Origin: an uncultured Mollicutes bacterium
Lineage (GTDB): Bacteria; Bacillota_I; Bacilli_A; Acholeplasmatales; Anaeroplasmataceae
DNA: 34,055 nt
Direction: 5' to 3'
NCBI GenBank assembly: GCA_947174785.1
Contig: CAMWKG010000019.1
Span: forward strand, 1-34,055
Shown: piece after piece, positions 1 to 34,055 of the stretch
How positions within the stretch are numbered: position 1 is the stretch's first letter
How the letters are laid out: every line of letters starts with the position of its first letter
The notes under the pieces: model-generated
The model's database searches: none
Told to the model about the DNA's origin: nothing
Seen by the model: only the letters and a program-made list of their open reading frames with translations
Program-made: the position numbers and the translations under genes

Positions 1-493
1 CCCCGCACTCACAAGATTTATAATAAACTGCTTTATGTGTGCAATCGGCGGCACTTGTTAAATACTTTTCTTGCGCAACCTCTTTGTTGAAAGTATGTCC
101 GTTTGCTGTGCCGTACTCGAACGTTTCCGTGCCTTTTTCCCCGCACTCACAAGATTTATAATAAACTGCTTTGTGAATACAATCGGCAGCACTCTTTAAA
201 TATTTTTCGGTTATAACTTCTTTATTAAAAGTATGTCCGTTTACTGTGCCGTACTCAAATGTTTCCGTTCCTTTTTCCCCGCACTCACAAGATTTATAAT
301 AAACTGCTTTGTGGGTACAGTCTGCCTCGCTTTTTAAATATTCCACGTTTGTTGATTTCTGGTCGTAAACGTGAGTAGTGTGTCCGTTGTTTCCGCTGTC
401 GGAGGTGCCGTTACAGCTTGAACCTGTCAAGGCAAACGTAAGGCAGAACACCGAGATTATTGCAAGTAATGCAATAAATAGTTTTTTCTTCAT
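1..493 (-). CDS. Secreted or lipid-anchored protein with 46-residue Cys-containing tandem repeats (3' end beyond window)
   Basis: The reading frame opens at ATG 493-491 behind a good AAGGAG ribosome site and stays open to the left edge, so the C-terminus is missing. The N-terminus (MKKKLFIALLAIISVF...) is a signal peptide. A Cys follows the hydrophobic core (TGSSCNG), but the lipobox is imperfect, so either signal peptidase I or II could act. After about 50 residues the protein becomes tandem 46-residue units, each with a CTHKAVYY core, KSCECG, EYGT and NGHTFNKEV. The units repeat with a 138-bp period (same sequence at 1, 139 and 277), and about 2.3 copies are visible. Such repeats are typical of cell-surface stalk modules in gut Clostridia. 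A surface role is inferred and no enzymatic domain is visible. The gene is divergent from sleB. Confidence 0.75.
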   Translation of the reverse strand, partial: MKKKLFIALLAIISVFCLTFALTGSSCNGTSDSGNNGHTTHVYDQKSTNVEYLKSEADCTHKAVYYKSCECGEKGTETFEYGTVNGHTFNKEVITEKYLKSAADCIHKAVYYKSCECGEKGTETFEYGTANGHTFNKEVAQEKYLTSAADCTHKAVYYKSCECG

Positions 494-533
494 AATGTAC
501 TCCTTAAAAATTTTTTTGCGGACATAAAAATAA

Positions 534-554
534 GGGCGGCATTAAGAGCCGCCC
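534..554 (-). terminator. GC-rich hairpin with T-rich tail in the leader of the repeat-protein gene
   Basis: GGGCGGC (534-540) pairs perfectly with GCCGCCC (548-554) around a 7-nt loop. Read on the minus strand it is followed by TTATTTTTATG, which is intrinsic-terminator form. It lies only 40 bp upstream of the minus-strand start at 493, with no room for a promoter between, so it may be a leader attenuator. This is inference from position. Confidence 0.4.
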
Positions 555-575
555 GCATAACGTACCCTTAACGTC

Positions 576-712
576 GCCAAACAATTATCCTTTATTTATA
601 GTAACGGTATATAGCCCGATAGAAATACAGAATATAGGATACGAAAATGCCTACTTTCTGTATGTCCACGAGCATAAAAAAATATACCGTCTATAAATTT
701 TAATTGTTTGGC
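576..712. repeat. 137-nt multi-stem inverted-repeat element
   Basis: The ends are a perfect 12-bp inverted repeat, GCCAAACAATTA (576-587) and TAATTGTTTGGC (701-712). Inside, TTATAG plus ACGGTATAT (596-601, 604-612) pairs with ATATACCGT plus CTATAA (682-696). A third stem pairs ATACAGAA (625-632) with TTCTGTAT (656-663). The three stems are nested and give one long folded structure. No protein is encoded. It fits a MITE-like element or a structured RNA; no target-site duplication is obvious. Confidence 0.6.
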
Positions 713-755
713 AATTGTCAGTATAACACAGTACGCAAAAAATTTCAAGGGTTGT

Positions 756-785
756 AGAATAAGAATTTTTATATTATTCATAATA
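756..785 (+). promoter_or_regulatory. Sigma-G (sigma-F)-like forespore promoter of sleB-ypeB
   Basis: AGAATA (756-761), a 17-nt spacer and CATAATA (779-785) match the sporulation sigma-G pattern of a GAATA-type -35 and CATNNTA -10. It lies about 60 bp upstream of the sleB start, and sleB is a known sigma-G regulon gene in Bacillus. No sigma-A promoter competes as well here. Confidence 0.6.
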
Positions 786-845
786 ATTGCAACGATACAA
801 ACATATTGCGCTCGCGGTGGTCAACACGGGGAGCAAGGAGGAAAA

Positions 846-1592
846 ATGAAAAAAGCACTTAGAATAGGTCTGGTAGCGTTAGCGGTCGCCGCCGTAGGAA
901 CTACCACGGCAATATTCAACACAGCTTACACAAACGAGGAAATTGCGCCGTCGTATGTGCAGACTGCCGTGTTAAGGCAGGGCGCGGTCGGCGGAGAAGT
1001 AAAAGAGTTACAACGCAGACTTAAAAACTGGGGCTATTACGACGGAGCCGTTGACGGCGTTTACGGCAAGGGCACTGTCGAGGCGGTTAAAGCTTTCCAG
1101 AAAAAGAACGGACTTAAAGCCGACGGTATTGCCGGTCTCGATACGTTCAAAGCGCTCGGTATGAACGATTCCGTAAATGCGCTCGAAGGCAACAAAAAGC
1201 CCAATCAGAGTTCGTCAAGTTCGGGAACTTCAAACTATACCAATTCGGACTTGTACCTTTTGGCGAAATGTATTTACGCCGAGGCGAGAGGCGAAAGTTA
1301 CACGGGACAGGTTGCCGTCGGTGCGGTTATTTTAAACCGCGTTGCATCGTCAAGTTTCCCCAACACTATTTCGGGTGTAATTTATCAGCGTCACGCATTC
1401 ACCGCGGTTTCGGACGGACAGATTAATCTCGAACCCGACAAGACGGCTATGAACGCGGCGGCTGACGCAATGAACGGCTGGGATCCCACTTACGGATGTA
1501 TTTACTACTACAACCCCGCGGTGGCTACAAGTTCATGGATATTCGGTAGAAAGACGGTTACCACAATCGGTAAACACGTTTTCGCAGTATAG
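846..1592 (+). CDS. sleB: Spore cortex-lytic enzyme SleB
   Basis: SleB is a germination-specific lytic transglycosylase that degrades muramic-lactam-containing spore cortex. ATG 846 is chosen because AAGGAGG (835-841) sits just upstream; the frame is open further 5' but without a ribosome site. The 248-residue product has a signal sequence (about residues 5-28) and a peptidoglycan-binding_1 domain (about 45-105, with LQRRLKNWGYYDG and AVKAFQKKNGL). A Ser/Asn-rich linker follows, then a cell-wall hydrolase_2 domain (about 135-248) carrying YAEARGES, in which Glu146 is the expected catalytic residue, followed by VAVGAVILNRV. Length and domain order fit the family. ypeB starts 10 bp after the stop, giving the classical bicistronic operon behind a sigma-G-like promoter. 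The gene implies an endospore-forming host. Confidence 0.95.
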   Translation: MKKALRIGLVALAVAAVGTTTAIFNTAYTNEEIAPSYVQTAVLRQGAVGGEVKELQRRLKNWGYYDGAVDGVYGKGTVEAVKAFQKKNGLKADGIAGLDTFKALGMNDSVNALEGNKKPNQSSSSSGTSNYTNSDLYLLAKCIYAEARGESYTGQVAVGAVILNRVASSSFPNTISGVIYQRHAFTAVSDGQINLEPDKTAMNAAADAMNGWDPTYGCIYYYNPAVATSSWIFGRKTVTTIGKHVFAV

Positions 1593-1602
1593 GAGGCAAT
1601 AA

Positions 1603-3483
1603 GTGAAGAAAGAAGTATCAAGCGGCGCTGAAAAAGCCGAAGAGCTTAAGCGCAAAAAGTCCACCACTACTACAAAGAAGGGTCAGTCCGCAAAGAAGTC
1701 CGACAGCAAAAAAGTTGAAAGCAAGAAACCCGCAGCTAAGTCGGAAAAGACGGAAAAGCCCGTAAAGAAGGTTAAAAAGCAAAAGAAAGTGAGCGAGAAA
1801 AAGCTTGCTAAGCAGAAGGCACGCGAGCAGAAAAAGCTCGAAGTTGCAAAGATAAAGGCGGAAAAGAAACAGAAAAGGCTTGAAAAGAAGTTAGAGCACA
1901 AGCAGAAGAGACTTGACGCGATTAACGCCCACAAGGAAAAGGTTGCCGAGGCTCGCGAAAAGCGCAGAGCGCGCAAAGAGATGTTAAAGCACGAAACCAA
2001 AGAGGCGCGCTTACAGCGTATTGCCGACGAAAAGCAGGCGAAGATTGAGGCACGCGTTGCAAAGCGCGAGGCTGCCGCTGCCGAAAGACAGGCAAGACGC
2101 GAACACCGTCTTAAGGTGCGTGCAGAAAAGCGCGCGGACAAGGCGGAGAGGAGCAAGACTCCCGGTTTCGGCGGCTGGCTTGCGGCTGTAATATCTCTCG
2201 GCGTTGTTACTCTTGCACTCGGTTCTATGGTAACTTACGGCTGGCTCACCATGAACGGTATGCAAGCCGATATGGCAGGCGTTCATACACAGTCCGTTTA
2301 CGAACTCAATTCCGTTGTCGACAATCTTGACGCGAACCTTTCCAAGGCGAGAGTTTCCAACTCGGCAAACGAGCAGGTAAGGATTCTTACCGACATTGCA
2401 ATCGAAAGCGAAATTGCAGAAACCATTCTCGAAAGATTGCCCGTGGAAACGCAGCTTACGCAGAACATGACTTCGTTCGTCAACAAGATGGGCGACAGCG
2501 CGCAGTCTATGCTTTACTCGGTTGCACGCGGTAAGGAGCTTACAAAAAGCCAGAAGGCGTCTCTTGAATATATGTACGACGTCAATATGGAGATGAAACG
2601 CATTATTAACGAGCTTGCATCCTGCTGCAGTGAAAGCGATATTATCGAGGCAATGAAGGGCAAAGAGGACAGTCTTATGTTCAAGTCGTTCGGCGATCTT
2701 CAGAACAATACTATCGAAACACCCAAGGAAATTAACGACGGACCTTTCTCCGACAGCATTAAAAAGGTAAGCGCTAAGAATCTTGACACGCTCGAAGAGA
2801 TAAGCGCTACCCGCGCCGAAGAGCTGGCAAACGAGTATTTCAAGGACTACAATCCCACCGAAGTGCGTTGCACGGGTGAAACAATTGCCGAACAGCTTGA
2901 ATGTTTCAATATTTCAATCACTACCGCCGACGGCGATATGATGGCTCAGCTTTCCAAGAAGGGCGGAAAGGTTGTTATGTTCGACAGTTTTAAGGATTGC
3001 AGCGACAAGAATTTCTCTGTAGAGAGATGTACGGATATTGCAACGGATTTCCTTACCGCGCTCGGTTTCGATAACCTGAAGGCGGTATGGACTAGCGAAA
3101 ACGGAACTACCTGCAACCTCAACTTCGTGTATGAAGATAACGGCGTGATTTTCTATCCCGATATGATTAAGGTTAAAGTATGCGAGGAGAGAGGAATTGT
3201 GACCGGTATGGAAGGGCTTGCATACGTTCTCAACCACACGCAAAGAACTGTCAGCAAGGCTAAATTGACAGAGGCGCAGGCGCGTGAAAAGCTCAGTGCA
3301 GTACTCAACGAGGAAGGCGCAAGGCTTACGGTTATCCCTCTCGAAGGCGAAGAAGTTCTGGCTTACGAGTTCACGGGCACCTACGGCGACAACACGTATT
3401 ATGTATACGTTGACGCGGCTACGGGTGAAGAAGTTCAGGTTCTTACGGTAGTCGGCACCGCTCAGGGCAGAGCCTTAATGTAA
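1603..3483 (+). CDS. ypeB: Germination protein YpeB with long basic N-terminal extension
   Basis: YpeB is needed for localisation and stability of SleB in the spore. The start is GTG 1603 behind AGGAGG (1591-1596), which overlaps the sleB stop. The core has a transmembrane segment at about residues 188-213 (GWLAAVISLGVVTLALGSM), an extended extracytoplasmic YpeB region and C-terminal PepSY-like repeats (for example the segment with ATRAEELANEYF and the final YYVYVDAATGEEV). YpeB proteins are usually about 450 residues; this one has 626. The excess is a roughly 185-residue cytoplasmic N-terminus made almost only of Lys, Ala, Glu and Arg, predicted to be a highly charged helix or coiled coil. 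The function of that extension is unknown. Start codon, ribosome site and codon style are consistent along the gene, so the extension looks genuine. Confidence 0.9.
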   Translation: MKKEVSSGAEKAEELKRKKSTTTTKKGQSAKKSDSKKVESKKPAAKSEKTEKPVKKVKKQKKVSEKKLAKQKAREQKKLEVAKIKAEKKQKRLEKKLEHKQKRLDAINAHKEKVAEAREKRRARKEMLKHETKEARLQRIADEKQAKIEARVAKREAAAAERQARREHRLKVRAEKRADKAERSKTPGFGGWLAAVISLGVVTLALGSMVTYGWLTMNGMQADMAGVHTQSVYELNSVVDNLDANLSKARVSNSANEQVRILTDIAIESEIAETILERLPVETQLTQNMTSFVNKMGDSAQSMLYSVARGKELTKSQKASLEYMYDVNMEMKRIINELASCCSESDIIEAMKGKEDSLMFKSFGDLQNNTIETPKEINDGPFSDSIKKVSAKNLDTLEEISATRAEELANEYFKDYNPTEVRCTGETIAEQLECFNISITTADGDMMAQLSKKGGKVVMFDSFKDCSDKNFSVERCTDIATDFLTALGFDNLKAVWTSENGTTCNLNFVYEDNGVIFYPDMIKVKVCEERGIVTGMEGLAYVLNHTQRTVSKAKLTEAQAREKLSAVLNEEGARLTVIPLEGEEVLAYEFTGTYGDNTYYVYVDAATGEEVQVLTVVGTAQGRALM

Positions 3484-3550
3484 GCGGTGAGCCACCGCAG
3501 ACGGGTATCTTAATTGCAAATCACTTGATTGACTAATCACAAATCAAACG
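3484..3550 (+). repeat. Interspersed intergenic repeat, copy A
   Basis: A small hairpin (GCGGTG-AGC-CACCGC, 3484-3498) is followed by GGTATCTTAATTGC and, near 3533-3550, TAATCACAAATCAAAC. The same two blocks in the same order occur at about 5452-5500 and 10776-10823, and related inverted copies lie at about 9925-10083. Copies A and B are each followed directly by a GCCCCG-type terminator. Confidence 0.55.
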
Positions 3551-3554
3551 GAAA

Positions 3555-3590
3555 GCCCCGCGCACAGTAGTGCGCGGGGCAAATTTTATA
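3555..3590. terminator. Intrinsic terminator between convergent ypeB and zinc-ribbon genes
   Basis: GCCCCGCGCAC (3555-3565) pairs perfectly with GTGCGCGGGGC (3570-3580) around AGTA, with AAATTTTA after and GGAAA before. It can serve ypeB (+) and the minus-strand zinc-ribbon operon. Confidence 0.85.
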
Positions 3591-3595
3591 TAATG

Positions 3596-4486
3596 TTACA
3601 ATGTCTGTAGCCAATTATTTTTTCTTTTGTTGAATATGTTGTCTATTACTATTTTTACCGTATAATAGACAGCCGTGAAAACGACCAGACAAATCAAAGC
3701 TTCGTAATGAAAAACAAACTCGTAGTTGCTGTTTATTTTAAGCTTAATGAGCTCGTCGGCAAGCTTTATAAAGAATATACCGCCTGAGGTAGCCATAGCT
3801 GCAAGGCATACAACCATTAAAGCAACTTTGACAAACTTTATATTTTTATCGTGCGGAACTACCGAAAGATACGCTGCGGACGTGAAATTGTCATAATTCC
3901 ATTCCTGAGGTAAAAAGTCAAGTTCAACTTGTCCGCTGGCTTTTTTAATATAAGGCGTTGCGTCGATTTGGTTTTTTCTCATCCACGCTCCGCACATTAC
4001 GGACGAATACAAAAAACCCGCCTCGGAAACAAGAGGACTGAGCGCATAAACAACACACCCCGCAATAATCAGTGCGTGGGAATTGTCGTAAATTGTTTTT
4101 ACTTTGAACAAGGCTTCCAAAGAACTGTCGTCCCAAGTTTCTATTACGATTAACGCAATTGCCAGCAAAATAACAAATAATATGTAAAACACTCTGTTTG
4201 CAATTTTTATAGATTTCATTACTATTTTATCTGTTGAAGAACGGCTTTGCCATGCGTCGATAACGTTTGTACCGTAACTTGAACCGTTGTTTGATTTTGT
4301 TGTTTTTACGGCGTTAAAAGTGTTTTGTGTCTTTATCTGAAATCCGCATTCTGGACATACAGCAAACTCGCCTACGTGAACTTTTCCGCATTCGGGGCAT
4401 ACGGTATACGTGCACCCGCAGTGTACACACCGTGTTGCGGTGGAAGATACCTGCTCGCCACATTCGGGGCATTTAATCAAAGCCAT
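3596..4486 (-). CDS. Zinc-ribbon multi-pass membrane protein
   Basis: The 296-residue protein starts with two or three zinc-ribbon knuckles: CPECG and CVHCG in the first 25 residues, then CPECG and CPECG to about residue 50. A polar linker and several hydrophobic segments follow: VFYILFVILLAIALIVI, ALIIAGCVVYALS, VALMVVCLAAMATSGGIFFI and YEALICLVVFTAVYYTV. The layout fits a cytoplasmic zinc-ribbon head on an integral membrane domain; no enzymatic family is recognised. It lies 4 bp downstream of a second zinc-ribbon gene, with which it forms an operon, and next to an XRE regulator. Base composition is poorer in G+C than in sleB-ypeB or parA-parB, suggesting an accessory module. Function unknown. 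Confidence 0.75.
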   Translation of the reverse strand: MALIKCPECGEQVSSTATRCVHCGCTYTVCPECGKVHVGEFAVCPECGFQIKTQNTFNAVKTTKSNNGSSYGTNVIDAWQSRSSTDKIVMKSIKIANRVFYILFVILLAIALIVIETWDDSSLEALFKVKTIYDNSHALIIAGCVVYALSPLVSEAGFLYSSVMCGAWMRKNQIDATPYIKKASGQVELDFLPQEWNYDNFTSAAYLSVVPHDKNIKFVKVALMVVCLAAMATSGGIFFIKLADELIKLKINSNYEFVFHYEALICLVVFTAVYYTVKIVIDNIFNKRKNNWLQTL

Positions 4487-4490
4487 AAAA

Positions 4491-5048
4491 TTACCCCTCC
4501 ATGTCGACGTTTATTTCGTCAAAGTACTTTTTCCATTTTGCATCTTTGCCGATAAAAGTTACGTTGTAATTTATATTTTTATTTACTTTCAGCCATTTCT
4601 GATATTTTTTCGTTGCAAGCAGAATTTTTTTCTTGTATGAGCGTAAAATGAACCGGCTTAAAATTTCCAGAGCATCGCTTGCAAAAAACAGTATCAATCC
4701 TATTGTAGATAAGGAAGAAAGAGTTTTTAACGTGTTCAAATCAAAGTTGTCACCGTTTGCGTAAAATAAACCGGGCAGAATCAAAACAAGTCCCAGAATT
4801 ATAAAAATCCAATCTATTCTTATCAGTTTTTTTAACATTGCTTCTTTATCTTCGTACTTTTTATACTGCGGATAGGATTCGTAAAATTCGTTTTTCAGCG
4901 CGCTTTGTTCGCTCTGAAGCAAATTATTATAATTGACGCAATTTACTTTCGGCTTTTCCTCGCCCGTTAAACTCTCTCCGCAATGAATACAGTTACTTGC
5001 CGTATCACTTACATTGTTTCCGCAGTGCGGACACTTAATTATTGCCAT
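4491..5048 (-). CDS. Small zinc-ribbon membrane protein
   Basis: The 185-residue protein begins with a single zinc ribbon (CPHCG ... CIHCG, residues 6-23), followed by a charged linker. It has two hydrophobic segments, WIFIILGLVLILPGLFYA and STIGLILFFASDALEIL, and a basic C-terminus rich in Lys and Trp. ATG 5048 follows AAGGAG at good spacing. It is the first gene of a two-gene operon and shares its zinc-ribbon start with the downstream product, so the two probably act together. Transcription most likely begins from the consensus promoter at 5091-5119, which has an operator-like repeat at its start point. I recognise no named family and the function is unknown. Confidence 0.7.
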   Translation of the reverse strand: MAIIKCPHCGNNVSDTASNCIHCGESLTGEEKPKVNCVNYNNLLQSEQSALKNEFYESYPQYKKYEDKEAMLKKLIRIDWIFIILGLVLILPGLFYANGDNFDLNTLKTLSSLSTIGLILFFASDALEILSRFILRSYKKKILLATKKYQKWLKVNKNINYNVTFIGKDAKWKKYFDEINVDMEG

Positions 5049-5066
5049 ATAGCTCTCCTTTATCTT

Positions 5067-5085
5067 ATGTATACATTAGATATTG
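5067..5085. promoter_or_regulatory. Operator-like direct repeat 1
   Basis: ATGTATACATTAGATATTG here matches ATGTAAACATTAGCTATTG at 5138-5156 in 17 of 19 positions. It lies at the predicted transcription start of the minus-strand promoter at 5091-5119, a typical repressor position. The divergent XRE protein is the obvious candidate binder. Confidence 0.55.
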
Positions 5086-5090
5086 AACAC

Positions 5091-5119
5091 ATTATATAAT
5101 CTGTCTGTCTATTTGTCAA
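5091..5119 (-). promoter_or_regulatory. Consensus sigma-A promoter of the zinc-ribbon operon
   Basis: On the minus strand, TTGACA (plus 5114-5119) and TATAAT (plus 5091-5096) are separated by exactly 17 nt, a perfect vegetative promoter. A start near 5084 gives a short leader to the ATG at 5048. Confidence 0.75.
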
Positions 5120-5139
5120 GCAAAATACCAATATATAAT
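5113..5139 (+). promoter_or_regulatory. Divergent promoter of the XRE gene
   Basis: TTGTCA (5113-5118) and TATAAT (5134-5139) are 15 nt apart, which is short. The -35 overlaps that of the opposite promoter. The -10 runs into operator-like repeat 2, so the regulator could control both directions, including its own gene. Confidence 0.4.
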
Positions 5140-5156
5140 GTAAACATTAGCTATTG
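5138..5156. promoter_or_regulatory. Operator-like direct repeat 2
   Basis: Second copy of the 19-bp element (17 of 19 identical), 71 bp from the first, just upstream of the XRE ribosome site and overlapping its -10 box. The placement suggests autorepression. Confidence 0.55.
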
Positions 5157-5168
5157 TGAGGATTATAT

Positions 5169-5381
5169 ATGATGTTGCGTATACTTGATATTTTAAAAGA
5201 GAAGGGCAAAACGAAATATTGGCTGTATATTCAGTTGGGCTTGAGTTATCAGAATTTTAATAATATGGTGAACAATCAGACCAAGAGTATTAAGTACGAA
5301 AATTTACAGGCTTTGTGTGATATTCTGGAGTGCACGCCGAACGATTTGTTTGACGAGTACCACAATAAGCCTAACGCTTAA
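5169..5381 (+). CDS. Small XRE/Cro-family DNA-binding regulator
   Basis: The 70-residue protein is a single Cro/CI-type helix-turn-helix domain (HTH_26-like): LRILDILKEKGKTKYWLY..LGLSYQNFNNMVN......YENLQALCDILECTPNDLF. No ligand-binding or dimerisation domain is present, as in small Cro-like repressors. Two adjacent ATGs (5169, 5172) follow GTGAGGA (5156-5162), and either could start. It is divergent from the zinc-ribbon operon, and paired 19-bp repeats lie in the shared control region, so repression of that operon and of its own gene is the likely job. This is an inference from layout. The gene ends upstream of repeat B and a strong terminator. Confidence 0.8.
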   Translation: MMLRILDILKEKGKTKYWLYIQLGLSYQNFNNMVNNQTKSIKYENLQALCDILECTPNDLFDEYHNKPNA

Positions 5382-5395
5382 TCGGTGTATTTTAC

Positions 5396-5500
5396 ATGCG
5401 ATTGCACTTGATTGGCTCATCGCTAATCTTCCGTAAGCGTTCCGATTAACCGCGTATCTTAATGCGGTGGCTGAGGTTCAGCCAATAAATAATCAAACCA
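5396..5500 (+). repeat. Interspersed intergenic repeat, copy B
   Basis: The block CGTATCTTAATGCGG (from about 5452), a perfect small hairpin GGCTGA-GGT-TCAGCC (5469-5483) and the ending AATAATCAAAC match copies A and C. The upstream part (CACTTGATTGGCTCATCGCTAATC, here 5405-5428) resembles the middle of copy A. It directly precedes a GCCCCG-type terminator, as copy A does. Confidence 0.5.
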
Positions 5501-5503
5501 AAA

Positions 5504-5537
5504 GCCCCGAACACGATATGTGTTCGGGGCGGTTTTT
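5504..5537 (+). terminator. Intrinsic terminator after the XRE gene
   Basis: GCCCCGAACAC (5504-5514) pairs with GTGTTCGGGGC (5520-5530), followed by GGTTTTTGTTT. The stem shares the GCCCCG start with the terminator at 3555 and follows a copy of the same repeat. Confidence 0.85.
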
Positions 5538-5704
5538 GTTTCATGTATTGTTTCCGCCACGCTATTTGGACGGAGTACAAAAAACGCAGAGATTTGGTGC
5601 TATGCAAGGCGCGTGCGGATTTTGCGAAGGAGTTTACACAGACGTAAACGACTTAGCCAAAACGTAAACGCAACGACGCAGAGTGCCGAAAATTTTGCGT
5701 TTTT
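5538..5704. other. Non-coding block upstream of the parB stop
   Basis: No gene is credible here. AACGCAA (5667-5673) can pair with TTGCGTT (5695-5701), followed by TTTTTTATT, a weak plus-strand terminator shape with a 21-nt loop. The block ends directly at the parB stop. It may be another interspersed repeat, but there is no second copy in the window. Confidence 0.35.
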
Positions 5705-6625
5705 TTATTGTTTATCAATTATATCGAGTATCTCCGCAATGCGGTCGAGATCGTCGCGCGAATAGTAATCGATATAAATTCTACCCTTTTTGTCTGTTCC
5801 TATTAAGCTGACCTTAGTGCGGAAAGTGTAACGCATACGGTCGACAAGCTGTTTGAGTTCCACGGATGCCAAAGCGCGCTTTTTCTTTTTGCGCTCCTCT
5901 AAAATTTCGGGCGCAAGCGTGTGGGCACGCACCTTTTTTTCAAGCTCGCGGACGGAAGTCTGATTCTTAATAGCATCCTGCGCAAACGCAATCTGATCTG
6001 CCGTATTCAAAAGAACTATAGTCCTTGCGTGACCTGCCGACAGTTTGTTTTCTGCAACCATGCCCATAACTTCGGGACATAAATGCAAAAGCCTTAACGT
6101 GTTGGCAATGGCGGGACGGGACTTACCGATACGTTCTGCCAGCTCGTCCTGAGTCATTTTATAATCCGTCATCAGCTGTTTCATTGCTGTCGCAGCCTCG
6201 ATAGGATTGAGATCTTCACGCTGCAAGTTTTCAATAAGCGAAATTTCTTTAATTTCACGTTCGTTGTAATTTCTGATTACGACGGGTATTGTCTTTAAGC
6301 CGGCAAGCTTTGTCGCCCTGAAACGCCTTTCGCCCGCGATAATCATGTACGTTCCGTCATGGTTGTCGTTGACGACGATGGGCATAATCACGCCGTGTTT
6401 TTTAATGGAGTCGGACAGCTCCTTCAATGCCTGCTCGTCGAAATTCTTTCTCGGCTGGTTGGGGTTGGCGGAAATTATGTCAAGCCGCATTTCCTCGGCG
6501 TTTTTGCGTTCTTCCTCGGTATAGCCGAAAGCACTCTTGTGCTCGAACACCATATCATACGCATCGCCAGTTTCTTTAAACAACTCGTCAAAGCCCTTGC
6601 CTAAACCTTTATTACTTTTTGCCAT
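5705..6625 (-). CDS. parB: Chromosome-partitioning protein ParB/Spo0J
   Basis: ParB is the CTP-dependent clamp that loads at parS and spreads to organise the replication origin, working with ParA. The 306-residue product has the N-terminal ParA-stimulating segment (KGLGKGFDELF), then the ParB/sulfiredoxin-like CTPase fold with the GERRFRA motif (residues 98-104). The central helix-turn-helix (MTQDELAERIGKSRPAIANTLRLL region) recognises parS, and a C-terminal dimerisation domain follows. ATG 6625 follows AGAGGAAAA. It is 14 bp downstream of parA on the same strand, and three parS sites lie within 3.2 kb, so the chromosomal rather than plasmid version is most likely. A dnaA gene is not in view. 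Confidence 0.95.
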   Translation of the reverse strand: MAKSNKGLGKGFDELFKETGDAYDMVFEHKSAFGYTEEERKNAEEMRLDIISANPNQPRKNFDEQALKELSDSIKKHGVIMPIVVNDNHDGTYMIIAGERRFRATKLAGLKTIPVVIRNYNEREIKEISLIENLQREDLNPIEAATAMKQLMTDYKMTQDELAERIGKSRPAIANTLRLLHLCPEVMGMVAENKLSAGHARTIVLLNTADQIAFAQDAIKNQTSVRELEKKVRAHTLAPEILEERKKKKRALASVELKQLVDRMRYTFRTKVSLIGTDKKGRIYIDYYSRDDLDRIAEILDIIDKQ

Positions 6626-6639
6626 ATCTTTTTCCTCTG

Positions 6640-7410
6640 TTACTTATTTTTTTGTTTTGACAGGAACTCTTCCGTCAATGCCCTGTAAGCTCGCGCACCA
6701 ACGCACTTTGGGTCGTAAAGCATAACCGGCATACCGTGGCTGGGCGCCTCGGCAAGTCTTACGTTCCTAGGAATAATAATTTCGTACAGCTTGTTTTTGA
6801 AAAACTTCTTAATCTCCGAGGCAATCTGTTTTGAAATCAACGCCCTGCTGTCGTACATAGTAATCACAACGCCCTCGATTTGCAGATGAGGATTGAGTCT
6901 TTGCTGTACAAGCTTGAACGTGTTCATAAGCTGGCTTATTCCTTCCATGGCGAAATATTCGCTCTGAAGGGGAATTATAACCGAGTCCGCGGCAACCCAG
7001 GCATTTATTGTAAGCAGTCCGAGTGAAGGCGGGCAGTCTATAAATATGTAATCGTATTGTCCGCGAACCTTTTCGAGCTCGTTTTTTAAAATCTGCTCGC
7101 GGTTGCGTTTATATACGATGTCGACGTCCGCGCCCGTCAAATCGACGTTGGCGGGCAGAATGTCTAAATTCTGCACCTGAGTAGGTAATGTGTTCGCGCT
7201 TACGCTGTCGTCCTCGATAAGTACATTGTACACCGATTTCTTTAGCGCACCCTTTGAAAAACCAAGCGCAGTAGTGGCGTTACCCTGCGAGTCGATATCA
7301 ACCAGCAGGGTTTTTTTGCCGAACTGCGCACAGTAAGCCGCCATATTCACCGCGGTGGTAGTTTTGCCGACACCGCCTTTTTTATTCGTAAAAGCAACTA
7401 TTTTTCCCAT
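6640..7410 (-). CDS. parA: Chromosome-partitioning ATPase ParA/Soj
   Basis: ParA is a deviant-Walker ATPase whose ATP-bound dimers bind DNA nonspecifically and are stimulated by ParB. In Bacillus, Soj also regulates DnaA. The 256-residue product begins with the deviant Walker A motif KKGGVGKTT (residues 10-18, with the signature lysine Lys11). It continues with DIDSQGN (Walker A' region), IFIDCPPSLG (Walker B) and the C-terminal PRNVRLAEAPSHG motif common to Soj. Size fits the short chromosomal type without an extra N-terminal HTH. It is followed by parB. Just upstream of its start is a near-perfect parS site (7433-7448), so ParB can bind its own operon's leader. Confidence 0.95.
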   Translation of the reverse strand: MGKIVAFTNKKGGVGKTTTAVNMAAYCAQFGKKTLLVDIDSQGNATTALGFSKGALKKSVYNVLIEDDSVSANTLPTQVQNLDILPANVDLTGADVDIVYKRNREQILKNELEKVRGQYDYIFIDCPPSLGLLTINAWVAADSVIIPLQSEYFAMEGISQLMNTFKLVQQRLNPHLQIEGVVITMYDSRALISKQIASEIKKFFKNKLYEIIIPRNVRLAEAPSHGMPVMLYDPKCVGARAYRALTEEFLSKQKNK

Positions 7411-7432
7411 AATTCATCTCTTTGAAAATGTG

Positions 7433-7448
7433 TGTTTCACGTGAAACT
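7433..7448. promoter_or_regulatory. parS site 1 (one mismatch)
   Basis: TGTTTCACGTGAAACT differs from the consensus TGTTTCACGTGAAACA only in the last base. It lies between the ftsH stop and the parA start. Confidence 0.9.
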
Positions 7449-7450
7449 TG

Positions 7451-9478
7451 TCAACTTTCGTATTTCTTGAAAGCGTTTTCTACGTGGTCGTTTTCGTGCT
7501 CTTCCATATACTTGATGACCTCTTCGTAGGTCTTGCCTTCCATAAGCATATCAACTTCTTCCATGTAAATGGTTTCCTTTTCGATAAGAACGCGTGCCAT
7601 ATTGTCAAGAATACTTCTGTTTTCGGTAAGCAGCTTGCGTGCACGTTCGTGCTGGGTAGAAATGATTTCGCGCACTTCTTCGTCTATCATTTTAGCCGTT
7701 TCTTCGGAATATGCGCATTGTGTTGCCATATCTCTGCCGAGGAACACGGGCTGAGAATCATCGTTGTAGCTTATAAGTCCGAGCTTTTCGCTCATACCGA
7801 ATTCGGTTACCATTGCGCGTGCCATTTTTGTAGCCATTTTGATATCCTGTGACGCCCCAGAAGAAATGTCCTTAATTACTATTTCTTCGGCAACACGGCC
7901 GCCAAGCGTCGAGCAAATATCATCGATTAGGTATTTCTTTGAATAAGTCAGCCTATCCGTTTCGGGACGCATCATAGTGAAACCGCCTGCACTGCCGCGG
8001 GGAATTATCGTTACTTCGTGAACGGGGTCGCAGTTAGTGCAAAGCTTTGCAAGAATACAGTGTCCCGATTCGTGGAATGCCGTAAGTCTCTTTTCGGGTT
8101 CGGTGACAACTTTACTCCTCTTCGCGGGGCCGATTGCAACTTTATCAAATGCCTCGTACAGTTCGGCGTTAGTTATGAATTTTTTGTCCGCTCTCGCCGC
8201 CAAAATTGCCGCCTCGTTAAGAAGGTTTGCAAGGTCCGCACCCGAGAATCCCGCCGAAAGACGGGCAACCGCTTTAAGATTGACGTCAGGAGAAAGGGGC
8301 TTGTTGCGCGCGTGAACTTTTAATATCTGTTCTCTGCCCTTAACGTCGGGTAAATTGACAAATACCTGTCTGTCAAACCTTCCGGGACGTGTAAGCGCGG
8401 GGTCGAGAATATCTGCGCGGTTGGTCGCAGCCATTACTATAACGCCTTCATTGGACTCGAAACCGTCCATCTGAACGAGTATCTGGTTGAGGGTCTGCTC
8501 GCGTTCATCGTTGCCGCCGCCGAGACCTGCACCGCGGTGACGACCTACTGCGTCGATTTCATCTATGAAAATTATGCAGGGCTGGTTCTTCTTAGCCATA
8601 TCAAATAGGTCGCGTACACGCGAGGCACCGACGCCGACATACATTTCAACGAAATCGGAACCCGAAACGGAGAAGAAGGGAACGCCTGCCTCGCCCGCAA
8701 CTGCCTTTGCAAAGAGAGTCTTACCTGTTCCCGGAGGGCCCACCAAAAGCACGCCGCGGGGTATACGCGCGCCCAAATCAGTGAATTTTTTAGGCTGACG
8801 CAAAAACTCAACTATTTCCGCAAGCTCTACTTTTTCTTCCTCGGCGCCAGCAACGTCGTTAAAGCGCACTTTAATATTTGTAGATATACGTGCCTTTGTC
8901 TTGGCAAAGCTCATAACCTTGCCCGCACCGCCCATTGATGAGCGGATAATAAGGAAAAACACAACGCAAACTACGACAAGCATCAATATCGAGAACGCCG
9001 TCGAAACCCAGCTGCCCGCATTGGGATTAGCCTGATCTATTACGACGCCGTATTCAAACTGCCAGGTATAGAGAGTTTCCGAATCCCAGCTTTCGGAACC
9101 GTAAGCCGAGGGACCGTAGCAGTAGAATATCTTTTTGCCTCTTGTAACGGCATCGTAGCCCGAATACTCGTAGCCACTCGTTTCGATACGCCAGATAACT
9201 ACAAACTGCTTACCGTTCTTATCGACGACCTTACCGCTTTCACCGATAGTGTAAATTTCATTACCGTCTTTGTCTTTAGGTAGGTCGCTTATCTTATAGC
9301 CTTCGCGCAAGGTGCCGTCTTCATTGACGTACTGCGCATTTTCTACATATTCCTGAAATTTAGTACGCGTAATCTTTGTTGCACCACCGTTCAAAAGTTG
9401 CGTCACAATGACGGCAACAACGGCAGCGGCAAGCAGCGCGACAATTATCCAGGAAATAATTCTGCCTTTTTTACTCAA
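7451..9478 (-). CDS. ftsH: ATP-dependent membrane zinc protease FtsH
   Basis: FtsH forms a hexameric AAA+ protease in the membrane that degrades damaged or regulatory membrane proteins. The 675-residue product has an N-terminal transmembrane helix (about 8-28), an extracytoplasmic domain of roughly 120 residues and a second helix ([20 protein letters not shown]). The AAA domain carries Walker A GPPGTGKT near residue 246, Walker [12 protein letters not shown] and the second region of homology ([10 protein letters not shown]). The peptidase domain carries the zinc motif HESGH near residue 467. All key residues are intact, and the length is close to the usual 610-700. The stop is TGA. It lies between parS sites 1 and 2, on the same strand as parA-parB. 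Confidence 0.97.
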
Positions 9479-9682
9479 AATTAGTCTCCTTATATAATTT
9501 GGTATTATTTTTTAGTTGCAGTAACAATTTTAGCATATTAAAGTTACTATATCAAGCGTTTGCATTGAAATTAATTAAATTTTTACTCAATTTTCACTTA
9601 TTTCATATACCTTTTAAATACATCAAATTTTTAAATTTGTTATAAAATTTAGTATGCGCCTATCATAAATTTGTTTAAAAAA

Positions 9683-9698
9683 TGTTTAACGTGAAACA
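9683..9698. promoter_or_regulatory. parS site 2 (one mismatch)
   Basis: TGTTTAACGTGAAACA differs from the parS consensus at position 6 only, and lies 27 bp before the perfect site. Confidence 0.8.
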
Positions 9699-9725
9699 TT
9701 CAACCAAATTTTTTACCCTAAACAG

Positions 9726-9741
9726 TGTTTCACGTGAAACA
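9726..9741. promoter_or_regulatory. parS site 3 (perfect)
   Basis: TGTTTCACGTGAAACA is an exact match to the Spo0J/ParB consensus palindrome. It lies 25 bp from the first DnaA box. Confidence 0.95.
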
Positions 9742-9765
9742 TAAAGCGCGATTTTTTAGCAAAAG

Positions 9766-9804
9766 TTATCCACAGTTGATAACTGATTGTTAATATGTGG
9801 ATAA
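9766..9804. promoter_or_regulatory. Pair of inverted DnaA boxes
   Basis: TTATCCACA on the plus strand (9766-9774) and its exact complement TGTGGATAA (9796-9804) are perfect DnaA boxes facing each other across 21 bp. AT-rich DNA flanks them. Confidence 0.8.
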
Positions 9805-9924
9805 TTTTTTGAAATTTATTAAGGTAAACGTTAAAGTATTTATACGGCATACAATATTGAGTACCGTATTTAGACGAAATTTGCGCCGCTATAACAACTA
9901 TGGCGCTAAATACGGCTGTTAAGC

Positions 9925-10083
9925 ATAAAGTTTAAGTTTGATATGAGTGTTGTTAATCAAGCATTATCGCTATAAAGATACTCGGATGCAACGTCACGTT
10001 GCTAAATTGAACGCTTATGCTTTACATGCGTACCGTCAATCAGGCTCTACCACAATAAAGATACGTGAATTAAACGTCACGTT
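9925..10083 (-). repeat. Interspersed repeat, two inverted copies (D1, D2) before yyaC
   Basis: Two units with an 83-bp period share ATAAAGATAC (9972-9981; 10055-10064) and AACGTCACGTT (9990-10000; 10073-10083). The reverse complement of the first unit matches the region after 10689, including a perfect 22-bp identity (9982-10003 against 10689-10710) and a later ATCAAACTTAAAC-like block. The pair therefore belongs to the same family as copies A-C, in opposite orientation. Confidence 0.6.
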
Positions 10084-10147
10084 TATTATATTTTAATTGA
10101 AAACGGTCAATAACTTGTCAGACGAAATTAATCACCCGAGGTACATT

Positions 10148-10732
10148 ATGGACTATTCTTTTAATTTATATAATTCGCTTGCTCCCGGCGGAGTATGTCT
10201 TGCACTCAAAAAAATCGTTCCCACAGGCGGAGACGCTCCCGTAATACTCTGCATAGGCAGTGATTTATCCGTAGGCGATTCGTTAGGCCCGGTTACCGGC
10301 ACCAAGCTTAAGCGCCTTTTGGCGGGACTTAACTGTTTCGTGTACGGAACTTTATCCAAGCCAATCACTGCGCACGAAGTCAAATACATGAACGACTTTT
10401 TGAAGTTCACACACCCCAACAGCCCCGTAATCGCAGTCGACGCGGCGGTGGGGCTTGCGGGAGATATAGGCTTAATAAAAATTGCGCGCCGAGGACTCAA
10501 GCCCGGCAGCGGCGCTAATAAAAAGCTGCAAAAAGTAGGCGACATTTCCATAATGGGAATTATCGCCGAACAGTCCGTATTTAATTATTCTCTGTTTTCC
10601 GCAACAAGGCTGAACGTAATTTATAAGATGTCCGATATTATTGCTGAAGGAATTACTTCCTTTGTTTTAGACTATCTTCAGAACTCGCAGCAACGTGACG
10701 TTGCATCCGATTTTCTTAATTACGGCGGCTGA
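10148..10732 (+). CDS. yyaC: Sporulation protein YyaC (DUF1256, germination-protease-like fold)
   Basis: The product resembles Bacillus YyaC, a sporulation protein of the DUF1256 family whose fold resembles the GPR germination protease; its substrate is not established. ATG 10148 is preferred because CGAGG precedes it at good spacing; upstream extension would need a TTG without a ribosome site. The 194-residue product has the family core: CIGSDLSVGDSLGPVTG (residues 35-51), a central IAVDAAVGLAGDIG and the segment around KPGSGANKKLQKVGDISI. In B. subtilis yyaC is also next to soj-spo0J, so the neighbourhood supports the call. The last codons, from the QQRDVASDF stretch on, fall inside a copy of the interspersed repeat (from 10689), so the C-terminus seems to have been replaced or extended by repeat DNA. 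Confidence 0.88.
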   Translation: MDYSFNLYNSLAPGGVCLALKKIVPTGGDAPVILCIGSDLSVGDSLGPVTGTKLKRLLAGLNCFVYGTLSKPITAHEVKYMNDFLKFTHPNSPVIAVDAAVGLAGDIGLIKIARRGLKPGSGANKKLQKVGDISIMGIIAEQSVFNYSLFSATRLNVIYKMSDIIAEGITSFVLDYLQNSQQRDVASDFLNYGG

Positions 10733-10823
10733 GATTCAACAATTCACTCGTCAAACTTAAACCTTGCATTTACGGCGTATCTTAATTACGGTAGTAATCC
10801 AGCTAATCACAAATCAAACTTGA
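10689..10823 (+). repeat. Interspersed repeat, copies C1 and C2 (overlap yyaC 3' end)
   Basis: C1 starts with a 22-bp perfect inverted match to 9982-10003 and continues with TTCTTAATTACGGCGGCTGAG, here split from about 10713, resembling the GCGGTGGCTGAGGTT of copy B. C2 (10776-10823) has GCGTATCTTAATTACGG and ends TAATCACAAATCAAAC exactly as copy A does. C1 overlaps the last 44 bases of yyaC. Confidence 0.6.
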
Positions 10824-10967
10824 ATGGCGCATTAATAAATTTGCAGGCGCATAATTAAATATAAAAATTATTTGGCATGGCGCAAACAAACTTTAAAACA
10901 CATTACAGTTATATTATATATGACTAAAAGTAAGAAGGCTAACAAATAATATTACTTATAATAGCAT

Positions 10968-11004
10968 AAAGCAAGGAAAAGCAGTTCTTTCCTTGCTTTA
11001 TTAT
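10968..11004 (+). terminator. Intrinsic-terminator-like hairpin
   Basis: AAAGCAAGGAAA (10968-10979) pairs perfectly with TTTCCTTGCTTT (10988-10999) around an 8-nt loop, then ATTATT. The rest of the 340-bp gap (10733-11073) holds repeat copies C1/C2 and AT-rich DNA with no gene. Confidence 0.6.
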
Positions 11005-11073
11005 TATGGCTTTGCTATAATGTAATTGCGATAAACAGTAATTTAACGTAAAGTTTTAGGTGGCTTAAATTCA

Positions 11074-11682
11074 ATGAGTGAAAAAGAATTATATTCTCAT
11101 CTTGGTGAGCTTACAAAAGACAAAGAGCAATGGAAAGAAAATATTACCTTTGTTGCTTCTTTGCTAAAAGAACAATCCATAAAAATAATAGGAAAATCTC
11201 TTTGGCTACTTGGTGAAATGGGAATGTTATATCCCGAAGAAATTAGTCCGTTTGTAGAGCAAATTGCCGCTTTCTTGAAGTCAAATGATGAACTACTAAA
11301 AGAACGCGCCTTAAATGCTTTGGGACGAATCGGACGATCAGATTACGAATTGATTAAACCTTATCGGGACGAAATGTTCTTATTAGCAACTGACGATAGT
11401 CCAAGTGTGCGTTTAAGTTTTATATGGGCGTCAGAAAACATAGCGACTAATACGCCCGAAGCCTATGAGCATTTTATTCCTATATTTGAAAAATTACTTG
11501 ACGATAAGAATGTTCGCGTCAGAATAGAAGCACCCGAAATGTTTCGAGTATTAGGCAAGCGTAAACCGAATTTTGTTCGCCATTGTTTAAATAAATTAAA
11601 ATTATTATCAGAAGAAGATGATGACAGAATTGTACGTATTCACGCCAAAGGCGCAATAAAAGCAATAACCCAATCAAAATAA
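11074..11682 (+). CDS. HEAT-repeat protein
   Basis: The 202-residue soluble protein is built of helical pairs typical of HEAT or PBS-lyase-like repeats: KERALNALGRIGRSDYE, SPSVRLSFIWASENIA and NVRVRIEAPEMFRVLGKRKP recur about every 35-40 residues, and the final repeat is IVRIHAKGAIKAI. Such proteins act as protein-binding scaffolds; no catalytic motif is visible. AGGTGG precedes the ATG at wider than usual spacing. It is followed 49 bp later by a DUF6194-like gene on the same strand. Base composition is lower in G+C than the origin-proximal genes, but some GCG and CCC codons remain, tying it more to the left than to the right part of the window. The role is unknown. Confidence 0.75.
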   Translation: MSEKELYSHLGELTKDKEQWKENITFVASLLKEQSIKIIGKSLWLLGEMGMLYPEEISPFVEQIAAFLKSNDELLKERALNALGRIGRSDYELIKPYRDEMFLLATDDSPSVRLSFIWASENIATNTPEAYEHFIPIFEKLLDDKNVRVRIEAPEMFRVLGKRKPNFVRHCLNKLKLLSEEDDDRIVRIHAKGAIKAITQSK

Positions 11683-11694
11683 GTTTATCGAAAG

Positions 11695-11715
11695 TAAAGA
11701 TAAATTTCAATTTAT
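11695..11715. repeat. Flanking direct repeat upstream of the DUF6194-like gene
   Basis: GTAAAGATAAATTTCAATTTA here recurs at 12176-12195 as GTAAGATAAATTTCGATTTA, so near-identical repeats sit immediately before and after the gene. The second copy is a perfect small hairpin, GATAAAT-TTCG-ATTTATC. Confidence 0.5.
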
Positions 11716-11731
11716 ACAAGGAGAACATTAA

Positions 11732-12178
11732 ATGCAGCCTAACGATATACTTAAATACTGCCTTGATAATTTACCAGATACAGTTTTGGTAAGTAGTTGG
11801 GGCGAAAGTGGAATTTTCTATAATCCGAATAATACGCTAAAGCGCGGAATTTATATTTTGACTGTCAAAGAAAAAGACGGCGACAACGATAAAGGTTCGG
11901 ATTTGAATAGAGAAAATATTTATCGTGTAAATATAGGTGTTCGCAAAAACACTTTTATAAATATGTTCGGTAATGTTCCTATGCGTCCGTCAAAAGGTGG
12001 GATTGTAGATATGCCGTTTGACTTTACGCAAACGGATAAAATACTGCCGCACCCTATTTATGCTTGGATGAGTTGGGTGTGTACGCTCAATCCGTCCGAT
12101 ACTACCTTTGAAAGATTAAAACCACTAATTCAAGAGGCTTACGAATACGCAAAAGAAAAATATTTTAAAAGGAAGTAA
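11732..12178 (+). CDS. DUF6194-like protein
   Basis: The 148-residue protein resembles the DUF6194 family. It has an N-terminal segment LPDTVLVSSWGESGIFYNP, a central strand-rich part RVNIGVRKNTFINMFG and the late motif LPHPIYAWMSWVCTLNPSD with a conserved-looking His-Pro-x-Tyr and Trp pair, then a helical C-terminus. The fold is expected to be a small alpha/beta (YjbR/MmcQ-like) type, and its molecular function is not known. AAGGAG precedes the ATG at good spacing. No membrane segment or signal peptide is present. It is flanked on both sides by near-identical 20-bp repeats, which is unusual for a single gene. It is the last gene before the compositional break. Confidence 0.65.
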   Translation: MQPNDILKYCLDNLPDTVLVSSWGESGIFYNPNNTLKRGIYILTVKEKDGDNDKGSDLNRENIYRVNIGVRKNTFINMFGNVPMRPSKGGIVDMPFDFTQTDKILPHPIYAWMSWVCTLNPSDTTFERLKPLIQEAYEYAKEKYFKRK

Positions 12179-12197
12179 GATAAATTTCGATTTATCG
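12176..12197. repeat. Flanking direct repeat and hairpin after the DUF6194-like gene
   Basis: Second copy of the repeat at 11695-11715, overlapping the stop codon. GATAAAT and ATTTATC pair around TTCG. Confidence 0.5.
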
Positions 12198-12630
12198 ATA
12201 TAGTATTATGATTTGAAATCCTCCCGAAGAAGGGATAGAAGTTAGTAATATGTTTGAGGCTGATAGTTCGTCTGTGTACCACAGGTATTCCCAAACTAAA
12301 ACTGAATATAAACAAACAAAGCCATTAGGCATAAGGAAATTCTGATATGATACCTCTAAAGTAGACAAACAAAATAATTAAAAGGAAACTATCCATTGAG
12401 ATTAGGATCTCGAGATTAAAAAGACTAGTTTGGAGGTATTTTTATTATTTGGAGAAAACAAAAATATAGTAAGAAATTAAAAATTTGTAAAAAACGACAT
12501 ATTTCCAATAGTAATCGTTTTAATAATAGCTATAATTTTATGTATTTTCCCAATAATTGTTCTAAGTAATACGTTGAGATTACTTGTTTTTTTTATCTTG
12601 ACTTGTTCTTGAAGTTTACAATAGAGCAAG
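12198..12630. other. Gene-free junction between the two compositional halves
   Basis: No convincing gene, tRNA or long repeat is seen. Mixed-composition DNA up to about 12340 gives way to strongly AT-rich DNA. A stretch around 12344-12440 (ATGATACCTCTAAAGTAGAC, then short stop-interrupted frames) looks like the end of a decayed insertion sequence, but no transposase can be recovered. This is where the character of the window changes. Confidence 0.4.
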
Positions 12631-12655
12631 CCCCCTGTATTCAAAATACAGGGGG
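12631..12655 (-). terminator. Hairpin downstream of the ABC operon
   Basis: CCCCCTGTAT (12631-12640) pairs perfectly with ATACAGGGGG (12646-12655). It lies 6 bp after the ABC gene's stop on the minus strand. The T-run is poor, so termination or mRNA 3'-end protection are both possible. Confidence 0.6.
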
Positions 12656-12660
12656 ATACT

Positions 12661-14715
12661 TTAAATTTTATTCTTGGTTTTAAGTGTTGAAGCAGTAGAA
12701 CTAAATCTTTTTAGTAAATAACAATAAATTGTTATGCTTAGAGTTATTGCTCCAATTACAAAGCTGAGTATAAGTGTAATAGGAGTTACTTCAAACATAA
12801 ATGATGTTTGATAATTAAAGGTTTTTAAATAATATGTACAGAGAATACTTATAATGAATCCAGCTATAAAGCTTGGTAATAGTTTTAAAAACAATTTAAT
12901 AGCGTAGGTATGAATAACAGCTGCTTTCGTTATACCCATATTTCGTAATGTGATAATATCCATAATCTGATTGGTAATATAGTTAGAGGTATCTAGAAGG
13001 ATAAAGAATAATGCAAAAATGAGTAAAACAATAGTTATAGATAAAAAGATACTATATAATTGATTAAGGTTAGAATCTATATATCCATAATTTTCAACTG
13101 CAGGTAAGGTATATAATATATTATCTTCATCAAGGATACTTGTTACCTCTTCTAAATGAGTAGTATAAAAGATTCCAAGAGCATTACAGTCATAATAGCT
13201 ATAGTCACTCACGACATATTTGACCTCTACTCCATCTAAAAAGAAAGCATCCTCATAAATATCTTTAATTTCATAATCCAAATGTTTTCCACCAATATTT
13301 ATATGCCCGCCGATGGAAGTGTTTGTAGTATATTTTCCAAGAACTAATACTTTATCTTTTTCAATTTCTAAAGCCTGAGGGTTATGCTTCTTATAAAGAC
13401 TATATGGCAGTATTCCATTTCTAATAAAATAATTTTCAGTATATAAAATACCTTCTATCTCACTATCCACAATTCCTACTACATCGTAAGATGAGATTCC
13501 TGTATCAATGCTTGATCCTAAAAGATCCTTTATGTCTTGAAAATACAATTCCTTTAAGTTTACAAAACCAGAATCCCGATAAGCTGAGCATATTCTTCCT
13601 TCCTTTAAAATACGTTTGGCAAGTGCTTTGGTCAAATAAATCTTAGGATTATTTGTTTCACTTTCTTTATCTAATGAATAAAGGATTTTTTCATTTTGAT
13701 AAGGATATAGTTTCATAGTTGCATCCTTGATGCTAATACTGTTACTTGCCTTAGAAAATCTTTTTTCTTCTGGCATATATAAGTCATAAATTTCAATATC
13801 ATATTGAAATATGCCTTGGTTTTTAATCTTTGTATATGTTTCAAAGGGGAGCACTTTTTCAAAGCGGATGTAATTATTTGTGATAGAAGAGGATTGATAT
13901 TTATAGCCTGTGATGTTAGAAGAATTCATACATATGAGCATAGTTAATGCAACCATAAATAGAATCAGTATGAAATTTGTTTTGTTTTTTATTTTAAAGG
14001 TGTCTTTTAAATAGGATGCCAAATTGAATTTTGATTTTCCTTGTTTCACTTCATAGCTTGTTTTTGTCTCTGGAGTTGAAATGGTTTTATCCTGTGTCAC
14101 TTCTCCATCCGTAAGAGTGATAATGCGATCACTATACTTAGTTACTAAATCAATATCATGACTTACTAAAATAATTAGAATGTGAGTGGATAAGGATTTT
14201 AAAATCTGCATTACACGCATTCTATTTTTTAAATCAAGATTTCCCGTAGGTTCATCTGCCACAATGTAGGCAGGCTTTTTTATTAGAGCTCTTGCGATAG
14301 AGACACGCTGTTTTTCACCACCTGAAAGCATAGAAATACGACGGTCCTTTAGCCTAGAAATGTCTAAAGCCTTTAAGGTATCTTCCAATGCTTGATCTGT
14401 AGCATCTAAATAGCCAATCCTTATATTTTCTTCAACAGTTTTATTTTCAAGTAAAGCGTAATCCTGAAAGATAACTCCTACATTATTATATCGAAAGCTA
14501 TCTGTTACAGGAATGTTATTATAACAAACTGTACCACTAGTAGGGGTATCTAATCCTGCAAGCATATTTAATAAGGTGGTTTTGCCACAACCAGAAGGTC
14601 CAAATATGCTGACTAATCCTGTTTCAGGAAGCTCTAAGGATATATTTTTTAGAACACATTGTTCACTCAATTTATTTTTATCGTAATATTTACAAATATT
14701 CTGAGCGGTTAACAT
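12661..14715 (-). CDS. ABC transporter, ATPase fused to FtsX-like permease (MacB-type)
   Basis: The 684-residue protein joins an N-terminal ABC ATPase to a permease. The ATPase has Walker A GPSGCGKTT (residues 39-47), Q-loop FQDY, signature SGGEKQRVSIARAL (131-144), Walker B with DEPTGNLD (154-161) and a switch histidine in LVSHDI. The permease has a first transmembrane helix near 247-265, a large extracytoplasmic domain of about 280 residues and three C-terminal helices (SITIVLLIFALFFILLD and following). This 4-helix layout is that of MacB/FtsX mechanotransmission exporters, which move or sense peptides, lipoproteins or antimicrobials rather than pumping through a channel. Its ATG overlaps the upstream gene's stop (TAATG), so it is translationally coupled to the XRE-ABC fusion, probably its heterodimer partner. 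The substrate is unknown. Confidence 0.9.
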   Translation of the reverse strand: MLTAQNICKYYDKNKLSEQCVLKNISLELPETGLVSIFGPSGCGKTTLLNMLAGLDTPTSGTVCYNNIPVTDSFRYNNVGVIFQDYALLENKTVEENIRIGYLDATDQALEDTLKALDISRLKDRRISMLSGGEKQRVSIARALIKKPAYIVADEPTGNLDLKNRMRVMQILKSLSTHILIILVSHDIDLVTKYSDRIITLTDGEVTQDKTISTPETKTSYEVKQGKSKFNLASYLKDTFKIKNKTNFILILFMVALTMLICMNSSNITGYKYQSSSITNNYIRFEKVLPFETYTKIKNQGIFQYDIEIYDLYMPEEKRFSKASNSISIKDATMKLYPYQNEKILYSLDKESETNNPKIYLTKALAKRILKEGRICSAYRDSGFVNLKELYFQDIKDLLGSSIDTGISSYDVVGIVDSEIEGILYTENYFIRNGILPYSLYKKHNPQALEIEKDKVLVLGKYTTNTSIGGHINIGGKHLDYEIKDIYEDAFFLDGVEVKYVVSDYSYYDCNALGIFYTTHLEEVTSILDEDNILYTLPAVENYGYIDSNLNQLYSIFLSITIVLLIFALFFILLDTSNYITNQIMDIITLRNMGITKAAVIHTYAIKLFLKLLPSFIAGFIISILCTYYLKTFNYQTSFMFEVTPITLILSFVIGAITLSITIYCYLLKRFSSTASTLKTKNKI

Positions 14716-17006
14716 TATTTAACCTCCTTTAAAATGGAATTATACTGAATATAAATATGCTTACATAGATGGTAGGTTACAACAACCATTAAGCAAATAG
14801 GTATAACGTAGAAGTACCATATGATAAACGGACGAACTAAATAGATACATCCAGAAATAGCTAATGCAAGAATTAAGGAAAGCAGAATTGGACAAATCAT
14901 ATGTATAAAGATTGCCTTGTTTGAAAAACCTATTTTTTTCAAAAGAACAAATTCTTTTTGCCTTGCCTTGAGAAGCTTTTTATAAGTTACTTTAAGCAAA
15001 ATATAGATGAGAATAGCTAATACTACATTTAATGAAAAGAAGAATGTATTTGAAAAGAACAAATCATGATCCTCTAATGGAAATTTTAAATCTTGAAGCT
15101 TAAATGTGTGATAGTCAAGCTTATTAAGGGTATTATCAATTTTTAATATTTGACTTTCATTACAAATGACATAGAGATGCTCTGTTTCAAATTCTAAATC
15201 CTCATAGAACGTGTAAGAAACTCTAGCTCTTTCCTCCTCTGTTAAATAAAGCGAAGTTTCAAAACGATTATCCCAAATGATGAGAGTTTCATCATGAATT
15301 TCTTCTTTAAGCTCAGAGGATATATATTGTTCGGGAACAAATAGTCCTTCAAATGAGTCTGTTAAATCAATTTCCAAAAACTCTTCTAAAAGTTTAGTTT
15401 TATCATCCTCAAGTGAAATGTAAGTATTTGTGATATTTAAATAATGATTTGTATCTTTAATTTGGAATTTTTTCTCTATGCTATAACACTTTTGTATAAA
15501 GTCTAAAGTAGAATAAGATAGGTAGATACAATTATTATCAGTAATATAACGATCTGCGTGTTCAATTTCTAAGCATTTTAATTTAAAATAAAGTGAGCGA
15601 TTGCCCGTAAAAGTTATATAACATACTTGAGATTCATCAATAAAAGTAGATTCTTCGATAGATTGTATTTTAGTATCTCCAAAACTTAAAGAATTGTCAA
15701 TTACATACTGATAGTCATTCCATGAATCATGTATTCCAAGTATTTTAGTTTTATATTGATATAATTCAGGAAGAATAGTCAATTCAACACCATTCAAATT
15801 TTGAATTTGCTTTAATTCTTTTTCTGTAATAGAGATATTGTCATTCTTTTTTACTTCAATGATTTTGTTTTCTTTTTCGTATGCGCCACGGCTATAATCT
15901 CCCACACAATAATCTGCAATGATATTTCCGCCAAAAAGAAGAACAGCACATAGTAAAACACTTAATAAAGTTAGAATTTGATTAAAGAAATTCGTTTTAA
16001 ATTTCTTACAAGCAATGATGAAGCCTAAAAGAACATCCTTAGATTTTCCAACAGTAGGAGTTTCCTTATATTGAGTATACTTGGTATCTCTAATCTTTTT
16101 ATCTTCAATTACCTTTCCATCACTCAAAGTAATTTTTCTGGTTATATATTTTTCAATTTGTTCATAGTGATGTGTAACTAAGATAACTAGCTTATCCTTG
16201 ACATTCTCAAATAAAAGGTCTAATATTTCTTTACCTGAAGTGCTATCAAGATTGGCTGTTATTTCATCTCCTAATATGATAGGAGTATCCTTTAAAATGG
16301 CTCTGGCCACAGATAGCTTTTGTTTTTGTCCACCTGATAGTTTAGAAGCCTTTTTATTTTTGAATCTTAAAAATCCAATACGGTTTAGCATCTCTAAAGC
16401 TTTTCTTTTAGCATCCTTATAAGAATCATTCATTAGCAATCTAACAAGAATAAGATTATCTAATAAGGAGTAGCTTTCTAAAATACCATAATCCTGGAAG
16501 ATAAAGGAGATATATTTTTTACGATAGTTCTCATAATCAAAGGAATCATATTTTGAGATTCCTTCATTATTCATATAGATTTCTCCATCTTCAAAGGAAT
16601 CTACTCCACCAATCATATTAATCAATGTAGTTTTACCTGAGCCTGAAACACCTGTTACGGCTATGATTTCTCCTAATTTAAAATTTAAGGAAATATCCTT
16701 TAAGCCAATCTCTACTCTAGAATCGTTATTATAATATTTATAGACATGTTCTAAACGAGACAAATCATCTAAGACTTCATTTTCTAATATGGGATTTCTT
16801 TTACCATTCAAAAGTTCTTCCATTGTAATTCCTAAAACCTCACAGAGCTTAGCCATATATTTTGGTTCTGGAAGACCTTGCCCATTTTCCCATTTGCTGA
16901 TAGCTTTGTTGGAAACACCAACAAGCTCACCAAGCTTTCCTTGGGTGAGATTTTTTTCTTTACGTAATGTGGTTATAAAATTACCGATTTCATAATTTTT
17001 TTCCAT
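14715..17006 (-). CDS. XRE DNA-binding domain fused to ABC ATPase and FtsX-like permease
   Basis: ATG 17006 is chosen because GGAGG lies 8 nt upstream; the frame is open 17 codons further without a ribosome site. The 763-residue single chain has three parts. Residues about 8-66 form a Cro/CI-type helix-turn-helix (TLRKEKNLTQGKLGELVGVSNKAISKWENG, here abbreviated from 13 to 42). Residues about 85-300 form an ABC ATPase with Walker A GVSGSGKTT (119-127), Q171, signature LSGGQKQK (223-230), catalytic Glu in GDE (246-248) and H-loop VTHH. The rest is a MacB/FtsX-type permease with a helix at about 343-366, a large extracytoplasmic domain and three C-terminal helices. HTH and transporter are normally separate proteins, so this would be a membrane-tethered regulator. 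The downstream partner is coupled by TAATG. Self-regulation through the inverted repeat at 17077 is inferred. Confidence 0.88.
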   Translation of the reverse strand: MEKNYEIGNFITTLRKEKNLTQGKLGELVGVSNKAISKWENGQGLPEPKYMAKLCEVLGITMEELLNGKRNPILENEVLDDLSRLEHVYKYYNNDSRVEIGLKDISLNFKLGEIIAVTGVSGSGKTTLINMIGGVDSFEDGEIYMNNEGISKYDSFDYENYRKKYISFIFQDYGILESYSLLDNLILVRLLMNDSYKDAKRKALEMLNRIGFLRFKNKKASKLSGGQKQKLSVARAILKDTPIILGDEITANLDSTSGKEILDLLFENVKDKLVILVTHHYEQIEKYITRKITLSDGKVIEDKKIRDTKYTQYKETPTVGKSKDVLLGFIIACKKFKTNFFNQILTLLSVLLCAVLLFGGNIIADYCVGDYSRGAYEKENKIIEVKKNDNISITEKELKQIQNLNGVELTILPELYQYKTKILGIHDSWNDYQYVIDNSLSFGDTKIQSIEESTFIDESQVCYITFTGNRSLYFKLKCLEIEHADRYITDNNCIYLSYSTLDFIQKCYSIEKKFQIKDTNHYLNITNTYISLEDDKTKLLEEFLEIDLTDSFEGLFVPEQYISSELKEEIHDETLIIWDNRFETSLYLTEEERARVSYTFYEDLEFETEHLYVICNESQILKIDNTLNKLDYHTFKLQDLKFPLEDHDLFFSNTFFFSLNVVLAILIYILLKVTYKKLLKARQKEFVLLKKIGFSNKAIFIHMICPILLSLILALAISGCIYLVRPFIIWYFYVIPICLMVVVTYHLCKHIYIQYNSILKEVK

Positions 17007-17028
17007 ACTTAAAACCTCCACATTGCTA

Positions 17029-17057
17029 TTTATACTATATTGTTTACAAAATATCAA
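17029..17057 (-). promoter_or_regulatory. Sigma-A promoter of the XRE-ABC operon
   Basis: On the minus strand, TTGATA (plus 17052-17057) and TATAAA (plus 17029-17034) are 17 nt apart. A start near 17022 leaves a leader of about 16 nt holding the GGAGG ribosome site. Confidence 0.65.
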
Positions 17058-17076
17058 AAAAAAACAAGAAAAAAAG

Positions 17077-17091
17077 TCTACGAAGCGTAGA
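17077..17091. promoter_or_regulatory. 15-bp inverted repeat, candidate operator of the XRE-ABC fusion
   Basis: TCTACG-AAG-CGTAGA is a perfect inverted repeat with an odd 3-bp centre, a common XRE operator geometry. Its centre is about 62 bp upstream of the predicted minus-strand start point, an activator-like position. It also lies about 50 bp from the divergent promoter. Alternatively it is a terminator hairpin (a T-run follows on the minus strand), but no minus-strand gene reads into it. Confidence 0.5.
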
Positions 17092-17136
17092 ATTTTAAAA
17101 TAACCCTAGTTAAAATGAGGATAATTTGATTTTTTA

Positions 17137-17165
17137 TTGACTATTTTTCAAAAATTCGGTATGAT
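17137..17165 (+). promoter_or_regulatory. Sigma-A promoter of the small membrane protein gene
   Basis: TTGACT (17137-17142), a 17-nt spacer and TATGAT (17160-17165). The leader is about 85 nt long and ends in AAAGGAGG. Confidence 0.65.
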
Positions 17166-17258
17166 TAAGGTAGAAGTAATTAGCGGTTTTAAATATAATA
17201 TAAGAAGTAGTATAAAAGCATTATTTTAAGTGAATAATGAAAAATAAAGGAGGACAAT

Positions 17259-17657
17259 ATGTTAAAGGCTATAGATGGTATATTAAGTTTTTTGTTTCGT
17301 GTTTCTAAAAAAAGAGATAAGGCAAAACGAATTAAAGAGGATGAAGAGAAGCGAGAGACAAGTTTATATTTTGGTATTGAAAGTATTGCATACTCTGTCT
17401 TGTCAACAGGAATGTGCGTCTTAGGTGCATGGTTATTTGTTGCCTTTTCGGATACAGGACTTGTTCTATTTACTATCATTGCAGGACTTACATTTGTGAT
17501 TGGTGGTCTTATTTCATTTTTTTGGGCATTAGTAGGTTGGATTTTACAATTAAGTATTAATAAAAAATGGATTGGCTGGATTGCCATACTTGTTTTTATT
17601 GCAGGTTTAGTAGGAAGTGTGCTTTTTGTACTTGGATTATTAGGTGGTATGTCCTAA
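17259..17657 (+). CDS. Small three-helix membrane protein, divergent from the ABC operon
   Basis: The 132-residue protein begins with a short hydrophobic start and a very basic cytoplasmic stretch (KKRDKAKRIKEDEEKRE). Three transmembrane segments follow: SVLSTGMCVLGAWLFVAF, LFTIIAGLTFVIGGLISFFWAL and WIGWIAILVFIAGLVGSVLFVLGLL. No conserved catalytic residues or known family are recognised. ATG 17259 follows AAAGGAGG at good spacing, and a good promoter lies at 17137-17165. It is divergent from the XRE-ABC operon across a region with a candidate operator, so it might be a co-regulated target or accessory, but nothing in the sequence proves a link. A short terminator follows at 17695. Confidence 0.7.
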   Translation: MLKAIDGILSFLFRVSKKRDKAKRIKEDEEKRETSLYFGIESIAYSVLSTGMCVLGAWLFVAFSDTGLVLFTIIAGLTFVIGGLISFFWALVGWILQLSINKKWIGWIAILVFIAGLVGSVLFVLGLLGGMS

Positions 17658-17694
17658 TAAGAAAAGGTAATGAAAAAGAAGAATCGTTTTGAAA

Positions 17695-17717
17695 ATGTCT
17701 AGGAATAGGCATTTTTT
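17695..17717 (+). terminator. Intrinsic terminator after the small membrane protein gene
   Basis: ATGTCTA (17695-17701) pairs with TAGGCAT (17706-17712), including one wobble, around GGAA, followed by a T-run. Confidence 0.6.
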
Positions 17718-17784
17718 AATTTTTAAATACTTTAAAGTAAAATGATCCTTGGATTAAACTTTTGTAGGTAGCTTTTCTTTTCTC

Positions 17785-17814
17785 TTGAAATCTCATATTT
17801 GTTTATGTTATAAT
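17785..17814 (+). promoter_or_regulatory. Promoter of the tRNA-Gly/tRNA-Ser unit
   Basis: TTGAAA (17785-17790) and TATAAT (17809-17814) are separated by 18 nt, and the tRNA begins 16 nt after the -10. Confidence 0.65.
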
Positions 17815-17829
17815 TCTTAATAGTCTTTT

Positions 17830-17903
17830 GCAGGCGTAGTTTAATGGTAGAACTTCAGCTTCCCAAGCTGTCAGTACGGGTTCGATTCCCGCCGCTTGCT
17901 CCA
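17830..17903 (+). tRNA. tRNA-Gly (anticodon CCC)
   Basis: A 74-nt cloverleaf. The acceptor arm GCAGGCG pairs with CGCTTGC (one G-U). The D-arm has TAGTTTAATGGTAGA, the anticodon loop is TTCCCAA (CCC) and the T-loop is TTCGATT. The CCA end is encoded. The anticodon and T stems each have one terminal mismatch, which is tolerated. Confidence 0.9.
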
Positions 17904-17907
17904 AAAT

Positions 17908-17998
17908 GCAGAGATACCCAAGAGGCTGAAGGGACACGCTTGGAAAGCGTGCAGATCGGTAACACGGTGCAGGGGTTCAAATCCCCTTCTCTGCGCCA
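17908..17998 (+). tRNA. tRNA-Ser (anticodon GGA)
   Basis: A 91-nt tRNA with a long variable arm, as expected for serine. The acceptor GCAGAGA pairs with TCTCTGC, the anticodon loop TTGGAAA sits between CACGC and GCGTG, the T-loop is TTCAAAT, and the discriminator G and CCA are encoded. It lies 4 nt after tRNA-Gly in the same transcript. Confidence 0.95.
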
Positions 17999-18011
17999 AA
18001 GGATTTGAACT

Positions 18012-18061
18012 TACCTCTATTTATTGGACAAATGTGTTACAATAAGTGGAGGTATTTTTTT
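18012..18061 (+). terminator. Strong terminator hairpin between tRNA-Ser and the Sel1 gene
   Basis: A 15-bp stem with two G-U pairs (18012-18026 with 18040-18054) encloses a 13-nt loop and is followed by eight T residues. The run abuts the GAAGGAG ribosome site of the next gene. The loop/stem boundary holds TGTTACAAT, an extended -10-like motif. Confidence 0.8.
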
Positions 18062-18075
18062 GAAGGAGAATAATT

Positions 18076-18459
18076 ATGGCTTATTATAAATCATGTGAAG
18101 AATTAGAAAGATGTTTAGAATTGGATAATAAATTCTGGGAAAAAGATATGAAGAAATGGTTTGAAGGATATTTAGCCATTGCAGAAGAAACAAGCTATGC
18201 ATTAGCTGAGTGCCAAGTAGGCTTCGCATATTTAGAAGGTATTGGTACAGAAAAGGATTTGGAAAAAGCATTATACTGGACAACTCTTTCAGCAGAGCAT
18301 GGCGATAGAGATGGACAATGTAATTTGGCTTGGATATATGAAGAGGGATTATGTGGAGAAAAAAATATAGATAAGGCAATGTACTGGTACAAAAAGGCAG
18401 CTTTACAAAATCATGATTTAGCAATAGAAAAATGCAAGAAATATAAGATTGAATTGTAG
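18076..18459 (+). CDS. Sel1/TPR-like repeat protein
   Basis: The 127-residue soluble protein contains two clear Sel1-like repeats with the family signature: AECQVGFAYLEGIGTEKDLEKALYWTTLSAEHGD and GQCNLAWIYEEGLCGEKNIDKAMYWYKKAALQN (about residues 38-112; quoted by their cores GFAYLEGIG and LAWIYEEG). Sel1 repeats are alpha-helical protein-protein interaction modules. No catalytic domain or signal peptide is seen. AAGGAG precedes the ATG, directly behind the tRNA terminator, so expression may depend on read-through or on a promoter inside the hairpin. The next gene starts 4 bp after the stop, so the two are probably co-transcribed. The partner is unknown. Confidence 0.75.
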   Translation: MAYYKSCEELERCLELDNKFWEKDMKKWFEGYLAIAEETSYALAECQVGFAYLEGIGTEKDLEKALYWTTLSAEHGDRDGQCNLAWIYEEGLCGEKNIDKAMYWYKKAALQNHDLAIEKCKKYKIEL

Positions 18460-18462
18460 TAT

Positions 18463-19530
18463 ATGGATAGGTATAGAATGTTGAATTCTCATAGGATTAG
18501 AAAAATAAAAATAGTGGATAATGATGAACTCAGAAATGAAATCGCTAAAAAATATTCATCTCAAAATCAGATTGTATTAGCAGAATGGTCTTTAGAGATG
18601 GCAAAGCATATCATTCAATTCACAAATTTTGATACAAGCATATATCCTGAAATTAAAGAAGGATTTGAAATAAATGAGTTATGGCAAAAGGGTAAGGCTA
18701 GGATGTATGAGGTTAGACAAATAGGATTTAAGATTCATAGAATTGCTAGAGAGCAAAAGGATGAATTATCAAAAACTATTTTTCGTGTAATTGGACATGC
18801 CATAGCAAGTGCGCATATGAAAGAGCATTCTATAGTAGCTAGTGATTATGCTATTAAAGTGATAAATTTATTATATGAAAAAAATTTGGACAAGGTGAAG
18901 GAAGAAAGAATGTGGCAGTTAGATAAAATGAATGAACTAAGTTCTTTAAAACAAATGGATAAAAATTCAAATTTATATTTGTCCTTTAGCGCAAGAAATT
19001 CTGGAAACTGCGAAGCTATAGCTAAGCATTTTATGAAGAAGAAAGATACATATATAGCTTTTAAAGATTTATTCTATAATAGCTGTTCTAAATGTGAATA
19101 TGAATGCTTTAAAGATGAATGTAAATATAGACAGGATGATATTTATAATTTGTTAGATTCTTTTAATAGCTATGAGAAAATCATATTTCTTGTGCCTATG
19201 TATTGTGGAAATCCATCCTCCTTATATTTCATTTTATCAGAACGTATGCAGGATTATTTTAATCATAATGAAGAGAAATATGATGCATTTTTAAAGAAAC
19301 TATTCATTATAGGAATTTTAGGTTCAAAAAAGGAAAGCCCATTGTTTATGCCAATACTCTCTAGTTGGTTTGAACAAGAAGATGTAGAAGGACATGTGCT
19401 TGGAATTGAAAGACACCTATATAATCAAAAATTGGATGATACCGTAGTGACAAATGCTGCATTAAAATCTATCTTAGATTCTTTCTTTAAAAAGAATATC
19501 GAATGTATAGAGGACAACTCTAATGAATAA
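18463..19530 (+). CDS. Imm-5-like domain fused to flavodoxin/FMN-reductase-like domain
   Basis: The 355-residue protein has two parts. Residues about 20-140 resemble the Imm-5-like putative immunity domain: AEWSLEMAKHI, then FRVIGHAIASAHMKEHSIVASDYAIKVI with the paired histidines typical of that family (quoted from 107). Residues about 170-345 resemble a flavodoxin-like NAD(P)H-dependent FMN reductase: a phosphate-loop-like LSFSARNSGNCEAIAKHF (173-190), a Cys cluster (208, 211, 215, 220) after KDLFYN and the strand IIFLVPMYCGNPSS. Imm-5-like domains normally occur alone. The cysteines could bind metal or act in redox chemistry; this is inference. The gene overlaps the transporter by 8 bp and follows the Sel1 gene by 3 bp, so the three probably form an operon. 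Confidence 0.6.
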   Translation: MDRYRMLNSHRIRKIKIVDNDELRNEIAKKYSSQNQIVLAEWSLEMAKHIIQFTNFDTSIYPEIKEGFEINELWQKGKARMYEVRQIGFKIHRIAREQKDELSKTIFRVIGHAIASAHMKEHSIVASDYAIKVINLLYEKNLDKVKEERMWQLDKMNELSSLKQMDKNSNLYLSFSARNSGNCEAIAKHFMKKKDTYIAFKDLFYNSCSKCEYECFKDECKYRQDDIYNLLDSFNSYEKIIFLVPMYCGNPSSLYFILSERMQDYFNHNEEKYDAFLKKLFIIGILGSKKESPLFMPILSSWFEQEDVEGHVLGIERHLYNQKLDDTVVTNAALKSILDSFFKKNIECIEDNSNE

Positions 19531-20437
19531 GGTCAGCAGACTAGGTATATTTCTAGCAATAGTTGCAGCAGCCTTATACGCAATTCATTCTCCAATATCC
19601 AAAATATTATTAGATTATATGCCACCAACACTTATGGCTGGTTTTCTTTATATTGGTGCTGGAATAGGCATGCTAGGTATTGCAATAATAAAGAAAATCC
19701 ATAAGCAGAATAGAGTCGAAATGCGGTTGACCAAAAAAGAAATTCCATATACTATTGCAATGATATTGCTTGATATAGCAGCTCCTATATTCTTGCTATA
19801 TGGTTTGAAATCTACGACTGCTGCAAATGCTTCGCTTCTAAATAATTTTGAAATTGTTGCAACAGCTATAATTGCTCTTGTCATTTTTAAAGAAAAGATA
19901 AGTCTGCGTTTATGGATAGGAATACTATTTATTACATTGTCATGTATTTTATTATCCTTTGAGGATATATCCAGCTTGCAATTATCCTTTGGCTCTTTAT
20001 TGATTTTGCTATCCTGCATCTGCTGGGGATTTGAAAATAATTGTACAAAGAAAATTTCTTCGAAGGACCCTTTGCAAATTGTTTTTCTAAAGGGGATATT
20101 TTCCGGATTAGGTTCTATAATAATTGGACTTTGTATTGGAGAGCGCGTTACTGTACTGTGGAGTGTTTTTGCTGTTTTAGGTGTTGGGTTTGTTGCTTAT
20201 GGCTTAAGTATATTCTTTTATATATATGCACAAAGAATGCTTGGCGCTGCAAGAACGAGTGCATATTATGCAATTGCGCCATTCATTGGTACTGCATTAT
20301 CTCTTATAATATTTCGTATGTTGCCACCCTACACCTACTTTATTGGTTTGGTATTAATGGCTATAGGAGCATGGCTTTCTTCAAAAGATAAACCAATATT
20401 TAAAAAGAAGAAGATAGATCAACTTACAAACGAATAA
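19523..20437 (+). CDS. DMT-superfamily transporter (EamA family)
   Basis: The 304-residue protein has about ten hydrophobic helices arranged as two EamA repeats. The first starts GIFLAIVAAALYAIHSPISKILL and the second LLILLSCICWGFENNCTKKISS, with the family's typical small-residue-rich second-helix region (FLLYGLKSTTAANASLLNNFE, here from about residue 92). The C-terminus is basic (KDKPIFKKKK). EamA carriers export amino acids, metabolites or drugs, and the substrate cannot be inferred. The start overlaps the previous gene's end by 8 bp, indicating translational coupling. A terminator follows at 20481. Confidence 0.9.
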   Translation: MNKVSRLGIFLAIVAAALYAIHSPISKILLDYMPPTLMAGFLYIGAGIGMLGIAIIKKIHKQNRVEMRLTKKEIPYTIAMILLDIAAPIFLLYGLKSTTAANASLLNNFEIVATAIIALVIFKEKISLRLWIGILFITLSCILLSFEDISSLQLSFGSLLILLSCICWGFENNCTKKISSKDPLQIVFLKGIFSGLGSIIIGLCIGERVTVLWSVFAVLGVGFVAYGLSIFFYIYAQRMLGAARTSAYYAIAPFIGTALSLIIFRMLPPYTYFIGLVLMAIGAWLSSKDKPIFKKKKIDQLTNE

Positions 20438-20480
20438 AAGCAATTCAAGAGAAGTTTAATATTGAAAAGCTTTGAAGTTA

Positions 20481-20525
20481 CCTCCAATCATTGGATAATA
20501 TGCTACAATGATTGGAGGGTTTTTA
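20481..20525 (+). terminator. Terminator after the EamA gene, same design as 18012
   Basis: CCTCCAATCATTG (20481-20493) pairs perfectly with CAATGATTGGAGG (20506-20518) around GATAATATGCTA, followed by GTTTTTAT. It shares stem ends and a TGNTACAAT motif with the terminator at 18012. Confidence 0.85.
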
Positions 20526-20621
20526 TATTTTTAGGGAATTTGTTTGTTAATTTAAAGGTATTGGAATTTAGAAAAATGTATTTATTTTAGAAGAAAAAAC
20601 GGAAAGTTATTTGTCGGTTTA

Positions 20622-20650
20622 TTGAAAAAATGCTCAATTTATGATAAGAT
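20622..20650 (+). promoter_or_regulatory. Sigma-A promoter of the giant surface protease gene
   Basis: TTGAAA (20622-20627), a 17-nt spacer and TAAGAT (20645-20650), about 100 bp before the chosen GTG start. Confidence 0.6.
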
Positions 20651-20750
20651 AGAATCACATAAATTTTGAACGTAGTGCTTTTATGAATTGTACGAAAAAC
20701 AATTTATATTTTTTGATGGGAGTATTGTCTTGAGGGAAGAGGGTATTATA

Positions 20751-23700
20751 GTGAAAAGAAAGAAAATAAACTTAATACTTGTTGCAGTTATAATAGGCAT
20801 TTTATTTATTTTTATATCTTCAATTGATGTTAAATTAAAGGCTAATAATTTTGAAATTGGCTTTCATGATTTTGAAAAAGATTATTTAAACATTATGGAA
20901 AATTATACTAGCTCCAATGATGGACAAATTGTTTTTTCTAGTAAGGATGGTCTTTATGAACGAAATGGTTGTTATATGATTGATGGAAACAGCTTTTCGC
21001 GTTTAACAGGTGCTAGTATAATAAATTCAGAGGATAATACTTCTATACGATATGAAGAAAAAAACATAAGTATTAAGAATGATGTTATTTATAGTGAAAA
21101 TGATACTGTTGAAATTTTACCACAAGCTATGGAGTATTCTAATGGCAGCTGTGCATTTCCTATTCAAACAGTTGCAGCAGCATTAGGATATAAAGTAAAT
21201 GTTACTGGGAGTGAAGAAAAGAACGTTACACTTACACGTGAATTTTCAACTAAGCGACTCATTGTAAAATATAAAGGAAATCTAGATAGCTGTGGAGCAA
21301 TTGCATCTGCTGAAGGCTATGATGACTTGCATATTTTTCAATATAAGGATGAAGAAAGCACAGCTAGTGCATATGAGTATTTCAAAAAGCTTTCTTTTAT
21401 TGAGTATGTTGAATGTGATGAGGTTGTAACGGTTGAACAGACCGATACAGAAAGTACGGATGCATCTATTAGCTCAACTTATAAGAGCTGGGGTGCAGAG
21501 GCTATGGGGGTCGGCAATTACACATCCCATATAAAAAGTACAATGTCTACTTTGCCAGAGATTATTGTTGCAGTTATTGATACAGGTATTGATACAGACC
21601 ACGAATGGTTTAAAAATCGTATTGCAGCTGGTGGTAAGGATTTTACTGCCTCTACCAGCAAAACAAATTATGAATACGAGGATGATCAAGGACATGGTAC
21701 TCATGTTTCAGGTATAATCGTAGATTTAACTTTAGATAATGTAAAAATATTACCTATCAAAGTTATGGATGAATCAGGCAAAGGCTATACATCCTCTATT
21801 ACGCTAGGTGTGAAGTATGTTACCTCTTTAAAGAAAACTGGCGTTAATATTAGAGCACTCAATATGAGCTTGGGTGGTACTGCAACCTCTGAATCCAATA
21901 AGCTTTATTCAGAATGCATAACAGAAGCAGATGATAATGGAATTTTAGCCGTTGTTGCTGCAGGAAATGAAAATACAAATGTCAGCTATGTTACCCCTGC
22001 TAATGTATCCTGTGCTGTAACCGTAGCTGCTGTTGCCAATGCAAATAATATTTATTATCGTCCCTATTATTCTAACTTTGGTTCCTATGTGGATGTATGT
22101 GCGCCTGGTAGTGCAATCTTAAGTGCAAGAATGGGTGGAGGTACAGTTACACAAAGTGGTACCTCTATGGCTGCACCCCATGTTGCAGCTGCTGCTGCAT
22201 TAGTACTTACAGAGCATAGCGAATATACCCATAAGCAAGTAGAAAAGCTACTTAAAAATACAGCTATAGATTTAGGTGATAAGGGAAAAGATAGCTATTA
22301 TGGCATGGGAATGGTTAACCTAAGATATATTTATGCTGAACTTTTATCAGGTGTAACTTTCAGTAATCTAGTAACAAATTGTACTCAGCCTTTTGACTTG
22401 ACCATTTCTCATACAAATTCAAATGCTGTCATTTACTACACTGTAGATGGAACACTTCCTACACCTGAAAATGGTATTTTATATACATCTCCTATTCGTA
22501 TAAGTCGTTCTGTAAAGATAAGAGCTTCAGCATACGTTCTTACAGCAAATCAAGTAGATTCCTATAGCAATCCTGTAGATATAACATATCGTTTTGGTAA
22601 TCAAGATCTTGAAGATTGTTTTATTGTAGATAATGAAACAGGAGGCTTAGTATATTATCAAGGCATCCTTGAAGATGTTACTGTTCCACAGATAATAGAT
22701 GGAACAACGATAACAACCATATGTTCAGGTGCTTTTACTGCAACAAATGTTGTCAATGTAGTATTACCAAATTCGGTCATCGAAATACAAAGTAGTGCTT
22801 TTAGAGATTGTAAAAACTTACAAACTGTTACAGCACCTAACGTAAAGAGTATAGGTAACTATGCATTTCAAAGCTGTTCAAAGCTTATGTACGTAAATGA
22901 TGAATATTTTCCTGAACTTATCAAGATAGGTGCCTATGCATTCTATCAATGCTCAAGTTTGCGTAGTATTACATTAAGTAAAGTAGAAACCATAGATTCT
23001 TCTGCATTTTATATGAGAAATACAGACCCAAAGTATCTGACAAGCATCAATTTGCCATCTGTTAAAATTATTAGTGATTTTGCTTTCAATTACGCAAGCT
23101 ATGTTACTCAAGTGAACTTACCAAAAGTAGAAATTATATCGGAATGTGCGTTCCAAGAGAATGATATAAGAACTCTTTATTTGCCTAATGTCATCTATTT
23201 AGGAAGTTCCGCATTTTTCGGAAATGACAAGATGACATCAGCTGATTTACCTAAAGCAGTTTATCTTGCGACCTATGCTCTTGCAGGAAGTACAGAAGGT
23301 GGTGGAAGTTTGCTTAGCTCTGTAAACCTTCCAAAAGCTAAAGTGTTGGGTACTTATGTAATTTCTCACACACTTGTAACACATATTGATTTACCAAGTG
23401 TAGAAACACTTTTACCCCTTGCCTTTTATACACAAAGGCTACTTGAAAGCTTTACAGCACCGAATTTGAAATATGTTGGCTCACGTGCTTTTGGATATTG
23501 TGAAGCTTTAACTGAAGCTAATTTGCCTTCTGTAATTTCTCTAGATAATGCATTTTATGCATGTAAAAATCTTCAAACGATTACACTTTCTCCTTGTCTA
23601 GAAAAGATGCCTGCTTACTCCACTAACGACCGTGGAGAAATCAATGCATTAAAATATGTTCCTGAGACCTGTGTGATTTATTATTATAAAGGAACGGCTT

Positions 23701-26700
23701 TTGAGGATTTTTATAAAACGACAGGCATAAAGAATCCTATTATAAATCTTTCTAATGATGAAGCATTTACTTATATAGTTGTAGATGGAGAAGTGCATAT
23801 TACGGGATTAAATGGTGCTGCACCAGCTAAGCTAGTAATACCTTCATACATTGATGATAAGCCTGTTACCAAAATATGTGAAGGTGCATTTGAAGGCTGT
23901 ATATCTTCTATAAAGCTTAATGTGTTGTATCTTAAAGAAATAGAAGAAAATGCATTTAAAGGATGCATAAATTTAACAGATGTATATCTTACTAGAATAA
24001 ACATCATTGGTGCATACGCTTTTGCTAATTGTTCTAATTTAAAGAATCTTACGATTGAAAGTGTAAATGAAATAGGTGCTTATGCCTTTAATGGATGCAC
24101 AAACCTCAAAGTGGTAACTCTTCCAGATTGTTTGAATAATATAGGCGATAAGGCATTGGGATTTGATGCAAATTGGCTTATTTCAGACTTCGTTATTTAT
24201 GCTAATGAAGATACTTTTGCACACACATATGCTTTAGAAAATGGAATAGAATTTCAGACAATATTTGAAAATATTAAGGGTTTTTATTATGACACCTATA
24301 TGAATGAAAATACAGGTAAAGAAGAAATTGTTATATCTTTAGTTGAAACATATACAACAGGAAATATTATTATTCCTGAAAGCTATAAGGGAATGACAAT
24401 TTCAAAAATAGGGGATGAAGCATTTAGTAGCTGTCTTGCTACAGGAGTGATTCTTCCTTCAACAATTACAACAATAGGAATTAAGGCTTTCTCTAATTGT
24501 CATTTCTTAGAAAGCATTAATCTTGATAATATTTTAACTGTAGGTCAAAATGCGTTTTATGGATGTCAATCCTTAAAATATGTAAATATGCCATTGGTAG
24601 AAAAAATACCATGGTCTGTATTTGGTTGTTGTAGTAGTTTAAAAATTGCGGATTTAAGTGGAGTAATTGAGCTTGGACAGGATGCATTTAATGAATGCTA
24701 TTCCCTTGAAAAGGTAATTTGTCCTAATTTAGTAACTCTTGATGCTGCGTTTAAAGAGACAACATCACTAAAAAGTGTAGATACTAAAAATGTAGTAACT
24801 ATTATTGGAAATGCATTTGTTTATTCTAAAAGTCTAGAGGAACTATATTTCCCTAAGCTAGAAACAATTTCTTCTGGAGGGCTTTTCTCTGGTTGTCCTT
24901 CACTAAAAAAGGTAGTTATTGGACGAAACTTTAAGAGCTATGTAGTTGATATGGTTCTTGATATGGTTGACTGGGCTTATTACAATGTGCCTATTTACGG
25001 ATATTCAGGATCTTTAGCTGAAGAGTGGGCATTAAGTTGTGTAAACTATAATAATACGAAGCATTGGGATTTTACAGCTATCGATGAGATGGATGAGCTA
25101 TCCTTAACAAAAGATTTATCTAACAAAGAAGAAATTGAGTTAAATAACAAGCTGACTTTATCTGTTGCTGCAGAAGGAGTAGGACTTTCCTATCAATGGT
25201 ACTTGACAGAAGATGACATTTCTACAGGAACACCAATCAAAGGTGCAACAGATAGCCAATTGGTTGTGGATACAACAGTTGGAGGAGCATATAAGTATTA
25301 TGTTATAATTACAGATTGGAAAGATGACAGCATAACATCTTCTGTATGTGAAGTTGACATAATGCTGGATAAATTAAGTATTGAAGTAACGCTAGGAGAA
25401 TATACACATTCCTTCCAAAATGGAAAAAATGAAGTGAATGTAGGAGAAAGCTTCCTGATTACATTTACTTCAGATTTAGGCTATCATATCTCTGAGGTGA
25501 TAGTGGATGGAGTTTCTTTAACAAGTCAAGAATTAGAAGAAGCTATATTCAATGGCTATACTTTTACAAATGTATCTGGAAGTCATACCATCCAAATTCT
25601 TTCCTCTCCTAATAAAAATACGATATATAGAGTTTATCACTATAAGCAGAGTTTAGAAGCAACATCTTATGAAATAGATGGTAAGTATTACGAATTAGAA
25701 ATAGAAGATTTAACTGGAACAACAGGAACCCTGACAAAGGCAACTGGGCGTGCCTATGAAGGATTTACTAAAGATGCCTTTGAACAAAAAAATATTAATG
25801 GCAGTGGAAATACGATAGTTTCAATTTTCTACAACTTAAATAGGTATACAATAACACTTATTGAAAGTGAAGGTGTTACAGCTGAAGGTAATGGCAGCTA
25901 TCTTTATGGAGAAAGTGTTACAATCAAAGCTATAGTAGATGAAGGATATGAGTGGGTTGAGTGGGAAAGCTCCAATGCTCAAATATGTCCTAATGTAGAT
26001 TCTAAAGAATATACATTTAGTATGCCAAGTGAAGATCTTATACTTACAGCGAAGGTAACTAAAATCCAGCCTGGAACGGTTTTGATAAAAGTTGCCTCTA
26101 GTATGAACATCACTTCTTCACAGAACGGTACAAATCAAGTGAATGTAGGAGATACCTATAACGTTTCTTTTTCAGCAGATATAGGGTATCATATAACTGA
26201 TGTTAAAGTTGATGATATTTCTTTAACCAATGATGAATTAAATGAATCTTTATTAAATGGCTACACTTTTACGAATGTAACAGAAAGTCATACGATTCGG
26301 ATTCTTTCAGCTCCTAATGAGGATACACTATATAAGGTTTATCATTATAAGCAGAGCTTAGACAGAACCTCCTATGAGATAAATGGTAAGTATTATGAAT
26401 TAGAAATAGAGAACCTAACTGGAACAACAGGAACTCTGACAACGGCTGTTGGATATACATATGACGGTTATACTGTAGATACCTTTAATCAAAAAAGTAT
26501 TAATGGTAGTGGGGACACGACAGTTTCCATTCTCTATAACCGTAATACATATGCGATAACTCTTGTTGGATGTGAGGGTGTAACAGTAGAAGGTAGTGGA
26601 GCATATCTTTATGGAGAAAGTGTTACTATCAAGGCTTTAGTACAGGATGGCTACGATTGGGTTGAGTGGGAAAGCTCCAATGCCCAAATAAGTCCTAACA

Positions 26701-27653
26701 AGGCTTCTTTAGAATATACATTCAGTATGCCAAACCAAGATATCACACTTACGGCTAAGGCTACTAAAATTCATGCTGATTCAGTATATATAAGAGTAGA
26801 ATCTGAAGTACATAGCAATTCTGCACAGTCTGGAAATAACCAAGTAAATGTAGGTAATAACTTTGTAGTTACATTTACGGCTGAATTAGGATACCATATA
26901 ACTGATGTTAAAGTTGATAATGTTTCCTTAACAAATACAGAATTAAAAGAAGCTTTATTAAAGGGCTATACCTTTACAAATGTAACGATAAGTCATACAC
27001 TTCAAATTCAAACTGCTCCTAATAAAGATACTCATTACAAGGTTTATCACTATAAGCAAAGCCTTGAAGAGACAACAATCAAAATTAATGGTAAGTATTA
27101 TGAATTAGAAATAGAAGATTTAATAGGAACAACAGATTCACTTACTACTGCAGTTAGTCATACCTATGAAGGATTTACCACAAGTGCCTTTGAACAAAAA
27201 GTAATAAGGGGGAATGGAGATACAAAAGTTTCTATTCTCTATACCAGAAATAGTTATACCATCACACTTGTTGGATGTGAGGGTGTAACAGTAGAAGGTA
27301 GTGGAACATATCTTTTTGGACAGAGTGTCACCATCAAGGCTTTAGTAAATGAAGGATATGAATGGGTTGAATGGGCAAGCTCGAATCCGAATATCAGTCC
27401 TAACAAGGATTCCAAAGAGTATACATTTAGTATGCCAGATCAAAGCATTACATTTACTGCAAAGGCTAATAAATCATCAAAAGCTGAGCAACCAGAGCAG
27501 CCAGAACAACCTACTCCTGAAGCACCTACAAAAACACAAGAAAAAGGTTTTGATGTTTCCTTATGGTTGTCTATAGGTGCTATCATAATTATACTAATTA
27601 TATTGGTGATTCTATTAGTTTTACATATTAAGAATAAAACAAGAAGACATTAA
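20751..27653 (+). CDS. Giant surface subtilase with BspA-type LRRs and tandem C-terminal repeats
   Basis: GTG 20751 is preferred (AGAGGG just upstream, then KRKK and a signal helix); an ATG at 20688 would bury the signal. The 2300-residue product starts with a signal peptide and a propeptide-like region. A subtilisin (S8) domain follows with Asp277 (VIDTGID), His315 (GHGTH), Asn406 (AAGNEN) and Ser472 (GTSMAAPH), all intact. Residues about 553-613 resemble a chitobiase C-terminal module (YYTVDGTLPTP). About 650-1410 are BspA-type LRR_5 repeats (IGAYAFANCSNL pattern) in three blocks. About 1445-1540 are Ig-like. Three 235-residue repeats (about 1541-2241) combine an InlB-B2-like and a divergent InlB-B part. 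A Pro/Glu spacer, a membrane helix (about 2272-2293) and a basic tail end the chain. There is no LPXTG motif, so the helix probably anchors it. Substrates are probably host or mucus proteins, by inference. Confidence 0.9.
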   Translation: MKRKKINLILVAVIIGILFIFISSIDVKLKANNFEIGFHDFEKDYLNIMENYTSSNDGQIVFSSKDGLYERNGCYMIDGNSFSRLTGASIINSEDNTSIRYEEKNISIKNDVIYSENDTVEILPQAMEYSNGSCAFPIQTVAAALGYKVNVTGSEEKNVTLTREFSTKRLIVKYKGNLDSCGAIASAEGYDDLHIFQYKDEESTASAYEYFKKLSFIEYVECDEVVTVEQTDTESTDASISSTYKSWGAEAMGVGNYTSHIKSTMSTLPEIIVAVIDTGIDTDHEWFKNRIAAGGKDFTASTSKTNYEYEDDQGHGTHVSGIIVDLTLDNVKILPIKVMDESGKGYTSSITLGVKYVTSLKKTGVNIRALNMSLGGTATSESNKLYSECITEADDNGILAVVAAGNENTNVSYVTPANVSCAVTVAAVANANNIYYRPYYSNFGSYVDVCAPGSAILSARMGGGTVTQSGTSMAAPHVAAAAALVLTEHSEYTHKQVEKLLKNTAIDLGDKGKDSYYGMGMVNLRYIYAELLSGVTFSNLVTNCTQPFDLTISHTNSNAVIYYTVDGTLPTPENGILYTSPIRISRSVKIRASAYVLTANQVDSYSNPVDITYRFGNQDLEDCFIVDNETGGLVYYQGILEDVTVPQIIDGTTITTICSGAFTATNVVNVVLPNSVIEIQSSAFRDCKNLQTVTAPNVKSIGNYAFQSCSKLMYVNDEYFPELIKIGAYAFYQCSSLRSITLSKVETIDSSAFYMRNTDPKYLTSINLPSVKIISDFAFNYASYVTQVNLPKVEIISECAFQENDIRTLYLPNVIYLGSSAFFGNDKMTSADLPKAVYLATYALAGSTEGGGSLLSSVNLPKAKVLGTYVISHTLVTHIDLPSVETLLPLAFYTQRLLESFTAPNLKYVGSRAFGYCEALTEANLPSVISLDNAFYACKNLQTITLSPCLEKMPAYSTNDRGEINALKYVPETCVIYYYKGTAFEDFYKTTGIKNPIINLSNDEAFTYIVVDGEVHITGLNGAAPAKLVIPSYIDDKPVTKICEGAFEGCISSIKLNVLYLKEIEENAFKGCINLTDVYLTRINIIGAYAFANCSNLKNLTIESVNEIGAYAFNGCTNLKVVTLPDCLNNIGDKALGFDANWLISDFVIYANEDTFAHTYALENGIEFQTIFENIKGFYYDTYMNENTGKEEIVISLVETYTTGNIIIPESYKGMTISKIGDEAFSSCLATGVILPSTITTIGIKAFSNCHFLESINLDNILTVGQNAFYGCQSLKYVNMPLVEKIPWSVFGCCSSLKIADLSGVIELGQDAFNECYSLEKVICPNLVTLDAAFKETTSLKSVDTKNVVTIIGNAFVYSKSLEELYFPKLETISSGGLFSGCPSLKKVVIGRNFKSYVVDMVLDMVDWAYYNVPIYGYSGSLAEEWALSCVNYNNTKHWDFTAIDEMDELSLTKDLSNKEEIELNNKLTLSVAAEGVGLSYQWYLTEDDISTGTPIKGATDSQLVVDTTVGGAYKYYVIITDWKDDSITSSVCEVDIMLDKLSIEVTLGEYTHSFQNGKNEVNVGESFLITFTSDLGYHISEVIVDGVSLTSQELEEAIFNGYTFTNVSGSHTIQILSSPNKNTIYRVYHYKQSLEATSYEIDGKYYELEIEDLTGTTGTLTKATGRAYEGFTKDAFEQKNINGSGNTIVSIFYNLNRYTITLIESEGVTAEGNGSYLYGESVTIKAIVDEGYEWVEWESSNAQICPNVDSKEYTFSMPSEDLILTAKVTKIQPGTVLIKVASSMNITSSQNGTNQVNVGDTYNVSFSADIGYHITDVKVDDISLTNDELNESLLNGYTFTNVTESHTIRILSAPNEDTLYKVYHYKQSLDRTSYEINGKYYELEIENLTGTTGTLTTAVGYTYDGYTVDTFNQKSINGSGDTTVSILYNRNTYAITLVGCEGVTVEGSGAYLYGESVTIKALVQDGYDWVEWESSNAQISPNKASLEYTFSMPNQDITLTAKATKIHADSVYIRVESEVHSNSAQSGNNQVNVGNNFVVTFTAELGYHITDVKVDNVSLTNTELKEALLKGYTFTNVTISHTLQIQTAPNKDTHYKVYHYKQSLEETTIKINGKYYELEIEDLIGTTDSLTTAVSHTYEGFTTSAFEQKVIRGNGDTKVSILYTRNSYTITLVGCEGVTVEGSGTYLFGQSVTIKALVNEGYEWVEWASSNPNISPNKDSKEYTFSMPDQSITFTAKANKSSKAEQPEQPEQPTPEAPTKTQEKGFDVSLWLSIGAIIIILIILVILLVLHIKNKTRRH
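25371..27475 (+). repeat. Three 705-bp in-frame tandem repeats inside the surface protease gene
   Basis: Anchor GTGAATG/GTAAATG positions 25434, 26139 and 26844 are exactly 705 bp apart (235 codons). Copies 2 and 3 are near-identical over stretches such as TGTTGGATGTGAGGGTGTAA, while copy 1 has diverged more. This points to recent duplication or gene conversion. Confidence 0.85.
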
Positions 27654-27685
27654 CTAAAATATTCATTTTAAATAAAAAAATAATC

Positions 27686-27783
27686 AACACCTCCATAGTA
27701 GAAGGCATATAGAATTGTTTCAAAGAGATATAATCCGATGGGATTTTCTTCCTTGAAACAACGATGCCTTCTGTGGAGGTGTT
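27686..27783. repeat. 98-nt nested hairpin after the surface protease gene
   Basis: The outer stem AACACCTCCA pairs with TGGAGGTGTT. The next, GAAGGCAT (27701-27708), pairs with ATGCCTTC (27764-27771). The inner stem TTGTTTCAA (27715-27723) pairs with TTGAAACAA (27753-27761), and a small AATCC/GGATT hairpin (27732-27745) caps it. A T-rich stretch follows. It may be a very strong terminator or a MITE-like element. No protein is encoded in the gap 27654-27902. Confidence 0.7.
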
Positions 27784-27844
27784 ATTTTATAAAATATAAA
27801 AATAAATTTGTTTGGTAAATTCACGATGGATTTATAGGGAATTA

Positions 27845-27873
27845 TTGCTTTATTTATATTTTTGTTGTATAAT
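27845..27873 (+). promoter_or_regulatory. Promoter of tRNA-Thr (and perhaps surE)
   Basis: TTGCTT (27845-27850), a 17-nt spacer and TATAAT (27868-27873), 29 bp before the mature tRNA. Confidence 0.65.
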
Positions 27874-27902
27874 TTTTATACATCTTATCCATTGATGTGA
27901 AT

Positions 27903-27978
27903 GCCGAATTAGCTCAGTTGGTAGAGCAACGCACTCGTAACGCGTAGGTCGTAGGTTCGATCCCTATTTTCGGCACCA
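27903..27978 (+). tRNA. tRNA-Thr (anticodon CGT)
   Basis: A 76-nt cloverleaf. GCCGAAT pairs with ATTTCGGC-type acceptor sequence, the D-arm is TAGCTCAGTTGGTAGAGCA, the anticodon loop CTCGTAA gives CGT, the T-loop is TTCGATC and the CCA end is encoded. Confidence 0.93.
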
Positions 27979-27989
27979 TAGGAAAAAAT

Positions 27990-28018
27990 GCCTAAGTGAA
28001 AGCTTAGGCTTAATTTAT
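27990..28018 (+). terminator. Weak terminator after tRNA-Thr
   Basis: GCCTAAG (27990-27996) pairs with CTTAGGC (28003-28009) around TGAAAG, then TTAATTTA. surE starts 20 bp on, so partial read-through is plausible. Confidence 0.5.
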
Positions 28019-28037
28019 AAAATATTGAGGTGAAGGA

Positions 28038-28775
28038 ATGAACATTTTAGTAGTAAATGATGATGGAATTGAAGCGGTAGGAATAAGAAAACTAGCGATT
28101 GCTTTAAAGAAATATGGGAATGTCATAGTATGTGCACCTGATACAGGAAGAAGTGCTGCTGGACACTCCATTGTTCTTCATGATACTTTATCCTTTGAAT
28201 ATGTGAATCAGGATTGTGGAATAGAGTGGTATAAAACAAGTGGTACACCTGCAGATTGTGTTAGACTCTCTTTGGCTTTACTTAAGGATTCCATTGATGT
28301 TGTGTTTTCGGGTGTAAATGATGGTTTGAATTTAGGAACAGACATCATTTATTCAGGAACAGTTTCTGCAGCAAGAGAAGCTCAAATTGAAGGAGTTCCT
28401 GCAGTGGCTATATCTACAGATTTTAAAGCATTTTCTATTGTAGACCAAGAATTAGATCAAGTTTTAGCATATATATTTGATCATACATTATATTCGGATG
28501 AATATGTTTTAAATATTAATTTTCCTGTTGGAGAATTTGCCGAGTCAAAAGGATTACGCTTTTGTAGACAAGGCATAAAAAATTTCAAAACAAGCTTTTT
28601 AAAGGACAAGGATGGAAGATATATGAATTCTGATAGCGAAATTCTTTATGATGAAAATCCAGATACTGATGTTTATCTTTCAAGTAAGGGATATATTACC
28701 TTGGTTCCTTTACAAGTAGAACAAACAAAATATGATAGTTTGGAAAAATTAAAAAAGAAGTTTGAAAAACTTTAA
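28038..28775 (+). CDS. surE: 5'/3'-nucleotidase SurE
   Basis: SurE is a divalent-metal-dependent nucleoside monophosphate phosphatase (survival protein E). The 245-residue length is typical. The metal ligands are all present: Asp8 and Asp9 in VNDDGIEA, Ser39 in GRSAAGHS and Asn94 in SGVNDGLNLG. The family motif KTSGTPADCVRLSL and the segment IYSGTVSAAREA are intact. ATG 28038 follows a GAGGTGAAGG ribosome site. It is preceded by tRNA-Thr with only a weak terminator between, so co-transcription is possible. It ends at a bidirectional terminator shared with the convergent aldo-keto reductase gene. Confidence 0.95.
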   Translation: MNILVVNDDGIEAVGIRKLAIALKKYGNVIVCAPDTGRSAAGHSIVLHDTLSFEYVNQDCGIEWYKTSGTPADCVRLSLALLKDSIDVVFSGVNDGLNLGTDIIYSGTVSAAREAQIEGVPAVAISTDFKAFSIVDQELDQVLAYIFDHTLYSDEYVLNINFPVGEFAESKGLRFCRQGIKNFKTSFLKDKDGRYMNSDSEILYDENPDTDVYLSSKGYITLVPLQVEQTKYDSLEKLKKKFEKL

Positions 28776-28827
28776 AAAAAATTTCGTATATTATAATAGA
28801 AGAAGATTTCCTTTTGTCATTAAAAAA

Positions 28828-28862
28828 GCCTTTAAGCATTTATTAGCTTAAAGGCCTTTCTT
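28828..28862. terminator. Bidirectional terminator between surE and aldo-keto reductase gene
   Basis: GCCTTTAAGC (28828-28837) pairs perfectly with GCTTAAAGGC (28846-28855), with an A-run before and CTTTCTTTT after. It works for both convergent genes. Confidence 0.85.
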
Positions 28863-29696
28863 TTAACTTCTTAAAGGACGTGTTGGTCCTATCTCTTTTA
28901 ATGTATCTAAATAATCCATATCCTCTTTTTCAATTTCAAAACTAAAATTCAAATTATCATAAATTCTTTCCTTATGAACTGATTTTGGAAGAGGAAGCGT
29001 ATTTTTTTGATAACAGTAGCGTAAGCATATTTTAGCAATTGTGGTATGGTATTTTTCTGCAATCTCCTTTAGTCTCTCATTCTTTAGAATTTGACCTGTT
29101 GCTAGAGGAGAATAAGCTTCAACTAAAATATCATTATCTTGACAGTAGGAGGTAACCTTTTCTTGGGTATTGCCGATGAAGTATCTGATTTGGTTTACCA
29201 TAGGCTTTACATGAGTTGCAGAAATTAATGCTTCTATATCCTTTGGATGAAAATTTGAAACTCCAATAGCTTTAATCTTTTTTTGGTTATATAAAGCAAT
29301 TAAAGCTTTCCAAGCTTCAATATTACCACTTGTATAATCCCCACCAACATCATTCCATGGCCAAGGTGCATGAATTAGATATAAGTCAATATAATCTGTT
29401 TTCAAATTTTCTAAAGATTCATGAAAATACTGAGTAGCACCATCATAGGTTTTAATATCTGCTGGAAGCTTCGTTGTAATAAAGATATCTTTGCGATCTA
29501 CTTTGGAAGCTTGAATAGCTCGTGCTATACTTTTTTCATTTCCGTAGATATAGGCTGTGTCAATATGGCGATATCCCGCTTCCAAAGCCCATCTAACTGA
29601 ATCATAGGCTTCCTGTCCATCTTTTGTCTGCCAAGTTCCAAATCCTACGGCAGGTATTTTTATTCCATTTGATAAAGTAAAGAATTTTTCTTTCAT
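28863..29696 (-). CDS. Aldo/keto reductase
   Basis: This is an NADPH-dependent (beta/alpha)8-barrel reductase of the bacterial 2,5-diketo-gluconate-reductase-like group. ATG 29696 is chosen because GGAG lies 9 nt upstream, inside the end of the preceding gene; an earlier TTG would have no ribosome site. The 277-residue product has the complete catalytic tetrad: Asp46 (HIDTAYIYGNE), Tyr51, Lys76 (ITTKLPAD) and His109 (LYLIHAPWPW). The C-terminal coenzyme loop has PLPKSVHKERIYDNL. It begins one base after the aminotransferase stop, so the two genes form an operon. The physiological aldehyde or ketone cannot be read from the sequence. Confidence 0.92.
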   Translation of the reverse strand: MKEKFFTLSNGIKIPAVGFGTWQTKDGQEAYDSVRWALEAGYRHIDTAYIYGNEKSIARAIQASKVDRKDIFITTKLPADIKTYDGATQYFHESLENLKTDYIDLYLIHAPWPWNDVGGDYTSGNIEAWKALIALYNQKKIKAIGVSNFHPKDIEALISATHVKPMVNQIRYFIGNTQEKVTSYCQDNDILVEAYSPLATGQILKNERLKEIAEKYHTTIAKICLRYCYQKNTLPLPKSVHKERIYDNLNFSFEIEKEDMDYLDTLKEIGPTRPLRS

Positions 29697-29697
29697 T

Positions 29698-30840
29698 TTA
29701 TTTTTCTCCAAGTGTTTTAATAAATTGTTCTAGTCTATCACAAGCTATTTTTATTGTATCAAAGGCAACACAATAGCTGATTCTAATATAGTCATCAGCC
29801 TCAAAACAATCCCCTGGAATAATAGCAACTTTATATTCTAACGCAAACCTCTTACAAAATTCTGTAGAAGACATATGGAATTTTTTAATAGAAGGAAAGA
29901 TATAAAATGCACCTTCAGGTTTTTTAACCTCTAGTCCCATATCCACTAACCGCTTATAAATGTAGTCACATCTTTCTTTATAGCTTTTGACCATTTCTTT
30001 TGAATCATAATCTAAAGCTTTAATCATTGCTGGCTGAATGAATGTATTTAAGGCGACAATCATATATTGATGAATCTTAGAAGCATGCTCGATAAACTGT
30101 TTGTTCGCAATCATATAGCCACATCTCCAGCCAGGCATTGCATAGGATTTTGAATAGGATTGGCATACAATAATTTTATCCTTCATATCCTTATATCTTA
30201 CGAAGCCTGGTTTACGATTATTAAAAACAATTTGATTATATACATCATCACAGATAACATAGATAGGCTTATCTTTAAGAGCTTGATAAATAACCTCATA
30301 GGTTTCATCATTAAAAATAGAACCTGTAGGATTATTAGGAGAAGTAAGAATAATTGCCTTTGTTTTAGAACTTAAGGCTTTTGTAATCTGTTCTTTTGTA
30401 ATTTGGAAATCTGTTAAAGTAGTATCTATAGTTACAATTTTCGCTCCCATAAATTCAACCATTTGTCTATACATAGGGTAGGCAGGATTGGGTACAATAA
30501 CCTCATCTTCAGGATTAAGCATTGTAAAAAGTGCACTAGTTAAAGCTTCTGTAGAACCATGAGTAATAAGGATTTCTTCAGGAGAACAAACAAAATCATT
30601 TACTCTTTTTTCATAGGCACAGATTTTTTTCCTTAAATCTAAAAATCCTGGAGTGGGACCATATTTCGTTTGATGCTTCTTTAAAGCATTTATCGCTTCT
30701 GAAGCAATCTCATCGGGTGTATTAAAATCTGGCTCACCTAAGGTTAATATAACATCAGCACCAACTGATTTAGTATAGTCGTTAAACTGTCTTATTTTTG
30801 AGGTTTCCACCTTAAGTATTTTCTCATTCAAGGGTATCAT
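29698..30840 (-). CDS. Class I/II PLP-dependent aminotransferase
   Basis: This is a fold-type I aminotransferase of the aspartate/aromatic (I-gamma, PatA/AspC-like) group. ATG 30840 is preferred because AGGAG is 8 nt upstream; the ATG at 30846 would be only 2 nt from it. The 380-residue product has the expected landmarks: LGEPDFNTP near the N-terminus, ITHGSTEALTSAL, SPNNPTG (from about residue 167), the CDDVYNQ pocket residues, the PLP lysine in SYSKSYAMPGWRCGY (about Lys231) and the C-terminal substrate arginine in YIRISYC. It is co-transcribed with the aldo-keto reductase gene from an extended -10 promoter at 30871. The exact amino-acid substrate is uncertain. Confidence 0.93.
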   Translation of the reverse strand: MIPLNEKILKVETSKIRQFNDYTKSVGADVILTLGEPDFNTPDEIASEAINALKKHQTKYGPTPGFLDLRKKICAYEKRVNDFVCSPEEILITHGSTEALTSALFTMLNPEDEVIVPNPAYPMYRQMVEFMGAKIVTIDTTLTDFQITKEQITKALSSKTKAIILTSPNNPTGSIFNDETYEVIYQALKDKPIYVICDDVYNQIVFNNRKPGFVRYKDMKDKIIVCQSYSKSYAMPGWRCGYMIANKQFIEHASKIHQYMIVALNTFIQPAMIKALDYDSKEMVKSYKERCDYIYKRLVDMGLEVKKPEGAFYIFPSIKKFHMSSTEFCKRFALEYKVAIIPGDCFEADDYIRISYCVAFDTIKIACDRLEQFIKTLGEK

Positions 30841-30870
30841 TCGCATCTCTCCTTTTTTCTTATTAGTATC

Positions 30871-30879
30871 ATTATAGCA
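30871..30879 (-). promoter_or_regulatory. Extended -10 promoter of the aminotransferase operon
   Basis: On the minus strand TGCTATAAT is a perfect extended -10; no good -35 is seen. The start codon at 30840 is about 30 bp downstream. Confidence 0.5.
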
Positions 30880-30957
30880 TAAATAAAGAATTTTATTGCT
30901 AAAAAGTTGTAGTTTTATGATATACTTTTAGAAGTAGCATAGTTTGGAGGGAATTGT

Positions 30958-31461
30958 ATGGAACTAAAGTATTTATCTAACCATTTTCAAGTAAAAAGGA
31001 TTACAGAAGAATCTTGCTTAGAGGTTTTACATTTATGTGAAGGAAATCCCATCTATTATCAATATTGTCCTCCTAAACCAACAAAGGAAAGTATATGCGA
31101 GGATTTAAAAAAGCTACCTCCTAAGAAATCCCTAGAGGATAAATACTATATAGGCTTTTATGATCAAGACCAATTAGTTGCAGTTATGGACTTGATATTA
31201 TCCTATCCTAATACAGAGACAATTTTTATTGGCTTCTTTATGGTTGAGAAATTATTTCAAAAGAAGGGGATTGGGAGCTTCATAATTACAGAAGTATTGA
31301 ACTACCTAAAAAAAGAATATACCTATGTGCGTTTAGGGTATGTAATGGGAAATAAGGAAAGTGAACATTTTTGGTTAAAGAATCAATTCCATCCTACTGG
31401 GGTAGTAGTTCAAGAAAAGGATTACTCCATTGTAGTATTAGAAAGGCGATTGGAGGGATAA
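30958..31461 (+). CDS. GNAT-family N-acetyltransferase
   Basis: The 167-residue protein has the GNAT fold with motif A, the acetyl-CoA pyrophosphate loop, in LFQKKGIGSFIITEVLNYL (Q-K-K-G-I-G, about residues 100-106). It is preceded by the strand ETIFIGFFMVEKL and followed by VRLGYVMGNKESEHFWLKNQFHPTG (here split), typical of motif B. GGAGG precedes the ATG. It lies 3 bp upstream of an ABC-F gene on the same strand, so they are probably co-transcribed. The substrate (small molecule, peptide or drug) is not predictable. Members next to ABC-F genes are not necessarily resistance factors. Confidence 0.88.
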   Translation: MELKYLSNHFQVKRITEESCLEVLHLCEGNPIYYQYCPPKPTKESICEDLKKLPPKKSLEDKYYIGFYDQDQLVAVMDLILSYPNTETIFIGFFMVEKLFQKKGIGSFIITEVLNYLKKEYTYVRLGYVMGNKESEHFWLKNQFHPTGVVVQEKDYSIVVLERRLEG

Positions 31462-31464
31462 GGA

Positions 31465-33207
31465 ATGGTTATCAGTTTTGATAGAGTTACCTTTAAATAT
31501 ATTGATAAGCTTCTTTTAAATCAGGTAAGCTTTTCTATAACTGATCAAGACAAGGTGGGTATTATTGGAGTAAATGGTACTGGAAAAACAACCTTGTTAA
31601 AGCTTATCCTTGGAATGGAACAGCCTATTTCTGGGACTATTATTAAATCAGGTGGGATGATTATAAATTATCTTCCTCAGGAACCAAGCTTTGCAGATGG
31701 TATATCTATTTTAGATATTATTATGGCAGATAGTACCAAGGAACATCCTATTGCAGATTATGAGGCCAAATCTATTCTCTCCAAGTTGGGCTTCACAGAT
31801 TACGATATGACAGCAACTTATTTATCTGGTGGACAAAAGAAGAGATTGGCTTTAGCTAAGGTATTAGTTACCTATTGTGATTTTTTACTTTTAGATGAGC
31901 CTACCAACCATTTAGATAACGAAATGATTCTGTGGCTAGAAAAATATTTAATGAAATTTAAAAAAGGATTATTAATGGTTACACATGATCGTTATTTTTT
32001 ACAACGTGCTTGTAATAAAATGCTGGAGTTAGATTTTGGAAAGGTTTATCTATATGATGCCAATTATGATATGTTTTTAAGTCTTAAGGCAGAGCGTATA
32101 GAAAATGAAAAGAAAGAACAACAAAAGCTAAAAAGCATTTTGAAAAAAGAAGCAGAGTGGATGCATAGAGGGGTAGAAGCAAGAAGAACAAAGAGTAAAA
32201 GTAGAATTGAAAGATTTGAAAAAATGTCAGAAATCACATTTCACGAAACAAAGGAAATGGCTTTTTCTTCCAAAGAAACCTATTTAGGAAAAACAATCAT
32301 AGAAATGAAAAATGGCGCCAAAGCCTATGGTAATCTTGAACTCTTTTCTAATGTTTCTTTTTCTTTAAAAAGAAATGATGTCATAGGGATTGTCGGAGAT
32401 AATGGTGCAGGTAAAACAACACTATTTAAAATATTAATGAAGGAAGAAAAATTAGATGATGGTGAACTTACATTAGGTGAAACTTTAAAGATAGGATACT
32501 TTTCTCAGAATGCGGATTGGATAGATCCAGATATCCGTGTAATGGATTATATTAAAGAAGAACAATCTTTAATTGAAACCTTAGATGGAACGATTTCAGC
32601 AAGTGAGCTATTAGAGAGATTTTTATTTGATTCTGCTTTACAATATTCTAAAGTTAAGATGCTATCAGGTGGAGAAAAAAGAAGACTCCAGCTTGTAAGA
32701 GTTTTGATGAAAAATCCTAATGTCTTACTTCTAGATGAGCCTACCAATGACTTGGATATTTATACTATAGAAATATTAGAAGATTACATTGAATCCTTTA
32801 AAGGACCTGTACTTGTGGTAAGTCATGATAGATATTTTTTAGATAAGATTTGTAATCAGCTTCTTGTTTATGAGAATAAAACAATCCATCCTTATTTACT
32901 TTCTTTTAGTGAATTTTTAGAACAGCTTCAAAGTCAAAAGAATACAGCATCTATTTCTAAAGGAGTGAATAAGTCAAAAGAGAATAAGTTTCCTGCAAAG
33001 CTAAGAAATGAGCAAGCAAGACTAGAACAGGATATTGAGCTTTATGAAAGCAAGTTAAAGGAAATCTCTTTATCTATGGAAACACTCACAACGGATTATG
33101 TAAAGCTTATGGAAAAAGAAAATGAAAAGAAAGAATTAGAAGCAAAGCTAGATGGAGCCATTACAAGGCTATTTGAAATAGAAGAGATGAAAGAGCAATA
33201 TAAATAA
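31465..33207 (+). CDS. ABC-F ATPase, Uup-like
   Basis: The 580-residue soluble protein has two ABC domains and no membrane domain. NBD1 has Walker A GVNGTGKTT (35-43), signature LSGGQKKRLAL (120-130) and DEPTNHLD (144-151). NBD2 has Walker A GDNGAGKTT near 310, signature LSGGEKRRLQL near 401 and DEPTNDLD near 424. The interdomain linker includes EAEWMHRGVEARRTKSKSRI (the Uup-type segment with Trp and Arg-rich helix), and the C-terminus from about 512 is a coiled coil of the Uup CTD kind. ABC-F proteins bind the ribosome E site and rescue stalled complexes, and Uup-type members also affect DNA and transposon stability. A resistance-type (ARE) function is less likely given the Uup-like linker and CTD. 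Confidence 0.92.
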   Translation: MVISFDRVTFKYIDKLLLNQVSFSITDQDKVGIIGVNGTGKTTLLKLILGMEQPISGTIIKSGGMIINYLPQEPSFADGISILDIIMADSTKEHPIADYEAKSILSKLGFTDYDMTATYLSGGQKKRLALAKVLVTYCDFLLLDEPTNHLDNEMILWLEKYLMKFKKGLLMVTHDRYFLQRACNKMLELDFGKVYLYDANYDMFLSLKAERIENEKKEQQKLKSILKKEAEWMHRGVEARRTKSKSRIERFEKMSEITFHETKEMAFSSKETYLGKTIIEMKNGAKAYGNLELFSNVSFSLKRNDVIGIVGDNGAGKTTLFKILMKEEKLDDGELTLGETLKIGYFSQNADWIDPDIRVMDYIKEEQSLIETLDGTISASELLERFLFDSALQYSKVKMLSGGEKRRLQLVRVLMKNPNVLLLDEPTNDLDIYTIEILEDYIESFKGPVLVVSHDRYFLDKICNQLLVYENKTIHPYLLSFSEFLEQLQSQKNTASISKGVNKSKENKFPAKLRNEQARLEQDIELYESKLKEISLSMETLTTDYVKLMEKENEKKELEAKLDGAITRLFEIEEMKEQYK

Positions 33208-33235
33208 AAAAATTATAAGAAATGAAGGCGAAGTT

Positions 33236-33799
33236 ATGTCAAAAGAATATTGGAAGGCAGGGAATATGTTATATCCTTTGCCAGCAGTTTTAGTAAGCTT
33301 ACAAGATAAAAATGGAAAAAATAATATTATAACTGTTGCATGGACAGGAACCTGCTGTACAAATCCACCAATGGTTTATATTTCTGTTCGACCTGAGCGT
33401 TATTCTTATTCCATATTAAAGGAAACGAAAGAATTTGTAATCAATTTAACAACGAAGGATTTAGTTTATGCAACAGATTATTGTGGTGTGACATCAGGAA
33501 AGGATGTCAATAAATTTGATGAAACCAAGCTAACACCGATGGCGTCTAAATATGTCAAAGCTCCAAGTATTAAAGAATCTCCTGTTAATATAGAATGTAG
33601 AATAAAAGAAATTATTCCATTAGGGTCTCATGATATGTTTCTTGCAGAGGTACTAGGTGTTACTGTAGAAGATTCTTATTTGGATCAAGATAATCGTTTT
33701 AATTTGGATTTATCAAATCCAATTGCATATTCCCACGGGAAGTATTATACTCTTGGGAAAAACTTAGGCAAGTTTGGATATTCTATTAAGAAGTCTTAA
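33236..33799 (+). CDS. Flavin reductase-like (FMN-binding split-barrel) protein
   Basis: The 187-residue protein belongs to the flavin-reductase-like/DIM6-NTAB split-barrel family. The N-terminus YPLPAVLVSLQD leads into NIITVAWTGTCCTNPPMVYISVRPERYS (quoted in part, residues 32-58), the FMN-phosphate-binding strand-loop of the family. Later come the segment EFVINLTTKDLV and the motif SPVNIECRIKEIIPLGSHDMFLAEVL (about 111-136). It is expected to bind FMN as a homodimer and to act in electron transfer, and the partner is unknown. A GAAGGCGAAG ribosome site precedes ATG 33236. Its stop overlaps the stop of the convergent gene by two bases. Confidence 0.9.
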   Translation: MSKEYWKAGNMLYPLPAVLVSLQDKNGKNNIITVAWTGTCCTNPPMVYISVRPERYSYSILKETKEFVINLTTKDLVYATDYCGVTSGKDVNKFDETKLTPMASKYVKAPSIKESPVNIECRIKEIIPLGSHDMFLAEVLGVTVEDSYLDQDNRFNLDLSNPIAYSHGKYYTLGKNLGKFGYSIKKS

Positions 33800-34055
33800 A
33801 TTTTATTTAATAAATCTGTTTTCGTAATTGTATCTAGTTTAATAAGAACAAATCTTTTCTTCCCCACATCCTTAATAGAAGAACCACATAGATAAATCCT
33901 ATCATCTATAATGATAAATCTGTCATGTATTTTATTTGTTTTAATTATAGTTAGATGATGTTGAGTATTAAACTTATCTATGTCTTGATGAGATAATGGC
34001 GCTGATGGATACGTATAAATGGTAATAGGTAAAGCTATACCTACTAGCATATCTA
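33796..34055 (-). CDS. C-terminal part of a PLD-like (HDRF-type) protein, start beyond window
   Basis: The frame is open to the right edge, and the first in-window ATG (34050) lacks a ribosome site, so this is the 3' part of a longer gene. The visible residues include LTIIKTNKIHDRFIIIDD, then IYLCGSSIKDVGKKRFVLIKL (split here after 17 residues). His-Asp-Arg-Phe followed by Ile-Asp-Asp and a G-S-S-x-K-D-x-G-K-K motif resembles the phospholipase-D-like C-terminal domain attached to ORF6N- or KilA-N-type DNA-binding proteins. The family identity is tentative. It converges on the flavin reductase gene with overlapping stop codons and no visible terminator. Confidence 0.55.
   Translation of the reverse strand, partial: DMLVGIALPITIYTYPSAPLSHQDIDKFNTQHHLTIIKTNKIHDRFIIIDDRIYLCGSSIKDVGKKRFVLIKLDTITKTDLLNKI

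Follow-up and report, generated by a model that had tools for sequence, protein, structure and literature searches.

Among the closest described systems, a proposed chain of events leads from cycling of the BceAB transporter to activation of BceS, then of BceR, and so to higher bceAB expression (PMC10314905, PMC7828314). Signaling in Bce modules requires a histidine kinase and a response regulator as separate proteins, whereas the locus described here has a DNA-binding domain on the ATPase chain itself. It lies in a 34,055-nucleotide stretch (the window; contig CAMWKG010000019.1, assembly GCA_947174785.1) from an uncultured Mollicutes bacterium of the Anaeroplasmataceae, and the host group consists of little-known gut bacteria. 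Gene 1 (14715–17006, minus strand) encodes a single chain of 763 residues that joins an XRE helix-turn-helix (HTH), an ABC ATPase and a MacB/FtsX-type permease. No kinase or response regulator gene was recognized in the translated open reading frames of positions 9000–22000 or beside the homologous loci. The best reading of the sequence data, and in our judgment a rather probable one, is a kinase-free one-component sensor transporter that would autoregulate its own operon.

The in-frame fusion proposed in the preliminary description was borne out, with HTH_3 (E 2.3e-14, residues 14–65) and ABC_tran (E 1.5e-26, residues 102–251) detected by Pfam in the same open frame. The XRE (Cro/CI) domain spans residues 1–70 (16797–17006, minus strand), adopts a five-helix fold in the predicted model and has the P22 C2 repressor among its PDB matches; a significant HTH_3 match and this fold together place it among XRE/Cro-CI regulators. 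The ATPase domain (residues 85–303; 16098–16754, minus strand) retains an intact Walker A motif (GVSGSGKTT), LSGGQ signature, DE pair and H-loop histidine, and the Walker A, signature, Walker B and H-loop residues are kept in the gene 2 chain as well. In the AlphaFold model (mean pLDDT 73), the nucleotide-binding domain is followed by predicted TM1 (residues 340–374; 15885–15989, minus strand), a fast-diverging extracellular domain (residues 380–637; 15096–15869, minus strand) and predicted TM2–4 (residues 646–762; 14721–15071, minus strand). This is the MacB layout of an N-terminal ATPase and four transmembrane helices, with an extracellular domain between TM1 and TM2. The linker joining HTH and ATPase is short and poorly defined in the model. 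The best PDB matches of residues 85–763 are MacB structures (Foldseek, VIA-align; Z 24.7, 455 residues aligned), at an rmsd of 10.2, so that domain placement is approximate only. The assignment of an FtsX permease to gene 1 is thus upheld by layout and structural matches but not by Pfam, in which FtsX was reported for gene 2 but not for gene 1.

Gene 2 (12661–14715, minus strand) encodes a second ABC-FtsX half-transporter of 684 residues, whose start overlaps the gene 1 stop (TAATG) as first described, and the operon holds these two half-transporters only. Gene 1 starts at ATG 17006, preceded by a GGAGG ribosome-binding site (17015–17019, minus strand). An upstream TTG start (17057) picked by the ORF finder was rejected, being the TTG of the predicted –35 box. 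On the other side of the shared upstream region, a divergent gene for a 132-residue membrane protein (17259–17657) is real but has no Pfam or NCBIfam match; it is kept in only one homologous locus (G009), is missing in G001, G006, G179 and G575, and was therefore rejected as a part of the system. Further along, positions 20688–27653 encode a subtilase of 2321 residues that, going by its translation only, looks secreted, contains leucine-rich regions and repeats, and is anchored to the membrane at its C terminus.

A fusion confined to this contig could have been an artefact, and it is not: it recurs beyond the window. A search of 100 relatives recovered the whole-chain fusion in five other genomes of the genus (57–76% identity to the window protein), a class-wide search added a locus from another family (G179; 67% identity across residues 1–302), and a scan of named genomes added one more (G575; 66% identity), giving eight loci with the window included. 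Carriers are labeled Anaeroplasmataceae, Anaeroplasma or Mollicutes, and the two more distant ones, G179 and G575, likewise with full-length fusions, are uncultured Bacilli isolates named 'Lapin'. The partner half-transporter follows the fusion in G001, G006, G009, G179 and G575, that is, wherever the contig is long enough. The survey covered Bacilli, so absence outside Bacilli is not claimed. The HTH is absent from the nearest ATPase relatives in other families, and no XRE gene, as would mark a pre-fusion state, neighbors these HTH-less relatives within the flanks examined; a split ancestor was thus not seen. A plasmid search with the full gene 1 protein gave no match, the viral contig scan returned an HTH–FtsK fusion and an HTH match and nothing else, and comparison with defence families gave generic HTH and ATPase matches only.

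Divergence is distributed very unevenly along the chain. Residues 1–72 are identical between the window and G009, G007 and G006 (dN 0 at dS 0.69–0.88), the ATPase domain shows dN of 0.02–0.09 in the same comparisons, and the extracellular domain reaches dN of 0.41–0.56 with 41–50% identity, falling to 17–18% in the outliers. These values indicate strong purifying selection on the HTH. A switch and motor held fixed while the outward face changes would be expected if related systems see different ligands.

The perfect repeat TCTACG-AAG-CGTAGA noted earlier is present at 17077–17091 and is the sole perfect copy of its 15-mer in the 1.84-Mb genome; we regard it as a putative operator (TCTACG-N3-CGTAGA). 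When the upstream regions of the fusion homologues were aligned, as the preliminary description had suggested, the core TCTAC-N5-GTAGA proved invariant in all seven that were available while the flanks diverged, at 70, 70, 70, 72, 70, 71 and 74 bp from the ATG. Across 11 genomes of the genus, five fusion-bearing genomes each contain a single perfect 15-mer, always at the gene 1 homologue, and the five genomes lacking the full-length fusion contain none (backwards control, zero); the remaining genome, G010, has the fusion on a contig that stops short of the dyad site, and it was left out of the five-genome count. A zero count obtained with the pattern TTCTACGNNNCGTAGAA carries no weight, since the bases bordering the genuine site are T and C. 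Among 198 genomes of the class there are four perfect 15-mers, one being that of the window. Of the three in the other 197, two immediately precede XRE genes (L179, L180) and the third is a terminator-like hairpin beside ribosomal operon genes (L181).

The predicted promoter (17029–17057, minus strand), assigned by consensus match only, has a –35 box TTGATA (17057–17052), a 17-bp spacer and a –10 box TATAAA (17034–17029). It lies 19 bp downstream of the dyad, whose center falls at about –62.5 from the predicted start, in agreement with the roughly 62 bp originally reported. The same boxes are found in G006, G007 and G009, and weaker ones in G179 and G575; in all loci the dyad center lies at –59.5 to –65.5, 16–20 bp upstream of the best –35 box. 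Computationally, then, a putative cognate dyad stands near the predicted promoter, as for XRE/Cro-CI regulators. Activators usually bind upstream of –35 with a constant spacing (class I geometry), and this conserved, class I-like position near –62 favors activation as the predicted outcome.

The HTH domain of gene 1 alone was also used as a query, and close relatives fused to other domains (L134, L165 and L169) proved to have the perfect dyad upstream. It is likewise perfect at L128, which encodes an FtsK-type ATPase on a viral contig, and has one mismatch at L166 and L167. L134, L165, L166, L167 and L169 come from other Bacilli and encode XRE proteins, several of which have membrane domains. 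At L128, an XRE domain joined to an FtsK/SpoIIIE ATPase (3883–5086) lies downstream of a serine recombinase; a perfect TCTACGGTTCGTAGA stands about 95 bp ahead of its start, making this the same HTH–operator pair on a protein of mobile-element type. The dyad is absent upstream of L170, L171, L172, L177 and L178, whose recognition helix has DR or ends in SNW, and is borderline at L174 and L175. Its presence seems to track [ND]K-x-x-S-[KR]-W in the recognition helix; the comparison is small and post hoc, and the pattern offers a lead on specificity, short of proof. Since close HTH relatives on such different domains (membrane, FtsK ATPase) also carry the dyad, it is very probably the operator of this HTH type. 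Positional conservation, uniqueness in the genome, the class background and the HTH relatives together tie HTH type and dyad to each other in both directions. The place of the dyad relative to –10 varies in the other genes (about –42 at L134 and –53 at L165), so its role may not always be activation. Two other XRE genes of the window's genome (L139, L143) have upstream 6-3-6 dyads of different sequence (TCAACTATGAGTTGA and TCTAAACTCTTTAGA). This matched pair of HTH type and operator, which recurs on several further protein types, also resembles a portable switch.

In the mechanism that we propose, gene 1 and gene 2 would form a MacB-like ABC transporter. Its extracellular domains would encounter a ligand, for which an envelope-active peptide or a similar compound is the likeliest candidate. 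Held by its short linker to the gene 1 ATPase domain, the XRE domain would bind the single TCTACG-N3-CGTAGA of the genome. A heterodimer of the two chains has one HTH per transporter, so binding to the dyad would need two transporters or a gene 1 homodimer; with ATPase motifs kept in both chains, the sequence favors neither arrangement. A ligand-driven change in the ATPase domains may alter how two HTH domains pair on the dyad, or how tightly they bind it, and with it transcription of both genes, most likely toward activation. The transporter would thereby turn its own transport or ligand state directly into transcription activation through the HTH on its ATPase chain, at a private operator and with no kinase or response regulator, as a single-chain equivalent of flux sensing; we consider this full account evenly poised between right and wrong. 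Whereas the fusion, its conservation and selection on the HTH, like the putative operator and its link to the HTH type, can be read from the DNA, we infer DNA binding in the cell, activation over repression, ATP-state coupling and the ligand as parts of the best explanation.

XRE proteins are often autorepressors, and one site per genome fits an autoregulator, so the HTH might simply keep the operon low whatever the transporter does, the fusion merely placing a repressor at the membrane near its target. Yet the dyad, instead of covering the promoter, is found upstream of –35 with conserved spacing, and an invariant HTH paired with a fast-diverging extracellular domain of sensor-like character suggests an input to a switch; simple autorepression seems unlikely to us, though less so than the other rivals. 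Less credible still is that the dyad works in a leader RNA as a terminator or attenuator hairpin and not as a protein operator. Its perfect 6-bp stem, 3-base loop and, in the genus, T-tract did lead to its being flagged as terminator-like, but the hairpin is weak (–4.5 kcal/mol, vs –14.4 kcal/mol for the true terminator with the same core at L181), G179 and G575 keep the dyad despite a shorter stem and a lost T-run, no conserved promoter lies upstream of it, and it tracks with HTH type across unrelated proteins. That the HTH uses DNA binding to tether the transporter to the chromosome, or is a protein–protein module, with regulation incidental, is slightly less probable again, given that one operator per genome, placed at a promoter, is what a regulator would have rather than an anchor. 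The preferred reading, a transporter with its own DNA-binding domain and a predicted operator at its own promoter, thus withstood each sequence-based attempt at refutation (fusion in eight loci, conserved repeat, purifying selection on the HTH), while the divergent gene once grouped with it dropped out.

The system can be set against several known arrangements. As in BceAB–BceRS, the ABC transporter has a large extracellular domain and is proposed both to handle a ligand and to signal its own cycling to its operon (PMC10314905, PMC7828314). BceB, however, is a 10-TM permease with a separate ATPase, BceA, whereas gene 1 encodes a 4-TM chain fused to its ATPase. In its ATPase, four transmembrane helices, extracellular domain between TM1 and TM2 and best structural matches, gene 1 resembles MacB; MacB, a homodimer with MacA/TolC-type partners, lacks an HTH, whereas the window operon has two different half-transporters in tandem, of which the gene 1 chain bears a DNA-binding domain. 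The L134 and L165 type of XRE protein, which has a C-terminal membrane domain, shares HTH type and upstream dyad with gene 1 but has no ATPase or transporter.

Nearest in principle are XRE–ABC ATPase fusions on Lactobacillaceae plasmids (WP_098035492, WP_118112498, WP_260116030) and in G221 and G239, where an in-frame XRE–ATPase is likewise followed by a permease-like gene. They differ in ATPase and permease type and in having the permease on a separate chain, and no TCTAC dyad was found in the upstream stretches read. The plasmid loci L154, L157 and L158 show this order, with a lantibiotic ABC transporter permease annotation in L157 and L158, and L154 lies near a predicted tet(W). The fusions of G221 (L137, 2544–3530) and G239 (L138, 3348–4322), both Bacilli, accompany ABC-2-like permeases, and their upstream dyads (AGTAGGTAATTATTTACCTACT; TGACTTAATAAGTCA) differ from the TCTAC dyad. 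Some database entries for XRE–ATPases are labeled 'XRE family transcriptional regulator'. The earlier view that a kinase-free system of this kind would be unusual thus needs narrowing: XRE–ATPase fusions with separate ABC-2 permeases are already in databases, and what is new, as far as searched, is that the fusion takes in a complete MacB-type half-transporter and comes with a putative operator that has been identified, is conserved and occurs in single copy. No paper on XRE–ABC fusions of either type was found in the incomplete literature collection searched. In Bce systems the kinase stands between transporter and promoter, making 'flux sensing' hard to isolate; here, an output domain on the ATPase chain and a predicted operator defined to the base would make mutations in the ATP site, the ligand domain and the operator readable as reporter output.
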